Source: Acidobacteriota bacterium (lineage in GTDB: Bacteria; Acidobacteriota; Vicinamibacteria; Vicinamibacterales; 2-12-FULL-66-21). From it: a stretch of DNA of 64,000 bases. Both the position numbers and the translations under genes were made by a program. The notes under the pieces are model-generated. The model was not told the DNA's origin, searched no databases, and saw nothing but the letters and a program-made list of their open reading frames with translations. Position 1 is the stretch's first letter, and every line of letters begins with the position of its first letter. The DNA lies in assembly GCA_003222675.1 (NCBI GenBank), contig QHWT01000084.1:26095-90094 (forward strand). Reading direction: 5' to 3'. Below, piece after piece: positions 1 through 64,000 of this stretch.

Positions 1-2
1 GG

Positions 3-2948
3 TTCACAATGGCGGACGAGACCGAAGTGCCGCGTCTGGTCGAGCAGGCGCTCGATAAGTCGCTCGCAATCTTCGTGGGGCTCGCGAAGCGCGAACCGGA
101 TTTCGCGCTGGTGCTCGCCCAGCTCGGCATCTCGCGCACGCGCGAAGGGCTCGCCTCGCTGCTCGATCGACGGCTCGTCGCAGGGGACGTGCTGGATCGC
201 TTCCTGGCGCGCGGTCCCGCGGATTTGACCGCCGCCGCCATCTGCCGGCGCGCCGTTGACGGCTTGATCGATCTCTTTTACCAACTACCCGGTGGCTTCG
301 AGCGATTCATCGCCGAGGGACCGCTCGACCATCCGCGCTACCAGCTGCTCGCGCGCGATCTTCGACGGCTCGAGACGTTCCGGAACGCCGACGATGCCGC
401 CGTGCGCGGGCTGATCGACCGGGTGTCGGCGCACTTCCTCAAGAATGACGGCAAGCGGCGCAGCAGCGATCGAATTCATCCGTACACGAACGGCGACTAT
501 CCGTCCCCGGACCTAGGGAAGCGTCACCGCGCCGCGGCGCTGCAGCTCGGCGAGCCGATTGAGAATCTCGCGCGCGCGTTCAGCCGCGACCTCAACACGG
601 TGCTCGCGCGCGGTATCCGGCGGATGTTCTCGATCGCGCTCGCGCAATATCGCATCGCGTTGAACGAGCGATCGGTCCTCGACTTTTCCGACGTCCTCGA
701 GCGAGCCGTCGATTTGCTCGGGCGGATGGACGAATTTTCGCAGAGCCGCTACCGCCTCGAGGGGCGCTATCACCACGTGCTCGTCGACGAATTCCAGGAC
801 ACCAGCCGCAAACAGTGGGAGCTCGTCTCCCTGCTCGTCAAGGCATGGGGCGAAGGACTCGGGCTCGCGTCGAACCCGTCCATCTTCATCGTAGGCGACC
901 GCAAACAGTCGATTTATCGCTTCCGTGACGCGGAGGTTGCCGTTCTCCAGGAAGCGGGCCGCTTCATCGAAGGGCTGCGTCCGGGATCCAGCGGACGGCG
1001 ATCGATCACGCGAAGTTTTCGCGCGGTGCCGCAACTGCTGTCGTTCGTCAACGAGGTGTTTACGGAGATGGGGCGCGGCGCCCAGCGCGCCGATGACTTC
1101 AAGTACGACGAGGCCGACCGCTTCCCGGTCGATGCTGTCCGGGATCCGCGCGGGCCGATGCTGGGCCTCGCGTTCGCCGGGGATTCGACCCTCTGCGCCG
1201 ACGCGGTTGCTGACGAGATCGCGCGCGTGCTGCGCGAAGAGACCGTCCGCGACAAACAGTCCGGCCTCGCGCGCGACGTGAAGCCCGGAGATATCGCGAT
1301 TCTCTTCCGCTCGCGCGCGAGCCATCGGGAGTTCGAGGCCGCGCTCGAAGCGCGCGGAATTCCAACGTACGTTTACAAGGGTCTTGGTTTCTTCGACGCG
1401 GACGAGATCAAGGACATGTCGGCGTTGATACGCTACCTCGCGAATCCTTCGTCGGATCTTCGGGCCGCAGCCGTGCTGCGTTCGCGATTCGTGCGCCTGT
1501 CCGACGCCGCGCTCAGCGTCCTGGCCCCGCGGCTCGCCGCGGCACTCATCGATCCCGAGCCGCCATCGGCGCTTCCTGCGCTCCTCGACGATGACCGCCG
1601 CGCGCTCGAGCAGGCGCGAGCGCACGTGCCTGGCTGGCTCGCAAAGGTCGATCGCGTGCCCCCTGCGGATCTCATCGAATCGATTCTGCCCGACGTCGCC
1701 TACGCGTATGAGCTCCGCGGCCCTCGCCGCCAGCAGGCGTGGGAGAACCTGAAGAAGATGCGTGCGCTGGTGCGACGCATCCAGAACCGCGGCTATGCGA
1801 CGCTGGCGCGCATCGCGGATCATCTCGATGCGCTCACGGCCGGAGATGAATCGAACGCGGTGATCGAAGCGCTCAACGCGGTAAACCTCATGACGGTCCA
1901 CGCGTCAAAGGGCCTCGAGTACCCGGTAGTATTCGTCGTGAATCTCGCGAAAGGCGCCAGTGGTCCGCCCAAGCCCGTGCGTGTGAGCGGAGATGACGTG
2001 TCGGTCGGTCCGTTCGTGTCGGCAACCGATGAGGATGAAAAGGCGCGGGAACGCGAAGAGACGAAGCGGCTGCTCTACGTCGCGCTCACGCGCGCGCGCG
2101 ACCGGCTGTATCTCGCATCCGTATTGAAGGACGGCCGGCTTGCGCCCGGACGCGGCAGCCTTGCGGAGGTGCTGCCCGAATCGGTGAAGGCGCTGTTCGC
2201 CCGAGCCTGCGCGTCACCGTCAGCGGATGCGCTCGAGCCGCTCGAATGGACCCCGGAGTCAGCCCCTTCGACAAGCTCCGGGCAGGGGCGCACATTCGCG
2301 TTCAGAATTTGCCCTCCACCGGCGAGCGATGTGCGAGTGCAGCCGGCGTCGGCCGGCGAACCGCGTCAGCTCGATGACAACTTCGCGGCCATGCCCGATG
2401 ATCGAGGGACCGCGCGCGTGAGCGTGACGAGCTGGCTCGAGACGTGCGATTCAGAAACGGACTGGGGCGCCGGCGCCGATCCGGAGGATGCGTTTGTCGG
2501 TACCCTCGTGCACCGCTTGTTTCAATTCGGCGGAGCGCTGGGGGCAACCGCACCGGTCGAAGAGCTCGTCGCGTTTGCGGACTCGCTTGTCACGCCCGAG
2601 GACCGAGCATCACTGATGGATGTCGACACCGTTGAGCGTCGCGCGATTGACGTGTGGACCTCGATGAACCAGCAGCCGGAGGTCGCGCGGCTCCTGGGCG
2701 GCGAGCGCCTGCACGAAGTGCCGTTCTCGATCGTCTTGCCTGAGACCCCCGATCAGGTGATGCGCGGCACTATTGACTGCCTCATCCGGCACGCTGACGG
2801 ATCGTTGACAGTCCTCGAGTTCAAGACGGGCCGGCCGCGCCCGAGCCATCAAGCGCAACTGAACGTCTATGTGCGCGCGGCGCAGGGATTGTTCCCCGAA
2901 GCATCTGTGAACGGACGCCTCATTTATCCAATGGGATTCGGTCCGTGA
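3..2948 (+). CDS. AddA-type helicase-nuclease, 5' end outside window
   Basis: UvrD-family superfamily 1A DNA helicase with a C-terminal PD-(D/E)XK nuclease, i.e. the AddA subunit of an AddAB/RecBCD-like end-processing complex acting in double-strand break repair. The frame is open to the left edge and the Walker A motif I is missing, so the gene starts upstream; the ATG at 9 is internal. Counting from that ATG, motif II VDEFQDTS lies near 259, GDRKQSIYRF near 297, TVHASKGLEYPVVF near 629, LLYVALTRARDRLYL near 687, and the nuclease motif LEFKTGRPRP with a downstream Q..Y near 936-954. An in-frame short repeat (2263-2288) adds a Ser/Thr/Gly-rich PSTSSGQG patch between helicase and nuclease parts. 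An AddB partner would be expected upstream. Confidence 0.88.
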   Translation, partial: FTMADETEVPRLVEQALDKSLAIFVGLAKREPDFALVLAQLGISRTREGLASLLDRRLVAGDVLDRFLARGPADLTAAAICRRAVDGLIDLFYQLPGGFERFIAEGPLDHPRYQLLARDLRRLETFRNADDAAVRGLIDRVSAHFLKNDGKRRSSDRIHPYTNGDYPSPDLGKRHRAAALQLGEPIENLARAFSRDLNTVLARGIRRMFSIALAQYRIALNERSVLDFSDVLERAVDLLGRMDEFSQSRYRLEGRYHHVLVDEFQDTSRKQWELVSLLVKAWGEGLGLASNPSIFIVGDRKQSIYRFRDAEVAVLQEAGRFIEGLRPGSSGRRSITRSFRAVPQLLSFVNEVFTEMGRGAQRADDFKYDEADRFPVDAVRDPRGPMLGLAFAGDSTLCADAVADEIARVLREETVRDKQSGLARDVKPGDIAILFRSRASHREFEAALEARGIPTYVYKGLGFFDADEIKDMSALIRYLANPSSDLRAAAVLRSRFVRLSDAALSVLAPRLAAALIDPEPPSALPALLDDDRRALEQARAHVPGWLAKVDRVPPADLIESILPDVAYAYELRGPRRQQAWENLKKMRALVRRIQNRGYATLARIADHLDALTAGDESNAVIEALNAVNLMTVHASKGLEYPVVFVVNLAKGASGPPKPVRVSGDDVSVGPFVSATDEDEKAREREETKRLLYVALTRARDRLYLASVLKDGRLAPGRGSLAEVLPESVKALFARACASPSADALEPLEWTPESAPSTSSGQGRTFAFRICPPPASDVRVQPASAGEPRQLDDNFAAMPDDRGTARVSVTSWLETCDSETDWGAGADPEDAFVGTLVHRLFQFGGALGATAPVEELVAFADSLVTPEDRASLMDVDTVERRAIDVWTSMNQQPEVARLLGGERLHEVPFSIVLPETPDQVMRGTIDCLIRHADGSLTVLEFKTGRPRPSHQAQLNVYVRAAQGLFPEASVNGRLIYPMGFGP

Positions 2949-3479
2949 CCGGGGACGCGCCAGGGATTTATACGATCGGCCACTCGATTCATCCGGCGGA
3001 GCGGTTTTTAACACTCCTTGAGGCGCATGAAGTCCGCCAGGTCGCGGATATAAGAACCATCCCGAAATCGCGGCGTCACCCGCAGTCGAATGGCGGCGCG
3101 CTCGAGACCTACCTGGGCGCTCACGGGATCGTCTATCGTCACTTTCCGGCGCTCGGTTGGATTGCGGAAACCTCGCCCCGATTCCGTCAACACCGGTTGG
3201 CGTCATTCCGGCTTTCGCGGTTACGCAGATCACATGCAAAGCGCGGAATTTTTTGCAGGTGTGGAGGCACTGCTCGCCTTCGCCGCGACTGCCCGGACGA
3301 CGGTCATGTGCGCTGAGGCGGTGTGGTGGCAGTGTCATCGCCAGTTACTTGCGGACGCACTTTTCGCGCGGGATGTTCCGGTGCATCACATCCTGAATGC
3401 CGCCGACCCTAAGCTTCATCGCCTGAGCGACTTCGGGAGACTTAACAACGGTCGAGTCACGTATCCCGGTCTGCTGTAG
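2945..3479 (+). pseudogene. DUF488 family protein with single-base frameshift
   Basis: Overlaps the AddA stop by 4 bp, so it was translationally coupled. The N-terminal part reads YTIGHSIHPAERFLTLLEAH and ADIRTIPKSRRHPQ, the classic DUF488 start. After FPALG the family consensus GLRKPRPDS.NTGWR.SGFRGYADHM continues in another frame: an extra T at 3157-3158 (ggttgga instead of ggtgga) shifts the frame. The second half ends with MCAEAVWWQCHRQLLADAL, the conserved DUF488 signature, and stops at 3479. If the extra base were removed the product would be about 177 residues, a normal family length. DUF488 function is unknown; the W.CHR motif is the family hallmark. Either a recent pseudogene or a sequencing error. 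Confidence 0.8.
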
Positions 3480-3564
3480 CCCTGAGCGGTCACCGCCAAA
3501 GGAATGTTCCTTTTCCGCGTCCATTTCCCGCAAATGTCTGTTTTTCATGGATTTTTCTGGGGCT

Positions 3565-3594
3565 GGGAACCAACGACTCCGCTTGCCTGTCTAA
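3565..3594 (+). promoter_or_regulatory. Candidate ECF-sigma promoter
   Basis: GGGAACC at 3565-3571 and GTCTAA at 3589-3594, separated by 17 bases, match the GGAAC/GTC pattern of ECF (RpoE-like) sigma factor promoters. It lies about 80 bp upstream of the small gene at 3674. Pattern match only. Confidence 0.4.
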
Positions 3595-3673
3595 CCGGAT
3601 AGCTGGCGTTAGGATTGCAGAGACGCCGGCAGCGCCCACCGCACGAGCGGCAGGGCGAGCGGGAGGTAACGGT

Positions 3674-3919
3674 ATGGCAGTCCCATCGGGATCGCTCAGC
3701 AGCTCCGTCAGGCCGACAGGCACTATCTTCGAGCTCGAAGCGCTCGAGGGGCTGCCGTGCGGCTGTGTGGCGGCGGCCTACCGTGCCCGTCCCTGGGACG
3801 TCGCGGTCGTCTCGCTCGAAGCGAAAGGACCGCATTGCATCCTCGCCGGACACACGTCCGGGCAGATTCTGCGGCTTGGTGATCCCGCGGAGTTCGAGGA
3901 GGAGGACGCCGACGAATAG
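3674..3919 (+). CDS. Small acidic hypothetical protein (81 aa)
   Basis: Not recognised. The start is well supported: a strong Shine-Dalgarno GGGAGG sits 7-8 bases before the ATG. The protein has no membrane segment. It has a central GLPCGCVAAAYRARPW stretch with two cysteines, then VAVVSLEAKGPHC, and a strongly acidic tail (EFEEEDADE). A possible ECF-type promoter lies upstream at 3565-3594, which would make it stress-regulated, but this is inference. It stands alone between the DUF488 remnant and a minus-strand small gene. Confidence 0.6.
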   Translation: MAVPSGSLSSSVRPTGTIFELEALEGLPCGCVAAAYRARPWDVAVVSLEAKGPHCILAGHTSGQILRLGDPAEFEEEDADE

Positions 3920-3931
3920 CGCGCTCGCGCA

Positions 3932-4111
3932 TCACCGCGCGAGGCGTTCGGCGGCCCACCGTCTCGCTCGCTCCTCGGCTTCTTCTCGCGTCGGCGCTAC
4001 CAGCACAATCGAGTTCTCGGGTTTTCCGTTCGCATCTGCGATCCAGGCTACCCAGTGGGGGCCGTGGGCCTCGCTGCGGATGTCAGGAGTGTCTGGCGCG
4101 TTCGCATCCAA
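3932..4111 (-). CDS. Small hypothetical protein with TTG start (59 aa)
   Basis: Read on the minus strand, GGAGG lies 8 bases before a TTG at 4111 and opens a 59-codon frame ending at TGA 3934-3932. The product has a central HWVAWIADANGKPENSIVLV segment (a likely beta hairpin, with a WIAD pair) followed by an amphipathic, charged helix TREEAEERARRWAAERLAR. That composition, the good ribosome site and GC-rich third positions make it look like a real gene. No function is recognised. It is tail-to-tail with the gene ending at 3919, with 12 bp between the two stop codons. Because it begins with TTG it would be missed by an ATG-only search. Confidence 0.6.
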   Translation of the reverse strand: MDANAPDTPDIRSEAHGPHWVAWIADANGKPENSIVLVAPTREEAEERARRWAAERLAR

Positions 4112-4135
4112 GTGCCAATCCTCCGAAGATCTTGA

Positions 4136-4164
4136 TTGCGTATGCCTAAGCCATTCCGTACAAT
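4136..4164 (+). promoter_or_regulatory. Sigma-70 type promoter
   Basis: TTGCGT (4136-4141), 17-base spacer, TACAAT (4159-4164). It precedes the zinc-ribbon gene at 4210 by 45 bp and overlaps the upstream edge of the divergent small gene at 4111. Confidence 0.5.
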
Positions 4165-4209
4165 TCGAGGGTTTGATTGGCCCCCCCGGGCCGTGAGGAG
4201 TGCGTTTCG

Positions 4210-4431
4210 ATGGCGTTGACCTGTCCGAACTGCGGGAATGACCGGAATTTTCTGGTCAAGACCCTGCAGATGCATGTCGTCCGGCTGGACGATGCGCGCG
4301 TGGAAGTGAATGAGGAAGGCCGTCCCGCGGTGATCGAGGTCCTGTGCGACGAGTGCGAGACGGCGCTGAACTTCGAGGATTTTGATCTGGCGCTGCGCAA
4401 GGAGATGCTGCTGACGCTCGGCGCGCGCTGA
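4210..4431 (+). CDS. Small zinc-ribbon protein (73 aa)
   Basis: Two CxxC knuckles, CPNCGN near the N-terminus and CDEC near residue 50, make a zinc ribbon of the rubredoxin/TFIIS type. The region between is a beta-rich stretch (FLVKTLQMHVVRLDDARVEV). The start at 4210 was chosen because GAGGAG lies 9 bases upstream; an in-frame TTG at 4177 would add 11 unlikely residues. A sigma-70-like promoter is at 4136-4164. Such free-standing ribbons often bind nucleic acid or partner proteins, but no specific role can be assigned. Confidence 0.75.
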   Translation: MALTCPNCGNDRNFLVKTLQMHVVRLDDARVEVNEEGRPAVIEVLCDECETALNFEDFDLALRKEMLLTLGAR

Positions 4432-4477
4432 CCCTCCAGGTCCGTCCCGTCTCACGTCCTCAGGCATTTCGGTTGCA

Positions 4478-4636
4478 TCATTCTTCGGTGTTCTCGGCTT
4501 CTTCCCAGTAATCGCATTCAGGGCAGATCCATTCGCGCACCTCGCGCGTGGTGGTCTGCCCCGTACCTGGCACGCGATCGGCCTGATCACGCGTCACCAG
4601 GCGCATGGTCTCGCCGCACATCGGACATTCTTTCAT
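4478..4636 (-). CDS. Small zinc-ribbon protein (52 aa)
   Basis: Starts MKECPMCGETMRL and ends with ICPECDYWEEAE, giving two CxxC pairs about 34 residues apart, with an intervening QTTTREVREW strand. This resembles the short ribbons found at the N-terminus of YgiT-like proteins, but here it is a complete small gene. It is transcribed away from the J-domain gene at 4721; the 84-bp divergent gap holds a 20-bp perfect palindrome. The larger frame that contains it (to 5245) is a shadow of the J-domain gene. Function unknown; likely nucleic acid or protein binding. Confidence 0.65.
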   Translation of the reverse strand: MKECPMCGETMRLVTRDQADRVPGTGQTTTREVREWICPECDYWEEAENTEE

Positions 4637-4666
4637 AACGCACAAACTACCATTGACTTGCCGTGA

Positions 4667-5227
<561 letters not shown>

Positions 5228-5265
5228 ACTAGTAGACGCGGCCAATCGAGGCTGCAGCGTCTTCC

Positions 5266-5646
5266 ATGCGTTCTCACGTCAACTTGCTCGGGATGCTCCA
5301 GCTGGCCTGGGGCGCGATGGGTTTGCTGCTCGGCGGCTCGCTGTTGTTGCTCGCGGCGGGAGCGGCCGCGATTGCGCGCACTTCGCCCGGCGATCCATGG
5401 ACGGCGGTCTTCACCGCGGCGCTGTTCGTGATGTTCGCCGGAGCCCTGGGCGCGAGCGGATGGGCGAATGCGTGGGCGGGTCGGGCACTGCAGCAGCATC
5501 GCGCGCCGGCGCGTATCGTGACGCTCGTGCTCGCGGTGCTGAACCTGTTCGTGCTGCCGTTCGGAACGGCGCTCGCGATTTATGCCTTCTGGGTTCTGTT
5601 GCACAACGATGCGCGCGCGCTGTTCGAGACGCGCGCAGCCGCATGA
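5266..5646 (+). CDS. Small integral membrane protein, four helices
   Basis: 126 aa with four hydrophobic segments: about 8-36 (LLGMLQLAWGAMGLLLGGSL), 48-68, 80-100 and 96-118. No conserved enzymatic motif is visible. Its stop overlaps the next start (ATGA at 5643-5646), so it is co-translated with the DUF4870-like membrane protein; the two may act together in the inner membrane. It follows the J-domain gene by 38 bp and may share its transcript. Function not recognised. Confidence 0.7.
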   Translation: MRSHVNLLGMLQLAWGAMGLLLGGSLLLLAAGAAAIARTSPGDPWTAVFTAALFVMFAGALGASGWANAWAGRALQQHRAPARIVTLVLAVLNLFVLPFGTALAIYAFWVLLHNDARALFETRAAA

Positions 5647-6011
5647 GGCCCATGTTGCCGCTGCACAGCGAGAAGACGTCAACCGGACTCGACGCGAATG
5701 TCGCCGCGGCCTTGAGTTATCTCTTCGGCTTCGTGACGGGCGCCGTATTTCTCGTCGTCGAGAAGAAAGACAGGTTCGTTCGATTCCACGCAATGCAGTC
5801 CGCGCTCGCGTTCGGCGCGATTACGCTCTGTTGGCTGCTGCTGAACGCGATTCCCCTGCTCGGGTTCCTGATCGGTGTGCTGTTCATCATTCCGGGCTCG
5901 GCCATCCTGTGGCTGGTGCTGATGTTCAAGGCGTACCAGGGCGAGGAATTCAAGCTGCCGATCGTCGGCCAGATTGCCGCCGATCGGATTTCCCTGTGGC
6001 CTCCTCCATGA
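5643..6011 (+). CDS. DUF4870/Tic20-like small membrane protein
   Basis: 122 aa with three membrane segments. The motif set LSYLFGFVTGAVFLVVEKKD, FVRFHAMQSALAF, and a C-terminal LVLMFKAYQGEEFKLPIVG tail is typical of the DUF4870/Tic20-like family, small inner-membrane proteins of unknown function. The start overlaps the preceding stop (ATGA); an alternative ATG lies three codons on. Forms a membrane-protein pair with the gene before it and precedes the Mrp ATPase by 43 bp. Confidence 0.8.
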   Translation: MRPMLPLHSEKTSTGLDANVAAALSYLFGFVTGAVFLVVEKKDRFVRFHAMQSALAFGAITLCWLLLNAIPLLGFLIGVLFIIPGSAILWLVLMFKAYQGEEFKLPIVGQIAADRISLWPPP

Positions 6012-6054
6012 ATCTTGTGGCTCCCGCCTTCAAGACGGAAGATTTGGTGATTTT

Positions 6055-7134
6055 GTGATTTCTGAAGCCGCAGTTCTCGACGCCTTGCGGGCCGTGAAGG
6101 ACCCTGACCTCCACCGCGATATCGTCTCGCTGAAATTCATCAAGAACCTCCGCATCGACGATGGGGCGGTTGCCTTTACGATTGAGCTGACGACTCACGC
6201 GTGCCCGGTCAAGGATCAGATGCGCGACCAGGCGCGCGAGATCGTGTCGCGGCTGCCAGAGGTGACCTCCGTGGACGTCACGATGACGGCGCAGGTGCGG
6301 CAGAACCTCGGGCCCGACTGGAACAAGCAGCCTGTGGCGGGCGTGCGCAACATCATCGCTGTCGGCGCGGGCAAGGGGGGCGTCGGCAAGACCACGGTCT
6401 CGGTCAACCTTGCGATTGCGCTGAGCCAGGCGGGGGCGCGCGTTGCGATGATCGACGGCGATGTCTACGGGCCGAATGTCCCGATCATGCTCGGCATCAG
6501 CACGCAGCTCACGACCGACGGGCAGAAGATCGTCCCCGCGGAGCAGTACGGCATCCAGCTCGTGTCGATGGGGTTTCTCACGCAGGATGACGCGCCGGTG
6601 ATCTGGCGCGGGCCGATGTTGCACGGCGTCATCCAGCAGTTCTTCCGCGAAGTGGCGTGGAAGGACATCGACTACCTGATCGTCGATCTGCCTCCCGGCA
6701 CGGGGGACATCGCCCTCAGCCTGAGCCAGAGCGTACCGGTCGCGGGCGCCGTCGTGGTGACGACGCCGCAAACGGTTTCGCTGGCGGACACGCGGCGCGC
6801 GATCAAGATGTACGAAAAGCTGAACGTGCCGCCCCTGGGCCTCATCGAGAACATGAGCCACTTCATGTGCCCCTCCTGCCATGCCGAGAGCGACATCTTC
6901 GGCAAGGGCGGAGGAGAAATGCTCGCGACGGAGACGCGCGTGCCGTTTCTTGGACGCATCCCTATCTATGAACCGATTCGGATCGGTGGCGATACCGGTG
7001 TACCGATCGTCGTCGGCGAGCCGAAGTCGCCGGCCGCCGCGGCCTTCCGCGCCGCTGCATCGCAGCTCGCCGCGCAGCTGTCGATTTCCAGCTTCAGGCA
7101 GAAGACGGCAATACCGCTGTTGCCGGTCAGATAG
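6055..7134 (+). CDS. mrp: Mrp/ApbC iron-sulfur cluster carrier ATPase
   Basis: 359-aa P-loop NTPase of the Mrp/NBP35 family, which carries and delivers [4Fe-4S] clusters to apoproteins in the cytosol. Residues 1-75 form the MIP18/DUF59-type domain (ISEAAVLDALRAVKDPDLHRD). The deviant Walker A GKGGVGKTT is near 106-114, IDGDVYGPNVP near 132, the switch DLPPGTGDIALSLSQ near 214, and the CPSC cluster-binding pair near 272-275. The GTG at 6055 was chosen because MISEAAVLDAL matches the family start; the longer frame from 5974 reads through a repeat-like GATTTGGTGATTTTGTG stretch. The short C-terminal tail is unremarkable. Confidence 0.92.
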   Translation: MISEAAVLDALRAVKDPDLHRDIVSLKFIKNLRIDDGAVAFTIELTTHACPVKDQMRDQAREIVSRLPEVTSVDVTMTAQVRQNLGPDWNKQPVAGVRNIIAVGAGKGGVGKTTVSVNLAIALSQAGARVAMIDGDVYGPNVPIMLGISTQLTTDGQKIVPAEQYGIQLVSMGFLTQDDAPVIWRGPMLHGVIQQFFREVAWKDIDYLIVDLPPGTGDIALSLSQSVPVAGAVVVTTPQTVSLADTRRAIKMYEKLNVPPLGLIENMSHFMCPSCHAESDIFGKGGGEMLATETRVPFLGRIPIYEPIRIGGDTGVPIVVGEPKSPAAAAFRAAASQLAAQLSISSFRQKTAIPLLPVR

Positions 7135-7137
7135 CCA

Positions 7138-8385
7138 TCAGCTGTCAGCTGGTAGTTTTCTTTGAACTTCCCGCGAAGCTGGCAGCTGAAGGCTGGGCGC
7201 TGGTAGCTGACTCGCGAGGCGCTTCATCGCAAGTGCGCCGAGCACAGGACCTGGCACCAGAAACACGAACGCCCACTTCCATCCCGCCGCCGCGCTGATC
7301 TGTGTCACGAGTCGCATGCTAATCATCGTCAACAGAAACCCCGCGCATGTCTGAAGCGTCAGCGCCGTGCCGACGTGGGTGCGCGGGCTGTGTTCCGCCA
7401 CGAGCGCGGAGAACTGCGCCGAGTCGGCGACGATGGTGAAGCCCCAGACGATCACCAGGATGAGCAATGCCGAAAACGGCGCGCCGAACGCCAGCGGCGA
7501 CAACGCCGCACACGTCGCGCTCGCGAGCATCGCAGCCGCGGCCACGCGTGCCTTGCCCCATTGGTCGGCCCAGCGGCCCGCGAGCACGCATCCAACGGAG
7601 CCGCTGGCAATGGCGATGAAGGCGACGAGCGAACCAGTGCCCGTTGCGGCGCGCGCACTGAGCGACGTCGAAGCACCTCTGCTGAGCGACGTCGAAGCAA
7701 ATGCTGCAATCCAGGTCCACATCGCATAGAGCTCCCACATGTGACCGAGATAGCCGAACGTCGCGAGGCGGACGCCGCGGTTCTGCAGCACCATTCGAAG
7801 CGCATGACGATCGAACGGGGCTGATGCGCTGACGTGCGGACCATCCCGTACCGCGAGCGTGATAATCACGGCGCCGCCGACGGCCAGGGCCGACGAGGCG
7901 GTCACGATCCCGCGCCATGGCAGACCCGCGCCGAGCCATGCGAGCAAGTGTGGAAACGCCGAGCCCACGCCGACGGCGCCGACGATGAAGCCGAGCGCCG
8001 TGCCGCGACGCTCGAGAAACCAGCCTGCGGCGATCTTCATCCCAGGCGGATAGACCCACGCGAGCGCGGCGCCCGTGCAGAACCGCAACGCGATGATGAC
8101 GGCAGCCGAGGGCGCCAGCGCGACACCCGCGTTCGTGATCGCGCCGATGACGCAACCCGCCGCGAAGAGCCGTCGCGCCGCGATCGCATCCGCCGCGTTC
8201 GTCACGGCCGTGAGCAGCGTGCCGCCGACGAACCCTGCCTGCACCGCCATCGTCAGCCACGCACGCACGGATACTCCCATTGCGAACTCCGCGGCGACGG
8301 CTGGGGCGGCGGCAGTGGCGGAAAACCACAGCGTCATCCCGAGAAACTCGGCCAGGGCAATCAGCACCAGCATCCGGCGGGGCAT
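7138..8385 (-). CDS. MFS transporter
   Basis: Major facilitator superfamily permease of about 415 aa with roughly 12 hydrophobic helices. N-terminal helix 1 (VLIALAEFLGMTLWFSATA) is typical of the MFS_1/CynX-like group; the substrate is unknown. I place the start at the ATG at 8385 (MPRRMLVLIALAEF); an upstream TTG at 8424 is possible. Two oddities: residues around 230-245 contain a tandem Ala-Ser-Thr-Ser-Leu-Ser repeat encoded by two 18-bp repeats 24 bp apart (7658-7699), and the C-terminal tail (LPAPSLQLPAS) is encoded by a CAGCTGGCAGCTG-type intergenic repeat, so the natural end was probably extended. Divergent from the gamma-glutamyltransferase gene. Confidence 0.85.
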   Translation of the reverse strand: MPRRMLVLIALAEFLGMTLWFSATAAAPAVAAEFAMGVSVRAWLTMAVQAGFVGGTLLTAVTNAADAIAARRLFAAGCVIGAITNAGVALAPSAAVIIALRFCTGAALAWVYPPGMKIAAGWFLERRGTALGFIVGAVGVGSAFPHLLAWLGAGLPWRGIVTASSALAVGGAVIITLAVRDGPHVSASAPFDRHALRMVLQNRGVRLATFGYLGHMWELYAMWTWIAAFASTSLSRGASTSLSARAATGTGSLVAFIAIASGSVGCVLAGRWADQWGKARVAAAAMLASATCAALSPLAFGAPFSALLILVIVWGFTIVADSAQFSALVAEHSPRTHVGTALTLQTCAGFLLTMISMRLVTQISAAAGWKWAFVFLVPGPVLGALAMKRLASQLPAPSLQLPASREVQRKLPADS

Positions 8386-8426
8386 TTGCCGTTTACGATC
8401 GGCGAGATTGCCGATAGGATTCAACT

Positions 8427-10241
8427 GTGATCATTCAGTCGTGCCTGCGAGCGACGACGGCGTTCGCGCTCGGCGGCGCGGCGCTCGCCGCTGACCAGCC
8501 CGCCTCGACTCGCACCGTCCGCTCTGAGATCCGCGCGACGCACGGCGTGGTGGCGGCCGGACGCACGTTCACCGTAGACGCGGGGGCCCGATTGCTCGCC
8601 GCGGGCGGCAATGCGGTCGATGCCGGGGTCGCGTCGATCTTTGCCGCGGCAGTTGTCGAAATCTCTCACTTCGGTCTCGGCGGAGAGGCGCCGATCATCA
8701 TCTACTCCGCGCGGGATCGCCAGGTGCGGGTCATCAACGGGCAAGGGCCCGCGCCGCGCGCGGCAACACCGCAGCTGTTCGGCGGCAAGACTGTGATTCC
8801 CGGGAACGGCCCGCTTGGCGCGACCATTCCGGCCGCCGTCGATTCAGCCTCGATCGCGCTCGCAAAGTACGGCACGAAGTCGTTGTCGGACGTGCTCGCA
8901 CACGCAATCGAGCTCGCCGACGGCTTTCCGATGTACGAGTTCCTGCACCACTATCTGGAGACGGAGCGTGCCACGACCGAGATCTACGCGTGGTCGAAGA
9001 CCACGTATTATCCCGATGGCCGCATCATCCCGACCGGCGAGATGTTCCGCCAGCCGAATCTTGCGGCCACGCTGCGTGCGATCGCCGCTGGAGAGAAAGA
9101 CGCGCTTGCACGCGGCGCCACTCGCGAGTCGGCAATCGACGCCGGCCGCGACGTGTTCTACAAAGGGCCGATTGCCCGCGAGATGACTTCCGCTGTGCGG
9201 GAAGCGGGCGGCGTGATGACCGAGGACGATCTGGTGTCCTATCACGGTCGTGTGGAGGAGCCCGCCGTTGCGCCGTATCGCGGTTACACGATCTACAAGG
9301 CAGGTTTCTGGACGCAGGGGCCCGCACTGCTGCAGACGTTCCGGATTCTCGAGGGCTTCGATCTGCGCGCGATGGGACAGGGGTCGGCAGATGCCCTGCA
9401 CACCACCGTCGAAGCAATCAAGCTCGCGTACGCGGATCGGGATCGGTATTACGGCGATCCGGATTTCGCGCGCGTTCCCGGCCAGATGTTGCTGTCGGAG
9501 CCTTATGCCGCGATGCGGCGTGCGCTGATCGACGCGCGCCGCGCGAGCCTGGAGCAGCGCCCCGGGGATCCGATTCGCGGCACCGCGGAATTGCCGCAGG
9601 CGATCGCGGATGGGCACGCGACTGCCGCAAGGTCGAGTCGCGCGAAGGAATACGGCGACACGACGTCGGTGCAGGTGGCCGATGCACAGGGCAACCTGTT
9701 CTCCGCTACGCCAAGCTCCGGGTGGCTGCTCGGCGGCGCGTTCGTCGCCGGCCGCACCGGTGTGCCGATGAGCAACCGCATGCAGGCGTTCAACCTCGAT
9801 GCGGCCAGCCCCAACGTGCTCGCGGGCGGGAAGCGCCCGCGCACGACGCTGACGCCCACGATCGTGTTGAAGGATGGCCGTCCGTTCCTCGCGATCGGAA
9901 CGCCCGGCGGCGACAGCCAGGACCAGCAGATCCTGCTTGTCCTGCTGAACATCATCGACTTCGGGATGGACGTGCAGGCAGCCATCGAAGCGCCGCGCGT
10001 CAACTCGCTGCACCCCGTCAGCTCGTTCGAGGATCACCAAGCGCTTCCCGGCGTGCTCGAAGCGGAGGCGACGCTGCCCCCGTCTGTGCTGGCCGACCTT
10101 GGCGCGCGGGGACACGTGCTGCGGATGCGGCCGGCCAACGGCATCTCCACGGGCGTGGTCGCGGCCGGGATCGATTCCGCGACCGGACGTCTGCGCGGCG
10201 GCGCTGATCTGCGACGCGAGCGCGCACTGGTGGCCTGGTGA
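8427..10241 (+). CDS. ggt: Gamma-glutamyltransferase family protein
   Basis: 604-aa Ntn-hydrolase precursor, expected to be exported and to self-cleave into two subunits, hydrolysing or transferring the gamma-glutamyl group of glutathione-like substrates. An N-terminal secretion signal runs to about residue 22 (FALGGAALAADQ). The large-subunit motifs GGNAVDAGVAS and GLGG are present. The catalytic threonine is predicted at 412 in YGDTTSVQVADAQGNLFS, where the family has TTH.S.VD; the usual His is replaced here, so substrate preference may differ. PGGDSQDQQ near 495 is the conserved Gly-Gly loop. GTG start. It overlaps the next gene by 4 bp, forming a three-gene peptidase operon with two M16 proteins. 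Confidence 0.88.
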   Translation: MIIQSCLRATTAFALGGAALAADQPASTRTVRSEIRATHGVVAAGRTFTVDAGARLLAAGGNAVDAGVASIFAAAVVEISHFGLGGEAPIIIYSARDRQVRVINGQGPAPRAATPQLFGGKTVIPGNGPLGATIPAAVDSASIALAKYGTKSLSDVLAHAIELADGFPMYEFLHHYLETERATTEIYAWSKTTYYPDGRIIPTGEMFRQPNLAATLRAIAAGEKDALARGATRESAIDAGRDVFYKGPIAREMTSAVREAGGVMTEDDLVSYHGRVEEPAVAPYRGYTIYKAGFWTQGPALLQTFRILEGFDLRAMGQGSADALHTTVEAIKLAYADRDRYYGDPDFARVPGQMLLSEPYAAMRRALIDARRASLEQRPGDPIRGTAELPQAIADGHATAARSSRAKEYGDTTSVQVADAQGNLFSATPSSGWLLGGAFVAGRTGVPMSNRMQAFNLDAASPNVLAGGKRPRTTLTPTIVLKDGRPFLAIGTPGGDSQDQQILLVLLNIIDFGMDVQAAIEAPRVNSLHPVSSFEDHQALPGVLEAEATLPPSVLADLGARGHVLRMRPANGISTGVVAAGIDSATGRLRGGADLRRERALVAW

Positions 10242-11548
10242 ACATTCCCTTCACGAAGCACACGCTCGCGAACGGCCTCGACGTGCTGGTCCACGAGGAT
10301 CATGGCGTTCCGATCGTCGCGGTGAATGTCTGGTATCACGTCGGCTCGAAGAATGAAGTACCGGGTCGGACGGGCTTCGCGCATCTGTTCGAGCACCTGA
10401 TGTTCGAAGGCTCCCAGCATTACGACAAGGGTTATTTTCATCCACTACAGGAAGCGGGAGCGTCGTTGAACGGCTCGACGAATGCGGATCGCACGAACTA
10501 TTGGGAGGTCGTGCCAACCAACGCGCTCGAGCTCGCGCTGTGGATGGAATCGGATCGCATGGGCTACCTGCTGCCCGCGCTGACCGACGCCAAGTTCGAG
10601 AACCAGCGTGACGTGGTGCTGAACGAGCGCCGTCAGAATTACGAGAACCGGCCGTACGGTCTCGCGGGGATGGCTATCGTCTCGGCGCTTTATCCCGAAG
10701 ATCATCCTTATCACTGGCTCACGATTGGCGCCGCCGCTGATCTTCATGCGGCGCGCCTCGAGGACGTGCGCGCGTTCTTTCAAATGTACTATCACCCGGG
10801 AAACGCATCGCTTGCGCTCGCGGGAGACATCGACGTGAGCACGGCGCTCGCGCTCGCGGATATCTATTTCTCCGAAATACCCGGCGCGCCCCCTCCTGGT
10901 CCCGTGCGGGTGACCAGGCCCGCGTCGGCCGCCGACGAGATTCGGCTCGTGCTCGAAGATCGGGTCGAGCTTCCGCGGCTCTATATGGCCTGGCATTCCC
11001 CGGCGCTCTTCTCGGAGGGTGATGCGGAGCTCGACCTGGTCGGCGACTTGCTCGCCAATGGAAAGACGTCGCGGCTCTATCGCGCGCTCGTGTACGAGCA
11101 GCGCATTGCGACCGAGGTAGCGGCGTCTCAGAATTCGCGCGAGCTTGGCAGCTTCTTTCAGGTGGTCGCCACGGCCGCCCCCGGCCGGACGCTCGGGGAA
11201 GTGGACCGCGCGATCATGCGCGAGATTGCCGCGCTCGTCGAGAAGGGACCAACGGAGGCCGAGCTCGAACGCTGTCTCGCGCAAGCGGAAGCACACTTCA
11301 TCTTCCGGCTGCAGACCGTCGGCGGCTTCGGCGGCAAGTCCGATCAGTTGAACGCGTACAACACGTTTCTCGGCGACCCCGGCTTCTTCGAACGCGATCT
11401 GCAGCGCTACCGCGGTGCGTCTGCGGAGGTTTTACGCCAGGAAGCCGCACGCTATCTCGTCGGCAATCGGCGCGTCGTCTTGAGCGTCGTACCGCGGGGC
11501 CGTCTGGCGCTCGCGCTCGACGCCTCTCAGCCGGTGGGCGTATCGTGA
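10238..11548 (+). CDS. M16 family zinc metallopeptidase (catalytic)
   Basis: Insulinase/PqqL-like peptidase of 436 aa. The inverted zinc motif HxxEH is intact as H49-L-F-E52-H53 in GFAHLFEHLMFEG, with the distal NERRQNYENRPYG Glu-containing helix near 124. Second-domain motifs (RLYRALVYEQRIATEV) lie around 275. M16 enzymes degrade peptides in a clamshell formed by two halves. The GTG start overlaps the ggt stop by 4 bp, and the stop overlaps the next M16 gene by 4 bp, so all three are translationally coupled. It lacks a clear signal peptide in this start, so periplasmic location is unproven. Confidence 0.9.
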   Translation: MNIPFTKHTLANGLDVLVHEDHGVPIVAVNVWYHVGSKNEVPGRTGFAHLFEHLMFEGSQHYDKGYFHPLQEAGASLNGSTNADRTNYWEVVPTNALELALWMESDRMGYLLPALTDAKFENQRDVVLNERRQNYENRPYGLAGMAIVSALYPEDHPYHWLTIGAAADLHAARLEDVRAFFQMYYHPGNASLALAGDIDVSTALALADIYFSEIPGAPPPGPVRVTRPASAADEIRLVLEDRVELPRLYMAWHSPALFSEGDAELDLVGDLLANGKTSRLYRALVYEQRIATEVAASQNSRELGSFFQVVATAAPGRTLGEVDRAIMREIAALVEKGPTEAELERCLAQAEAHFIFRLQTVGGFGGKSDQLNAYNTFLGDPGFFERDLQRYRGASAEVLRQEAARYLVGNRRVVLSVVPRGRLALALDASQPVGVS

Positions 11549-12918
11549 GGCGGGCGGATCGTACGAGGCTGCCGTCGCGCGGACGCGAGAAGCCGTTTAC
11601 GTTTCCCGAGATCCGCCGTCGCACGCTCGCTTCGGGTCTGCGCATTTGCACGGTCGAGCATCGGCAGGTGCCGCTCGTGAGCGCGCTGCTCCTGGTGCCG
11701 GCCGGCGCGGCCGCCGATCCGCAGGATCGTCCAGGTCTTGCGGCCATCACGGCCGACATGCTCGACGAGGGGTGCGGCGATCGATCCGCCCTGGATGTCC
11801 ACGAAGCGCTGGGCCGGATTGGGGCGCAGCTCGACACCGACGTCGGCCACGACGCCACCGTCATCGGCCTCACCACCCTCGAGCGGTCTCTCGACAAGGG
11901 GCTGGAGCTCGTCGCCGACATGGTTATGCGCCCGCGGTTCGAGCAGCGGGAGTTCGATCGCGTGCGCGATTTGCGGCTGCACCGACTGCTGCAGCTTCGC
12001 GATATGCCGCCGGCCCTCGCCGACCGCGTATTCGCGCAGCTCCTTTATCGCAATCATCCGTACGGTCACCTGCCGATCGGATCCGAAGGATCGCTGCGCG
12101 CGATGACCGTGCGCGAGATCGCCGGCTTCCACCGCCGCACGTTCAGCCCCACGCGCTCGACGTTGATTGCCGTCGGCGATGCATCGCACGATGCGCTGGC
12201 GACCGCGGCCGAACGGGCCTTCGGTGGATGGCAGCCGCCCGCGGACGGCGATGCGCCACCGGATCCTGAAACATTCACGGCGCCGGCGCCGCCGACCAAC
12301 CGCCTGGCGATCGTGCACCGCTCTGCGGCCGCGCAATCCGAACTCAGGATAGGTCACGTGGCGCTCGCGCGCCGGACGCCGGACTACCACGCGGCGCTCG
12401 TCCTCAACATGGTGCTCGGCGGCCAGTTCGTCAGCCGCATCAACATGAACCTGCGGGAGGAGAAGGGCTATACCTACGGCGCGCGGACGGCATTCGAGTT
12501 CCGCCGCGCTCCGGGCCCGTTCGTGCTGCAAGCGAGCGTGCAATCGGAAGCGACGGCGGATGCGGTGCGGGAGGCGCTGGCCGAGATGCGCGCGATTCGC
12601 ACCGATCGCCCCGTCACGCGCGAGGAGCTCGAGCTCGGACGCGCCGCGCTCACGCGCGGGTATCCACGCAACTTCGAGACCGCGGATCACATCGCGCGCG
12701 CGGCCGCGCAACTCGCGTTGTACGATCTCCCGGACGACTATTTCACGACGTTCGTGCCCAAGATGCTCGCGCTCGATGAAGCGGCGATTACGCGCGCTGC
12801 CGAGGCACACATCGATCCGTCTCGCCTGATCACGGTCATCGTGGGAGATCGCGAAAAGCTTTCCCCATCACTCGCCGCGTTAGAGCTCGGAGATGCATCC
12901 GAAGTCGCGGTGGGATGA
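11545..12918 (+). CDS. M16 family peptidase-like, non-catalytic partner
   Basis: 457-aa M16 homologue that lacks HxxEH: the equivalent helix reads ITADMLDEG. It keeps the substrate-binding signature RINMNLREEKGYTYGA (the R/Y pair) near 295-310. In this family an active and an inactive chain commonly pair as a heterodimer, as in mitochondrial processing peptidase-like and M16B pairs, so it is most likely the partner of the preceding gene. GTG start with a 4-bp overlap. Two 20-bp palindromes that could end transcription lie 50-110 bp downstream. Confidence 0.88.
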   Translation: MRRADRTRLPSRGREKPFTFPEIRRRTLASGLRICTVEHRQVPLVSALLLVPAGAAADPQDRPGLAAITADMLDEGCGDRSALDVHEALGRIGAQLDTDVGHDATVIGLTTLERSLDKGLELVADMVMRPRFEQREFDRVRDLRLHRLLQLRDMPPALADRVFAQLLYRNHPYGHLPIGSEGSLRAMTVREIAGFHRRTFSPTRSTLIAVGDASHDALATAAERAFGGWQPPADGDAPPDPETFTAPAPPTNRLAIVHRSAAAQSELRIGHVALARRTPDYHAALVLNMVLGGQFVSRINMNLREEKGYTYGARTAFEFRRAPGPFVLQASVQSEATADAVREALAEMRAIRTDRPVTREELELGRAALTRGYPRNFETADHIARAAAQLALYDLPDDYFTTFVPKMLALDEAAITRAAEAHIDPSRLITVIVGDREKLSPSLAALELGDASEVAVG

Positions 12919-12924
12919 AGAACT

Positions 12925-13029
12925 GGCTCATGGCTCACGCCTCATGCAGGCCCGTGGCTCACGCCGTACGCCGGGTCTTCAGATCCGGCACCCTGAGCTC
13001 GCGCCGTAGGCCGGGTCTTCAGACCCGGC
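12925..13029. repeat. Intergenic repeats with two REP-like palindromes
   Basis: Contains GGCTCATGGCTCACG-type short repeats followed by two copies of GCCGGGTCTTCAGAYCCGGC, at 12970-12989 and 13010-13029. The second copy is a perfect 9-bp-arm hairpin with a TC loop. Related copies occur at 14479-14500 and 40855-40878. They fill the gap after the M16 operon and may also act as terminators. Confidence 0.7.
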
Positions 13030-13043
13030 ATCAGTGTTGAATC

Positions 13044-14066
13044 GTGAAGGCAGTTCGCTTCCACCAACATGGTGACCCCGATGTCCTCCGATACGAGGAT
13101 GCGCCGGATCCGCAGCCTGCCTCCGGACGCGCGATTGTTCACGTGCGCGCGTGTGCGCTGAATCACCTGGACTTGTGGGAGCGGCGTGGCATCGAGCGCG
13201 TGACGCTGCCCTTGCCGCACATCTCGGGAAGCGACGTCGCCGGTGAAGTGGCGTCGGTCAGCGACGCATCGGTCCCGCCAGGCACGAAAGTGATGCTGCA
13301 GCCCGGCGTCCGCTGCGGCGAGTGCACGCCATGCCGATCGGGGCGTGACAATCACTGCGTCCGGTACGACGTCCTCGGTCTCCAGTCCGATGGTGGTTAC
13401 GCCGAAATGATTTCGATCCCAATCGAGAATCTGATCCCGTTTCCGGCACACGTAGACTTCATCACCGCGGCTGCGTTCCCGCTCACCTTTCTCACCGCGT
13501 GGCACATGCTCATGACGCGCGCGGGCATGCGCGAGCACGACACGGTCCTCGTGCTCGCGGGCGGGAGCGGCGTCGGCCAGGCGGCCATCCAGCTCGCGCG
13601 CGTGTCCGGCGCGCGCGTGTTCGCGACATCGGCGCCGGACAAGATGGATCGCACGCGCGCACTCGGCGCCGAGGACGTGTTCGACCACTACACGGGCGAT
13701 TACGCGAAAGAGATCAAGCGCGTCACCGGCGGCCGCGGCGCTGACATCGTCGTCGAGCACGTTGGAGAAGCGACGTGGGAGCGGAGCGTCCGCGCGCTGG
13801 CGAACGGCGGACGCCTCGTCACCTGCGGCGCGACGACCGGGCACCGCGCCGCAATGGATCTCCGTCACCTGTTCGCCCGCCAGCTCTCGCTGCTGGGGTC
13901 CTACATGGGCACGTTTGCCGAGTTGCGCGAGGCCGCGTCGCTCCTCTTCGCTGGACGCGTGCGGCCCGTCATCGACGAGGTGTTCCCGCTCGCGCGCGCA
14001 GCCGTTGCCCAGCGTCGACTCGAAGAGAAAGGACAGTTCGGCAAGATTGTGCTGCAGGTGGCGTGA
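13044..14066 (+). CDS. Zinc-type MDR alcohol dehydrogenase/quinone oxidoreductase
   Basis: 340-aa medium-chain dehydrogenase/reductase, NAD(P)-dependent. GroES-like N-terminal half with CALNHLDLWERRG and the structural zinc ligands in GVRCGECTPCRSGRDNHC near 90-107. The Rossmann half has AGGSGVGQAAIQLAR near 172. A shift of the nucleotide motif to GGSGVG is typical of the quinone oxidoreductase branch. The substrate cannot be read from sequence. GTG start right after the palindromic repeats; it is a single gene followed by a low-complexity repeat. Confidence 0.85.
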   Translation: MKAVRFHQHGDPDVLRYEDAPDPQPASGRAIVHVRACALNHLDLWERRGIERVTLPLPHISGSDVAGEVASVSDASVPPGTKVMLQPGVRCGECTPCRSGRDNHCVRYDVLGLQSDGGYAEMISIPIENLIPFPAHVDFITAAAFPLTFLTAWHMLMTRAGMREHDTVLVLAGGSGVGQAAIQLARVSGARVFATSAPDKMDRTRALGAEDVFDHYTGDYAKEIKRVTGGRGADIVVEHVGEATWERSVRALANGGRLVTCGATTGHRAAMDLRHLFARQLSLLGSYMGTFAELREAASLLFAGRVRPVIDEVFPLARAAVAQRRLEEKGQFGKIVLQVA

Positions 14067-14079
14067 AGCCCGGCCACGG

Positions 14080-14200
14080 AACAACAGAGAAAAGGGCCAC
14101 AGAAGAACACGGAAAAACACTGAAAAACACCGAAAACCCAACCTGCATGTGCTTGCGCGTTCTTCCTGCCCTTCTGTGTTGTTCTGTGGCGAGGAACCAG
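14080..14200. repeat. AT-rich ACAGAGAACAC-type intergenic repeat
   Basis: Degenerate short units (ACAGAG/ACACGGAAAAACACTG then TTCTGTGTTGTTCTGTGG) form an imperfect inverted arrangement in the gap after the MDR gene. The same word family recurs at 22330-22391 (GTTGTTCTGTGTGACTCTG, CCGTGTTGTTCTGTGG). No gene seen here. Confidence 0.6.
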
Positions 14201-14259
14201 TTTCAGGCCTCGTGCGTCCAACTGACAGACTCGAAGCGTCGGTATACACTGCCTCCGTA

Positions 14260-14463
14260 ATGAGCTTCGCCCGCCTCAGCTTGAGCCTCGCCGGCGTCGT
14301 GGGGGTTCTCGCGGCGGCGGTGGCGGCCGCGACGATCTGGCTGATCATGACGCAGCCGGTCACCGTTGCGACCGCCGTCGCGCAGGGCGAGGTGTCACCG
14401 CTGGTGAAGGCGCTTGCCGGCGTCCTCTACAACGCGCTCCAGGGAATCATGAAATATCTGTAA
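14260..14463 (+). CDS. Small single-helix membrane or exported protein (67 aa)
   Basis: Begins MSFARLSLSLAGVVGVLAAA, a long hydrophobic stretch (residues 8-30) that could be a signal anchor or a signal peptide ending near VATAVAQG. The remaining 30 residues form an amphipathic helix (LVKALAGVLYNALQGIMKYL). A TATACA -10-like box lies 12 bp upstream of the ATG, which would give a very short leader. No homologous family is recognised. It is followed by a REP-like palindrome and the convergent hydrolase gene. Confidence 0.5.
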   Translation: MSFARLSLSLAGVVGVLAAAVAAATIWLIMTQPVTVATAVAQGEVSPLVKALAGVLYNALQGIMKYL

Positions 14464-14478
14464 ACAGGGGCAGTCCTA

Positions 14479-14500
14479 GGCCGGCTCTTTAGACCCGGCC
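14479..14500. repeat. REP-like palindrome between convergent genes
   Basis: GGCCGGCTCTTTAGACCCGGCC, a diverged member of the GCCGGGTCTTCAGACCCGGC family, lies between the stops of the small gene (14463) and the hydrolase (14528). The position fits a bidirectional terminator. Confidence 0.6.
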
Positions 14501-14527
14501 TCAGGCACACTGCTGACCGCCTCCTGC

Positions 14528-15538
14528 CTACTGCAAGCTTCTGCTCAGGAATCTGCAGAGCGAAATCCCATCGATCCACTTGAACGGCGTTACACCCGTG
14601 CTGTAGTGCCCGCACGGCAGGATCGTGAGCTGATGCTCGATCGCGCGGGACCGGAACTCTCTGACGAGCATCTTCGACAGGTCAACCGGGAACGTCAGAT
14701 CGTACAAGGCGTAGACAAGAAGGATGCTCCGGCCGCGCACGCGGTCGACAAATGGCAGCGGGCTGATCGGCAGCCACATTCGACGCAGGGCGTCGAGCGT
14801 GACGCGATCGTCGAGGCTCTCGCGGACGTGCGCGGTCGAGAGGCCATGCCAGACCACATCCGCGAAGTACGGCGAGATGTGATTCAGTGCCGCGGCTTGG
14901 ATCAGCGGCTCGTGCGCCGTGGTCAGCATCGCGAGGCACGAGCCGAGGCTCGTGCCCAGAATGCCGATCGACTGGTAGCCCTGTAACTTCAGCCATGCGA
15001 TTGCGCGCCGCGCGTCGAGCACGGCCTGCCGGCAGACCTGCGCCGTCCGTCCGATATTTGCGCTCACGATGTAGTCTGCTCGCGTCAGTTCCGCGGGCAT
15101 GCGCGCATCGTGATACGGAAGACTCAATCGAAGCGCGCTGATCCCGAATCGATTCAGCAGCCGGCACAGACCGACGTGGCCGTCCGCATCTGAATTCCAC
15201 TGCGGCAGCACGAGCACGGCGCGGCGGCGGCCCCGAGCGGTGGTGTCCGGAAAGTACCGCGCGACGACCGTGTTGTTGCGTTCGTGCGGCGTCTGGATCG
15301 CGCTCGTAAACGTGAGGCGGTCGTCGTCCAGCGCGTAGTCGTCCGCGGGAATGACGGTATAGAACGGCACGCTGTCCGCGACGGTCCTTTCTCCCCACGA
15401 CTGAAATGCCGTCGACGGATCTTCGTGTGCGATGTGCTGATCCGCGAGCCACTCGAACCCCCACTCGAACGGCCGGACGGTTCTGTTGGCCGTGGAGGCG
15501 AGCTTGCGTTCCCAGCGATGAAAGGTGCGAGCGATCAC
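14528..15538 (-). CDS. Alpha/beta hydrolase (ABHD18-like)
   Basis: 336-aa alpha/beta hydrolase. The nucleophile elbow GTSLGS lies near 194, a possible acid is in the YALYDLTFP strand near 290, and the His in LPCGHYSTG near 317, giving a full Ser-Asp-His set. The N-terminal region, with PQWNSDADGH and YHDARMP, resembles the poorly characterised ABHD18-type group rather than a named esterase. The GTG start has GAAGGA 9 bases upstream, inside the end of a possible upstream reading frame. Cytosolic; substrate unknown. Confidence 0.8.
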   Translation of the reverse strand: MIARTFHRWERKLASTANRTVRPFEWGFEWLADQHIAHEDPSTAFQSWGERTVADSVPFYTVIPADDYALDDDRLTFTSAIQTPHERNNTVVARYFPDTTARGRRRAVLVLPQWNSDADGHVGLCRLLNRFGISALRLSLPYHDARMPAELTRADYIVSANIGRTAQVCRQAVLDARRAIAWLKLQGYQSIGILGTSLGSCLAMLTTAHEPLIQAAALNHISPYFADVVWHGLSTAHVRESLDDRVTLDALRRMWLPISPLPFVDRVRGRSILLVYALYDLTFPVDLSKMLVREFRSRAIEHQLTILPCGHYSTGVTPFKWIDGISLCRFLSRSLQ

Positions 15539-15541
15539 GCG

Positions 15542-15700
15542 TCAGCGTCCTTCGTCAGGCTTCTTCTGAAGCGCGTTCCGATAGCAGACGGAAGCGAGCA
15601 GGTCGGCCGCCTGCAGCGACCGTGCGCCGGCCTGACAGCCGACGAGGAGCGGCGCGTAAGTCGCATGGGGTCGAGCTCTGGCTGAGCTTCGGGCACTTGT
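15542..15700 (-). pseudogene. Possible 5'-truncated gene end
   Basis: The minus frame just upstream of the hydrolase reads LLVGCQAGARSLQAADLLAS and continues to a stop at 15542, with coding-like codon use and the hydrolase ribosome site in its tail. Going upstream it runs into a repeat (15714-15752) and has no credible start. It looks like the 3' end of a gene cut by the repeat, or chance coding. No family recognised. Confidence 0.3.
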
Positions 15701-15713
15701 CCTGGGGGTCTTG

Positions 15714-15752
15714 GGGTCAGATGTCAATTTTCCATTATTTCTGAAAAATCGA
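15714..15752. repeat. GGGGTCAGA-type interspersed repeat
   Basis: TTGGGGTCAGATGTCAATTTTCC followed by ATTATTTCTGAAAAAT is AT-rich and unlike its surroundings. It resembles the GGGGTCAGA/TCTGACCCC sequences that commonly flank REP-associated transposase genes. No transposase is present. Confidence 0.45.
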
Positions 15753-15807
15753 GACGGCAAAGAGCGGCTGACCTCGGGGCGGCGCGCATGTTGCAAAACG
15801 GCACAAT

Positions 15808-15972
15808 ATGATTGAACAACCGCCCGAACCTGACGTGCCGAAGCCGCCTGACGTCGTGAACAGCCCGATCGATGTGAATCGGCCCATTCCACCGGGAAAG
15901 CCGCAGGGTGACGACCGCCCGGACATTCATCCGACGCCGCCCCCGACCGATCCTGCGCCGCCGATCATCTGA
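15808..15972 (+). CDS. Small proline-rich hypothetical protein (54 aa)
   Basis: ATG-initiated frame of 54 residues, about one third proline, with acidic PPEPDVPKPPDV-like units, a central VNRPIPPGKPQGDDRP and a PTPPPTDPAPPII end. There is no hydrophobic segment. It overlaps the convergent amidase gene by 46 bp. No ribosome site is obvious (GCACAAT upstream). It may be a real extended-linker protein or a by-product of the amidase shadow; codon use is coding-like over the non-overlapping part. Confidence 0.4.
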   Translation: MIEQPPEPDVPKPPDVVNSPIDVNRPIPPGKPQGDDRPDIHPTPPPTDPAPPII

Positions 15973-17300
15973 CGCTCGATCGCGGCCGCAACGGCGAGCA
16001 GCCGCTCCGTTCCGCCGCGATGCCCGACGAGCTGCAGCCCCCGGGGCAGACCGTCGCGTCCGCGGCCGCACGGAATCGCGATCGCCGGGTGCCCGGTGAT
16101 GTTGAAGAGCTGTGTCAGGCGCAGCATGATCCCGCGCACCGGTTCCATGCCGCCCTCCACGCCCACCGATGCCGCTCCAATCGGCGGCCCGGCGATCGCC
16201 AGCGCCGGCAACATCAACGCATCGACGCCTTCCAGCGCGCGATCGACGGCCCGTCGCAGCACGGTGCGCGCGTGCATGGCCCGCGCGTAGTCCTCCGCCA
16301 GGATGTAGCCGCCCATCTCGAGCCGCAGCCTCACGCCGGGTGAGTATCGCTGCGCATGAACGGCGAGCAGCGGCGCGTGATACCACGCCGCCTCCGGCAG
16401 CACGATATGCAGGTACACGTCGGCCGTACGTTCCGCGTGCGCGATCGCCACGTCCTGAATGCCGTGTCCCGCGCGTTCGAGCGCCGCGCGCGCGTCGCCG
16501 AATAGTCTCCGCACGTCCGCATCGAGCTTGTCGAGGAAGTACGGGGCCGGGACGCTGAGCCAGAGCGCACAGTCCGGCGCAACCGGCCGATCCGAAGCGT
16601 CGACCTTGCCCTCTCGCATCGCCGCATAGAGCAGCGCGGCATCGTCCACCGTGCGTGCCATCGGGCCGACGTGATCCAGCGTCGTGCTCAGCGGGACGAC
16701 TTCATCGCACGAAATCTCCCCGACGGTTGGCTTGAGTCCCGTGATGCCGCAGGCCGCGGATGGAATGCGAATCGATCCGCCCGTGTCGGTGCCGAGCGAC
16801 CCGAGGCACATGCCTTCGACGATCGCCACTGCGGCTCCGCCGCTCGAGCCACCGGGTGATCGCGCGGGATCCAGCGGATGCCGCACGGGGCCGAAAGCTG
16901 TTTCGTCGCTGGTCGTGCCAAACGCAAACTCGTGAAGGTTCGTCTTGCCGATGATGATTGCGCCGGCGCGGCGCAGGTTCGCGACAACGGGCGCATCGTA
17001 AAGAGCCCGCCGCGCCGGAACCGCCGAGCCGCAGGTCGTCGGCACACCTGCGACGTCGATGAGATCTTTGATGGAAACGGGAATGCCGTGCAGCGCTCCC
17101 CGGTACTTGCCGTTTGCGATCTCCTTTTCGGCGCGCTTCGCTTCCGCGAGCGCCTGATCGGCGAGCACGGTGATGAAGGCGTGCAGCGCGTCGTTCCGGG
17201 CCGCGATCCGCTCGAGGCAGGCGTTGGTGAGCTCCACCGGCGAGATCTCTCGCCCTTCGATGCGCTGGGCGGCCTCGACGAGGCTAGCGGGAATCACCAT
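15927..17300 (-). CDS. Amidase signature family hydrolase
   Basis: 457-aa amidase with the complete Ser-cisSer-Lys triad: Lys in GIPVSIKDLIDVAG near 78, the cis-Ser in SPGGSSGGAA near 153, and the nucleophile in LGTDTGGSIRIPSAACG near 177. This family includes GatA and many amide hydrolases. No GatB or GatC lies nearby, so a stand-alone catabolic amidase is more likely than tRNA transamidation. The start overlaps the preceding 61-aa gene by 17 bp, suggesting a two-gene unit. The glycine-rich C-terminal tail (GGAGSVGGGVG) overlaps a convergent small gene. Confidence 0.88.
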   Translation of the reverse strand: MVIPASLVEAAQRIEGREISPVELTNACLERIAARNDALHAFITVLADQALAEAKRAEKEIANGKYRGALHGIPVSIKDLIDVAGVPTTCGSAVPARRALYDAPVVANLRRAGAIIIGKTNLHEFAFGTTSDETAFGPVRHPLDPARSPGGSSGGAAVAIVEGMCLGSLGTDTGGSIRIPSAACGITGLKPTVGEISCDEVVPLSTTLDHVGPMARTVDDAALLYAAMREGKVDASDRPVAPDCALWLSVPAPYFLDKLDADVRRLFGDARAALERAGHGIQDVAIAHAERTADVYLHIVLPEAAWYHAPLLAVHAQRYSPGVRLRLEMGGYILAEDYARAMHARTVLRRAVDRALEGVDALMLPALAIAGPPIGAASVGVEGGMEPVRGIMLRLTQLFNITGHPAIAIPCGRGRDGLPRGLQLVGHRGGTERLLAVAAAIERQMIGGAGSVGGGVG

Positions 17301-17469
17301 TGGTGTCGGCAGGCTCGGATGAAGGCGCCGCCGGATGGCCGAACTCCGCGTCGGCGTCGCGCAACGCCTGCGTCGAGCGCGCGAGCGTTTCGAGCAGCGT
17401 CTTCAGTTGTGGAAGTCCTCGCGCCTCGGCATCTTCGGACGCGCGGGCCAGCCAGTTCGCGACATCCAT
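17284..17469 (-). CDS. Small helical protein upstream of amidase (61 aa)
   Basis: Starts MDVANWLARASEDAEARGLP, followed by a leucine-rich amphipathic helix (LKTLLETLARSTQALRDADA) and a polar tail. It overlaps the amidase start by 17 bp and begins 2 bp after the outer-membrane-type gene's stop on the same strand, so the three genes read as one operon. Small helical subunits such as GatC or AtzG accompany some amidases; this one shares the size and position but I do not recognise its sequence. Confidence 0.6.
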   Translation of the reverse strand: MDVANWLARASEDAEARGLPQLKTLLETLARSTQALRDADAEFGHPAAPSSEPADTNGDSR

Positions 17470-17470
17470 A

Positions 17471-18160
17471 TCAGAACGACACCGTGCCGCGCACGCTGAC
17501 GGGAATCGTGTAGAAGCGATGGGCCACAGGCGTGTCGAAGCGATTCACCGCGAATTTCACCGACAGATCCACGCCGAGCGGTCCGCTCGTGAGACCGCCA
17601 CCCCCCTCGACGAAGTACCGCGTGCCGTCCATTTGATCCGTCTGCGCGTGCCCTACGCCGCCGAAGAAGAATGCGTGGCTGCCCAGCCCCCATCCCGGCG
17701 CGCGATCGCTCATGTCGACGCCGATCGCAGCGTCGAGCGCGCGGCCGTTCGTCAGCGCGTGCACCGGCGCCGGCGCAGGACCGCTGAACGCGAGCCTGAT
17801 GTCCGGCAATTGTTCGATGCTGCCGCGCAGCGCGAGCGTCGCCCCAGCGCTCGATCCGAACGGATACACCGTCGCGCCGACGCCGTTGCCGGGATGGCGG
17901 AACTCCAGGACATTCACGAGCGTTCGACCGTCGGCCGTCCGGTATTGAAAGGTCTCGAGGTGTACTTCGCTCACCGGCATGCCGAGCAGTTCTTCGAGCG
18001 GATGCTTTGCGAACGCCAGCGGATGTGTGTACTGCCAGTCATAGCTGAGGGTGATGAAATGCCGCCGCGCCTTCGCCGAGGAGTACTGCGCCGGTTGTGC
18101 CGATCCCGGCAGCGTCATCGCCGCGACGAGCCATGCGGCCGACAGTGTTTGAAACAGCAT
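17471..18160 (-). CDS. Exported beta-rich protein, probable outer membrane
   Basis: 229 aa. Begins MLFQTLSAAWLVAAMTLPGS, a signal peptide with likely cleavage after SAQ. The mature part alternates polar and hydrophobic residues (FITLSYDWQYTHPLAF, GATVYPFGSSAGATLALRGS) and ends in a Phe (PVSVRGTVSF), the usual C-terminal signature for BAM-dependent beta barrels. No family name can be assigned. The start ATG at 18160 is the first in frame with a signal sequence; the much longer upstream frame is a shadow of the dehydrogenase gene. Divergent from that gene with a 24-bp gap. Confidence 0.7.
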   Translation of the reverse strand: MLFQTLSAAWLVAAMTLPGSAQPAQYSSAKARRHFITLSYDWQYTHPLAFAKHPLEELLGMPVSEVHLETFQYRTADGRTLVNVLEFRHPGNGVGATVYPFGSSAGATLALRGSIEQLPDIRLAFSGPAPAPVHALTNGRALDAAIGVDMSDRAPGWGLGSHAFFFGGVGHAQTDQMDGTRYFVEGGGGLTSGPLGVDLSVKFAVNRFDTPVAHRFYTIPVSVRGTVSF

Positions 18161-18184
18161 CCGTTCAAGGATAACGTAAACGGT

Positions 18185-19288
18185 GTGAGCGACCGGATTC
18201 TGGCGGCTGTCATGACGGCGCCGCACCAGCCGATTGACATTCGCGAGTATCCGCGGCCCGATCTTCCGCCCGGCTCCGCGCTGCTGCGCACCTCGTCGTC
18301 TGAGGTGTGCGGAACGGACGTGCATCTCTGGCACGGGCGCCTGGCGGGTGTGCCGTATCCGATCATCCCAGGTCATGTTTCCGCCGGTGTGATCGATGCC
18401 GTCCGAGGGCCACTGACCGGCATCGACGGCGCGCCGATCCGCGAAGGGGACGCGGTGGTCTTCTTCGACGTGCATCGCACGTGCGGCCGGTGCCGCGCGT
18501 GCACGGTGCATCGCACGCCGACGCGGTGCAGTGCGCGCCGCGTCTACGGGATCACCGATCCTGCCGCCGAAGGGCTGTTCGGAGGATGGGCGCAGGCGAT
18601 CTTTCTGGAACCAGGCGTGGGGCTCGCGCGTTTGCCCGACACGGTCAGCGTCGACGACTACATCGGCGCCGGCTGCGGTCTGCTGACGGCGGTGCACATC
18701 GCCGAGCGCGCGGGGATACGGCTCGGCGACACCATCGTCGTGCAAGGCGCCGGCGCCGTCGGCCTGAGCGCGGTTGCGCTCGCCCGCCTGGCGGGCGCGT
18801 CGCTCGTCATTGCGATTGGCGCTCCCGACGCGCGGCTCCGGCTCGCTGAGCGAATGGGAGCGGACATCGCGCTCGATCTCGCAGCCACGTCCGAGGCTGA
18901 ACGGCTGGATCAGGTGCGTGCCGTCACGCATGGCGAAGGGGCCGACATCGTCATTGAGGCCGCGGGCTCCGCGGCGGCCATTGGAGAGGGATTGAATCTC
19001 GCGCGCGATGGCGGCCGCTACGTAATCGCCGGACACTACACCGACGTCGGCACCAGCGCGATCAACGCCCATTGGCAGATCAACCGCAAGCACCTGGACA
19101 TCCGTGGCTGCTGGGGCAGCGAGGCGCGGCACTTCCTGCGGGCGCTCTCAATTCTGGAGCGGCATGCCGCATCGATCCCGTGGCGCGAGATCGGCGCGCG
19201 GCGCTACGGCCTACGGCAACTCGATGCCGCGCTGGCGGATGCGGAAGCGATGCGCATTCCCAAGGCGCTCGTGGATCCATGGGTGTGA
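18185..19288 (+). CDS. Zinc-dependent alcohol dehydrogenase-like MDR
   Basis: 367-aa medium-chain dehydrogenase. The catalytic zinc site begins at SSEVCGTDVHLWHGR, the His at IPGHVSAG, and structural-type cysteines are in RTCGRCRACTVHRTPTRC. The NAD-binding fold shows VQGAGAVGLSAVALARLAG near 180. The C-terminal part HWQINRKHLDIRGCWGSE resembles threonine/sorbitol-dehydrogenase-like members; the substrate is unknown. The GTG at 18185 fits the family length. Its 3' end overlaps the pyruvate kinase start by 10 bp, so the two are coupled. Confidence 0.85.
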   Translation: MSDRILAAVMTAPHQPIDIREYPRPDLPPGSALLRTSSSEVCGTDVHLWHGRLAGVPYPIIPGHVSAGVIDAVRGPLTGIDGAPIREGDAVVFFDVHRTCGRCRACTVHRTPTRCSARRVYGITDPAAEGLFGGWAQAIFLEPGVGLARLPDTVSVDDYIGAGCGLLTAVHIAERAGIRLGDTIVVQGAGAVGLSAVALARLAGASLVIAIGAPDARLRLAERMGADIALDLAATSEAERLDQVRAVTHGEGADIVIEAAGSAAAIGEGLNLARDGGRYVIAGHYTDVGTSAINAHWQINRKHLDIRGCWGSEARHFLRALSILERHAASIPWREIGARRYGLRQLDAALADAEAMRIPKALVDPWV

Positions 19289-20691
19289 GACGGCACACCA
19301 AAATCATCGCCACGCTCGGGCCCGCGAGCTCGGAACCTGCGACGCTTGATGCGTTGATCGCGGCGGGCGTCGACGTGTTCCGATTGAACTTTTCTCACGG
19401 CACGCACGACGCGCATGCCAGCGTGTTTCGCCACGTTCGCGACGCCGCGGCGCGCGCCCGACGGCACGTTGCGGTCCTGCAGGATCTCAGCGGCCCGAAG
19501 ATCCGCACGGGCAGGTTGAAGCACGGTCAGGCGCTGACGCTCCGTCCAGGTGACGAGCTGCGCCTCTTCAGCGGTGACGAAGAGGGGAGCGCCGGCCATG
19601 TCTGCGTTCCGTACGCGCCACTCATCACGTCGGCGCGTCCTGGCGATCGGCTGCTGCTCGACGATGGACGGATCGAGCTGCGCGTCAGCGATGGCAACGC
19701 GCACGAGCTGGTGACCGAGGTCGTCAGTGGCGGCACGCTCGGCGAGCATAAAGGCATCAACGCGCCCGGCGTGAAACTGCCGTCGAATGCCATCACCGAG
19801 AAGGACGAGGCGGACCTCCAGTTCGGGCTCGACCTTGGCGTCGATCTCGTGGCGCTCAGCTTCGTGCAGACCGCCGATGACGTCCTTCGCGCGCGCGAGA
19901 TCGCGCGGAGCGCCGGCCGGGAGGTCCCGTTGATCGCGAAGATCGAGCGTCCCCAGGCGGTGGACAACCTCGATGCGATCACCCGCGTCTCGGACGGCGT
20001 GATGGTCGCCCGCGGCGATCTCGGTCTCGAATGCCCGCTCGAAGAGGTCCCGCGCGTGCAGAAGTTGATCATCCGTCACGCGCGCACGCTCGGCCGTCCC
20101 GTCATCGTGGCGACGCAGGTGCTCGAATCGATGCGGACCGAGCCGCGTCCGACGCGTGCCGAGGTTAGTGATGCCGCTACGGCGGTCGATCAGGGTGCGG
20201 ATGCGATCATGCTCGCGGGAGAGACGGCGGTCGGCGCGTACCCGGTCCGGGCGGTCCAAACGCTGGCCTCCGTCATCTGCGATGCGGAGACGTTGCCGGC
20301 GGGCGACATGGTCCTTCCCGAAGTCGAGCTGACGCTGTCGCGGCATGGCCGCGCGATGGGCGAGGCGGCGGTGACGCTGGCCACCACGGGTCAGGCCGCC
20401 GCGATCGTGGCGGTGACGCGGCAAGGAAAGACCGCGCAGCTGCTCTCGGCGCTGCGCCCGCGCGCCGCAATTATCGCGGTCACGCCGTCCGTCGCGGTGG
20501 CGCGGCGGCTCGCCCTCCACTGGGGCGTCACGCCCATCGTGTCGCCGCTGCGTCAGGTGGGGCACCTGCAGGTGCCGCTCCGCGAGATCGCAGGCATCCC
20601 TGCTGGGTCCGTCGTTGTCTTCGTTAACGTCAGCCAGGAACTGAGTCGCGTCGACGCGAACTTCGTCAACGTGCAGCAGCTTGGTGGATGA
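19279..20691 (+). CDS. pyk: Pyruvate kinase
   Basis: 470 aa, normal length. Converts phosphoenolpyruvate and ADP to pyruvate and ATP, the last step of glycolysis. Motifs: TKIIATLGPAS at the start, RLNFSHG near 36, DLSGPKIRTG near 68, the active-site IAKIERPQAV Lys near 217, VARGDLGLECP near 241 and MLAGETAVGAYP near 313. The start ATG at 19279 lies inside the end of the dehydrogenase gene (10-bp overlap). Ends 1 bp before the convergent SRPBCC gene. Confidence 0.95.
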   Translation: MGVRRHTKIIATLGPASSEPATLDALIAAGVDVFRLNFSHGTHDAHASVFRHVRDAAARARRHVAVLQDLSGPKIRTGRLKHGQALTLRPGDELRLFSGDEEGSAGHVCVPYAPLITSARPGDRLLLDDGRIELRVSDGNAHELVTEVVSGGTLGEHKGINAPGVKLPSNAITEKDEADLQFGLDLGVDLVALSFVQTADDVLRAREIARSAGREVPLIAKIERPQAVDNLDAITRVSDGVMVARGDLGLECPLEEVPRVQKLIIRHARTLGRPVIVATQVLESMRTEPRPTRAEVSDAATAVDQGADAIMLAGETAVGAYPVRAVQTLASVICDAETLPAGDMVLPEVELTLSRHGRAMGEAAVTLATTGQAAAIVAVTRQGKTAQLLSALRPRAAIIAVTPSVAVARRLALHWGVTPIVSPLRQVGHLQVPLREIAGIPAGSVVVFVNVSQELSRVDANFVNVQQLGG

Positions 20692-21156
20692 TTATTTCTC
20701 CAGATACTCCTTCAGCGCCGCGAGCGACGACCGCCAGCCGCCCGCAATCACCGTGTAGTAGCGCCGCCAGCGCTGTCCCTCTTCGAAGCCCGTCTGCCGC
20801 ACGCGCAGGCGGCATGCGGGACCATCCATCCGGCAGCTCACCGCGAGCGCCATCGGGCCAATCGGATCACCGTCCGGCGGAATCCACCACGCGTTGCCGA
20901 TGAACAACTCACGTCCCGGGACGTACTCCATAACCGTGCCGTGAAAGATTCCGCCCAGTCGCCCGAGCACCTCGTCGGCATCGATCGTCGGCGCCCACTC
21001 CACCGCGAACACCCCCATCACGCGTGCGGTCGTCACCGACCGCATAACCCTCCACCATGTGGCCAGCGCTTCAGGATCGACGAACGCAGTGAGCACGCGC
21101 GTCGGCGCGGCGTTGATGAGCATCGACTGATCGAACTCGGGCGTTTGGATCTCCAT
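20692..21156 (-). CDS. SRPBCC/AHSA1-type ligand-binding protein
   Basis: About 154 aa, START-like fold of the Aha1/AHSA1 type: opens IDQSMLINAAPTRVL-style (QSMLINAAPTRVLTAFVDPE), has ALATWWR, FHGTVMEYVPGRELFIG, and a C-terminal helix GGWRSSLAALKEYLEK. These domains bind hydrophobic ligands in a deep pocket; no ligand is inferable. I prefer the start at 21156 (MEIQTPEFD). The alternative ATG at 21177 would overlap the divergent start at 21176. A second, diverged family member lies at 54759-55244. Confidence 0.8.
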   Translation of the reverse strand: MEIQTPEFDQSMLINAAPTRVLTAFVDPEALATWWRVMRSVTTARVMGVFAVEWAPTIDADEVLGRLGGIFHGTVMEYVPGRELFIGNAWWIPPDGDPIGPMALAVSCRMDGPACRLRVRQTGFEEGQRWRRYYTVIAGGWRSSLAALKEYLEK

Positions 21157-21175
21157 CACATGTACACTGTAGGTC

Positions 21176-22291
21176 ATGACGAGCGAGCGGCCGCAGGCCG
21201 ACGAGAGCTGGGACGAGCATTACGCCGACGAGAAAGACGCCGCGTTTCTGTATCGTGCGCTCGCACGCGTCGAGGAGGACCAGGAACGACGCGATCTGTT
21301 CGATCGGCTGGCTGTGGTCGAAGACCAGCATGTGGCGCGGTGGGAGACGCTCTTCGCGCAGGCCCAGCGGCCGCTGCCCTCCTACGCGACGTCGCGGCGC
21401 ACGCGCCTGCTTGCGTGGGTGGCAAAGCAGTTTGGTCCGTCGAGCGTCCTCCCGTTAATCCTCGCAGAAGAGGGGCGCGAGGTGCAGGCGTACCTGGGAC
21501 TCGCGCGGCAGTCGACCAATCGTCAGACGCACGAAGCGGCGGTCGACATCGCATCCGAATCGGCGGTTCACGCGCGCGAACTCTCGGAAGTGATGGGACG
21601 CGAGGGGGAACCATGGCACGTGGGCGGCGCTGGCGGCCTCCTTCGCAGCATCGTCTACGGATTCAACGATGGGCTGACCGCGAATTTCGGACTGGTCGCA
21701 GGCGTGCTCGGCGCAGACGTGGCGCCACACGTGGTGATCATCAGCGGCGCCGCGGGCGCGATAGCCGACGCGCTGTCGATGGGATCGAGCGGGTACCTCG
21801 CGGCGAAGAGCGAGGCGGAAGTGCAGGCCCACCAGATTGAGATGGAGCGTCACGAGATGCGGCTGATGCCGGATCTCGAGGAAGACGAGCTCGCGCTCAT
21901 CTATGAAGCGAAGGGACTGACCAAGGAACGCGCGCGCGAAACCGCGAAAGCGATGATGAAGGATCCGGTGCGTGCGCTCGAGACACAGGTGCGCGAGGAG
22001 CTGAACATCCATCCCGCGGAGCTCGCGCCGCTCAAGGACGGGCTGGTGACCGGCACCGCGACGGCGGTGGGCGCGTTCATACCGATCGCGCCGTTCCTCG
22101 TGATGGCGCACGACACGGCCATGTGGACGTCGCTGGCGATCAGCATGCTCGCACACTTCGCGATCGGCGCCGCCCGCAGCCTGTTCACCGGCCGCAGCGT
22201 CTGGGCGAGCGGCCGCGATATGTTCCTGGTCGGTTTCGGCGTCGCGGCGGTGGGCTACGCGATCGGCGAGTTGATCACGCGGCTTCTGTAG
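21176..22291 (+). CDS. Ferritin-like domain fused to VIT1/CCC1 iron-manganese transporter
   Basis: 371 aa. Residues 10-140 are a rubrerythrin/ferritin-like four-helix bundle with metal ligands in HYADEKDAAFLYRALARVEE and EDQHVARWE, plus EEGREVQAYLG and SESAVHARELSEVM. From about 150 the CCC1/VIT1 membrane domain follows (IVYGFNDGLTANFGLVAGVLG, the SMGSSGYLAAKSEAE cytosolic loop, about five helices). The combination detoxifies or stores Fe(II)/Mn(II) by coupling oxidation or sensing to transport; known from membrane-bound ferritin (MbfA-like) proteins. No Shine-Dalgarno is obvious. Confidence 0.88.
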   Translation: MTSERPQADESWDEHYADEKDAAFLYRALARVEEDQERRDLFDRLAVVEDQHVARWETLFAQAQRPLPSYATSRRTRLLAWVAKQFGPSSVLPLILAEEGREVQAYLGLARQSTNRQTHEAAVDIASESAVHARELSEVMGREGEPWHVGGAGGLLRSIVYGFNDGLTANFGLVAGVLGADVAPHVVIISGAAGAIADALSMGSSGYLAAKSEAEVQAHQIEMERHEMRLMPDLEEDELALIYEAKGLTKERARETAKAMMKDPVRALETQVREELNIHPAELAPLKDGLVTGTATAVGAFIPIAPFLVMAHDTAMWTSLAISMLAHFAIGAARSLFTGRSVWASGRDMFLVGFGVAAVGYAIGELITRLL

Positions 22292-22319
22292 GTGATGACG
22301 TGCGGATTCGTAGATCCGA

Positions 22320-22391
22320 GTCATCCCTGTGATCTGCGTTGTTCTGTGTGACTCTGTATCGTGCGGTGTTGCTCCGTGTTGTTCTGTGGCT
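22320..22391. repeat. TTGTTCTGTG-type intergenic repeat
   Basis: Units GTTGTTCTGTGTGACTCTGT and CGTGTTGTTCTGTGGCTC match the word family at 14080-14200. It lies between convergent gene ends, directly abutting the cytochrome c stop. Confidence 0.6.
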
Positions 22392-22835
22392 CTACTTGCG
22401 GCGGAGAGTCTGCACGTAGGTGACCACCTGCCAGATCTGTTGCGCCGAGAGTTCGCCTTTTTGGGCCGGCATCTTCGGCTTCTTGCGCCCGTTCATCACC
22501 TTGTAGAACACGACCCCGTCCGGATTGCGCGCGGCTCGCCGCGCGACAGTCAAGTCCATGTCCTGCTGCGCGTCCGGATCCGCATCCTTGCCGTCGCCGA
22601 GTCCGCCGGGACCGTGGCAGCGCTCGCACTTCTTGTGGAAGACGTCCTTGCCGGCCGCGAGCGTCGCTGCATCAGCGGTCAACGGGTTCTTCTCGTCGGC
22701 CGCGTTCGGCGGCAGGGTCCATCCACCTTTACCACCACCATTCGTTTCTTGCTGAGCCTGTCCGACGCTGACGAATGTGATCGCGACGACGTAGACGAGG
22801 GCTGCAAATCCGAGGACATTGACCGTTCGGAGCAT
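22392..22835 (-). CDS. Exported class I cytochrome c
   Basis: 147 aa. A signal anchor (VNVLGFAALVYVVAITFVSV) is followed by a Gly-rich linker and one haem c site, CERCHGPGG near 88, with the axial Met likely in PKMPAQKGELSAQQ near 127. The pattern KC..CHGPGGLGDG and the C-terminal helix QIWQVVTYVQTLRRK are typical of small cytochromes c that shuttle electrons in the periplasm. The ATG at 22835 starts a normal signal sequence. Divergent from the LOG gene with a 24-bp gap, so their promoters must lie within each other's neighbourhood. Confidence 0.88.
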   Translation of the reverse strand: MLRTVNVLGFAALVYVVAITFVSVGQAQQETNGGGKGGWTLPPNAADEKNPLTADAATLAAGKDVFHKKCERCHGPGGLGDGKDADPDAQQDMDLTVARRAARNPDGVVFYKVMNGRKKPKMPAQKGELSAQQIWQVVTYVQTLRRK

Positions 22836-22859
22836 ACAGAATGATACATTTTTTCCAGC

Positions 22860-23714
22860 ATGCATAACCAGCCGCTGGCGTATCACGACCTGGAGTTTCT
22901 CGAGAGCGATGAAGCGCGTCCGATCCGGATCCTTGCAGAGTACCTGGAGCCGTTGCGGCGATTCCGCGATCAGAATATTCAGGACACGGTGGTCTTCTTC
23001 GGTTCGGCGCGGGTGCACAGCCGTGTGAAGGCCGAACGCGCGCTCCAGAAGTTGCGCAGCGGCAAGCGAGGGCCCGACTACGCCGTCGCGTTGAAGCGCA
23101 GCCGCAAGGCCGTGCAATGGTCGCGGTATTACGAGGACGCACGCGAGCTCGCGAAGCAGCTCACGACGTGGAGCCTGTCGCTGCAGTCACCTCGGCATCG
23201 TTTCGTTGTGTGCTCGGGCGGCGGGCCAGGCATCATGGAGGCAGCCAACCGCGGCGCACACGAGGCCGGCGGCAAGACCATCGGATTGAATATCCGGCTC
23301 CCGTTCGAGCAGGGCGCCAATCGGTACATCACGCCAGGGCTGCATCTCGAGTTCCACTACTTCTTCATGCGGAAGTTCTGGTTTGCATACCTGGCGAAAG
23401 CGCTCGTGATCTTTCCCGGCGGTTTCGGCACGCTCGACGAGATGTTCGAGATCCTGACGCTCGCGCAAACGCAGAAGCTGTCGAAGCAGATGTGCGTCAT
23501 CCTCTATGGCCGCGAGTACTGGGAGCAGATCCTCGACCTGAAGCCGATGGACGAGTGGGGTGCAATCAATGCCGCGGATCTCGAGTTGATGAGATGGGTC
23601 GACTCTCCCGAGCAGGCGCTGGAGCAGCTTCGGGGGCACTTGATGGAATACCACCTCGTGCCGGAGACTGCGCAGGAGAATCGCGCGCCCGGCATTGCAA
23701 AGACACGCGGGTAG
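22860..23714 (+). CDS. LOG family nucleotide 5'-monophosphate nucleosidase-like protein
   Basis: 284 aa, LOG/TIGR00730 group. Hallmarks: VFFGSARV near 45, VCSGGGPGIMEAANRGA near 119 and the phosphate-binding PGGFGTLDEMFE near 187. Characterised members cleave ribose 5'-phosphate from nucleotides (cytokinin activation or IMP/AMP turnover). The N-terminal 40 residues and the long insertion RALQKLRSGKRG place it in the longer bacterial subgroup. Ten bp separate it from the DinB-like gene, likely the same transcript. Confidence 0.85.
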   Translation: MHNQPLAYHDLEFLESDEARPIRILAEYLEPLRRFRDQNIQDTVVFFGSARVHSRVKAERALQKLRSGKRGPDYAVALKRSRKAVQWSRYYEDARELAKQLTTWSLSLQSPRHRFVVCSGGGPGIMEAANRGAHEAGGKTIGLNIRLPFEQGANRYITPGLHLEFHYFFMRKFWFAYLAKALVIFPGGFGTLDEMFEILTLAQTQKLSKQMCVILYGREYWEQILDLKPMDEWGAINAADLELMRWVDSPEQALEQLRGHLMEYHLVPETAQENRAPGIAKTRG

Positions 23715-23723
23715 GAGACTCTG

Positions 23724-24200
23724 ATGGAACATGAAGAACGCGAACAACTGATCGCGCAGTACAAGGATGGCTACCGCGTGGTCGCTGAGGCGCTCGTGAA
23801 GATTTCGAAGGAGGAGCTCGACGCACGCCCGGCGGCGGGCAAATGGACCGCGCGCGAGATCATCCATCACCTCGCGGACAGCGAGATGACGGCCGCGGTA
23901 CGGTTCCGGCTGCTGCTCGTTGAAGATCGCCCCGCAATCAAGGGTTACGACCAGGACCAGTTCGCCCGGCGATTGCATTACGAACGGCCGCACGAGGCGT
24001 CGCTGGAGCTGTTTCGCGCCGCGCGTGCCGACACCGCGGAGCTGATGGCGTGTCTGACGGAGGCTGACTGGCTGCGCGAAGGCACGCACAGCGAAGTCGG
24101 GCGTTTCGGTCTCGACACCTGGCTTCGAATCTATGGTCCTCACGCGCATCGCCACGCGGATCAGATCCGCATCGCGCGCGCGTCGTTGAATAAGGTATAG
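23724..24200 (+). CDS. DinB-family protein
   Basis: 158-aa four-helix DinB/YfiT-like protein. The metal-binding triad is visible: His in EIIHHLADSEM near 49-50 and the paired His of PHAHRHADQI near 141-146. DinB-like proteins include thiol-dependent transferases and many uncharacterised members. A GAGACT stretch precedes the ATG without a strong ribosome site. Follows the LOG gene by 9 bp; the next 170 bp are repeats. Confidence 0.82.
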   Translation: MEHEEREQLIAQYKDGYRVVAEALVKISKEELDARPAAGKWTAREIIHHLADSEMTAAVRFRLLLVEDRPAIKGYDQDQFARRLHYERPHEASLELFRAARADTAELMACLTEADWLREGTHSEVGRFGLDTWLRIYGPHAHRHADQIRIARASLNKV

Positions 24201-24373
24201 GTCGCGGTATAGGTCGCGCCCCTTCGGGTCGGATGTGTGGGCCGGGTCTTAGCAGGCTGCTGATGAAGAAGACAGCCCTGCGAGATTTGGTGATTTCGGG
24301 ATTGGGTAATCCGGTGATTGTGCTTCGCACGCGCTCCCGCGCGTGCGTCTCTAAGCTAAAGACCCGGCTCGTA
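24201..24373. repeat. Composite of short interspersed repeats
   Basis: Holds a direct repeat of ATAGGTCGCG, a GGGCCGGGTCTTA fragment of the REP-like palindrome, a GCAGGCTGCTGATGAAGAA piece resembling the hairpin element at 45974, GATTTGGTGATTTCGGGATTGGGT units, and AAGACCCGGCT. No gene is seen. It separates convergent transcription units. Confidence 0.6.
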
Positions 24374-25546
24374 TCAATACAGCAGGAACTTCTTTCTCAA
24401 CTTCCGGAACGCCTCTTCATCCCGCGGCCACTCCCCGGTGACGGCGGTCCCGTCCTGCCCGGTATCGATCGCGCGCCGCAGACGGTCGGATCCATAGAGG
24501 ATGTCGATCGGCAGCTTCTCGTGCTCGTACTCGTACGGCGGATCGCGCCACATCACCTTGTTGGGCGCTTCACGGCGGAACTCGGCCAGCATTTCCACCG
24601 CTGCGCGCATCGGCGCGAACGTGTCACGGTTCGTCACGTGTACCTGGCAGCCGCCGCACAGCTGCTGTGCCTGCTTCTGGAAGGTCGGTTCGAAGAACGC
24701 CGGACGGAAGAATACGCCCGGCAGGCCGCGCGCGTTCATCGCATCCGCGAACCGCTCGCCGTCGATCCACGGAGCGCCGATCAGCTCGAACGGTTTGTTC
24801 GTACCGCGTCCCTCCGAGAGCACCGTCCCCTCGAAGAGCACGCCGCCCGGATACACGACCGTTGTTTCGAACGTGGGAATGTTTGGTGAAGGCAGAACGA
24901 AGGGCAACCCGGTCTGATCGAAATACATCGACCGCCGCCAGCCTTCCATCGGGACAACGTCGACTGCGGCGCCGATGCCGAAATGGTCGTTGAAGAGCCG
25001 CGCCGCTTCGCCGATCGTGAGGCCATGCCGCATCGGAATTGCGAACTGCCCAACGAACGAGGCATAGGCCGGATCGAGCGTGGCGCCTTCGATTCGCTCT
25101 CCGCCGATCGGGTTCGGGCGATCGCAGACGACAACGCGCAGTCCATGACGGCGCGCCGCGCGCAGGCAGTTCGCCATCGTATAGATATAGGTGTAGATGC
25201 GCGTGCCGACGTCCTGTAGATCGACGACGAGCACCTCCACGTCTGCCAGCATCTCCCGCGTCGGCTCCCGCGTCTCGCTGTAGAGTGAGTGTACTGGCAC
25301 GCGCCGCTTCGCGTCGCGCGCGTGCGGCGATTCGATCATGTTCTCCTGCAGATCGGAATGAAACCCGTGCTGCGGGCCGAAGAGCGCCGTCAGCGTCCAG
25401 TCGCCAGGCGCGGCGAGCCGATCGGCGGAATGACGAAATGCGCCATCGATGGACGCGGGGTTGCAGACCAGGCCGACGCGGCGTCCCGCGATCAAAGTGC
25501 GATCGGGACCGTCGATCAGCCGTTCGATACCGACACGCACGGGCAT
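24374..25546 (-). CDS. DUF1343 protein, NamZ-like exo-N-acetylmuramidase
   Basis: 390 aa. DUF1343 proteins include NamZ (GH171), which removes terminal MurNAc from peptidoglycan fragments. Motifs: LVCNPAS near 28, TALFGPQHGF near 53, VDLQDVGTRIYTYIYTM near 108, CDRPNPIGG near 142 and EGRGTNKPFELIGAPW near 246. No signal peptide is visible from this start, so it would act in the cytosol unless exported otherwise; its role could be cell wall recycling. Seven bp separate it from the upstream gene on the same strand. Confidence 0.87.
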   Translation of the reverse strand: MPVRVGIERLIDGPDRTLIAGRRVGLVCNPASIDGAFRHSADRLAAPGDWTLTALFGPQHGFHSDLQENMIESPHARDAKRRVPVHSLYSETREPTREMLADVEVLVVDLQDVGTRIYTYIYTMANCLRAARRHGLRVVVCDRPNPIGGERIEGATLDPAYASFVGQFAIPMRHGLTIGEAARLFNDHFGIGAAVDVVPMEGWRRSMYFDQTGLPFVLPSPNIPTFETTVVYPGGVLFEGTVLSEGRGTNKPFELIGAPWIDGERFADAMNARGLPGVFFRPAFFEPTFQKQAQQLCGGCQVHVTNRDTFAPMRAAVEMLAEFRREAPNKVMWRDPPYEYEHEKLPIDILYGSDRLRRAIDTGQDGTAVTGEWPRDEEAFRKLRKKFLLY

Positions 25547-25553
25547 CCGCGGA

Positions 25554-26123
25554 TTATAGCGTGCGGGATCGCGCGCTCCCGCGCGCGCGGCCGGCGAGGT
25601 GACGCGCGATCGCCGCGGCCGTCAGCGCGTCTCCGTAGTTGTTGCACCGGAACCGGTACGCGGTCTCGCGATCCGATCGAATCAGCAGCACATCGCGATC
25701 CGCCTGCCAGACGTCCGCTGCCGCATGCCACGCGAGCGTCGTCGGCCGCGCGCCGCCGGCGAACACGGCACGCGTGCCGGTCAGCAGCAACCGCCCCGTG
25801 GGCTGTGAAGCGTCTTCCGGCATCGACACCGGCGCACTGAAATGGCAGGCGTCGCCGCCGACGATGCGATGGCTGGTTTCGAGGTGGGGGAGGCGCCCGG
25901 CGGCGAGATCCGCCGTCACGGCCACCAATCGCTCGAGACCTTCGAGCATTTCCTCTTCGATTTCAATATCGTCAGCGAGCGGCGGCTGCACGTGGAGCGC
26001 GCTTCGTAACCGTTCGAATGTGGCCGTATTCGGCGATCTCACCGCGTCTAACCACTCTCGCCGCCAGGCGTTGAGTCCGTCGGCCCGTGCCGCGGAGCCT
26101 TTCAGCCAACCAAAGAGTCCCAT
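25554..26123 (-). CDS. Conserved-looking hypothetical protein (189 aa)
   Basis: Starts MGLFGWLKGSAARADGLNAW. The N-terminal half is acidic and helical (DDIEIEEEMLEGLERLVAV). The C-terminal half looks like a PH-like or small beta barrel: PTGRLLLTGTRAVFAGGARP, then LAWHAAADVWQADRDVLLI and TAYRFRCNNYGDAL, a layout seen in proteins with bacterial PH-type domains. The start ATG at 26123 is preferred over TTG at 26135. It sits upstream of the NamZ-like gene in the same direction. No function recognised. Confidence 0.6.
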   Translation of the reverse strand: MGLFGWLKGSAARADGLNAWRREWLDAVRSPNTATFERLRSALHVQPPLADDIEIEEEMLEGLERLVAVTADLAAGRLPHLETSHRIVGGDACHFSAPVSMPEDASQPTGRLLLTGTRAVFAGGARPTTLAWHAAADVWQADRDVLLIRSDRETAYRFRCNNYGDALTAAAIARHLAGRARGSARSRTL

Positions 26124-26247
26124 GCCGTGCGTCAATTATCCGCGAAACGCCCGTGGTCAGCCAACGCAGAGCTTGAACTAAGTCCCCCTCATCGTATTGA
26201 ATACGGCAACTCAGCTTCACAGCCGCAGACGGCCTTCCGGAGCCACC

Positions 26248-26498
26248 ATGGCGCGCCAAGAAGCACCGCCTCAAGGACGACGACCAGGCCGTCCCCCTGT
26301 TCACGATGAAGCCTGGACGAAGGTTACGGTTGTACCAACATCCGCGCGCACAGCGGCGCGGCGATCAGCCGCGCGCAACTGATCCGCGCGTTGCTGGATG
26401 CGGTTGCCGACGCGGACGTCGACTTGACGTCTTCAATGTCAGAGGCGGATTTGAAGGCGACGATCCTCGCGAGACTCGGGCATCTCAATTCTGAATAG
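26248..26498 (+). pseudogene. Small RGRPP-motif protein with internal deletion and frameshift
   Basis: The first frame reads MARQEAPPQGRRPGRPPVHD then EAWTKVTVV and breaks down. The second frame resumes with TNIRAHSGAAISRAQLIRAL and continues as an alpha-helical tail to TAG at 26496-26498. I recall short proteins in which an RGRPPVHDE..TKVTVVL start leads directly into a helix-turn-helix-like segment with AISRAQLIRALIDAL, so about 40 bases plus a frame change appear to be missing near 26330. Probably a decayed small DNA-binding (ribbon-helix-helix-like) protein; the family link is from memory. Confidence 0.5.
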
Positions 26499-26629
26499 CC
26501 CGCACAGCGGCTACGGCGCGGCAAGCGCCGTTTCGTCCAAGCTGCACGGCAGGCCAGCCGGCCGGCAGATCCGAGGTCCGCCAACCATCCTCCGGCAACC
26601 GTCCTCCCGCAACCGATCTACGATGGGGC

Positions 26630-27025
26630 ATGCGCGCGCTGCTGCTCGTGACTGGCGTGCTGTTCGCGTTTTGGCAGGCATCGACTGAATACGTGCTCGT
26701 CAAGCCGGGTTCGAAGGAATATCACCGGCCCGGGTGCGATGTGGTGCGCGACGCAAAGGATGTCGTGGCGATGACGCGCGCGGAAGCGGAATCGCGAGGC
26801 CTGAAGCCGCATGCCGCGTGCGATCCCGACAAGGCGCCTTCCGCAAAGAGCGGCGCGCCCGCAGTGCAGTACGTGTTCGTCGAACTCGGCGACAAACGCT
26901 ACCACCGCGCGACGTGCCCGAAGCTCGGGAAGTCGCACGAGCGGATCACTCTCGCTGCCGCGGCGGAGAAGAAGTACTGGCCATGTCCCGTCTGCAAGCC
27001 GCCGATCCGTAAACGCGCCGCATGA
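26630..27025 (+). CDS. Exported protein with two YHR..C repeats
   Basis: 131 aa. Signal peptide LLLVTGVLFAFWQAS. The mature chain has two copies of a cysteine module: KEYHRPGCDVVRDAKDVVAM ending in PHAAC, and KRYHRATCPKLGKSHERITL ending in WPCPVCKPP. This YHxxxC...C pattern resembles the small metal- or DNA-binding module found at the C-terminus of some secreted nucleases. The ATG overlaps no neighbour, but the stop overlaps the next start by 4 bp, so the kinase gene is co-translated. Confidence 0.6.
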   Translation: MRALLLVTGVLFAFWQASTEYVLVKPGSKEYHRPGCDVVRDAKDVVAMTRAEAESRGLKPHAACDPDKAPSAKSGAPAVQYVFVELGDKRYHRATCPKLGKSHERITLAAAAEKKYWPCPVCKPPIRKRAA

Positions 27026-27507
27026 CGCCCGAAGTGGCGATCCTCGTCGGCCTCCCCGGCGCGGGAAAGTCCACGTTCTATCGGGAGCGGCTCGCCGCAA
27101 CCCACCGTCACGTGAGCAAGGATCTCCTGCAGAGCGCGAAGAACAAGCAGACGCGACAGGATGCCCTCGTCCGCGAGGCGCTGAAGGCGGGGCATTCAGT
27201 GGCAGTCGACAATACCAACGTGTCTCAGGCGGAGCGTGCAACTGTGATCGCCATCGCGCGGGAGCTCGGCGCGCGCGTCGTGGGGCATTACATCGAGGCG
27301 ACCACGCGCGAAGCGGTCGCACGAAACGAACGTCGCGAAGAAAAGAAGGGGCGCGTGCCGAAGGTCGCCATCTTCACGTGCGCGAAACGACTCGTGCCAC
27401 CGTCGCTCGAGGAAGGATTCGATGCGCTGCACACCTGGCAGGTGACGGTGGACGGCGCGTTCGTCGACATCACCAACCACCAAATCACTAAATCACCAAA
27501 TTACTAA
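27022..27507 (+). CDS. P-loop kinase of PNK/zeta-toxin type
   Basis: 161 aa. Walker A GLPGAGKSTFYRERL near 9-16 and the DNTNVSQAERATVIAIA motif near 61 mark the polynucleotide-kinase 5'-kinase-like AAA_33 family; the arginine-rich lid is RNERREEKKGRVP. Substrates in this family range from RNA/DNA ends to small molecules. The last residues (ITNHQITKSPNY) are encoded by an AATCACCAAATCACTAAATCACC-type repeat, so the original C-terminus has been altered. Start overlaps the preceding stop by 4 bp. Confidence 0.82.
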   Translation: MTPEVAILVGLPGAGKSTFYRERLAATHRHVSKDLLQSAKNKQTRQDALVREALKAGHSVAVDNTNVSQAERATVIAIARELGARVVGHYIEATTREAVARNERREEKKGRVPKVAIFTCAKRLVPPSLEEGFDALHTWQVTVDGAFVDITNHQITKSPNY

Positions 27508-27522
27508 ATTACCGAAATCACC

Positions 27523-27570
27523 AATTCCCCAATTCCCCAATTCCCCAATTCCCCAATTCCCCAATTCCCC
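27523..27570. repeat. Six perfect copies of AATTCCCC
   Basis: The 8-bp unit AATTCCCC is repeated six times without mismatch (48 bp), directly following an AATCACCAAATCACTAAATTACC degenerate array at 27478-27522. Sits between convergent gene ends. Slippage-prone simple repeat; no spacers, so not CRISPR. Confidence 0.9.
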
Positions 27571-27774
27571 TCACTCTCCGCCGGCCTCTCCTGCGCGGCG
27601 CTTCGCGCGCGCGGCGGCACTTGGAAAAGCGACGATCTTCGCCTCCCGCTTGGGGCGTGCGACGAGCCATGTCCGGCCGCACGCCTCGCACTCGTACTCA
27701 TGCAGATCGTGGACGGGCAGCCTGGCCTTGATTTGGGACGATTGGCAGAATGGACAGAGAGTGGGACCAGGCAT
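27571..27774 (-). CDS. Small zinc-ribbon protein (67 aa)
   Basis: MPGPTLCPFCQSSQIKAR then YECEACGRTWLVARPKR: two CxxC knuckles make a zinc ribbon, followed by a basic, Ala-rich tail. GGAGG lies 8 bases upstream of the ATG at 27774, a clear ribosome site. The gene overlaps the end of the upstream isomerase-like gene by 77 bp in another frame. A basic ribbon of this size suggests nucleic acid binding; no specific role is known. Confidence 0.72.
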   Translation of the reverse strand: MPGPTLCPFCQSSQIKARLPVHDLHEYECEACGRTWLVARPKREAKIVAFPSAAARAKRRAGEAGGE

Positions 27775-28705
27775 GTGCAGAGCCTCCGATAAGGCCACGA
27801 TCCAGTGTTTTTCCTCGCTCGTCTGAATGCAATTGGGCGATCTCGGCCATGCGATCGGATCCCGCCGGAATGGGGTATTCGAACTCGATGGTCGCCTGGA
27901 TGTTCCACTTCTTGTCGCGAAGCAGTTGCAGCACTTCTTTAATCGGTGTGTCCCCTTCCCCGAACGGCACGTTCGGCCCCTTGTTCTTCTTCCGATCCTT
28001 CACGTGCACATGCGTGATTCGATCGTGATACTCGGTGATGAACGGCAGTGGTGACGTGTTGTTCCCCGCGACGAAGTGCCCGATATCGACGTTGGCGCCG
28101 TTATACTTTGCTTGTTTGAACGCCGCCTCCCAGTGTTCGGGCGCGGTTTCAGCGTGGCCATGGTAACCGACCATCAGCTTGTGCTTGTCGGCGAATTCTC
28201 CCACCCGCTTCGTGCCGTCTGCGGAGATCTCGCAGGAAATCGCGCGCGCGCCCACGGTCTTCGCGAGGGTGAACCCATAGTCGAGTACGTCGTCAGTCAT
28301 GTTGTAGATGCCGTCCAACTTGAGGATCTCGATTCTGACGCCGGCGTCCTCCCAGTGGTTGCGAAGCGCCTTCGCCTTGTCCATCGACGCTGACAGCCGT
28401 GGCTGCCTGAGCGCATCGACGTCAGCTTTCTGCGACGCTCTGCGCAGCAGTTCCGTGGGGACGCCCATGAACGCTTCGACCGGCTGCGAACGCAATTCGA
28501 CCGCGCTCACCCCGAGTTGAACGCAGTCGCGCAGCGTTTCATCCGCTGGCATCAGGTTGTTCCCGAAGCTGTATGGGACGTTCAGCCCGATCTGGACACC
28601 GTTGATCTTCGAATCGGGTTTGGCTTGAAAGCGAATGAGGGAAGCCGCCGGGACTGCCAACGCCATCTTGCCGAGCTCGCGTCGTGTATACAACATCAGC
28701 GACAT
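27698..28705 (-). CDS. Exported sugar-phosphate isomerase/epimerase-like TIM barrel
   Basis: 335 aa as read. The start (LYTRRELGKMALAVPAASLI) carries a twin-arginine motif and hydrophobic core, so export by Tat is likely. The AP endonuclease-type TIM barrel shows GLNVPYSFG near 40, CEISADGTKR near 156, VGYHGHAETAPEHWE near 178, ANVDIGHFVAGN near 205 and THVHVKDRKK near 231, the metal-binding His/Glu/Asp pattern. The family normally ends at ..SDRMAEIAKCIEYCR. Here MAEIA is followed by an unlike tail, whereas dropping one C near 27835-27837 restores CIQTSEEKHW in another frame. So a frameshift at the 3' end is suspected. Confidence 0.8.
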   Translation of the reverse strand: MSLMLYTRRELGKMALAVPAASLIRFQAKPDSKINGVQIGLNVPYSFGNNLMPADETLRDCVQLGVSAVELRSQPVEAFMGVPTELLRRASQKADVDALRQPRLSASMDKAKALRNHWEDAGVRIEILKLDGIYNMTDDVLDYGFTLAKTVGARAISCEISADGTKRVGEFADKHKLMVGYHGHAETAPEHWEAAFKQAKYNGANVDIGHFVAGNNTSPLPFITEYHDRITHVHVKDRKKNKGPNVPFGEGDTPIKEVLQLLRDKKWNIQATIEFEYPIPAGSDRMAEIAQLHSDERGKTLDRGLIGGSAHAWSHSLSILPIVPNQGQAARPRSA

Positions 28706-28737
28706 ACTAGTCGGAACCGGCGCGAGTTGTCATTGCA

Positions 28738-28860
28738 AGGATGATCGCCGCCTTCGCGGCTTCGCCGCTTCGGCGCGACGGAGTTCACGCGCTGGGGAAG
28801 TCGCTTGCCCTGTCGAGACGAAGCTCGCCGTAAGGCGAGGGAAGTCCGGCCTTCGCGGTT
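28738..28860. repeat. GC-rich interspersed repeat
   Basis: CTTCGCGGCTTCGCCGCTTCGGCGCGACGG and AAGCTCGCCGTAAGGCGAGGGAAGTCC-like words form small hairpins in the divergent gap. Similar words occur at 40645-40735. No gene seen. Confidence 0.5.
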
Positions 28861-28876
28861 CCATCGCTGTTCAATC

Positions 28877-29905
28877 ATGATCGTGCTCGTCAGTGTGGTT
28901 GCGCTCGTCCTTGCCGCAGGCGTCCTCTATCAGTTCGTCGGGGCACGAGCCAGCGCACGGCGATATACGGCGCCGGGCGTGATGATCAGCGTTGAGCGGC
29001 AGCGCCTGCACGTGGTCTGCGCAGGGGACGGTCAACCACAAGTGCTTTTTGAGTCCGGGATCGCTGCGTCGTCGCTGAGTTGGGCGAGCGTGCTGCCCGA
29101 GGTCGCGACCTTCACGCGCGCATGTGCGTACGATCGCGCCGGGCTGGGCTGGAGCGCGCCCTGTAGAGGGGCGCGGACCGTGCCGCGGATGCTGTGCGAA
29201 TTGGACGGCGTTTTGGCCGACGCAGCGAGAACAGGACCAGCTGTGTTGGTCGGCCACTCGTTTGGTGCCCTGCTCGTTTGCGCCTACGCCGCGGCGAGTC
29301 CGACCGCCATCGCCGGCCTCGTGCTGCTCGATCCACCGAGCGAGTGGCAGGCGATCACGCGAGAGCAGGCGCGCCTGCTCCGGGGAGGCATTCACCTCTC
29401 GCGTATTGGCGGCATCCTCGCGCGAATTGGAGTCGTGCGCGCGTGTCTTGCCCTCTTGACCGGGGGAGCGCCAGGCGTTCCACGAAATGTGGTACGTGTT
29501 TTTGGACCTACCGCCGCTCGCACACTGGAGCGACTCGTTGGCGAAGTGCAAAAGCTGCCACCAGACGTGCACCCCGTCGTGCAGGCGCTGTGGTGTCAGC
29601 CGAAATGCTTTCAGGCGATGGCCAGTCACCTGGCCTCTCTTGAAGAGACTGCGGCGGTTGCGAGTCGCGTCACATCGCTTGGCGATGTTCCCCTCGTGAT
29701 CATCTCGAGCGGCGACCAACCGCCAGAAACGATCGCGAAGCATCGACAGCTGACGCGTCTGTCATCGCAGAGCCGCCACATCGTCGCGACCAACAGCGGA
29801 CACTGGATACAGTTCGATGAACCGGCGCTCGTAATTGCGGCCATTCGTGACACTGTCGAGCGCGTGCGCCGCACGAGTGAGGGAACAACCGGGAGCGGTC
29901 TCTGA
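28877..29905 (+). CDS. Membrane-anchored alpha/beta hydrolase
   Basis: 342 aa. N-terminal anchor IVLVSVVALVLAAGVLYQFV, then an alpha/beta hydrolase with HVVCAGDGQPQVLFESGIAA, the nucleophile elbow VGHSFGAL near 124, an acid candidate in IISSGDQPPE near 278 and the catalytic His in NSGHWIQFDEP near 306. Similar to lipase/peptidase-type hydrolases tethered on the periplasmic side. Substrate unknown. The ATG at 28877 was chosen because the earlier start would add a repeat-encoded segment. Confidence 0.8.
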   Translation: MIVLVSVVALVLAAGVLYQFVGARASARRYTAPGVMISVERQRLHVVCAGDGQPQVLFESGIAASSLSWASVLPEVATFTRACAYDRAGLGWSAPCRGARTVPRMLCELDGVLADAARTGPAVLVGHSFGALLVCAYAAASPTAIAGLVLLDPPSEWQAITREQARLLRGGIHLSRIGGILARIGVVRACLALLTGGAPGVPRNVVRVFGPTAARTLERLVGEVQKLPPDVHPVVQALWCQPKCFQAMASHLASLEETAAVASRVTSLGDVPLVIISSGDQPPETIAKHRQLTRLSSQSRHIVATNSGHWIQFDEPALVIAAIRDTVERVRRTSEGTTGSGL

Positions 29906-29930
29906 GGATGCGGTCTTACGATTCTAAATT

Positions 29931-30896
29931 GTGACGCGCACCGTTCGTTTGCTGCTCCTCGTGTTCGGTCTCAGCGTGGTGGCGTTTCTCGTCTGGCGCG
30001 CCGGCCCGCGTTTCCTATGGGCCATGCTCGTACGCACCGGCTGGAGCTTCCTAGCCGTGGTGGGGATTTACGCACTCCATGTGGGCGTCCGCGCCGCAGC
30101 GCTGTGGCGAACCATGCTGGGCGGACGTGTCCGTCTTGGGGACGTGCTGCGCATCCGGCTAGCAGGCGAGGCTGTGGAGATGCTCACCTTCACGGGACCG
30201 TTCATCGCGGAACCGGCGAAAGGATGGCTCCTGACGCGTCGCGGGTTGACGCCGGCCGATGCGTTCGCAGCGGTCGTCACCGAATATCTGCTCTACACCG
30301 TCGCTTCTTCATGGCTGGCAATTGTCGCGTTGTGGCTGCTGCTCGCTCGGGGCACGCTTCCCCCAGGCGTCCAATCCGGCGTTGTGGTCGTTATCGCTCT
30401 CACGATCGCGTTCCTGGGCGCGTTCGCGTTTGCGGCGATCAGTGGCATTGGCCTAATCGTACCAGTCCTGCGGGCCTCGCGCGTCGTCATCGGCGCGCGG
30501 CGGGCCGAGCGGGCGGCTCACGGATTCAGCCGCGTCGAAGATGCGATCCTCCATTTCCTCCACGAACATCGCGGACGCCTCACAGAAGTGCTCGCGATCG
30601 AGACCGCGGCGCATCTTCTTCTCGTACTCGAGATCTGGATCGTGCTCGTAGCCCTTGGAACATCGCATTCCTGGAACCAGCTCCTCATCATCGAAGGGGG
30701 CGTGAAGTTCGTCCCGATCGCGTTTGCGTTCATTCCCGCTCAGTTCGGTGCATTAGAAGGCGTCCATGCCCTGCTCGCCGCCGCGATCGGACTACCTGCT
30801 GCGGTCGGGCTCACGCTGGCGCTCGTGCGGCGCATGCGTGGTCTGCTCGTAGCCGCGGTTGGCGTGGTCGTCTTGGCGTTCTCGAGTGATCGGTAA
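29931..30896 (+). CDS. Flippase-like integral membrane protein (LPG synthase TM type)
   Basis: 321 aa with about eight hydrophobic helices. The pattern AGEAVEMLTFTGPFIAEPAK near 77-96 and IPAQFGALEGVHALLAAAIG near 272 match the lysylphosphatidylglycerol synthase transmembrane (UPF0104-like) family, whose members flip or modify lipids; no synthetase domain is attached. GTG start 25 bp after the hydrolase stop. It lies just upstream of the polysaccharide block, so a lipid-linked role there is possible but unproven. Confidence 0.78.
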   Translation: MTRTVRLLLLVFGLSVVAFLVWRAGPRFLWAMLVRTGWSFLAVVGIYALHVGVRAAALWRTMLGGRVRLGDVLRIRLAGEAVEMLTFTGPFIAEPAKGWLLTRRGLTPADAFAAVVTEYLLYTVASSWLAIVALWLLLARGTLPPGVQSGVVVVIALTIAFLGAFAFAAISGIGLIVPVLRASRVVIGARRAERAAHGFSRVEDAILHFLHEHRGRLTEVLAIETAAHLLLVLEIWIVLVALGTSHSWNQLLIIEGGVKFVPIAFAFIPAQFGALEGVHALLAAAIGLPAAVGLTLALVRRMRGLLVAAVGVVVLAFSSDR

Positions 30897-31232
30897 TGTG
30901 GGTGGCTGGCGGCAGCCGCATGCCGGTTGGCGTGACCTGCCAACGATCCAACAGCGATGGTGCGGCTCGCCAGAATTCAAGTCCAGAACTTCACGATTTC
31001 ACGGCTCAGATTCCACACGGCAGAGCTTTGCTTCGGGGTCGATCTGTCCGAGTTGCTCTCGCAGATCAGCGCGAGATGCGACGTGGATCTCCTGGCGGCA
31101 GGGCCCAAACGCGATCTGGCGCCGCTGACTTCGCTGACGGCGGTCAGCGGATACTGCCCAGATCCATTGCGGCGTGCGTTCGATTTTGTACGGAATGCCG
31201 ACGCGAACCTTTGCCAAAGCCGCGAAAAAGAT
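30897..31232. other. 336-bp gap upstream of membrane-fusion gene
   Basis: The frame of the next gene is open from 30957, with an ATG and fairly GC-rich third positions, so a longer protein (about 92 extra residues, no recognised motif) is possible. No ribosome site is seen at 30957. A weak TTGCGG/TACGGA pair is near 31166-31193. I treat it as a leader region with a possible upstream start. Confidence 0.4.
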
Positions 31233-32636
31233 ATGGCACAGCTGTTGCCTCTGCCGTTTCCGATGAGCAGCGAACTCCCCACACCACCCGTCACGGATTT
31301 TGTCCGGCCACACACGGGCCGGTCGGCAAGAGCGCGTGAACTTGTCGACGTTCAGGAAAGGTTCCAGCACGCACAGGCCGTTTACGACGAGTACCAGGCC
31401 ACACGCCCTCCACAGCCCGCGATCGAACCGTCCGCGGCCGCGACGCCTGTCAACGCTGCACCGGTAATTGTCAGCAGCGTCGAGCCGCCGACTGTCGCGG
31501 CGAATGCCCTGATACGCCGATCATGGCTATGGGTGACGGCGCTGGTCTTCGCCGCGTCGATGAGCAGCCTGGGGGTCGCGCACTACGAGCTGCGAGGCGG
31601 CACGCTGGCGATGCAGGCTGGTGCCATCGAGGGCACCGTGTTCGAGGGTACGATCCAGCCCGCCACGACGTTCGCGATCGCGGCGCCGGCAGGCACGATC
31701 GTCCGGCAGGTGCTCGTGGCGGTCGGCGATCGTGTCGCCGAAGGGCAGCCTCTGCTCGTGACGGACGACCGTGATGCGATCGCGGCCCGTGATGCTGCGA
31801 CCCTCGAAGTTCGCGCGGCGCAAGCGAGGCTCGACGACCTCGGTGCGAAGCTCGCGACCATCGATCGCACACCCGTGGAGGAGCTGGTGCTCGCATCCGC
31901 CCGCCTGTCCACGGCTGAGCGCGAGGTCACACAGGTTCCAACGCGGCAATGGCGCGATTCGCCCGAACGGGCGCAGGCGGCTTACGATCAGGCAAAGCTC
32001 CATGCCGATCGATTGCAGAGGCTGTTCGACCAGGGATTGATCGCGCGGCAGGAGGTCGAAGACGCGCAGATTGCGGCTCGCGTCGCGCAGGACGATCTCG
32101 TCAACGCGCGCCAGGCCGCGGCGGCCGGTACATTGGTGCGGACCGCGCAGTCGGAGCACTCCGACGTGCAGCTTCGAGTCGCACGCGCCGACCGGGAGCA
32201 ACGGCGGCTCGACCTGCGCGGCGAGCTGCGGACCGCGCGGGTCCTACGCGAACAGGCTGACTACCGGCTGAAGATAGCCGACGAACACATTCGCGCCTGC
32301 ACCATCACCGCGTCGGCTCCGGGCGTTGTCATCGAATTGCCGACGCATGCGGGCGATCAGGTGTACGCGGGCGCGCCACTCGCGCGACTGGCAGTTCTCG
32401 ACCGGCTGATCGCCGAAATGCAGGTCGCAACATCGTTGGTCAATGTCCTGCGGCCTGGTGCCTCAGCGCGGGTACGGCTGCCGGGCTTTCCGCCTGTGGA
32501 CGCGAGCGGAACGATTGCGACGGTCAATCCGATTCCCAACCGGAACGGCAATTACGTGGTGACGGTGCGCTTCGAGAACCGCACCGGACGCGTACTCGCG
32601 GGCCAACTCGCGGAAGTTCGATTCATGCTGCCATGA
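31233..32636 (+). CDS. HlyD-like membrane-fusion protein of exopolysaccharide block
   Basis: 467 aa. A Pro-rich cytosolic N-terminus leads to one transmembrane helix near 97-117 (SWLWVTALVFAASMSSLGVA). Next come a half lipoyl domain (APAGTIVRQVLVAVGDRVAEG), a long coiled-coil hairpin (about 170-320, rich in Ala/Arg/Gln), the second half lipoyl (ITASAPGVVIELPTHAGDQV) and a beta-barrel end (ASGTIATVNPIPNRNGNYVV). This is the periplasmic adaptor architecture. It overlaps the PelF-like gene by 4 bp. In Pel and alginate systems such adaptors link inner-membrane synthesis to export, so this is probably the envelope connector here. The start could be 30957. Confidence 0.75.
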   Translation: MAQLLPLPFPMSSELPTPPVTDFVRPHTGRSARARELVDVQERFQHAQAVYDEYQATRPPQPAIEPSAAATPVNAAPVIVSSVEPPTVAANALIRRSWLWVTALVFAASMSSLGVAHYELRGGTLAMQAGAIEGTVFEGTIQPATTFAIAAPAGTIVRQVLVAVGDRVAEGQPLLVTDDRDAIAARDAATLEVRAAQARLDDLGAKLATIDRTPVEELVLASARLSTAEREVTQVPTRQWRDSPERAQAAYDQAKLHADRLQRLFDQGLIARQEVEDAQIAARVAQDDLVNARQAAAAGTLVRTAQSEHSDVQLRVARADREQRRLDLRGELRTARVLREQADYRLKIADEHIRACTITASAPGVVIELPTHAGDQVYAGAPLARLAVLDRLIAEMQVATSLVNVLRPGASARVRLPGFPPVDASGTIATVNPIPNRNGNYVVTVRFENRTGRVLAGQLAEVRFMLP

Positions 32637-34177
32637 GGGCGCGGCCGCTCCGCGTGCTCATGACGACCGAGGGAACGTATCCCTTCCACGGCGGCGGCGT
32701 CTCCACGTGGTGCGACGCACTGATCTCTCATCTGCCTGAGATCGATTACACGCTGCTGGCGGTCGCTATGCACCCGTACGTGCAAAAGCGCTATCAGCTG
32801 CCCGCGAACCTACGCCGATTGGTGACGGTGCCGCTCTGGGGCATCGAAGAGCCCGCGGAGTATTCCTGGGACGTCCCGTTTTCCGAGCTCCTGCGACGCC
32901 GCTGGTCGACCACGTCGATGGTGATCGGCAGCGAATTCATTCCGGCCCTCGGCTCCTTCTTCGAGCTTGCGCTACAGGGTGGCGCGGACACCGATGCGCT
33001 CGCAGCCGCGACGCTCCATCTGCACGAATATTTCGTGCGCTACGATTACCACTACGCGCTGCGAACGCCGGACGCGTGGAAGTGTTTCCAGACGGTCGTG
33101 GCGTCGCTTCGCGCCCGCGGCGCGCTCGACGTCGTCGAACCAACGTACGCGGAGCTGGCCGAAGCGCTGCGCCTCTTCTACCGTTTTCTCCTGGTGCTCA
33201 ACGTCCCGGTACCCGATGCCGACGTCCTGCACTCGACTGCCGCGGGCTTCTGCGGGCTGCCATGCGTGATCGGGCGGCTCTCGCGCGGCACGCCCTATCT
33301 GCTGACGGAGCACGGCGTCTATCTGCGGGAGCAGTATCTCAATCTGCGCCGGCAAGTCCCATCGACGTTTGTTCGCACGCTGCTCTATCGGCTGATGGAA
33401 TCGGTCGTGCGGCTCAATTACGCGGCGGCCGACCAGGTGTCTCCAGTGTGCGATTACAACACGCGCTGGGAGGGATGGCTTGGTGTACCCGCCGCACGCA
33501 TCCGGGTCGTTCACAACGGCGTCGATCCAGCGCGATTCGCGCCGCCAGAAGCGCGGCTGCCCGGACCTCCGCGCGTCGTCAGCGTCGGACTGATTTATCC
33601 ACTGAAAGGGCAGCTCGACTTGATCGAGGCGGCGGCGGCGGTCGCGCGTGAACGTCGTGACGTGCAGTTCGAGGTGTACGGCTCGGCCAGCGATGAGAAG
33701 TACTACGCGGAGTGCCTGGCACGGGCACGCGAACGACAGCTCGACGACGTCGTTCATTTTCGCGGTCCCACGCATACGCCTTGGATCGCCTATCAGCAAG
33801 CGGACGTTGTCGTCTTGCCGAGCATCTCCGAGGCGTTTCCGTACGCGATGATTGAAGCCATGCTGTGCGGAGCGGCGATCGTGGCCACCGATGTCGGCGG
33901 CGTGGCCGAGGCGCTCAGAGGATGCGGCGTACTCGTCCGGCCTGCGCGTCCTCAGGAGATGGCTGATGCGATTCTCGAGCTGTTGAACAGTCCGGCCGAA
34001 CGGCAGCGCCTGGGCACAGCAGCACGCGCACGTGCGCTTCAACAGTTCACGCTGCAGACGATGCTTGACGGCTATCGCGAAAGCTACGCGCGTTTAGCGG
34101 GTGAAGCGCCCGCGGCGGCGGACGGTATCGATGTGGATGACGCCGGCGGATGTCGGTCGCTGGAACCCGTTGTGTGA
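32633..34177 (+). CDS. pelF: PelF-like GT4 glycosyltransferase
   Basis: 514 aa, the size of PelF (about 507). The N-terminal TTEGTYPFHGGGVSTWCDAL is the PelF hallmark; YLLTEHGVYLREQYLNLRRQ and ICVV-like NGVDPARF follow. The C-terminal GT-B donor domain shows VSVGLIYPLKGQLDLIEAA and the E-x7-E type motif SEAFPYAMIEAML. PelF uses UDP-GalNAc to build the Pel polymer in the cytosol, so a galactosamine-type polymer is the first guess. The last 84 bp overlap the convergent glycosidase gene; the tail DGIDVDDAGGCRSLEPVV is probably not conserved. Confidence 0.85.
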   Translation: MRARPLRVLMTTEGTYPFHGGGVSTWCDALISHLPEIDYTLLAVAMHPYVQKRYQLPANLRRLVTVPLWGIEEPAEYSWDVPFSELLRRRWSTTSMVIGSEFIPALGSFFELALQGGADTDALAAATLHLHEYFVRYDYHYALRTPDAWKCFQTVVASLRARGALDVVEPTYAELAEALRLFYRFLLVLNVPVPDADVLHSTAAGFCGLPCVIGRLSRGTPYLLTEHGVYLREQYLNLRRQVPSTFVRTLLYRLMESVVRLNYAAADQVSPVCDYNTRWEGWLGVPAARIRVVHNGVDPARFAPPEARLPGPPRVVSVGLIYPLKGQLDLIEAAAAVARERRDVQFEVYGSASDEKYYAECLARARERQLDDVVHFRGPTHTPWIAYQQADVVVLPSISEAFPYAMIEAMLCGAAIVATDVGGVAEALRGCGVLVRPARPQEMADAILELLNSPAERQRLGTAARARALQQFTLQTMLDGYRESYARLAGEAPAAADGIDVDDAGGCRSLEPVV

Positions 34178-35131
34178 CGAGGCGATCGGACCGGTGAACG
34201 ACGAGCGCGACACGGCCGCGGGCATCGACGGACGTCCGCGCCACGGCAGTTGGCTATCAGTCGCACTGAACGACGGCTCACCCCATCCAAAGGCATCCAC
34301 GCCCGCCATGACGGCTGCCCACCACGCGTAATTCAACAGCGACCGATCGAAGTCGAACGACCCGGCGGTTGCCGTCGCGAACACGGACGCGCCCGTGGCG
34401 GCGGCTCCCCTCATCGCGCGCTCGACGCGATCGCACCACGCATGAGGGTCCTCGGCTACGCCCTGGCGAATCATGAAGGACTCGAGCAGGTACGCGTCGC
34501 CTGCCTTCAGTCGCGGCGCGACGCCCTCAGCCGTCACCGAGAACGCGTCGTCGGGATTGAACGCGTTCAGCAGTACCCGAAGTCCCGCGCGGTGCACCGC
34601 ATCAACGGCCGCGTTCTGGCGATCGCGAGTAACGCCAAAGTCGGTGCCGGCTTCATCGAAGAGAATGCCACCCGCTCCAATTGCCTTCCACCGATCGATG
34701 CGCGTGCGGATTTCGTCCAGCGTCAGCTGCTCGGTCCGGCCGAGATCGATATAGCCGAACACGATGGGTTTGCGGCGCGTCGCCGCCAGCTTCGCAATTA
34801 GCGCGGCCGTTCTGCGATACTCGACGGCGCCCACACCGGCTGGACGGCGCGAGGCCACGACATCATCGAACTCGAGTCCGTCTCCCAACACGATGAATTC
34901 ATAGTCCGCGAAGACGGCGGCCGCGCGGGCGAGGTCGCCGGCCGCGCCGTTCACCAGGCTCGGAATGCCGTAGTAAATCGCGAGCCTCCTCGGCTCGACG
35001 ACACGCGACGCCGCAGCCTGCAGCAGATCGGAGAGCACGAGGCTTGCGACGATCAGCGCCGCGCCGTATCCGACGCACGATGTCCGGGGGTCAGCCACGG
35101 ACGCGGAACCGGAAGATGGTGAGCTGCTCAT
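34094..35131 (-). CDS. Sph3/PelA-type endo-galactosaminidase-like glycosidase
   Basis: 345 aa as drawn. A hydrophobic export segment (YGAALIVASLVLSDLLQAAA) precedes a TIM barrel: LAIYYGIPSLVNGAAGDLAR, FIVLGDGLEF, IVFGYIDLGRTEQLT, GGILFDEAGTDFGVTRDRQN (putative catalytic acids in FDEAG.D) and LLNAFNPDDAF. This is the pattern of spherulin-4/Sph3 (GH135) and PelA hydrolase (GH166) enzymes that cut alpha-1,4-GalNAc polymers. It is last in the minus-strand operon and overlaps the preceding gene by 41 bp; GTG at 35098 is an alternative start that would leave an 8-bp overlap. Likely trims or releases the polymer. Confidence 0.75.
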   Translation of the reverse strand: MSSSPSSGSASVADPRTSCVGYGAALIVASLVLSDLLQAAASRVVEPRRLAIYYGIPSLVNGAAGDLARAAAVFADYEFIVLGDGLEFDDVVASRRPAGVGAVEYRRTAALIAKLAATRRKPIVFGYIDLGRTEQLTLDEIRTRIDRWKAIGAGGILFDEAGTDFGVTRDRQNAAVDAVHRAGLRVLLNAFNPDDAFSVTAEGVAPRLKAGDAYLLESFMIRQGVAEDPHAWCDRVERAMRGAAATGASVFATATAGSFDFDRSLLNYAWWAAVMAGVDAFGWGEPSFSATDSQLPWRGRPSMPAAVSRSSFTGPIASSHNGFQRPTSAGVIHIDTVRRRGRFTR

Positions 35132-36818
35132 CGTCGTAGTAGACGGACGCACCGTGATGCGAGCGTCCGTACGCTTCGCACAACGCGAACAGGCGTGCCT
35201 GGAGGCTCGCGCGCCCTGCAAGCGAGCGATAGTGACGATAGCTCGGGTCGGCCAGTCTCGAGAACGGCACCTCCGGCGGTTCTGCTGCGAATGTCTTGAA
35301 CGGACGTTTCTCGACGAACACCAACAGGTCGTCGACGGCGAAGTCGAAGCTGAAGTCGGGATCGGCGACGCGCTGCGCGTATCGATCGACGAAGGCCGAT
35401 GGCTCTTCGTACCATCCGCGGCCGAACGCCTCCGCGAGCTGCTCCACCGGCGCCACGATGAGCCACTTGCCGCGCGGCAAATTGGATACAATCTCGAGGG
35501 TCTTCTGCGGCGTGACCGGGTGTTCGAGGTAGAGCGCGCCGTTCGTGCGCGGAACCAGCACCACGAGCGCGCACGCCACGGTCGACGCGAGCGCGTACTC
35601 TACCTGCGCTCCTGCGAACTGGCGAACCAGCGCCGTCGCCAATGCGTAGAGCGCGCCTGCGGTCAACGCGATTGTGATCGGCAGCGTCAATGCAATGGTG
35701 CGTGCCGCATCTCCCGCCCCAGCCACTGCTGCCGCTGCAATGCACGAACACACCGCCATGCTCGCAAGGAATGCGGCACGGTACGGCATTACTGCGTGCA
35801 GGAGAACGACAGGCACGAGCAGAAGGAGGATCAGAGGCTGTGCGAGCGCTGCAGCTGCCACGCATGCGGCAGCAGTCGTGGACGAGGCGGGACGCCGCAT
35901 GGCGATCGCAATAGCTCCCAGCACGAGAAACAGTACGGCTACCTCGAGATCTCCGGGACACCATTGGCGCGTCAGCGCTTGGCGCAGAACGCGCGCGAAC
36001 TCGCCGCCGCCGTCGGTATATTTCGCGATGCCGAACGGGTAGCCGCCCAGCACCCAGAGGGTCATGACGCCGGCCGTCGGCTCTCTCGTGGCGCAACGCA
36101 CGAGCCCTGCGCACGCGATCACAAGAGACAGTCCGATGATGGGCCCTGTCAGCCGAACCACGTGAAGCGGATTCAAGGAAGACGCGCAGCTGAGCGCGGC
36201 CGCCACGGCGCTGGTGACGGGAACGAATCCTTCTGGCGCATCGAACAGCGCGCGCCGCGCGCTGAGCAGAATGGCATACGCGTCAGGGTCGCCAAGTCGC
36301 AGATCGCCGAGGACGGGTTGCACTCGCAGATATCCAGCAACCGCAAGACCAGCAGCCGTGGTCGCGGCGAGCATGGCGCTCCGATGCGGCAGCCGATCGA
36401 GCTGCCGTCGCATGCTCGTCACGCGCCCGAGAACCGTGCGACGCGCAATGTTCGGCCACTGACGCCGGAGATCGATCGAACCGTGCTGCTCGAGGCGACG
36501 GACCATCCCAATGGTCCACTCTCGCATGACCATCCGCACCGCATGCCCGGCTGCCCAGTTGTAGCGGATCAGCCACCTCGTCGCCGACCACGCGAGGATG
36601 GCGGCCAGCAGCGTCGCCGCATTGAGAATGTGGAGACGCGCGAGGATGTTGACGGCGATAACGGTCACGAGAGTCGCGCGCGCGATCAGCGCAAGACGCG
36701 CGATCGGATCGCCGAAGACGCCGCGCCGATCTGCGCTGAACGCGCGCAGGAGCACGGTAGCAACGATCAGCAGCCACGCGGTCCTCAACAGGTCGTTGAC
36801 CATGGCGTCATGCCACAT
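35091..36818 (-). CDS. Polytopic membrane protein, unknown, in exopolysaccharide operon
   Basis: 575 aa. About 10-12 hydrophobic helices fill residues 8-400, followed by a 150-residue soluble C-terminal domain (KTLEIVSNLPRGKWLIVAPV, then GRGWYEEPSAFVDRYAQRV and DDEQLTIFRFRVRG). A GDPDAYAILLSARRALF loop after an early helix and a periplasm-facing layout recall GT-C glycosyltransferases or polymerases, but no family signature is certain. It overlaps the PelG-like stop by 11 bp (ATGTGGCATGA); MVNDLL at 36803 is an alternative start. PelE, PelB and PelD are not similar by eye. It may be a polymerase or acceptor-transfer component. Confidence 0.65.
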   Translation of the reverse strand: MWHDAMVNDLLRTAWLLIVATVLLRAFSADRRGVFGDPIARLALIARATLVTVIAVNILARLHILNAATLLAAILAWSATRWLIRYNWAAGHAVRMVMREWTIGMVRRLEQHGSIDLRRQWPNIARRTVLGRVTSMRRQLDRLPHRSAMLAATTAAGLAVAGYLRVQPVLGDLRLGDPDAYAILLSARRALFDAPEGFVPVTSAVAAALSCASSLNPLHVVRLTGPIIGLSLVIACAGLVRCATREPTAGVMTLWVLGGYPFGIAKYTDGGGEFARVLRQALTRQWCPGDLEVAVLFLVLGAIAIAMRRPASSTTAAACVAAAALAQPLILLLLVPVVLLHAVMPYRAAFLASMAVCSCIAAAAVAGAGDAARTIALTLPITIALTAGALYALATALVRQFAGAQVEYALASTVACALVVLVPRTNGALYLEHPVTPQKTLEIVSNLPRGKWLIVAPVEQLAEAFGRGWYEEPSAFVDRYAQRVADPDFSFDFAVDDLLVFVEKRPFKTFAAEPPEVPFSRLADPSYRHYRSLAGRASLQARLFALCEAYGRSHHGASVYYDDEQLTIFRFRVRG

Positions 36819-38346
36819 AGCAGCCGTAACCGGGGCGCTCCAACGCGACAGCAACCGCCACGTGCGACCGCCACAGGAAGACGGCGGCACCGGCACACAT
36901 CGCGGCCGCTGCGTAGGTACTGCCGAACACGTTGCTCGACACATAGCCGCCGAGGGCGTTCACCATTACGCCGGCAACGAGTGCGCGCAGGACGGGCACC
37001 GGCGCGTTCACGCTGAACAACACGAGCGCGTTGAATAGGCCAAGTTCTAGGAGCAGGTATCCGCAGAGGCCAAGCACCATCACGCGTGAGGCGATCGGAT
37101 CCGTCAGCGTCGGACGCCCGACTGGTAGCACCAGCAGCGCGATCGCAACGAACGCGACCGCAACGAGCGCGCGCGAGCGGACACATCGGCGTTGAATGCG
37201 GGCCTGATACTCCACACCGGCCGAGGGTGTCCACCGCGACGCCTCCTGCTGCCAGAAGTGCACGAAGCGATAGTTGATGAATTCCACCGCCGCCATCGAG
37301 AGGAGGAAACACAGCAGTGCAGCGTCCATACCCGCCTGATATCGTGCGTCGATCGCGAACTCAATGCCCGCCGCAGCAGGCACCGAGGTGCCTGCCGCAA
37401 TGCGATCGGCAAAGACGAACGCGAAGTAACCGGAGCCATAGCAGAAGTACGGCGCGAGCGCGCGAACCAGGACCGCATGGCGCGGTGACGCGAGTTCACC
37501 GACCGCCGTGGCGCCATGTCGGCTGAACGCGAACGCCACCAACCCCAGCGCGATGCCGAGCGCAACCGAGACCGCCAGAATCTGCGAGACGAGAGGCGAC
37601 ACATGCACCGCGCGACACAGCGCGAACGCGGCGCCAGCGCCGCCGAACGCTGCCGGCACCTGCCAGTAACGCCGCTCGAGCCACAGCACACCACACGTGA
37701 GCCAGAACGTCCCGAGCATGATGTAGACGCCTGCGCCGAGCGCTGCGTACCTGAGCTCGAACAAATCCAGGTACCACGCCGCGCTGGTCGCCATTAATGC
37801 CGTCGCCGCAATGGTGGCGACACCGCACTGCCAGATGCGCTCGGTCACCGCGGCACCGAGCGCGTGCTGCCCGAGGCCAATGTAGAAGCTCCCTTTGCGC
37901 GCAATGCACTGCACGAAGCCGCCCGAGACGATCAGGCTCAGCATGAGCGCAAGCGTGAACGGCGCGGCCGCCTCGGGAGGCAGCTGCAGCACGTCGGGAT
38001 GCCGGCGTTCGAGCGCGAACGTGACGACCCACGGCAGTGCGTAAATAGAACTGAGGGAAAACGTCTGCAGAAGCACTCGGAGCTCGTCGCGGACGCCCTG
38101 CCTGGTCGGCACGAGGCGCGGACCCGGCTCGGCACCGTGGCCTGCTTTCATGACGGTGTGCAGCATGCGTCCCAGCGAGCGACTGTCCGGTTGCCCGGTC
38201 AATTCACGGACGACCGCGTCCGTATAGCCAAGCGACTCCAGCACGGCGGCCGCCTCGAGTGCATCCGCCGGGTGCGGGCACACCGCCGCAACGCGCTCAA
38301 TCACACGCTCGAGCGCTTCGGGCGCTGTCGAAATAACCATGTCCAT
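36808..38346 (-). CDS. pelG: PelG-like polysaccharide exporter with N-terminal extension
   Basis: 512 aa against about 456 for PelG. Residues 1-90 are a soluble helical extension (EALERVIERVAAVCPHPADA, LESLGYTDAVVRELTG). The rest has about 12 membrane helices with PelG-like landmarks: SGGFVQCIARKGSFYIG, RALAPYFCYGSGYFAFVFAD near 300, DAALLCFLLSMAAVEFINYR and a repetitive C-terminal half. PelG is a MATE/MOP-type inner membrane transporter that works with PelD-PelE-PelF. The match to PelG is by motif and topology, not exact identity. Starts 12 bp after the deacetylase stop; translational coupling with the next gene. Confidence 0.72.
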   Translation of the reverse strand: MDMVISTAPEALERVIERVAAVCPHPADALEAAAVLESLGYTDAVVRELTGQPDSRSLGRMLHTVMKAGHGAEPGPRLVPTRQGVRDELRVLLQTFSLSSIYALPWVVTFALERRHPDVLQLPPEAAAPFTLALMLSLIVSGGFVQCIARKGSFYIGLGQHALGAAVTERIWQCGVATIAATALMATSAAWYLDLFELRYAALGAGVYIMLGTFWLTCGVLWLERRYWQVPAAFGGAGAAFALCRAVHVSPLVSQILAVSVALGIALGLVAFAFSRHGATAVGELASPRHAVLVRALAPYFCYGSGYFAFVFADRIAAGTSVPAAAGIEFAIDARYQAGMDAALLCFLLSMAAVEFINYRFVHFWQQEASRWTPSAGVEYQARIQRRCVRSRALVAVAFVAIALLVLPVGRPTLTDPIASRVMVLGLCGYLLLELGLFNALVLFSVNAPVPVLRALVAGVMVNALGGYVSSNVFGSTYAAAAMCAGAAVFLWRSHVAVAVALERPGYGCYVA

Positions 38347-38358
38347 GACCCAATCGTC

Positions 38359-40248
38359 TCAGGGCCAGGCGACGGTCTTCGTCTGTCCCGCAGCGAGCGT
38401 GACGTATGCGATGGACTGCCCCGCGTACGATTCCGCGCCGTGAATCTTCAGCCCCGTGATGGGGGCGACTGCATCCCTGTGGGCCGATAACACGAGGCCG
38501 ATGTCAGGCACCAGTGTCGCAGTGACGCCCGCCGCGTTGTACCGCTCGCGCGCGATCATGCGATCACCGACGGTTCTCATCGTGGGGCTCAGAATCGGGA
38601 ATCTCACGAGGCGGCGGTATTTCGCGGCCGTCAAGTTGATCAGATCGCCCAGCAGCGAGTGCGTGCCGTCATACGAGCGCGTGTTCGGCTGATGGAACAT
38701 GAGCGGGTTGAGGTCGCCGTTCAACAGGTACGACAGCCATGTATCGCTGATGTTGTCCAGGACGTCCTGATACGTGAAGTCACGTCCCCAGTAGCTGCGG
38801 TACACGCAGTTGTATTCCGCAACCCACTCCGCCGGCGTGCTCACGTTGAAATACATGTTCGTCGGATATCGGGGAATCATGAACAACCCGGCTGCAAGGG
38901 GATTCCAGAGTCCCGTGTTCGGCGTGGGATTGCTGTACCCGGGTTGCGATGTGTCAGTGACGACGTAACGGACGCCGAGGGCGTAAGCGGTGCGCATCCC
39001 GTCCGGATTCTTGAGACCCGAGACGTCCGGTGTCACCAGCGTCGTGGGATCCGCTCCGAGCTTGAGTTTTTTGCCCATCCAGCTGTTGAGCCGCAGCTCC
39101 TCCGCGACGTCCGAAGACGACATCGTTTCCCACGATTCGTGGTCCCACGTGTGGCTCACGAAGTAAAACAACGATGCATTCCTCGTCACGATCGTCGTTA
39201 GATCGTCCGCGGCGTACACGCCGCTGGCACCCCATCCGTTGAACGCCCAGGTGATCTTCACGCCCGAGGTCTGGGGTTGCCTCTGAAGCTGCGTCTGCCA
39301 TGCGATCAGTGCGGCATAGTCCCTTGCCCGCATGCGGTAGTCGCTGGACGTCCGATCGACTGGCGTTTCACACGGCGTATCAGCCGACCACATCTGATTG
39401 GCCAGGAACAAATCGTCGACCTGCGGACTCATGTACGCGTGACGCTCGCCAAGGAACAGGCCCTTCATTACCCAGTTCACGAGGTCGTAGCCGAGCACCA
39501 GGTTGTGCCTCAGGTAGGGATTGCTGTCGAAGGTCAGCGCGAGAAGCTCACGGCCGTCCGGGAATGTCCGCGTAGCGGCAAGCACGTGTCCATCGCCGTC
39601 CATCAGGAGCGGAACCGTCGCGAGATCGAACGCGGTCGTCAGATACGTGTATGCATTGGCGATCGTGATCGGATTCGAGGTATTCACGCGCGCGAATACC
39701 GCCGCACCATCGCGCGTAAAGCGAGCCTGTAGCGGCGCCAGCGTCGTATCAAGGGCGCCAGACGGCCAGTTGAAACCCATGGCTGGCGAGGTCCAGCCGC
39801 TGTACCAGATAAGCTCCCGTGTGCCGAATTGGGCGGCATAGGCATCAAGAGCCGCCTGCTCACCCGGCTCGAACGCCGTCTGATACGTGCCGTCCGCAAC
39901 CTGATAAACCAGGTCGCCCGTCGTAAAGATGATGCCTCGATAGAAACCATGGCAGCCGTTCGACAGCCGTCCCGGCGTCATCGCCGGCTCCTGCGCGGCA
40001 ACAACGAGGTCGTAAGGAGTGCCGAGATAGTCGAGGGTGCGCTGGATGGCGGGAAGGTCAGCTTCTTTGGCGTCTGCAGACATGACAAGAAGCTTCAGGT
40101 CGATGCCGCACGTGCTTTGAACGGCGCTGACCGTTGAGCCGGACAGGGGTCCCGCGGCAATCGCGAGCCCGACGGCCGCCGTGGCGGCCTTGAGAAATCG
40201 GTTGAACGAACGCCGACGATACGGTTCCGTCGCAGGTCGAATGCGCAT
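38359..40248 (-). CDS. Agd3-like (CE18-type) polysaccharide deacetylase, Tat exported
   Basis: 629 aa. Residues 11-40 (RRRSFNRFLKAATAAVGLAI) form a twin-arginine signal. Residues 50-260 resemble the CBM87-type carbohydrate-binding domain of fungal Agd3 (LKLLVMSADAKEADLPAIQR). The NodB-like deacetylase part follows: MT1-type YMSPQVDDLFL (DD at 278-279), MT2 SHTWDHESW (H366 and H370 as HxxxH) and IPRYPTNMYFN. Agd3 removes acetyl from N-acetylgalactosamine in galactosaminogalactan. A C-terminal beta domain (about 560-629) ends the chain. GGAGAAG 7 bases before the ATG at 40248 fixes the start. First gene of the minus operon with the PelG-like gene. Confidence 0.78.
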   Translation of the reverse strand: MRIRPATEPYRRRSFNRFLKAATAAVGLAIAAGPLSGSTVSAVQSTCGIDLKLLVMSADAKEADLPAIQRTLDYLGTPYDLVVAAQEPAMTPGRLSNGCHGFYRGIIFTTGDLVYQVADGTYQTAFEPGEQAALDAYAAQFGTRELIWYSGWTSPAMGFNWPSGALDTTLAPLQARFTRDGAAVFARVNTSNPITIANAYTYLTTAFDLATVPLLMDGDGHVLAATRTFPDGRELLALTFDSNPYLRHNLVLGYDLVNWVMKGLFLGERHAYMSPQVDDLFLANQMWSADTPCETPVDRTSSDYRMRARDYAALIAWQTQLQRQPQTSGVKITWAFNGWGASGVYAADDLTTIVTRNASLFYFVSHTWDHESWETMSSSDVAEELRLNSWMGKKLKLGADPTTLVTPDVSGLKNPDGMRTAYALGVRYVVTDTSQPGYSNPTPNTGLWNPLAAGLFMIPRYPTNMYFNVSTPAEWVAEYNCVYRSYWGRDFTYQDVLDNISDTWLSYLLNGDLNPLMFHQPNTRSYDGTHSLLGDLINLTAAKYRRLVRFPILSPTMRTVGDRMIARERYNAAGVTATLVPDIGLVLSAHRDAVAPITGLKIHGAESYAGQSIAYVTLAAGQTKTVAWP

Positions 40249-40752
40249 CGCTTTCTTCTCCCAGGGCATCAGTTCGTCAATAACGCTCCCTCGGGTGCCC
40301 GCAAACGCTCGCAGTCGCATCGCGGATCGCCACTATGCGAGGTGCATATGCATGAGGTGTACCTGCTGAGGTCTGGCTGGGCTGTAAGGCCAATGTCCAG
40401 GTCAATCAGGAGAAAGTTTTCCGGACGGAGACCATGGTGGCGACACGTATTGGATGGTGAGCGGTGAAACAGCGATGAGCGGTCCCACCCACACATGTGG
40501 TGAGTGATCGCCCAAGCCCACGGACTGGGCAGACGCCAGGCCGCGGATCGCACAGCGGAAAGTTGCGACAGGTGTCGGCGTGAGGCCCTTCGACTGGCGC
40601 TCGTTCAGAGTGTTCGATCTATCACGGTGGAGACTCGGCCTGCCACAAGGCGAGGCCGCGAAAGCGTCGGAGTAGCCCGCTTCGGGTGAAGTCCGCCTCC
40701 GCGGCTCACGCCGCTCCGGCGCGACAGCCTTCGCGTGAATTATGAGCGAGTT
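40249..40752. other. 504-bp regulatory gap upstream of exopolysaccharide operon
   Basis: Must hold the promoter for the deacetylase-PelG-like operon. I find no convincing -35/-10 pair, riboswitch fold or gene. The part at 40645-40735 is a GC-rich repeat (CAAGGCGAGGCCGCGAAAGC, CGCGGCTCACGCCGCTCCGGCGCG) like that at 28738-28860. A TTGACC on the minus strand near 40400 lacks a good -10 partner. Confidence 0.5.
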
Positions 40753-40839
40753 TGGTGCGGAAGGGGGGATTCGAACCCCCACGGTATTGCTACCGCCAGC
40801 CCCTCAAGCTGGTGCGTCTGCCAGTTTCGCCACTTCCGC
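40753..40839 (-). tRNA. tRNA-Leu (anticodon GAG)
   Basis: Minus-strand cloverleaf: acceptor GCGGAAG/CTTCCGC, anticodon stem CCAGC/GCTGG with loop TTGAGGG (anticodon GAG), a long variable arm typical of Leu, T arm GTGGGGGTTCGAATCCCCC-like, discriminator A and encoded CCA. 87 nt including CCA. Confidence 0.93.
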
Positions 40840-40854
40840 TCAGGAGGGAGGATC

Positions 40855-40878
40855 GCCAGGTCTGAAGACCCGGCCTAC
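40855..40878. repeat. REP-like palindrome after secG
   Basis: GCCAGGTCTGAAGACCCGGCCTAC is the reverse orientation of the GTAGGCCGGGTCTTCAGACCCGGC family with one mismatch. It lies between the secG stop and tRNA-Leu. Confidence 0.65.
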
Positions 40879-40908
40879 ACATCTGAACCGTCTGGTCTCA
40901 GGACCAAG

Positions 40909-41229
40909 CTACTTCTTGGGCTGCGCTGGCGTGGCGGGCTGCGTCGACGCTGGCTGTGAAGGGCCGCGGACGCCGCTCAACACTGAACCCGGGCCGCGCT
41001 GGCCGTAAATGCCAATCACGATCGCACCGATCATGAAGAGTGCGCCCAGAATCGTCGTCGCGCGCGTCAGCACCGTTGCGCCGGCGCGGGCGCCGAACGC
41101 GGTCTGGCTGCTGCCGCCGCCGCCGAAGGCACTCGCCATGTCGCCTCCCTTGCCCTGCTGCAGCAGCACGACGAGAAGCAGCAGCAAACACACGAGCACA
41201 TACAGGACGACGAGCAGGTAATACAGCAT
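40909..41229 (-). CDS. secG: Protein translocase subunit SecG
   Basis: 106 aa. Two membrane helices (LYYLLVVLYVLVCLLLLLVV and TTILGALFMIGAIVIGIYG) flank the SecG signature QQGKGGDMASAFGGGGSSQT. SecG assists SecYE in protein export. Last of the gap-pgk-tpiA-secG gene series, the common tpiA-secG order. A TATAAT box ends only about 10 bp before the ATG, so the mRNA could be leaderless or the gene could be served by read-through. The C-terminal tail is Pro/Gln/Thr-rich, as in other SecG proteins. Confidence 0.93.
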   Translation of the reverse strand: MLYYLLVVLYVLVCLLLLLVVLLQQGKGGDMASAFGGGGSSQTAFGARAGATVLTRATTILGALFMIGAIVIGIYGQRGPGSVLSGVRGPSQPASTQPATPAQPKK

Positions 41230-41238
41230 AAGAGACAG

Positions 41239-41244
41239 ATTATA
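41239..41244 (-). promoter_or_regulatory. TATAAT -10 box before secG
   Basis: Perfect minus-strand TATAAT (plus ATTATA at 41239-41244). No good -35 at 16-18 bp. The predicted start of transcription is a few bases from the secG ATG. Confidence 0.4.
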
Positions 41245-41331
41245 TCACGTGGCCCTTGGGCGAGTAGTCATGCACGAGGCACGAACCACAGCCGGAAGCC
41301 AGCAGGCGCCTTGACGTCTGAAGCCCGACTA

Positions 41332-42102
41332 CTACACCGCCGCCGCCGGGCGACTGCGCGTGATGATTTCGAAGAACCCCCGCACGTCGAGGCTGGCGCC
41401 GCCGACCAGCGCGCCGTCCACGTCCGGGATCGATGCCAGATCCCGGATGTTGTCTGCCTTCACGCTGCCCCCGTAGATCACGTGGCACTGATCGGCCGCG
41501 AGACCACCGAACCACTGCCGCAGCCGGCCGCGGATGTGCGCGTGTGCCTCGCCCGCCTGCTGCGGCGTCGCGTTGCGACCGGTGCCGATCGCCCAGACCG
41601 GTTCATAGGCGACGACGAGGCCCGCGATGTGATCCGCGGTCAACCCGTCGAGCCCTTCCTTGATTTGTCGGTCGAGGATCGTCAGCGTTTCCTCGCGCTC
41701 GCGCTCGTCCAGCGTCTCGCCGATGCACACGATCGGGGTGAGCTGCGCGGCCAAAGCCGCCGTCAACTTGCGATTGACGGTGTGATCAGTTTCACCGAAG
41801 AGCCCTCGACGCTCCGAGTGCCCGATGATGACGTACTCGGCGCCCGTCTCCTTGATCATCGGCGCGCTCACCTCGCCGGTGAACGCCCCTTCGCGCTCCC
41901 AATACATGTTCTGCGCGGCCACGCCGATGTTCGACGCGTGCGCCGCCTCGACGACTGGACGCACCGACGTCAACGGCGGCGCGATGACGATCTCGACGTC
42001 GTGCACGTCCTTCACCATCGGGCGGATTTCTTTGACGAATGCGACCGCCTCGTGGACGGTTTTGTACATCTTCCAATTTGCCGCGATGAATGGTGTGCGC
42101 AT
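41332..42102 (-). CDS. tpiA: Triosephosphate isomerase
   Basis: 256 aa. Interconverts dihydroxyacetone phosphate and glyceraldehyde 3-phosphate. Catalytic residues are all visible: Asn/Lys in AANWKMYK near 8-12, His in VIIGHSERR near 95, Glu in VVAYEPVWAIGTG near 167, and the phosphate-gripping YGGSV near 210. The start at 42102 (MRTPFIAANWKMY) has AAGGA upstream; the longer frame is repeat-encoded. Between pgk and secG in a glycolytic unit. Confidence 0.96.
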   Translation of the reverse strand: MRTPFIAANWKMYKTVHEAVAFVKEIRPMVKDVHDVEIVIAPPLTSVRPVVEAAHASNIGVAAQNMYWEREGAFTGEVSAPMIKETGAEYVIIGHSERRGLFGETDHTVNRKLTAALAAQLTPIVCIGETLDEREREETLTILDRQIKEGLDGLTADHIAGLVVAYEPVWAIGTGRNATPQQAGEAHAHIRGRLRQWFGGLAADQCHVIYGGSVKADNIRDLASIPDVDGALVGGASLDVRGFFEIITRSRPAAAV

Positions 42103-42154
42103 GGGGATCCTTGTTGGTTCACGGCTCACGACTAAAAGCCTCAACCCTGAGACA

Positions 42155-42185
42155 GCATAAGCCATGAGCCATGAGCCATGAGCCT
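42155..42185. repeat. Tandem GCCATGAGCC repeat
   Basis: AGCCATGAGCCATGAGCCATGAGCC is a 9-bp (CCATGAGCC/ GAGCCATGA) tandem array of about three units between pgk and tpiA. A related GGCTCATGGCTCACG word is at 12925. Confidence 0.75.
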
Positions 42186-42192
42186 CAAGTCG

Positions 42193-43383
42193 TCACGCGT
42201 TAGGGAGCGCCGCGACACCCGGAAGTTCCCGGCCGCCCAGAAATTCGAGTGACGCGCCGCCGCCCGTCGAGACGTGCGTGATCTTGTCGCTCACGCCCGC
42301 CTTTGCGACGGCCGCGATGGAATCGCCGCCGCCAATCACCGTCGTGCCGTTCACCGAGGCGACCGCCTTCGCAACCTCAACGGTACCCTTCGCAAACTGA
42401 TCGATCTCGAACACGCCCATCGGGCCGTTCCAGATGACGGTCTTCGCGGGTGCGATGACGTCGCGATATATCGCGATCGTCTTTGGCCCGATATCCAGCC
42501 CCATGCGTTCGCCAATCTTCGTGTCGCCGACGTCAAGTGTTTCGGACGGCGCCCCCGCCTCGAGCTTCGGCGCAACGACGTGATCGACGGGCAGCTCCAG
42601 CCGGAGGTTGCGTGCTTTCGCCCGGCTCTCGATCTCGCGCGCGGCTCCAACGAGATCCTGCTCGACGAGCGATGTGCCGACGGGAACGTTGCGCGCCTTG
42701 AAAAAGGTGTACGCCATGGCCCCGCCGATCAGGAGCGCGTCGACGCGCGGGATAAGGTTTTCGATCACCTCCAGCTTGTCCGAGACCTTCGCGCCGCCGA
42801 GGATGGCGACGAACGGGCGATCGGGCCGCTCCAGGACGCGTCCCAGATGCTCCAGCTCCGCGGCCATCAGAAATCCCGCGGCCGCCTCCTTGACGTGGCG
42901 GACGATGCCTTCCGTCGATGCGTGCGCGCGGTGGGCTGATCCGAACGCGTCGTTGACGTAGACGTCCGCGAGCGCGGCAAGCTGTTTCGCAAACTCAGGA
43001 TCATTTTTCTCTTCTTCCGCATGGAACCGCAGGTTCTCGAGCAGCACGACGCCGTTCGTCCCTGCCTGCTCGATCGCACGTCGTGCCGGATCGCCGACAC
43101 AGTCTTCCGCAAACGCAACCGGCCGCTTCAGCAGCTTCGACAGCGCCGCGGCCACGGGCTTCAGCGAGTACTCCGGGTTCGGTTTGCCTTTCGGCCGGCC
43201 CAGATGGGAACAGAGAACAACGGCGCTGGCGTTCTGGTCGATGACGTAATTGATCGTCGGCAGCGATGCGCGGATGCGCGTGTCGTCCGTGATCGTTCCG
43301 TTCTTGATCGGGACGTTGAAGTCGACGCGTATCAGCACGCGCCGTCCCTTCACATCGAGATCCTTGACGCTCCGCTTTGTCAT
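42193..43383 (-). CDS. pgk: Phosphoglycerate kinase
   Basis: 396 aa, normal length. Transfers phosphate from 1,3-bisphosphoglycerate to ADP. Motifs: [15 protein letters not shown] near 15, [16 protein letters not shown] near 60, [19 protein letters not shown] near 113, [15 protein letters not shown] near 143, [18 protein letters not shown] near 192 and the nucleotide loop [15 protein letters not shown] and [11 protein letters not shown] near 350-380. Second gene of the gap-pgk-tpiA-secG series. Confidence 0.97.
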
Positions 43384-43486
43384 TTAGCAGCCCGTATGCG
43401 CTGATTCGGTACCACCCGGCCCCGAAAGGCCCGAAGCTTCACGGCCAGGACAACGGAGTGGCCGGTGATCTCGGGCAGACACACCA

Positions 43487-44494
<1,008 letters not shown>

Positions 44495-44522
44495 CTAATG
44501 CTCCGACAGACCCAAACGATTG

Positions 44523-44552
44523 ATTCTAGTGAACGGCTTGCGCGGGGGTCAA
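44523..44552 (-). promoter_or_regulatory. Sigma-70 promoter of gap-pgk-tpiA-secG
   Basis: On the minus strand TTGACC (44552-44547), 18-base spacer, TAGAAT (44528-44523). The best sigma-70 match in the window, 29 bp upstream of the gap ATG. Confidence 0.65.
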
Positions 44553-44644
44553 ACCCTCGCTACAGTAGCCACGGATCGCACGGATCCCACGGAGCAATCG
44601 ATCAGTGGTCTGGGCAAACAATCCTTCAGTGGTCTGGCGCAGCC

Positions 44645-45973
44645 ATGTACGCCGCCTATAGCGTCCTCATCGTGACGTTCTTCGTCGTCATGTCGCCGTA
44701 CCTGGCGTGGCAGGCGATCCGATACCGCAAGTACATCGGCAGCCTGCGCCAGCGACTCGGGTACCTGCCGATCTCGTTCAACCTCGACGGCGACGAATCG
44801 ATCTGGATTCACGCCGTGTCGGTCGGCGAAGTCCTGACGGCGCGCGCGCTGCTGCCGCAGCTGCGCGAGCGCTACCCGCGCCTCCGCCTGTTCCTCTCGA
44901 CGACGACGATGACGGGGCAGCAGGTTGCGAAGAACAATCTTCAGTACGTCGACGAGGTCTTCTACTTTCCATTCGACCTCGGCTTTATCGTGAACCGGAC
45001 GCTGCACCTCGTGAAGCCGCGGCTGTTCATCATGATGGAGACAGAGATCTGGCCGAACCTGCTGCGCGCGTGCCGCCGCGCCGGTGTAAGGACGGTGCTC
45101 GTCAACGGACGCATCTCGGCGCGCTCGTACCCGCGCTACCGCCTGGCGCGTCCGTTCGTCCGTCGCGTCCTGGCCCACGTCGATCGGTTCTGCATGCAGG
45201 GAGAGGAATCCGCGCGCCGTATCGTGGACATCGGCGCCGATCCGGAGAGGGTCGTGGTGACCGGCAGCCTGAAGTTCGATTCGCTCGAGATTCCTGGCTC
45301 CGCGCAGGATCGCGGGCGCAATCGCATCCTGCGCTATTTTCGAACCGGCAGCGACCGTCCCGTGATCATCGCAGCGAGCACGCTGAAGGGCGAGGAAGAA
45401 CCGATCTTCGAGGCGTTCCAGCGCATTCGCGCGCGCTTGCCGCAGACACTACTCGTCATCGCGCCGCGCAAGCCCGAGCGATTCGACGAGGTGGAGCAGC
45501 TCGCGCGCCGTGGTGGCTGGACCGTCGCGCGCCGCACCGAGCTTCGCGTGGATGCCGAACCGCGCCACGACATCATCGTGCTCGACACGGTTGGCGAGCT
45601 CGCGCAGTTGTATCAGATCGCGACCGCGGTGTTCGTCGGCGGCAGCCTCGTGGATCAGGGGGGACACAATATCCTCGAGCCCGCGGTGTTCGGCAAGGCG
45701 ATCGTGTTCGGGCCGTATATGCAGAATTTTTCCGAGATCGCGCGCGCGTTCCTCGAACGCGACGCGGCGATTCAGGTGCGCACGCCGCGTGAGCTGGAGC
45801 ACGCCCTGCTGGGCCTGTTGAACGATCCGGTTCGGCGCGCGAGCCTTGGCGCCGCCGCCCGCGCGCTCGTGGAAGCGAACCGTGGTGCGCGCAATAAGAC
45901 GATGACGGCCGTCGGCCAGCTCATGCCGCCTCAGAACCCCGGCAACGTCAGGCCGTTCCGGATCGTCCACTGA
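44645..45973 (+). CDS. waaA: Kdo transferase (3-deoxy-D-manno-octulosonic acid transferase)
   Basis: 442 aa, GT30. Adds Kdo to lipid IVA at the inner membrane, cytosolic side. One N-terminal anchor helix (VLIVTFFVVMSPYLAWQAIR); SIWIHAVSVGEVLTARALLP near 50, LSTTTMTGQQVAK near 80, METEIWPNLLRACRRAGVRT near 125, and donor-site motifs VIIAASTLKGEEEP near 240 and GGSLVDQGGHNILEPAVFGK near 335. The longer frame from 43508 is a shadow of gap. It begins the LPS gene series; a 127-bp hairpin repeat separates it from lpxK. Confidence 0.94.
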   Translation: MYAAYSVLIVTFFVVMSPYLAWQAIRYRKYIGSLRQRLGYLPISFNLDGDESIWIHAVSVGEVLTARALLPQLRERYPRLRLFLSTTTMTGQQVAKNNLQYVDEVFYFPFDLGFIVNRTLHLVKPRLFIMMETEIWPNLLRACRRAGVRTVLVNGRISARSYPRYRLARPFVRRVLAHVDRFCMQGEESARRIVDIGADPERVVVTGSLKFDSLEIPGSAQDRGRNRILRYFRTGSDRPVIIAASTLKGEEEPIFEAFQRIRARLPQTLLVIAPRKPERFDEVEQLARRGGWTVARRTELRVDAEPRHDIIVLDTVGELAQLYQIATAVFVGGSLVDQGGHNILEPAVFGKAIVFGPYMQNFSEIARAFLERDAAIQVRTPRELEHALLGLLNDPVRRASLGAAARALVEANRGARNKTMTAVGQLMPPQNPGNVRPFRIVH

Positions 45974-46100
45974 CAGGCTGCTGAAAAGCACAGTCTGGCT
46001 GTCAATGCTGAATGCCCAATGCCGAATGCCAGAGTTCCTTGCTACTTGGGCATTTAGCATCAGGCATCTGGCATTGACACCGGCTTTTTCAACAACCTGC
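45974..46100. repeat. Hairpin (MITE-like) repeat inside LPS operon
   Basis: 127 bp with imperfect terminal inverted repeats, CAGGCTGCTGAAAAGC at the left and GCTTTTTCAACAACCTGC at the right. Inside, GCTGTCAATGCTGAATGCCC pairs imperfectly with GGCATCTGGCATTGACACC. So nearly the whole unit folds on itself. It begins at the base after the waaA stop codon and ends 8 bp before lpxK. A short piece of the left end (GCAGGCTGCTGATGAAGAA) is at 24250. No transposase inside. Confidence 0.75.
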
Positions 46101-46108
46101 TAATCGAA

Positions 46109-47110
46109 GTGGATCCGCTCTCGAGCCTCTACGCGGCCCTCGCTCGCTATCGCCGCCGGTACTACGCGACGCATCCAGAGCGGCGGCGGCGCCTTTCACG
46201 TCCCGTGATCAGCGTCGGCAACCTCGCGGTGGGCGGACGCGCGAAGACGCCGCTCGCCGGCTCGATTGCTGCGCATCTCGCAGCTGCGGGCGAGCGTCCC
46301 GCCATCCTGAGCCGAGGCTACGCCCGGCGTCGCGCACAAGACGGCGTGGTCGTCGTGCGGGACGCGGCAGGCATTCGCGCCGACATCGATCGCGCGGGGG
46401 ATGAGCCGTTGATGCTGGCGCGCCGCCTCGACGGTGTCGCGGTATTGACCTGCGCGGATCGCTATCTTGCGGGCCGTGTCGCCGAACACCATTTCGGGTG
46501 CACGGTGCACGTTCTCGACGACGGGTTTCAACATTTCGCGCTGCATCGATCGATCGACATCGTGGTGATCGGGCGCGAAGATCTGGATCATGCGCGCACG
46601 CTGCCATTCGGCCGGCTGCGCGAGCCGCTCGATGCGCTCGGCGCTGCAAGCGCGGTGATCGCGCTGGACGAGACGACGGTGCAAGGACTGGCCCCCGGTC
46701 GATCGATCTGGCGCGCCCGTCGCGTGCTCGAGCAGGCGCGACTGGTTGAACCGTATGGTGCACCGGCGCAACCGTCAGGAGGATCGGTGGTCGCGGTGGC
46801 GGGCATTGCGCGGCCGCAGCGCTTCTTCTCCGACCTCCGCGCCGCTGGTTGGCCGATCGCCCGTGAGCTGGCGTTCCGCGATCACCATCCGTACTCGGCC
46901 GGCGACGTTGCGCGGATCTGTCGTGTCGCGCGCGAGCAGGGAGCGGATCTCATCGTCACGACGGAGAAGGATCTCGTGCGGCTGCTCCGGTTTCGTCCGT
47001 TTCCGCTATCGCTCGCATGGGTGCCCCTGTCCGTGCGCATCGAGCCGGCGGATGCATTCAATCGATGGCTGACGGCGTCGCTCTTCAATGCGCGCGAGGC
47101 GGTCCAGTGA
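46109..47110 (+). CDS. lpxK: Tetraacyldisaccharide 4'-kinase
   Basis: 333 aa. Phosphorylates the 4' position of the lipid A disaccharide at the inner membrane. Family motifs: PVISVGNLAVGGRAKTPLAG near 31-50 (P-loop), ILSRGYARR near 69, GDEPLMLA near 98, VLDDGFQHFALHRSIDIVVI near 140 and AFRDHHPYSAGD near 252. The P-loop reads GGRAKT where the usual form is GGTGKT; catalytic effect unknown. GTG start. Overlaps the next gene by 4 bp. Confidence 0.9.
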   Translation: MDPLSSLYAALARYRRRYYATHPERRRRLSRPVISVGNLAVGGRAKTPLAGSIAAHLAAAGERPAILSRGYARRRAQDGVVVVRDAAGIRADIDRAGDEPLMLARRLDGVAVLTCADRYLAGRVAEHHFGCTVHVLDDGFQHFALHRSIDIVVIGREDLDHARTLPFGRLREPLDALGAASAVIALDETTVQGLAPGRSIWRARRVLEQARLVEPYGAPAQPSGGSVVAVAGIARPQRFFSDLRAAGWPIARELAFRDHHPYSAGDVARICRVAREQGADLIVTTEKDLVRLLRFRPFPLSLAWVPLSVRIEPADAFNRWLTASLFNAREAVQ

Positions 47111-48075
47111 ACGACGTCCGCGCGGAAACCGGCCGCACACCGACGTTGCTGCACCGGCTCGAGTACGCGGCGGTCATGATGGTGCGGGCGGCGCTGCGCC
47201 CGCTGCCGATGCGTGCGGTGCTCGCGGCAGGGACGCTCCTCGGACGCGTGTTTCACGCCGTCGATCGCAGTCATCGGCGGCTGGCGCTCGTAAATCTGCA
47301 GGCCGCCTTTCCGGTGCGGCCGCTCGACGAGCGTGAAGCGATCGCGCGCGAGATGTTTGGGCACTTCGGCCGCCTGCTGATGGTGCTGCTGAAATTCAGC
47401 ACGATGACGCCCGAGCAGATGCTCGCGCGCGTCGAATTCGACGGCCACGAGCGTGTGGTCGCCGCGCACGCGCAGGGGCGCGGCGCGCTGCTGTTTACCG
47501 GTCATTTCGGCTACTGGGAAATCAACGCATTGGTCCACGCGCTGACGCTCCATCCGATGGCCGTGATGGCGCGGCCGCTGGACAACCCTCTGCTGCACGA
47601 CTTGCTCGAACGTGTGCGCGCGCAGACCGGCAACACGGTCATCTATCGGCGCGGCGCCTTGCGCCGCGTGCTGCGCACGCTCGCCGCCAATCAGGCGGTC
47701 GCGCTGCTCATCGATCAGCACATCCACACCGACGCGGTTTACGTGGACTTCTTCAATCGTCCGGCGGCGACGACCGCGGCGCTTGCCGCAATTGCGTTAC
47801 GGACCGGCGCGCCGGTGATTCCGGTGTTCGCGCTGCCGCTCGCCGGCGGACGCTTTCGGATGGTGTACGAGCATGCCGTCGATCCGCCGAAGGCAGATGA
47901 TCCCGACGCGGTGCGCGATTTCACCCAGCGCTGCACCGACGTGCTCGAGATGTACGTGCGCCGGTATCCGGAGCTCTGGTTATGGATGCACCGTCGCTGG
48001 CGTGACGTTGAACCGGCCACACCTGTGCGAGGCATGTTCCCCGCGGCCGCGAGCGGCGACGAGGAGGGGGAGTGA
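47107..48075 (+). CDS. Lipid A acyltransferase (LpxL/HtrB family)
   Basis: 322 aa. Late acyltransferase of the LpxL/LpxM family, adding secondary acyl chains to Kdo-lipid A. Conserved HFGYWE (H...E catalytic pair, in LLFTGHFGYWEINAL) near 137, RPLDNPLL near 157, the QHIHTDAVYVDFFNR segment near 206 and PELWLWMHRRW near 283. The GTG at 47107 overlaps the lpxK stop by 4 bp; the upstream in-frame part is a shadow. Overlaps waaF by 4 bp. Confidence 0.9.
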   Translation: MNDVRAETGRTPTLLHRLEYAAVMMVRAALRPLPMRAVLAAGTLLGRVFHAVDRSHRRLALVNLQAAFPVRPLDEREAIAREMFGHFGRLLMVLLKFSTMTPEQMLARVEFDGHERVVAAHAQGRGALLFTGHFGYWEINALVHALTLHPMAVMARPLDNPLLHDLLERVRAQTGNTVIYRRGALRRVLRTLAANQAVALLIDQHIHTDAVYVDFFNRPAATTAALAAIALRTGAPVIPVFALPLAGGRFRMVYEHAVDPPKADDPDAVRDFTQRCTDVLEMYVRRYPELWLWMHRRWRDVEPATPVRGMFPAAASGDEEGE

Positions 48076-49082
48076 CGGGCGGCCCGCAGCGTCTCGTGAT
48101 TCGTGCGCCGAACTGGCTTGGCGATGCCGTCATGGCGCTGCCGGCGATGGCATCAATCCGCAGGCACATCGACGGCGCGTTGATCGTCGCGGCGCGCCCG
48201 TCGCTCGCGCCGCTGTTCGAAGAACAGACTGACGCCAGGCCCGACGAGATTCTCGTGCTCGACATGAAGCGCGAGGTCCACCAGTTGCGCGCCGCGCGCG
48301 CCGACGCGATCGTGGTGCTGCCGAATTCGTTCGGAAGTGCCTGGGTCGCCCGCCGCGCGGGCATCGGAGAACGATGGGGGTATGCCGATTCGGGTCGCAG
48401 CGCCCTGTTGACGCGCGCGGTTCGGCGGCCGCGGCGGAAAATTCATCAAATCGAGTACTACCGCAATCTGGTGCGCGGGTTCGGTATTGACGTGGTCGAC
48501 GGGCCTCCGCGCCTTGCCGTCACGGAGCAGACCTCCAGAGCCGCGGAGGCCCTGCTCCGTGACGCGAAGGTCACGGGCGGAGAGCGGCTCGTCGGATTCG
48601 CACCTGGCGCCGCCTACGGTCATGCCAAGCGATGGCCGCCCGATCGTGTGGCGCGCCTGATCGCACAGCTTGCGGCCGCACACGGTGTCGTGCCGGTGCT
48701 CGTCGGCGCCGGCGACGATCGTGTCACCGGGCGTGAGATAGAATCATCGCTGCCCGCCGGCACGCGTCTCGTCAACCTGATCGGCAGAACAACATTGCGC
48801 ACGCTTGCCGGCGTGATCGCGCGATGCGCCGCATTTGTTTCGAATGATTCCGGCGCGATGCACGTGGCCGCGGCGCTCGGCACCCCGCTGACAGCGATCT
48901 TCGGGCCGACAAACGAGCGGGTGACCTCTCCGAGTTCGCACGGTCCGGTCGACATAATCCTGCGGCAGGTGTTCTGTCGCCCCTGCATGCTGCACGAGTG
49001 TCCGATCGATCACCGCTGCATGAAACGGATTCAGGTCGAGGATGTCGCGCAGTCGGTGGCGCGACATCTGACGATTTGGTGA
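48072..49082 (+). CDS. waaF: ADP-heptose:LPS heptosyltransferase II
   Basis: 336 aa, GT9. Adds the second heptose to the inner core. PNWLGDAVMALPAMASIRRH at the start, LPNSFGSAWVARRAGI near 76, FAPGAAYGHAKRWPPDRVA near 174, ANDSGAMHVAAALGTPLTAI-type motif (SNDSGAMHVAAALG) near 255 and IFGPTNERVTSP near 275, plus a cysteine cluster CRPCMLHECPIDHRCM near 301 common in WaaF. Coupled to the acyltransferase by a 4-bp overlap. The short gap after it is a GATTTGGTGATTTGTGATTT repeat. Confidence 0.93.
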   Translation: MTGGPQRLVIRAPNWLGDAVMALPAMASIRRHIDGALIVAARPSLAPLFEEQTDARPDEILVLDMKREVHQLRAARADAIVVLPNSFGSAWVARRAGIGERWGYADSGRSALLTRAVRRPRRKIHQIEYYRNLVRGFGIDVVDGPPRLAVTEQTSRAAEALLRDAKVTGGERLVGFAPGAAYGHAKRWPPDRVARLIAQLAAAHGVVPVLVGAGDDRVTGREIESSLPAGTRLVNLIGRTTLRTLAGVIARCAAFVSNDSGAMHVAAALGTPLTAIFGPTNERVTSPSSHGPVDIILRQVFCRPCMLHECPIDHRCMKRIQVEDVAQSVARHLTIW

Positions 49083-49109
49083 TTTGTGATTTGCTGATTT
49101 GGTGACTGG

Positions 49110-49679
49110 GTGAGTGTGCGTCCTGCAGTATTCCTCGACCGCGATGGCACCTTGATCGAAGAAGCCGGTTACCTCGATCGCCTGGAGCGGCTCGTGTTTT
49201 ATCCGTACAGCGTCGACGCGGTGCGGCTCCTCAATCGCGCCGATCTCGCCGTCGTCATCATCACGAATCAGGCGGGCGTGGCACGCGGCATCGTCCGCGA
49301 AGCGTTTGTCGGCGAAGCGCACCGGCACGTGACGATGAGGCTCGAGCAAGGAGGAGCGCGCGTGGATGGTTTCTACTACTGCCCGCATCATCCGGAGGCC
49401 AGTGTCGAACAGTATCGAAAATCGTGCGACTGCCGAAAGCCACAACCAGGCATGTTGCGGCGAGCGGCGGACGAATTGAAGCTGGATCTCGCGCGATCCT
49501 TCGTCATTGGTGATCGCTGGCACGATCTCCAGGCAGGAGACGCGGTCGGCGCACGCGGCATTCTCGTTCGCACCGGTTATGGCCGTACGGAGGAGGCCGC
49601 CCCGAAAGCGCGTCTGGCCCCCGTGGCCATCGTCGACAATCTGATCGAAGCGGCTTCCTGGATCCTGCGCGCCGCGTGA
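49110..49679 (+). CDS. gmhB: D-glycero-beta-D-manno-heptose 1,7-bisphosphate 7-phosphatase
   Basis: 189 aa HAD phosphatase. Removes the C7 phosphate in ADP-heptose synthesis. DxDGT nucleophile in FLDRDGTLIEEAGYLDRLE near 9, ITNQAGVARG near 51, the zinc loop with CPHHPEASVEQYRKSCDCRK near 91-109 and VIGDRWHDLQAGDAVGA near 130. GTG start in the middle of a short repeat region; overlaps rfaE1 by 4 bp. Confidence 0.93.
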   Translation: MSVRPAVFLDRDGTLIEEAGYLDRLERLVFYPYSVDAVRLLNRADLAVVIITNQAGVARGIVREAFVGEAHRHVTMRLEQGGARVDGFYYCPHHPEASVEQYRKSCDCRKPQPGMLRRAADELKLDLARSFVIGDRWHDLQAGDAVGARGILVRTGYGRTEEAAPKARLAPVAIVDNLIEAASWILRAA

Positions 49680-50686
49680 TGTCACCCGCCGACCGCTCGC
49701 GCCTGCTGGCGCTCGTCGACGCGCTGAAGGGACGCCGCGTGGCGGTGGCCGGCGACCTCATTGCCGACGAATTCATCTACGGCCAGATCGCCCGCGTGTC
49801 GCGCGAAGCGCCGGTGCTGATTCTGAATTACGACTCGACCGAGATCGTCCCGGGCGGAGCCGGAAATGCGGCGGCGAACGTCGCCGCGCTAGGCGGGGCC
49901 GTCCGTGCGGTGGGATTGGCCGGCCGCGACGACACCGGCCGGCGGCTGCTCGACACGCTGAAGCGGCGCCGAGTGGACGTCGCTGGCATCGCGCGTCCCG
50001 GGCGCTATCGCACTCCAACGAAAACGCGCATTCTAGCGGGTGGGATCCATTCCGCCAAGCAGCAGGTCGTGCGGATCGATCGTGCGGCGTCGGCGGCCGC
50101 CGACGACGGCGCGCGCGACGCCTTTGCCAAGAGGGTCCTCGCCGCCGTCCGCGGCTGTGACGCGCTGCTGGTCTCGGACTATGGCAGTGGGCTCGTCACG
50201 CCGGCCCTTGCCGCAGAAGCGCAGCGGATGATGCGGATGCCGATCGTGCTCGTCGACTCGCGTTATCAGCTGCTTCGCTACCACCGTATGACGGCGTGCA
50301 CCCCGAACGAGTCGGAAGTCGAGCAGGCGCTCGGGATTCGCATCGGCGACAACGCGCGCACGCTCGAGCGCGCCGGCCGCGACCTGCTCCGCCGTACGCG
50401 CGCGGCAGCGGTGCTCATCACGCGCGGCAGCCGCGGCATGGCGCTGTTCGAACCGGACACGCGTACCGCGCACATTCCGGTCTTCGGCTCCGATCAGATT
50501 GCCGACGTCACTGGCGCGGGGGACACCGTGATTGCGACGATGACGCTGGCGCTTGCGGCGGGAGCGACGTTCATCGAGGCGGCGCGCCTGGCAAACGTCG
50601 CAGGCGGCCTTGTCGTCATGAAGCGCGGGACCGCGACGGTCAGCGCATCGGAGCTGCGCCGGGCGATCGCCGGCGCGGCAGAGTAA
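49676..50686 (+). CDS. rfaE1: D-glycero-beta-D-manno-heptose-7-phosphate kinase
   Basis: 336 aa ribokinase/PfkB-family kinase, equivalent to the N-terminal half of HldE. VAVAGDLIADEFIYGQIARV near 23, REAPVLI near 44, PGGAGNAAANVAALGG near 60, TACTPNESEVEQALG near 205 and the anion hole and catalytic Asp in DVTGAGDTVIATM near 279. The two HldE activities are on separate genes here; the stop overlaps the rfaE2 start by one base (TAATG). Confidence 0.93.
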   Translation: MMSPADRSRLLALVDALKGRRVAVAGDLIADEFIYGQIARVSREAPVLILNYDSTEIVPGGAGNAAANVAALGGAVRAVGLAGRDDTGRRLLDTLKRRRVDVAGIARPGRYRTPTKTRILAGGIHSAKQQVVRIDRAASAAADDGARDAFAKRVLAAVRGCDALLVSDYGSGLVTPALAAEAQRMMRMPIVLVDSRYQLLRYHRMTACTPNESEVEQALGIRIGDNARTLERAGRDLLRRTRAAAVLITRGSRGMALFEPDTRTAHIPVFGSDQIADVTGAGDTVIATMTLALAAGATFIEAARLANVAGGLVVMKRGTATVSASELRRAIAGAAE

Positions 50687-51324
50687 TGCCGGTGGGCCGC
50701 GTGCTCTCACGTGAAGCGTTGCTGAACGCGATCGCTGCGGATCGCGCCGCCGGCCGCACCATCGCGTTCGCGAATGGCTGCTTCGATCTGCTGCACGTCG
50801 GCCACGTCCGCTATCTGCAGGCTGCCTCGCGCGAGGCGGATCGTCTGGTAGTGGCGATCAACGACGATGAATCAGTCGCGTGCCTCAAAGGTCCAGGTCA
50901 GCCGATCCTTCCCGGCGCGGATCGCGCGGAGATCGTGGCGGCCGTTCGCGGCGTCGACTACGTCACGATTTTTCCCGAGATGAACGTCACGCCTCTGCTG
51001 CTCGCGCTCAAGCCCGACGTGCACTGCAAAGGAACGGACTATACGATCGACACCGTGCCGGAGCGCGAGACCGTCGTCGGCTACGGCGGCCGGATCGCGA
51101 TTGTTGGCGATCCGAAGGATCACTCGACCCGCGATCTGCTATCGCGCATCCGCGGGGGCGGTCGGAACGGAACCGGCGGCGAAGCGCCGGCGGAGCGAAG
51201 GCCGCCTGGCGGGGTGCAGGAGTCCCCGCCTCTCAAACGCGGCCGGAACGGAGCCGGCGGCGAAGCGCCGGCGGAGCGAAGGCCGCCTGGCGGGGTGCAG
51301 GGGTCCCCGCCTCTCAAAAAATGA
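50686..51324 (+). CDS. rfaE2: D-glycero-beta-D-manno-heptose 1-phosphate adenylyltransferase
   Basis: 212 aa. Cytidylyltransferase-fold enzyme, equivalent to the C-terminal half of HldE. ANGCFDLLHVGHVRYLQAA near 27 with the HxGH site, DDESVACLKGPGQPILP near 61 and KPDVHCKGTDYT near 107. The catalytic domain ends near residue 158 (STRDLLSRIRG). The last 54 residues are two copies of a 27-residue unit (GRNGxGGEAPAERRPPGGVQ then xSPPLK) encoded by an 81-bp tandem duplication. It overlaps waaC by 4 bp, so the duplication has kept the frame and the coupling. Confidence 0.93.
   Translation: MPVGRVLSREALLNAIAADRAAGRTIAFANGCFDLLHVGHVRYLQAASREADRLVVAINDDESVACLKGPGQPILPGADRAEIVAAVRGVDYVTIFPEMNVTPLLLALKPDVHCKGTDYTIDTVPERETVVGYGGRIAIVGDPKDHSTRDLLSRIRGGGRNGTGGEAPAERRPPGGVQESPPLKRGRNGAGGEAPAERRPPGGVQGSPPLKK
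51163..51324. repeat. 81-bp direct tandem duplication
   Basis: Two units of 81 bp (51163-51243 and 51244-51324) differ at only a few bases. They contain the inverted pair CCGGCGGCGAAGCGCCGG and the word GGGGTGCAGGRGTCCCC. The unit is in frame with rfaE2 and provides its C-terminus and the waaC translation start region. Confidence 0.92.
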
Positions 51325-52319
51325 ATATCCTGGTCGTTCGCCTGGGGGCGTTGGGCGACATTGTCCATGCCATGCCGGCCGTCGCCGCCATTCGCCGCGC
51401 GCATCCCGGCGCGCGCATCGACTGGCTGGTCGAGGCGAAGCACCGCGCGATCGTCGATTTGGTCACGGCGATCGATCGCACGATTGCGTTGGAGCGTCCG
51501 TCAGTTGATGCGTGGGTCGCCGTCACGCGCCAGCTGCGCGCGACCGCGTACGACATCGCGATTGATTTCCAGGGGTTGCTCAAGTCGGCCGTGCTGGCCC
51601 GTGCCTCGGGGGCGGCACGGGTCGTCGGCTTTTCGATCTGGCACCTGCGCGAGAAGACCGCGCGTCCGTTCTACTCGGCATCGGCGCCCGCGGAAGGCGC
51701 GCACGTCATCCGCAACAACCTGCACCTGCTGCGCGTGCTCGGCATCGAGGACGAGGAGATCACTTTTCCGATCGTGGACATCGTCTCGCCGGCGCTCGAT
51801 GAACTGCGAACGCGCGTCAACAGTCGGCCCTTCGCATTGATCAACCCGGGCGCTGCATGGCCGAACAAGCGGTGGCCGGCGGATCGATTCGGCGAGCTCG
51901 CGACATTTCTGCGCGAAGCGTCAGGGCTTGTGCCTGTCGTCTTGTGGGGTCCAGGTGAAGAGCTCCTCGCCGACGCTGTGATTGCAGCATCAGGCAATGC
52001 CGCCGTTGCGGCGCCTGCGACGCGTGTGCCGGATCTCGTTGGGCTGTCGCGCGCCGCCGCCCTCGTCGTGTCGGGCGATACGGGGCCGCTGCACATTGCA
52101 ACGGCGGTTGGGACGCCTACCGTCAGCATCTTCGGACCGACGAATCCGGACCGCAACGGCCCATGGTCAGAGGGTGATGTGAGCGTGTCGCGATTCGATC
52201 GCTGCGTCTGTCATTACGATCGCAAGTGTCACGCGCCGCGCTGGTGCCTCGAAGACGTGTCCGTGGCGGAAGTGTGCGCGGCGGTCCAACAGCGGCTCGC
52301 CGGAAGAGCGCATGGCTGA
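51321..52319 (+). CDS. waaC: ADP-heptose:LPS heptosyltransferase I
   Basis: 332 aa, GT9. Adds the first heptose onto Kdo. VVRLGALGDIVHAMPAVAAI at the start, IDFQGLLKSAVLARASGA near 81, LINPGAAWPNKRWPADRFG near 174, VVSGDTGPLHIATAVGTPTV near 251 and IFGPTNPDRNGPW near 272. The ATG overlaps the rfaE2 stop (ATGA). Ends 8 bp into the next gene. Confidence 0.93.
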   Translation: MNILVVRLGALGDIVHAMPAVAAIRRAHPGARIDWLVEAKHRAIVDLVTAIDRTIALERPSVDAWVAVTRQLRATAYDIAIDFQGLLKSAVLARASGAARVVGFSIWHLREKTARPFYSASAPAEGAHVIRNNLHLLRVLGIEDEEITFPIVDIVSPALDELRTRVNSRPFALINPGAAWPNKRWPADRFGELATFLREASGLVPVVLWGPGEELLADAVIAASGNAAVAAPATRVPDLVGLSRAAALVVSGDTGPLHIATAVGTPTVSIFGPTNPDRNGPWSEGDVSVSRFDRCVCHYDRKCHAPRWCLEDVSVAEVCAAVQQRLAGRAHG

Positions 52320-52821
52320 CGCGGTTCAATGGATTGCGCGCAGGCGCGTCACATTGGGCTTTGCCTGCGGCGCGATCGCGGGGTGGCTCGCGCGACCGAC
52401 ACGCGGGTCGCTGCTCGCGGGCTTTGTGGTCGCGGCGATTGGCGAAGCGCTGCGGATTTGGGCCGCGGGCCACCTGGAGAAGGGGCGCGAGGTCACGATG
52501 ACCGGCCCGTATCGGTTCACCCGGCATCCGCTGTATCTGGGCTCGACGATCATGGGCGTTGGTCTGGCGATCGCGGCGCACAGCGTCATCGTCGCGGCGC
52601 TCGTGCTCGGCTACCTGGCCGTCACGCTCGCGGCAGCGATCGGCAGGGAAGAGGAGCACTTGACGGAGAAGTTCGGCGCCGCGTATCCCGCGTATCGGGA
52701 CGGCTTCGCGCGCGGCGACGCGCGGCGGTTCAGTCTCCGCCGCGCTGCCACGAACCGCGAGTATCGGGCGCTCATCGGCTTCTGCGTGGCGTTCGCGTTG
52801 CTGGCCCTGCGGCTGCGGTGA
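52312..52821 (+). CDS. Isoprenylcysteine carboxyl methyltransferase-like membrane protein
   Basis: 169 aa, four or five membrane helices. The ICMT/PEMT (phospholipid methyltransferase) signature TGPYRFTRHPLYLGSTIMGV near 64 and REEEHLTEKFGAAYPAYRD near 109 are the SAM- and substrate-binding parts. Bacterial members methylate small molecules or lipids; the target is unknown. Last gene of the LPS series, overlapping waaC by 8 bp; its 3' end carries the tRNA promoter. Confidence 0.85.
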   Translation: MADAVQWIARRRVTLGFACGAIAGWLARPTRGSLLAGFVVAAIGEALRIWAAGHLEKGREVTMTGPYRFTRHPLYLGSTIMGVGLAIAAHSVIVAALVLGYLAVTLAAAIGREEEHLTEKFGAAYPAYRDGFARGDARRFSLRRAATNREYRALIGFCVAFALLALRLR

Positions 52822-52827
52822 TATACT
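52798..52827 (+). promoter_or_regulatory. Sigma-70 promoter of tRNA-Val/tRNA-Asp
   Basis: TTGCTG (52798-52803), 18-base spacer, TATACT (52822-52827). Overlaps the end of the methyltransferase gene and precedes tRNA-Val by 33 bp. Confidence 0.6.
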
Positions 52828-52859
52828 CCCGGTTTCGGGCCGCTGTTGGCAGCCGCGTC

Positions 52860-52934
52860 GGGCGGTTAGCTCAGTGGTAGAGCACCGGCTTTACACGCCG
52901 GCTGTCACAGGTTCGAATCCTGTACCGCCCACCA
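52860..52934 (+). tRNA. tRNA-Val (anticodon TAC)
   Basis: Cloverleaf with acceptor GGGCGGT/ACCGCCC, D arm GCTC..GAGC, anticodon stem CCGGC/GCCGG with loop TTTACAC, T arm ACAGGTTCGAATCCTGT, discriminator A and encoded CCA. 75 nt. Confidence 0.95.
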
Positions 52935-53041
52935 CAACGTGTCACAGGAGAAAGACGGACACAGCAAGACGTGAAGCAGGAAAACGCTGGTTCGGTTTTC
53001 GTCCTCAGTCCGTTGAATTCTTGCAGCGACGTCGACCATGC

Positions 53042-53119
<78 letters not shown>

Positions 53120-53322
53120 ATCTTTTAAATCAGCCACTTACATTGATCAGGTGACCATTCGACCCACGGCCAGAGGCCGTGAGTCCTGTCGCGAGGATCC
53201 CCTAGGTTGGGAACTTCTAGAGATTCTCGCTTTCACGCTGCCTGGAACGATGGAGCCGGCTAATCTGGCCGTCTGCGACAGTGGTTTCTTGCCACTCGGC
53301 TTGCCACCCGCGGTTTGCGGCA

Positions 53323-53808
53323 CTAGAGAGGTTTGTACATGACGAGGGCATCGACGAATCCGAATGTCGGGTGTTTGAAAGCGGACGGCAGCCTTCCGAC
53401 AACGTCGAAGCCGTACGCCTGCCAGGTCCTAATCGCGCGATCATTGGTGCTTACGACGAAGTTGAACTGCATCGCGAGAAACGATCGTGCCCGCGCGCGA
53501 GCGATCGAATGTTCGAGCATCGCGCGCCCGACCCCTTTACCCTGCGATACAGGGGACGCCATGTATCCACAGTTGGCGACATGGCTCCCGCCACCAGCCT
53601 GGTTCGCGCGAAGAAAGTAGGTGCCGAGAATACGTCCCTCATCTTCTGCGATGAATACTTCGTGGCCTTCGCCGTGCCAATATGCGAGTGCCTCGTCCCG
53701 ACTGATGTCTCGAGGCAGGGGGTAGGTCTCTCCCGCGCGGAGCACAGGCTCCAGAACGGTCCAAATCCTGTCTCGGTCGTCAGCTCGCGCGGGGCGGATC
53801 AACAACAC
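53323..53808 (-). CDS. GNAT-family N-acetyltransferase
   Basis: 161 aa. GNAT fold with the acetyl-CoA loop SQGKGVGRAMLEHSIARARA near 88-107 (the Q/R-x-x-G-x-G/A type signature), preceded by GTYFLRANQAGG and followed by FVVSTNDRAIRTWQAYGFDV. It starts with GTG at 53808, with GGAGA 7 bases upstream. Sits alone near the left end of the island, transcribed towards the tRNA. Substrate unknown. Confidence 0.85.
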   Translation of the reverse strand: MLLIRPARADDRDRIWTVLEPVLRAGETYPLPRDISRDEALAYWHGEGHEVFIAEDEGRILGTYFLRANQAGGGSHVANCGYMASPVSQGKGVGRAMLEHSIARARARSFLAMQFNFVVSTNDRAIRTWQAYGFDVVGRLPSAFKHPTFGFVDALVMYKPL

Positions 53809-53902
53809 ACGCCATTCTCCAGCATCGGGACGCTCGATGCGCGCCTCAGGAGAGATCGACTCGTCGCGAGATTTTCTGTGGCGCGCGGATTACAATCCAA
53901 TC

Positions 53903-54265
53903 GTGGGATTCGAAAAACTCGCAGAGATGAAGATTCGCGAGGCGATTGATGCGGGTGAATTCGATCACCTGCCGAACGCGGGCGCACGGCTCGACCTTGA
54001 ACCATACTTCGCAATCCCCGAACACCTCCGAATGGGCTATTTCGTCCTCTAAAACGCGAACTGCGTGCCGGAAGAAGTTCATCTTTTGAATAACGTCGCT
54101 CGTCTCGAGGCAGAGGTCGCCGACGCAGCGGATAGCGCCGTCGCGGCGCGGCTCTCGACCGACCTGCAGTACGCGAGGCTGCGTCTTGCACTCGCGTTGG
54201 AGCACTTGCGAGCCGCAACCCTCACGCGACCGAAGCGTAGCAGCGAAACGTTTTCAGAGATCTAG
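53903..54265 (+). pseudogene. DUF1992 protein with in-frame stop
   Basis: The frame begins GTG-GFEKLAEMKIREAIDAGE and reads DHLPNAGARLDLEPYFAIPE and HLRMGYFVL, typical of DUF1992 (DNAJC28-like conserved region). Then TAA at 54050-54052 interrupts, and the same frame resumes as NANCVPEEVHLLNNVARLEA to a natural stop at 54265. The family has Lys (AAA) at the interruption, so a single AAA-to-TAA change explains it. Product would be about 120 aa. Function unknown. A recent inactivation or a sequence error. Confidence 0.82.
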
Positions 54266-54410
54266 ATTCCTGGACCGCGATTCGTTGCGCTCAGACGCGG
54301 TGTCAAGCCTTGCAGCGGCGAACGCAACAGCGAGAAAAGAATCATTCGGGGCGCCGTAGAAGCGAAACGATGCGCGCATCTCGATGTCACGTGGGTCATC
54401 GCGATCTCGC

Positions 54411-54728
54411 GGAGTGGCCACGCGCGCCGGCATGAGCACGTACTACTTTCACCGCATCTTCAAAACGGACGGCGCCGGTGCCGTTGTGTTTTCCGGCTCG
54501 GTCGATGGCCATCTGCGTGCCTACTCGACGAAGGAGGGTCCGATCGTCTCGGACTTCGACACGGCGAAAGAATTTCGCACCGTGAACGGCATCATCGCGC
54601 GCGGCGGATCGATCGACGTTGGCGGCCCGGCAATCGCGAACGGTATCGTGCTGATGACATCCGGTCACGGGCTGTAGCGTGGCCAGAGCGGCAACGTGCT
54701 GCTCGCGTTCTCAGTTGAGAGGAAGTAG
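54411..54728 (+). pseudogene. Chimeric remnant: AraC-type HTH piece plus PQQ-dehydrogenase piece
   Basis: The frame opens with VATRAGMSTYYFHRIFKT, the second helix-turn-helix of AraC/Ada proteins (GMSPYYFHRLFK type). It changes directly to VVFSGSVDGHLRAYSTKEGP and RTVNGIIARGGSIDVGGP, the C-terminal blade of a PQQ-dependent (BamB-like) beta propeller. A TAG at 54675-54677 interrupts, after which GQSGNVLLAFSVERK finishes the propeller end. So two unrelated gene ends have been joined and then broken. Remnants of rearrangement within the island. Confidence 0.6.
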
Positions 54729-54758
54729 AGTCGTGCCATCCCTCTCGCGGACGGCCCG

Positions 54759-55244
54759 TCAGTGAGCTTCGAACCCTTTGGGATAACGATCCGCCACAAG
54801 ATTTAGTCTGACGTTGTGCTCGAGCAGTGCCTTGAGGCCCGCGAGCACCAGACTGAACCCTTGAGTCGAGCTGGTCACCTGTTTCACTAGGTTATCTCCG
54901 TCGCCCGTGAAACCTGCCTCCGTAATAGTGACAAACGTGGTGCCGCCCTCATGCGGCATGAACGCCCATTCGACTGTGGTCGGCGCACCGCCGTACCCGG
55001 GCCACTCGAGGACAATGCGCCTGCCCGGTTCAATCATTTTCGCAGTCACCTGGATCGAGATGCCGTACATCTCCCAATCCCATTGAACGTGCTTCCCGAC
55101 CTCGAGTCTTCCGCTGCTCCTGGTGAACCAGAATTTCGTTGTGATGTCGGGATTGACGAAGGCCTCGAACACGTCGGCTGCGGGCCGCCGGATGAGCATC
55201 CCGGTTCTGGTCACCGGGATCTGCGTGAGCTGGAGAGGATCCAT
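54759..55244 (-). CDS. SRPBCC/AHSA1 domain protein
   Basis: 161 aa. START-like fold: MLIRRPAADVFEAFVNPDIT, KFWFTRSSGRLEVGKHVQWD, GTTFVTITEAGFTGDGDNLV and TQGFSLVLAGLKALLEHNVR, the normal AHSA1 layout. AGGGAG lies 6 bases before the ATG at 55244. A distant relative of the chromosomal gene at 20692. These proteins bind hydrophobic ligands; no ligand can be inferred. The 288 bp upstream to 55532 holds no convincing gene. Confidence 0.85.
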   Translation of the reverse strand: MDPLQLTQIPVTRTGMLIRRPAADVFEAFVNPDITTKFWFTRSSGRLEVGKHVQWDWEMYGISIQVTAKMIEPGRRIVLEWPGYGGAPTTVEWAFMPHEGGTTFVTITEAGFTGDGDNLVKQVTSSTQGFSLVLAGLKALLEHNVRLNLVADRYPKGFEAH

Positions 55245-55532
55245 CTTGGGCTCCCTTCATCGTGCTAGCATGGCCGCGTCATCCCGATCGGGTCTCGTGC
55301 GACATTCGGATTAGATGCGATCCAATCAGCCGCGTCCCGCCCGTCGCATCTCGTCGAGCGCAATCCCGTCGCAATCGAGTTGAGCCATGCTTCTGGGCGC
55401 CGAATTGACATTCCTTTCGAGCAGCGGAGCACTTTCATCCTGTGAAAGCGGACTCGCCGTCCCGCACGGCCGTTTGAAGCCACGCGTGGTCCCGGCAGAC
55501 AGGGCGCGGTCTGACGACGGGATCATTTTCTG

Positions 55533-56948
55533 ATGCGAGATGTACGGATCGGCCTGTTCGGGATCGGCCTCGACACGTACTGGCCACAATTCGCGGGCCT
55601 GAAGGAGCGGCTGCAGGGATACGTGCAGCGAGTTGCCAATCGTCTCGCCCGGCCCGGCGTCGCCGTCGTGAATCTTGGTCTCATCGATAGCCCGCCCAAG
55701 GCCCTCGAGGCTGGTCATCGGTTCCGCCAAGAGGATGTGGATCTGATCTTCCTCCACGTCACGACCTATGCGCTGTCGGCGACGGTGCTTCCTGTAGTCC
55801 AGCGCGCCCGCGTGCCGGTCGTGGTCCTCAATCTGCAGCCGGCGCCGGCGATTGACTACGAGTTCTTCAACAGAATGGGCGATCTGACGGAGATGACCGG
55901 GGAGTGGCTGGCTCATTGTGGCGCCTGCCCGGTGCCCGAGATCGCCAACGTGTTCCGGCGCGCCCGCATCGATTTCCATCAGATCACGGGGCTGCTGGAC
56001 GAGGACCCGGTGTGCTGGAACGAGGTGGAGGCGTGGATCGAGGCCGCGCGTGTCGCGCACGTGCTGTTCCACAACCGGCTCGGCGTCATGGGCCACTATT
56101 ACAGCGGCATGCTCGACATCTACTCGGACCTGACGCAGCATACGGCGACGCTGGGCGGGCACATCGAGATCCTTGAGGTCGACGAGCTCGCGGCGGTCCG
56201 CCGCGAGGTCACGCCGGAGCAGATCGACTGCCGCGTCGCACATTTTCGCGACGTGTTCGATGTGCAGCCGGACTGCCCGCAGGCCGAACTCGAACGCGCC
56301 GCGCGCACGTCGGTAGCGCTCGACCGGCTCGTCGCCGATCGCGACTTGGGTTCTCTGGCCTACTACTACAAGGGGACCGGCATCGCGGACAACGAAGATG
56401 CGATGAGCTCGATCATCCTCGGGAACTCGCTCCTCACCGCGCGTGGTATCCCGGTCGCGGGCGAATACGAGGTCAAGAACGTCCAGGCGATGAAGATTCT
56501 CGACACGTTCGGCGTGGGTGGGTCCTTCACCGAGTACTACGCAATGGACTACGACCGGGACGAAATCCTGATGGGCCACGACGGCCCGGGGCACATCGCG
56601 ATTGCCGAAGGGAAGATCAAGGTTCGTCCTCTCCGCGTCTATCACGGAAAGGTCGGCACCGGACTGTCGGTGGAGATGAGTGTCAAGCACGGGGCCGTCA
56701 CGCTGCTTTCGGTCGTCGAGCGCGGCGATGGTCCCCTGAGCCTGCTCGTCGCCGAAGGCGAATCGGTCCCTGGTCCGATTCTGGAGATCGGCAACACGAA
56801 CAGCCGCTACCGGTTCGGGATCGGCGCCCGCCGTTTCGTGACCGCGTGGAACAGCCACGCGCCGGCCCACCACTGTGCCGTCGGCGTCGGCCACATCGCG
56901 AATCGAATTGAGATGCTCGGCAAGCTGTTGCGAATCGTCTCGATATAA
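55533..56948 (+). CDS. L-arabinose/L-fucose isomerase family protein
   Basis: 471 aa. Sugar ketol-isomerase fold. Landmarks: VRIGLFGIGLDTYWPQFAGL, LIFLHVTTYALSATVLPVVQ, LFHNRLGVMGHYYSGMLDIY, GIPVAGEYEVKNVQAMKILD, the metal and substrate region MGHDGPGHIAIAEG and SHAPAHHCAVGVGHI. The Glu/His set matches a metal-dependent aldose-ketose isomerase; next to a rhamnose mutarotase and RhaT-like transporter it may isomerise L-rhamnose or a similar sugar. Its last 7 codons lie in one arm of a 79-bp inverted repeat, so its natural C-terminus may have been replaced. Confidence 0.85.
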   Translation: MRDVRIGLFGIGLDTYWPQFAGLKERLQGYVQRVANRLARPGVAVVNLGLIDSPPKALEAGHRFRQEDVDLIFLHVTTYALSATVLPVVQRARVPVVVLNLQPAPAIDYEFFNRMGDLTEMTGEWLAHCGACPVPEIANVFRRARIDFHQITGLLDEDPVCWNEVEAWIEAARVAHVLFHNRLGVMGHYYSGMLDIYSDLTQHTATLGGHIEILEVDELAAVRREVTPEQIDCRVAHFRDVFDVQPDCPQAELERAARTSVALDRLVADRDLGSLAYYYKGTGIADNEDAMSSIILGNSLLTARGIPVAGEYEVKNVQAMKILDTFGVGGSFTEYYAMDYDRDEILMGHDGPGHIAIAEGKIKVRPLRVYHGKVGTGLSVEMSVKHGAVTLLSVVERGDGPLSLLVAEGESVPGPILEIGNTNSRYRFGIGARRFVTAWNSHAPAHHCAVGVGHIANRIEMLGKLLRIVSI

Positions 56949-57006
56949 CGCACGGTATCCAGGAATCTTTCGGCTTGCTCGAAAAAGGTGAACTGCTGGA
57001 TCTCGG
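56928..57006. repeat. 79-bp perfect inverted repeat, left arm
   Basis: Exactly the reverse complement of 57901-57979. Spans the isomerase 3' end, the 39-bp gap and the first codons of the glycoside hydrolase. Confidence 0.93.
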
Positions 57007-58550
57007 CCCTGGCCTGCTTGCTTGGCGCGGCTGGTTCTTTGGCCGCTACTGCGCGCGCAGCAAAGGCAACCGGATTGGAACGGAGTGCCGGCGGGCCGCA
57101 AACCAGCCCGCCCGAGAGCGCGACGCTGACGATCGACTGGACCAAGGTCGTTCGCACCTCCAACACAACGCCGACACTGCAGGTCGTTGTGAACCCTCTC
57201 CTCAGGAGAGGGGCGTCGATTCATGAGAAAGCATTCCAGGCACTCAAAGACCTCGGGTGCGATTACGTTCGGTACGTCCCGTGGTTGCCATATCCCAGGC
57301 TGGCCGTTCCAGCGCTGGACGCGCCGGCGAACGGACGCACCTCGTGGGACTTCTCGCTCATCGATCCGATGACGCTCGATTTTCTCGACGCGCAGAAGGG
57401 ACACTCCATCGTCTTGAACTTCAGCACCATTCCGGCGTGGATGTTCAAGACGGATAAACCTGTCTCCTATCCCGCAGATCCCGATCAACCAGTCTGGGAC
57501 TATACGCAAGGCACCGACCTGCGAGACCCGACAGGAAAGGAGCAGGGCGAGTATTTCGCGCGGCTGGTGAGCTGGTACACGCAGGGTGGGTTCACCGACG
57601 AGTTCGGAAAGCGTCACGAGTCCGACCACAAACGGAAGATCGATTACTGGGAGGTGTTGAACGAGCCGGACCTCGAGCACAAGCCCACGCCCGAGAAATA
57701 CACCATCTGGTACGACGCGGTGGTCTCGGCCATTCACGACGTATCGCCCGGGACGAAGTTCGTCGGCATCTCGCTCGCCGCGCCGGGCAGGGCTCCGGAA
57801 TTCTTCGAGTACTTCCTGAATCCGAAGAATCACAAAGCGGGCCTCCCTCTCGACGCCATCTCGTATCATTTCTATGCCGTTCCGGCACTCGACCACACAC
57901 CCGAGATCCAGCAGTTCACCTTTTTCGAGCAAGCCGAAAGATTCCTGGATACCGTGCGTTATATCGAGACGATTCGCAAACGCTACTCGCCGCAGACGAT
58001 CACGATGATCAACGAGATTGGCTCGATCTCCGCCGATGATCTGCTGCAATTCCAGCCGGGTCACGTCGCCAAGCTGATTCCCGACTCCTATTGGAATCTG
58101 TCCGGCGCACTGTATGCCTATCTCTTTTCAGAACTGAGCCACATTGGCATTGACGTCGCCGGAGAGTCTCAACTGGTCGGCTACCCCACGCAGTTTCCCA
58201 GCGTGACGATGGTGGATTGGAGGGATGGCCGTCCGAACGCGCGCTACTGGGTGCTGAAGCTCCTCCACGACAACTTCGGGCCCGGCGACAAGCTCGTCGA
58301 GACGAAGGTCACGCTTCCGGAAAATCAATCCTACGTGCACGCGCGCGGCTACGTCGCGCGAGACGGCGCGCGCAAGATCCTGCTGGTGAACAAACGCGAT
58401 CGCCCCTTCGAAATCGTCCTTCCCGCTGGCGCGGCGCGCGCGGACATGGTCGATCAGACGACGGCGTTCAATCCACCGGCGACTCGACAGGTCGCAGGTG
58501 GCAAGATGGCGCTGCCGGGACTCGGCGTGGCAGTCGTCACGCTACAGTGA
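56988..58550 (+). CDS. Glycoside hydrolase, clan GH-A (GH39-like)
   Basis: 520 aa. A hydrophobic signal (ALACLLGAAGSLAATARA) suggests export. TIM-barrel motifs: ALKDLGCDYVRYVPWLPYPR, YWEVLNEPDLEHKPTPEKY (acid/base E226) and TITMINEIGSI (nucleophile E343), then a beta-sandwich end (KILLVNKRDRPFEIVLPAGA). Typical of GH39-type xylosidase/iduronidase-like enzymes. The GTG start and first six residues (MNCWIS) come from the left arm of the inverted repeat, whose right arm is the coding segment for PEIQQFTFFEQAERFLDTVR, so the original start may be lost. In a sugar-uptake cassette it could release the sugar used by its neighbours. Confidence 0.82.
   Translation: MNCWISALACLLGAAGSLAATARAAKATGLERSAGGPQTSPPESATLTIDWTKVVRTSNTTPTLQVVVNPLLRRGASIHEKAFQALKDLGCDYVRYVPWLPYPRLAVPALDAPANGRTSWDFSLIDPMTLDFLDAQKGHSIVLNFSTIPAWMFKTDKPVSYPADPDQPVWDYTQGTDLRDPTGKEQGEYFARLVSWYTQGGFTDEFGKRHESDHKRKIDYWEVLNEPDLEHKPTPEKYTIWYDAVVSAIHDVSPGTKFVGISLAAPGRAPEFFEYFLNPKNHKAGLPLDAISYHFYAVPALDHTPEIQQFTFFEQAERFLDTVRYIETIRKRYSPQTITMINEIGSISADDLLQFQPGHVAKLIPDSYWNLSGALYAYLFSELSHIGIDVAGESQLVGYPTQFPSVTMVDWRDGRPNARYWVLKLLHDNFGPGDKLVETKVTLPENQSYVHARGYVARDGARKILLVNKRDRPFEIVLPAGAARADMVDQTTAFNPPATRQVAGGKMALPGLGVAVVTLQ
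57901..57979. repeat. 79-bp perfect inverted repeat, right arm
   Basis: Reverse complement of 56928-57006, 894 bp away. This copy lies inside the hydrolase coding frame and encodes normal-looking protein, so it is probably the source copy. Confidence 0.93.
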
Positions 58551-58589
58551 TCGCTCACCAGCCGGACGCGAGCGCTTGCGATCCGATCG

Positions 58590-59925
58590 ATGTCTCCCAA
58601 TCCGTTTCTTGGCGTGCTCTATCACTGGACCGGCGGCCTCGCGGCCGCGAGTTTCTACATTCCATTTCGGCGCGTGCAGCGCTGGGCCTGGGAGACCTAC
58701 TGGCTGGTCGGCGGCGTCTTCAGCTGGATCGTGGTGCCGTGGGTGATCGCGGTGTTGCTCGTGCCCGACGTGCCAGCGGTGATCTCGGCGACTCCGCCGA
58801 GCACGTTGACGTGGGTGTTCGCGTTTGGTGCGCTGTGGGGCCTCGGCGGCCTCACGTTCGGGTTGACGGTCCGCTATCTCGGCATTGCGCTGGGGGTCGC
58901 CGTTGCGCTGGGGCTCTGCAACGCATTCGGCACGCTCGTGCCGCCGATCTTCAGTGGTGAATTCGATGACCTCGCGCGCAGTCGGTCCGGGACAGGTCAT
59001 CCTTGCCGGTGTGCTGGTGTCATTGATGGGGATCGCCGTGAGCGGACTCGCCGGCGTTTCCAAGGAGCGAGAACTGCCCGCCGAAGAGAAGCAGGCGGCT
59101 GTCCCGGAGTTCGACTTCCGGAAGGGCATGCTGGTCGCCACGTTTTGCGGAATCATGAGCGCCTGCTTCGCGTACGGGATTGCGGCCGGGGCGCCGCTGG
59201 CACGGCTCACACGTTCGCAATTATTGGCCTCGAATCGCAGTGATTTGTGGCAGAACCTTCCCGTCCTCATCGTCGTGCTCGCCGGTGGCTTCCTGACGAA
59301 CTTCGTGTGGTGCGTGATCCTGAACGTGCGAAACCGCACGGGGTACCAGTATTTCAACCTGCGTCCGCCATCGGCGCCTGACCCGAGTCGACAACCGGCG
59401 CCTTTGCTGACCAACTACGCCTTCTCCGCGCTCGCGGGGACCGTCTGGTACCTGCAGTTCTTCCTTTACAGCATGGGCGAAACGCAGATGGGCCGGTACG
59501 GGTTCTCGAGCTGGACACTCCACATGGCCAGCATCATCATCTTCAGCACTCTATGGGGTGTGGCCCTGAAGGAATGGAAGGGAACAAGTCCACGCACGCA
59601 CCGCCTCGTTGCGGTTGGCCTGGCTGTTCTCGTCGCGTCGACGCTGATCGTCGGGTACGGGAACTTCATCAAACAGCCTGTGGAACCGATTACGGAGAAG
59701 TCGCATGATCCGTCGAGGCTTCAGGATGTGGATTGGCGAAGGGCAGGCCGAGGAGTACGAGCGACGACACAATCCAATCTGGCCGGAACTCGAGCGCACG
59801 CTTTTCGCACATGGCGTCCACACGTACTCGATCTTCCTGGATCCGGAGACGAACTCCTTGTTCGGGTACGTGGAAATCGAGAGCGAAGAGCGTTGGGCAG
59901 AAGTCGCGACGACCGAGGTGTGTAA
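58590..59925 (+). pseudogene. rhaT: RhaT L-rhamnose/H+ symporter, frameshifted
   Basis: First frame: MSPNPFLGVLYHWTGGLAAA and GLGGLTFGLTVRYLGIALGV, LCNAFGTLVPPIFSGEFDDL, the RhaT N-terminal half. After DLAR the family sequence continues in the +1 frame: VGPGQVILAGVLVSLMGIAV, SGLAGVSKERELP, GIMSACFAYGIAAG and [17 protein letters not shown]. The shift lies near 58975-58990. The second frame has no stop until 59925, reading through rhaM, so the proper end is also missing. About ten helices would form if repaired. It would import L-rhamnose with protons. It precedes the rhamnose mutarotase. Confidence 0.85.
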
Positions 59926-60058
59926 GCGATGGTGGCGGCACATGCGAGGCGTGATGCCGTCCAACTCAGACGACTCGCCCGTCTCGCGCGAGTGCCGGGA
60001 AGTATTTCATATCGATAGAGCGCCCTCGCCTCTCGTGCGTGATGCCGACGGCCAATGA
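59705..60058 (+). CDS. rhaM: L-rhamnose mutarotase
   Basis: 117 aa. Interconverts alpha and beta L-rhamnopyranose. Family motifs [20 protein letters not shown] (with the catalytic-region Tyr/His) and THSYSIFLD-type [32 protein letters not shown] near the C-terminus. GGAGAAG lies 5 bases before the ATG. It follows the RhaT-like gene and ends just before the element end and second attachment copy. Confidence 0.88.
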
Positions 60059-60100
60059 CTTCATTCCACAAGACAGGCTTGGCCCCGATGGGAAATACGG

Positions 60101-60215
60101 CGTGGCACCCGAGCGTGGCACCCGCAGCAAGTTGTTGCAAGTGGGCTTGTTAAGCGCGTGAGTTTATGGCTGTCACGCCGGAGGTCGCGAGTTCGAGTCT
60201 CGTCGGCCCCGCCAA
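60101..60215 (+). mobile_element. Element end plus attachment site copy 2
   Basis: 60101-60169 is homologous to 63742-63810 (same 69-bp length; first 24 bp identical, with CGTGGCACCC repeated 13 bp apart). 60170-60215 is the exact 46-bp copy of the tRNA-Asp 3' end. Marks the junction between two tandem insertions. Confidence 0.8.
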
Positions 60216-60540
60216 ATCTAAAGCAAACAAGACGCTTACCTTTTCGCGTCCTCCGGCCTCTTGAGTCCGGCGGTCGCGGGTTCGCTGCGAGGGGGCCAAA
60301 CCCTCGCGTTCCAACGAAATCAACCGCCTCCGGCAGGGCGATGCCAGCGTGCCGTCCGGGTTGGCTGTACAGATCGAGACACGCTGAAACGACAAACCCT
60401 ACAACGGTCTATCGGTCCAGATTCGGGTAGAAGGCTTGGAGAACATCAAGACGACGCCGCGCGGCCACCTGTGTCCGCGGCGGATCGTCGCCCATTGTTT
60501 GAGAACTGAATAGTGCCCGGTTACGCTCACGCGCGGCCAA
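60216..60540. other. 325-bp gap at start of second insertion
   Basis: No gene is supported; the frames here are short and repeat-like. GC-rich hairpin words (GGAGGCG, CCGGCC) occur. It follows directly on the attachment copy. Confidence 0.5.
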
Positions 60541-61200
60541 CTATCGTCGTTGCCGTCTGCGTCGCCACGCTCTACCGGCCACTCCGCTCACCGCAGCGCT
60601 CAGGAGGGCCAAGGTTGAGGGCTCTGGGGTCGGGTTCGCCGCGACAGGGTCGCCGAGAATACGCCAACCCACATCGATGTGGTCCGTCGATTCGTAGTGA
60701 CCTACCGCCGGGGAAAAGGCTGCTTCGTCCCGCAGTGGGTTGGGACTTGGAAATGTCATACCACCACGAAACGCGTGTTCGCCACTAGGCACCTCTAACG
60801 CAGCCCAGTAGGTCCCGGGATTGATCAGCCAATTGAGATTCGTCGCACCGGTCCAGTCCGGGGATTGGTCGGGTGATTCGACCCGAACCGTGTCCGCGAA
60901 TAACGACGTACCCGGTATATCTCCCCCGTCTGAGTACAATCTTACGGTCACGTCACCGGCATTAGAGGCGAAGACCCATCCCTCAACACTCGTCACGATA
61001 TGAGCCTTATCGACGGTGAACGCCCCCGCGAGCCATTGGGTTGGGTTGAGTGTAAAACCGCCAAGAAGGGAAGGTCCTGGACCAGTGTTAACGATAGGGT
61101 CAGAGTGGGCGACGCGCGGGAGCGTACCTAGCACGACAAGGAATGCGAACAGTTGGCGGGTCGATGGCACAAGCGAAGTTAGGAGAACGCCAAGGGTCAT
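60541..61200 (-). CDS. PEP-CTERM sorted exported protein
   Basis: 219 aa. Signal peptide (FAFLVVLGTLPRVAHS), a mature beta-rich domain (NTGPGPSLLGGFTLNPTQWL, TVRLYSDGGDIPGTSLFADT, INPGTYWAALEVPSG; a SO-type choice-of-anchor pattern), and a C-terminal PEP-CTERM tail: PEPSTLALLSAAVSGVAG followed by RAWRRRRQRR. Such proteins are cleaved and surface-anchored by an exosortase (EpsH) in bacteria making extracellular polysaccharide. AAGGAG precedes the ATG at 61200. The exosortase is not in this window, so the cell must supply it. Confidence 0.88.
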   Translation of the reverse strand: MTLGVLLTSLVPSTRQLFAFLVVLGTLPRVAHSDPIVNTGPGPSLLGGFTLNPTQWLAGAFTVDKAHIVTSVEGWVFASNAGDVTVRLYSDGGDIPGTSLFADTVRVESPDQSPDWTGATNLNWLINPGTYWAALEVPSGEHAFRGGMTFPSPNPLRDEAAFSPAVGHYESTDHIDVGWRILGDPVAANPTPEPSTLALLSAAVSGVAGRAWRRRRQRR

Positions 61201-61319
61201 AAGCTCTCCTTCCAGTTCGGAAATGAGAAGCGGGGACGACCATCGGACGGTTCTAACGAGCCGATCGGCCGACCTTGCAACGTCTACGCCCTTGTGACGG
61301 ATGACGTCCGAGGCCCGAA

Positions 61320-62471
61320 GTGTCCCATGTCTCGGCTGACTTCGTTGTAAACGCCTATGCAGCGGCTGTGATCTAATCCCGTTTGTGATCGACGTCTCGG
61401 CCGTCCGAATGTTGCTCCTCTCCGTCTTCGGCTGGCTGGACCGCCGCGAGCGTGAGACGCTCGCCTATCTGATCGAGGAGAATCGGGTGCTGCGGCGGCA
61501 GCTGGGTGGGCGGCGCGTGCGGCTCACTGATGACGACCGGCCGCGACTTGCCGCGCCGGCCTACCGGCTGGGCCGGCAGGCGCTGCGCAACGTCGCAACG
61601 ATCGTCACGCCGGACACGTTGCTCCGCTGGCACCGGCAGCTCATCGCCCGCAAATGGACCTACGCCCAGACCCGAACACGCCGTCGCGGCGTCCTCGCTG
61701 AAGTCCGCAAACTGGTCGGGCGGATGGCGAAGGAGAATCCGACGTGGGGCTACGCGCATTCAAGGCGCCCTCAAGAATCTCGGACACCACGTTGGACGAT
61801 CGACGATTGCACGGATTCTGCGGACGCAAGGGATCTCGCCCGTGCCGGAGCGGCCGACCTCGTGGCAGACGTTCCTTCGCGCGCATTGGGGTGAGATCGC
61901 GGCTGCGGATTTCTTTACGACAGAAGTGTGGACATGGCGGGGCTTGGTCACCTTCTATACGGTCTTTGTAATCGATCTCGCCTCGCGGCGGATCCAGATC
62001 CTCGGGTCAACCCGCATCCCGATGACGGATTCATGCGCCAGGTCGTGCGGACGCTCACGATCGCGGACGGCGTCGGATGTCGCTTGCTGATCTGCGATAG
62101 GGATGCGAAGTGGAATGAGCCGGTCCGCGCGCGATTGGAGGACGCAGGGCCCCGCGTCGTCCGGACACCGTATCGGGCGCCGAATGCGAACGCCTACGCC
62201 GAACGCTTCGTCCGCTCGATCAAGGAAGAATGTCTCGATCGGTTGATCCCGTTCGGCGAGCGCCACTTTCGGCGGGCCGTCGCGGAGTTTGTCGCCCATT
62301 ATCATCGCGAACGGAATCATCAAGGACTGGGCAACGAATTGATTGAGGGTGCGCCTGCGGAAGAACGTGTCGGTCGCGTGCGTCGGCGCCAACGGCTCGG
62401 TGGGTTGCTCAACTACTACGGGCGAGCGGCGTGAGAATCCGGTTCCTGGATTCGGCGCAGATACGGGACAC
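61320..62471 (+). mobile_element. IS481-like insertion sequence, decayed
   Basis: Bounded by imperfect terminal inverted repeats: GTGTCCCATGTCT at 61320 and, on the other strand at 62471, GTGTCCCGTATCT. Length about 1.15 kb with one transposase frame. No clear target duplication is visible. The TGT-ends and single DDE transposase with an integrase-core fit IS481/IS3-related elements. Confidence 0.65.
61385..62434 (+). pseudogene. DDE transposase (integrase core), two frameshifts
   Basis: Three frames piece together one transposase. Frame A: DRRERETLAYLIEENRVLRR and LLRWHRQLIARKWTYAQTRT, ending at ENPTWGY. Frame B from about 61755 (two bases missing): TRIQGALKNLGHHVGRSTIA, then LRAHWGEIAAADFFTTEVWT with the first catalytic Asp. 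Frame C from about 62015 (one base missing): LLICDRDAKWN (second Asp), APNANAYAERFVRSIKEECL (Glu) and FVAHYHRERNHQGLGNELIE. All catalytic D-D-E parts exist but cannot be made from one frame. Confidence 0.85.
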
Positions 62472-62574
62472 TACGCCGTAGCCCTGCGCTCGTAACGGTC
62501 CGTAGTCAGATTGAACAGCAACTCGCCGCCGGCGCGTGACGAACGAATCCAGATACCGAGCTAGGCTGGCCGTT

Positions 62575-63126
62575 TTACTCTCCTCGTTTCTTCGAGCCGA
62601 ACATCAATCGTCGTAACACCGACCGGATGACATTCGTAGTTGATTGACCTTCACGAGAGTTCTTAGCCTGATCCACGATCTCTGCTGGTACCGCAGGTGA
62701 ACGTGACCGTTGCCCGGTCCATTGTCGCCAGTAATCGAAGGCCTCGTATTTGTAAGGTAAGAGGGGCGGGCGATTGCAGGAGCTTGCCGCGGTGACCTCC
62801 GCGCGCGCCGGCGCACTCCAACCATTCCTCTGCATGGTGGCGATGAAGGTTCGTGGCAAGGTGATGTCATGGTGTGTAATGTAGTGTTCAAGTCGTTCAG
62901 GCCACACCCATTCCCCGTCCGTCAGATCTTTCGTCCCGAGCACTTCATCGCAGAGCCGGCATCTCGCGAATCCACAGAATGAGTGGATGGGCACACCGCG
63001 GCGGAGATACTCAGCAATCTTGTCTCGTTCAGAGAGACGCCATCCCACACGAATCAGACCATCCGGACGCGGGAGTCTGAGCGATGCGCACCAGGGTGCA
63101 TCCCAGTAGCCGACCATTCTAGGCAT
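62575..63126 (-). CDS. Hypothetical protein with possible zinc site (183 aa)
   Basis: MPRMVGYWDAPWCASLRLPR, then SFCGFARCRLCDEVLGTKDL and TDGEWVWPERLEHYITHHDI: three cysteines and a His-pair (C..C..C plus H..HH) suggest a small metal site. I have seen this CRLC...WPERLEHY.THH layout in uncharacterised proteins. The C-terminal half is polar and basic with no motif. Start at ATG 63126; a GTG at 63135 is possible. Cargo gene on the second insertion, between the IS element and an IS21 remnant. Confidence 0.65.
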   Translation of the reverse strand: MPRMVGYWDAPWCASLRLPRPDGLIRVGWRLSERDKIAEYLRRGVPIHSFCGFARCRLCDEVLGTKDLTDGEWVWPERLEHYITHHDITLPRTFIATMQRNGWSAPARAEVTAASSCNRPPLLPYKYEAFDYWRQWTGQRSRSPAVPAEIVDQAKNSREGQSTTNVIRSVLRRLMFGSKKRGE

Positions 63127-63135
63127 CAGTGGCAC

Positions 63136-63519
63136 CCTCGCACTCGTGATCTGCTTTAGGCGTTTTCCTGTGGGAGTTCGATCTGCTGACGATTCACAGA
63201 ACGTTCATCGCCTAGAGCTCCAGGACTCCGTCGCGAACCATCAGTCGCGTGCACTCCATGGATCGCCTATGCAGGCGGCAGTATAACGCAGCGGCCGAGC
63301 TGAGTCGATTTCCTCTGAAGCGGCGAACGCGTCAATGCGTAGCGTCTGGATCAGTATGTGCGGAGAAGGACGTCGATGTGGCTGCCACAACGTTTCACAG
63401 TCGCCGCAGCAAATACGAGAGCAGCAAGCGGGTTCTGCCGCTCAGTCAAGCCGCATTGCGCGCCGTCATGAGATGATGATGGCCACGGTCGAAGTACGGC
63501 GGAACGATCGAAAAGCTGT
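63136..63519. other. 384-bp gap, mobile-element debris
   Basis: No supported gene. Short frames on both strands read as IS-like fragments (CAACGTTTCACAGTCGCCGC on plus). It links the hypothetical gene to the IstB remnant. Confidence 0.45.
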
Positions 63520-63737
63520 TCAAGTATGCAACAGCCGATCGAGCAGTGCGGCCGCGGCGGCAGTGTCGCCCAGCAGCTTGCCCCAATCGTCCACGGGACC
63601 ATTTTGACGTGAGGAGTGTCGACGCCCGTTCGTAGCGCCACATGATAAGCTGCAGGAGATCCTCGGCGGCGGTGTGCGGGAGCTTCCACATGCTGAAATC
63701 GTCGACGAGCAGAGCGCGAGCTGCGAACGTTCGAATA
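63520..63737 (-). pseudogene. IS21 IstB-like helper ATPase remnant
   Basis: Minus strand reads ARALLVDDFSMWKLPHTAAE, then DLLQLIMWRYERASTLLTSK. One extra A shifts the frame, after which PVDDWGKLLGDTAAAAALLD RLLHT runs to TGA at 63522-63520. This is the Walker B (LLVDDF) to C-terminal part of IstB/DnaC-like ATPases that assist IS21 transposase. The Walker A half is missing; it is cut by the element end at 63742. Confidence 0.75.
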
Positions 63738-63741
63738 CCGG

Positions 63742-63856
63742 CGTGGCACCCGAGCGTGGCACCCGCTGTAAGTCGTTGATCAACGACTACTTCGTTGCGT
63801 GACTATCTGGCTGTCACGCCGGAGGTCGCGAGTTCGAGTCTCGTCGGCCCCGCCAA
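63742..63856 (+). mobile_element. Element end plus attachment site copy 3
   Basis: 63742-63810 matches the 69-bp end at 60101-60169; 63811-63856 is the third exact copy of the 46-bp tRNA-Asp 3' end. Right boundary of the second insertion, if the element is not continued further right. Confidence 0.8.
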
Positions 63857-63904
63857 TCCTAAACACTTTCTAAGCATGAGATCTTACGGGTTGAAGCAAG
63901 TTTT

Positions 63905-64000
63905 TTAGGCAGCAAGCGCGGCCTCCGCGTGGAGTTTCTGGATTTCGGCGTCGAGTTGATCGAGGACGATGCGAAGGGAGCGCGGCAACGAATCGGTGTC
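63905..64000 (-). CDS. 3' end of a gene running off the right edge
   Basis: A minus-strand frame ends at TAA 63907-63905 and is open to the edge, reading DTDSLPRSLRIVLDQLDAEI then QKLHAEAALAA. Coiled-coil-like and coding-looking. A transposase or similar protein end is possible; 31 residues are too few to call it. Confidence 0.4.
   Translation of the reverse strand, partial: DTDSLPRSLRIVLDQLDAEIQKLHAEAALAA

Follow-up and report, generated by a model that had tools for sequence, protein, structure and literature searches.

Recurrent PelF–PelG gene pairs, usually beside a predicted GT-C sugar transferase, appear to be a branch of their own within the Pel biofilm family

Does the six-gene cluster at positions 31233–40248 of the window (the whole 64,000-nucleotide stretch of Acidobacteriota DNA analysed here) encode a Pel system from which parts have been lost, or another form of such machinery? 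The initial annotation had described a reduced Pel locus, and all six genes that it placed there were indeed found as intact open frames, two on the plus and four on the minus strand (Table 1). The two halves converge with an 84 bp overlap between the ends of the PelF and hydrolase genes, and start/stop overlaps or 12-base gaps connect neighbours inside each half. Because the hydrolase, polytopic and PelG-like proteins of the window matched no Pfam family at E ≤ 1, their identities were assigned from relatives, from profile comparison and from predicted structures. The cluster is likely a machine to make, trim and export a partly deacetylated galactosamine polymer. The variable segment that carries it is bounded by a tRNA-Leu gene, and in 4/4 relatives with this tRNA-Leu, homology stopped no more than 4 bases from its 3′ end. 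A search of the window for a direct repeat of this 3′ end (at least 12 bases) gave none, so that an integrase-type insertion is not indicated.

Table 1. Coordinates of the six cluster genes and the adjacent tRNA gene in the window.
Feature	Position	Strand	Basis
Membrane-fusion protein (MFP)	31233–32636	+	HlyD_D23 profile match
PelF, GT4 glycosyltransferase	32633–34177	+	NF038011 and DUF3492 profile matches
TIM-barrel glycoside hydrolase, galactosaminidase-like	34094–35098	-	Relatives, profile comparison, predicted structure
Polytopic protein, predicted GT-C integral-membrane glycosyltransferase	35091–36818 (or ATG at 36803)	-	Relatives, profile comparison, predicted structure
PelG-like exporter	36808–38346	-	Relatives, family profile comparison with classical PelG
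Agd3-type (CE18 + CBM87) deacetylase	38359–40248	-	PF25115, PF25116, PDB 6nwz
tRNA-Leu(gag)	40753–40839	-	ARAGORN; edge of the variable segment holding the cluster

The PelF protein scored 154.5 bits against NCBIfam NF038011 (cut-off 100), compared to 106.6 bits for the runner-up GT4 family, and 149.9 bits against DUF3492, which upholds its identity over other GT4 families. It contains the motifs E-x7-E at residues 400–408 and PLKG, with lysine 325. In a PelF tree, the classical PelF sequences (seven rows) made up one side of a branch with support 90/98, and by this sequence comparison the PelF of the branch described below lies apart from classical PelF. One of the three outgroup GT4 rows, which had branches of 7–10 changes and were probably mis-framed, sat inside the PelF rows of the new branch, so that the tree does not show these as one clean clade.

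For the PelG-like exporter, which has an additional N-terminal domain of ~95 residues, alignment-against-alignment comparison of its family with classical PelG (nine sequences) yielded Prob 97.2 and E 2.9e-11 over 414 columns, far better than a MurJ-like control (Prob 3.5, E 0.012); with classical PelG, this MurJ-like family reached Prob 10.7. Judged by these alignments, the PelG-like family is a full-length homologue of classical PelG, as its first assignment had implied. The PelG-like profile was negative against one single classical PelG sequence, and the window protein gave no match to PF16933 at E ≤ 1. Among the PelG proteins of 17 scanned relatives, eight matched PF16933 at E ≤ 1 and three exceeded its cut-off of 29 (L049, 32.3 bits; L063, 30.6 bits; L095, 29.6 bits).

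A contig scan with the window's PelG-like protein as sole query found nothing, and a profile scan with the family alignment revealed 64 loci; three short weak PelG matches were found elsewhere in the phylum (G031, G036 and G182). The PelF–PelG–GT-C arrangement recurred across phyla, in numerous bacteria and in two draft assemblies labelled as archaeal. Most of these loci lie on draft or metagenome-assembled contigs, where the group given to an isolated outlier, the archaea among them, may be mistaken. All six genes of the window were found together in eight other loci, in other layouts, which is more than chance, and the Agd3 frame meets the contig end in four of these eight (L040, L042, L044 and L047). 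The co-location expected of relatives was thus observed, whereas convergent halves are seen in the window and not in these relatives, seven of which are co-directional and one divergent. This recurrence of PelF–PelG, usually beside a predicted GT-C sugar transferase, appears to mark a distinct branch within the Pel biofilm family, and the cluster is one form of it rather than a stripped-down Pel locus. The counts below of GT-C genes after PelG and of MFP, GT2 and epimerase matches cover L033–L096, each locus only with enough flank, and group labels were assigned by hand from locus titles; L036, L048 and L094 are contigs of L016, L017 and L019 and were each counted once, and L038 and L039 derive from one genome. 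Profiles for MFP, GT2, epimerase and coiled-coil proteins came from few seeds, and the last three are broad.

The polytopic protein was predicted to be a GT-C transferase of the OST/ArnT fold, with a fold match that spans residue 144 to the C-terminus and is clear of unrelated folds. Compared to the GT-C transferases STT3/PglB and ArnT, it has the same fold, including the globular C-terminal end, but only ~10 % identity, no sequence family match and ~144 additional N-terminal residues. Since a protein search with it revealed just itself and one relative (scored over the 7996 candidates with most words in common), its family was assembled from the loci. A single column was invariant in the 32 sequences of this family, and the acidic position in the first outer loop, which we take to mark GT-C transferase activity, was D in 19, E in 10, G in two and A in one. 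A GT-C gene followed PelG within 700 bases in 47/56 loci with room, including 32/32 in Bacillota (L063, where it lies 960 bases downstream of PelG, was scored as a miss), and 13 loci carried two GT-C genes. The polytopic protein, which the initial annotation had cast as part of a replacement for PelB, PelC, PelD and PelE, is not simply a substitute: by prediction it is a GT-C transferase, and it comes after PelG in Bacillota too, which are monoderm. In Bacillota loci, PelF–PelG–GT-C is accompanied by a coiled-coil gene and CE4, as well as by an epimerase-like gene in 18/29 (broad profile). Because a GT2 gene was found in 25/29 Bacillota loci (broad profile, few seeds), and the one member examined resembles DPM synthase and ArnC, makers of polyprenyl-phosphate sugars, the donor of the GT-C protein may perhaps be a polyprenyl-phosphate sugar.

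The membrane-fusion protein was confirmed to be of the HlyD/CusB type (HlyD_D23, 52.8 bits with a cut-off of 30; HlyD_3, 51.1 bits, over its cut-off), and its hydropathy revealed a single hydrophobic segment at about residues 98–116, preceded by an N-terminal tail of ~95 aa. Homologues were found in the eight six-gene relatives and in L019 (= L094), L032, L045 and L083, and profile matches in Acidobacteriota and Cyanobacteria loci only (Bacillota, 0/29). This protein thus occurs in diderm groups alone, which fits a part for crossing the outer membrane. The two proteins had been paired as added parts, and restriction to diderms holds for the membrane-fusion protein but not for the GT-C protein.

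The assignment of an Agd3-type deacetylase was borne out by matches to PF25115 (108.9 bits, over cut-off), the CBM87 family PF25116 (35.2 bits, cut-off 27.6) and PDB 6nwz (E 2.2e-18). All four motifs are in place, as D278/D279 (CM1), H366/H370 (CM2, HxxxH), R460 (CM3, taken as such from the alignment with 6nwz) and H519 (CM4). The N-terminus resembles a signal peptide by eye, with no segment reaching the hydropathy cut-off.

The hydrolase, with a GTG start at 35098 and a hydrophobic helix at its N-terminus, is a predicted TIM barrel with an Asp nucleophile and a Glu acid/base at strand ends, as in GH114, GH166 and GH191. These residues, D150 and E208, which were matched by strand and spacing rather than by superposed coordinates, are 58 apart, as in Ega3 (63 in PelA and 69 in TmGH191). 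Among the matches listed, its closest galactosaminidase structures were GH191 and GH166, then GH114, and the closest structures also included GH168 fucanases; no Sph3 (GH135) was among the best 50 listed. The window protein had no GH114 (Pfam) or Spherulin4 (PF12138) sequence match; its L016 homologue scored 25.0 bits against PF12138, below the cut-off of 30.2, and 16/43 homologues matched at E ≤ 0.01. Of the earlier designation 'Sph3/PelA-type', a predicted galactosaminidase-like enzyme thus stands, while the Sph3 type is weak.

Classical Pel parts were sought with queries from L031, a classical locus in G223 of the same phylum. Its PelD, as a single query, found itself in G223 and homologues in 0/5 branch genomes, in agreement with the earlier claim that no c-di-GMP receptor is present; PF16963 matched nowhere, control included, and is therefore uninformative on PelD. 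PelB yielded only short matches of 18–24 bits in 4/5 branch genomes and none in G042, and PelE, which is poorly conserved, had no match in branch loci. Freedom of the branch from c-di-GMP control would be in line with this.

The cluster is a new form of Pel-type machinery, for which we infer the sugar, the polymer chemistry, the direction of flow and the export route, including outer-membrane crossing. As a tentative reading, and one we hold possible, it would belong to a PelD-free second great Pel branch, reaching from Acidobacteriota and Bacillota to archaea, in which PelF would supply a PelG that is controlled through an N-terminal domain of its own. The OST-like GT-C protein would decorate the emerging galactosamine chain or attach the chain to a lipid or a protein as its anchor. 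Diderm forms might add an HlyD-type adaptor, whose sensory domains (receiver, AAA) would be swappable, and export the Pel-class polymer through a TolC-type tripartite channel, in the manner of drug efflux.

A more doubtful reading is that the GT-C-fold protein has no catalytic role and serves as a scaffold in place of PelD/PelE, holding PelF at PelG, with otherwise ordinary Pel synthesis. The GT-C protein adjoins PelF–PelG where known systems have PelD and PelE (the latter reported as a predicted interaction hub), and its family has but one invariant column and A or G at the loop position in 3/32 sequences. However, D or E at this position in 29/32, the GT2 genes of Bacillota and the loci with two GT-C genes argue against a scaffold. 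It is unlikely that the polymer is not Pel/GAG-like at all, with a different UDP-sugar used by the branch PelF and that polymer as the target of both hydrolase and deacetylase; the distance from classical PelF and the GH168 fucanases would fit this, but two unrelated deacetylase types (Agd3-like and CE4) and two galactosaminidase-type hydrolases accompany the branch in different phyla, and the epimerase-like gene points the same way. Decay of a classical pel operon after loss of PelB, PelC, PelD and PelE might explain the rearranged halves and the patchy spread (Agd3_CE in 2/40 genomes, the window's own included). Yet with every frame intact, the six-gene set kept in eight relatives, and PelF and PelG far from the classical copies, this is highly improbable and already largely refuted.

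Pel and galactosaminogalactan (GAG) are positively charged polymers found in bacterial and fungal biofilms. If true, the proposed second Pel branch would mean control and export of such polymers by another way than c-di-GMP plus PelB, and it hints at what the conserved but unannotated neighbours in Paenibacillus may do. Cultivated hosts exist for the branch, which makes it testable; among them are Paenibacillus alginolyticus DSM 5050 (L069), P. aceris DSM 24950 (L049) and Priestia abyssalis DSM 25875 (L081).

A description of the PelF–PelG–GT-C branch was not found in the open-licence PMC literature. A supplementary-figure legend reports Gram-positive loci with pelF and pelG alone (PMC7112194), which may include this branch, and a survey of 41 Paenibacillus strains that looked for the classical genes rated Pel as uncommon (PMC9956331). 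The Bacillus cereus system (pelDEADAFG) shares with the branch the PelF–PelG core, a separate deacetylase and the lack of PelB/C, and it includes the c-di-GMP protein PelD, together with PelE and a CE26 deacetylase (PMC7112168, PMC13254593); the branch differs by its GT-C gene after PelG, to which Bacillota add the coiled-coil gene and CE4. According to the section on bacterial Agd3 operons in PMC7229062, these combine an Agd3 homologue with a cytoplasmic glycosyltransferase, a multi-spanning membrane protein and GH114, some in Actinobacteria also with spherulin-4 genes. In Gram-negatives, they carry homologues of Pel outer-membrane parts, none of which were seen in the window cluster; that section mentions neither Acidobacteriota nor the GT-C or membrane-fusion proteins. 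Classical Pel (pelABCDEFG of Pseudomonas, and L031) shares PelF and PelG homologues with the window, and both have a deacetylase and a galactosaminidase-type hydrolase, which in the window are separate proteins of other families. Whereas PelB and PelD were not found in the branch (one query each), the window adds the GT-C protein, the HlyD-type membrane-fusion protein and the extra N-terminal PelG domain. With the Aspergillus GAG cluster, the window shares an Agd3-type CE18/CBM87 deacetylase and a galactosaminidase, and the fungus uses its own synthase where the window has bacterial PelF/PelG.

The interval 31233–40248 of the window (contig C91:26095–90094 of its genome, G000; 64 kb) is filled by six intact genes in two convergent halves, with the PelF and hydrolase ends overlapping by 84 bases. 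Its flanks look ordinary: to the left, Pfam recognises one a/b-hydrolase and one LPG_synthase_TM protein, and to the right a tRNA-Leu is followed by genes reading by eye as secG, tpiA, pgk and gap. The LPG_synthase_TM protein, an HpnL-like membrane protein (73 bits) immediately 5′ of the membrane-fusion protein (MFP) gene, was not counted in the system.

Features discussed in the text, by contig or locus
Feature	Contig or locus	Coordinates	Strand	Remark
LPG_synthase_TM / HpnL-like	window	29931–30896	+	
MFP	window	31233–32636	+	
PelF	window	32633–34177	+	
Hydrolase	window	34094–35098	-	
Polytopic protein (predicted GT-C)	window	35091–36818	-	
PelG-like exporter	window	36808–38346	-	
Agd3-like deacetylase	window	38359–40248	-	
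Variable segment	window	26430–40752		
MFP with AAA ATPase	L032 (G051)	14235–16637		
MFP with response-regulator receiver	L045 (cyanobacterium)	6321–8429		
Coiled-coil-type gene	L057	8784–9953		between PelF and PelG
PelG-like gene	L083	9234–10786		split over two overlapping frames, each treated as its own piece; a frameshift or an error of assembly may be the cause
PelF-like matches	L090	3–2716		over three frames, each treated as its own piece; a frameshift or an error of assembly may be the cause

The refuting outcome named in the initial annotation, a lack of co-location in relatives, was not observed: the set is present in the window and together in eight relatives. Six loci (L040, L043, L044, L046, L047, L055) carry it co-directionally in the order Agd3-MFP-PelF-hydrolase-PelG-GT-C, L042 carries it co-directionally in a different order, and L016 (on a G167 contig) has divergent halves. 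Across 247 Acidobacteriota genomes, the window genome included, the DUF3492 domain of PelF was found in six, and the PelG-like protein in exactly five of these and in none besides; in one draft (G051) the two genes occupy separate contigs. In the sixth genome, G223, the PelG is of the classical kind (431 bits) and belongs to a locus, L031, that reads as a classical pel operon. A separate GH114 gene stands ahead of its PelA-like gene. Agd3_CE occurred in 2/247 genomes, G000 and G167.

The window PelF scored 154.5 bits against the NCBI equivalog (cut-off 100), which ranked top among 40 families, and the MFP passed the Pfam cut-offs for HlyD_D23 and HlyD_3. The Agd3-like protein contains CE18 and CBM87 domains, both above the Pfam cut-off, with 6nwz as its sole PDB match. 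At places aligned with the catalytic motifs given for Agd3 in PMC7229062 (D377/D378, H510/H514, an arginine and H668), it has D278/D279, H366/H370, R460 and H519. The CM1, CM2 and CM4 patterns were present in the Agd3-like proteins of the window, L016, L040, L043, L044, L046 and L055, the L042 and L047 frames ending at a contig edge before CM2.

No Pfam match was obtained for the hydrolase, polytopic and PelG-like proteins of the window. The G167 PelG-like copy matched PF16933 weakly and under cut-off in a genome search (E 2.1e-4), and had no PF16933 match when searched as a protein. Among 17 scanned relatives, eight gave a PelG match at E<=1 and three passed the cut-off (L049, L063, L095). 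Profile-profile comparison of 22 family members with nine classical PelGs yielded a 414-column match (Prob 97.2, E 2.9e-11). Of the nine, one came from G223 and eight from plasmid records; seven of the plasmid-borne set are annotated pelG. Controls against the MurJ-like flippase and GT-C families gave Prob 3.5 and 0.4, respectively, and classical PelG against the MurJ-like family 10.7. The alignment begins at column 99, the branch proteins having ~95 additional residues before the classical PelG start; this N-terminal stretch, in which A34, E37 and G40 are invariant and D43 nearly so, matched no family.

A scan for the PelG-like family, with one genome per species, revealed 64 loci, by title 33 from Bacillota, 19 from Acidobacteriota, three from Cyanobacteria, two from archaea and seven single loci from other groups. 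L036 (JAIEMQ010000002.1, titled 'Cyanobacteria bacterium') agrees in length and content with contig C9 of G167 and was therefore counted as Acidobacteriota; G167 is placed in the window's own order. Among the 56 loci with at least 2.5 kb of downstream sequence, 47 have the GT-C gene next after PelG (Bacillota 32/32, Acidobacteriota 14/16, KSB1 1/1, Cyanobacteria 0/3, archaea 0/2, Kapabacteria 0/1, and 0/1 for a deltaproteobacterium whose GT-C gene, 960 bases off from PelG, was scored as a miss). Thirteen Bacillota contigs (L053, L054, L060, L064, L066-L068, L074, L077, L080, L084, L088, L096) have two GT-C homologues, mainly in tandem. Phylogenetically, seven classical PelFs made up one side of a branch with support 90/98; another, at 93/98, separated them from the 48 PelFs of the present branch, among which a single outgroup row was misplaced.

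Gene content was counted in loci with 5 kb of upstream and 4 kb of downstream sequence. Bacillota (n=29) had PelF in 29, a coiled-coil-type gene in 29, GT2 in 25, MurJ-like in 20, CE4 in 19, epimerase-like in 18, GH114 in 16 and MFP in none; Acidobacteriota (n=10) had PelF in eight, MFP in seven, Agd3 and hydrolase in six each, and GT2 and epimerase-like in one each. Cyanobacteria (n=3) had PelF and MFP in two each, and the Kapabacteria locus had PelF and lacked MFP. MFP profile matches were confined to Acidobacteriota and Cyanobacteria loci. The L057 GT2, the sole one tested, had DPM synthase and ArnC as top PDB matches. The coiled-coil-type gene of L057, without a Pfam match, may represent a monoderm-specific regulator or scaffold.

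Queries with PelA, PelD and PelE of L031 gave zero matches in branch loci, and PelB gave one TPR-type match, in L091. At genome level, PelD found no match in five branch genomes, G223 returning its own PelD, and PelB only short weak matches. Because the N-terminal domains of the MFP differ between loci (AAA ATPase or receiver), they suggest an entry point of signals. The window cluster contains no recognisable TolC-type gene; elsewhere in the window genome there were 25 OEP-domain matches, often two per gene, and in L019 the MFP, OEP, PelF, PelG and GT-C genes are consecutive.

Four of six same-family contigs compared (L097, L099, L100, L102) contain the tRNA-Leu and retain secG-tRNA-Leu, and in all four the homology to the window ends 0–4 bases from the tRNA-Leu(gag) 3′ end. 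Since homology in L099 restarts at 26.4 kb, after ~8.7 kb of other DNA, the window from 26.4 to 40.75 kb is a variable segment beside this tRNA gene. Together with the patchy distribution (2/40 genomes, own included), this is consistent with gain by transfer, but neither an integrase nor a repeat was detected.

The branch is wider than the initial annotation supposed, with PelG-like loci in several phyla. In the open-licence PMC literature we found no link of PelF-PelG to a GT-C or HlyD-type protein. Operons in bacteria that combine Agd3 with a glycosyltransferase, GH114 and a multi-spanning protein were noted in 2020 (PMC7229062), Gram-positive Pel having PelD/PelE is established (PMC7112168), and a figure legend mentions loci carrying pelF and pelG alone (PMC7112194).
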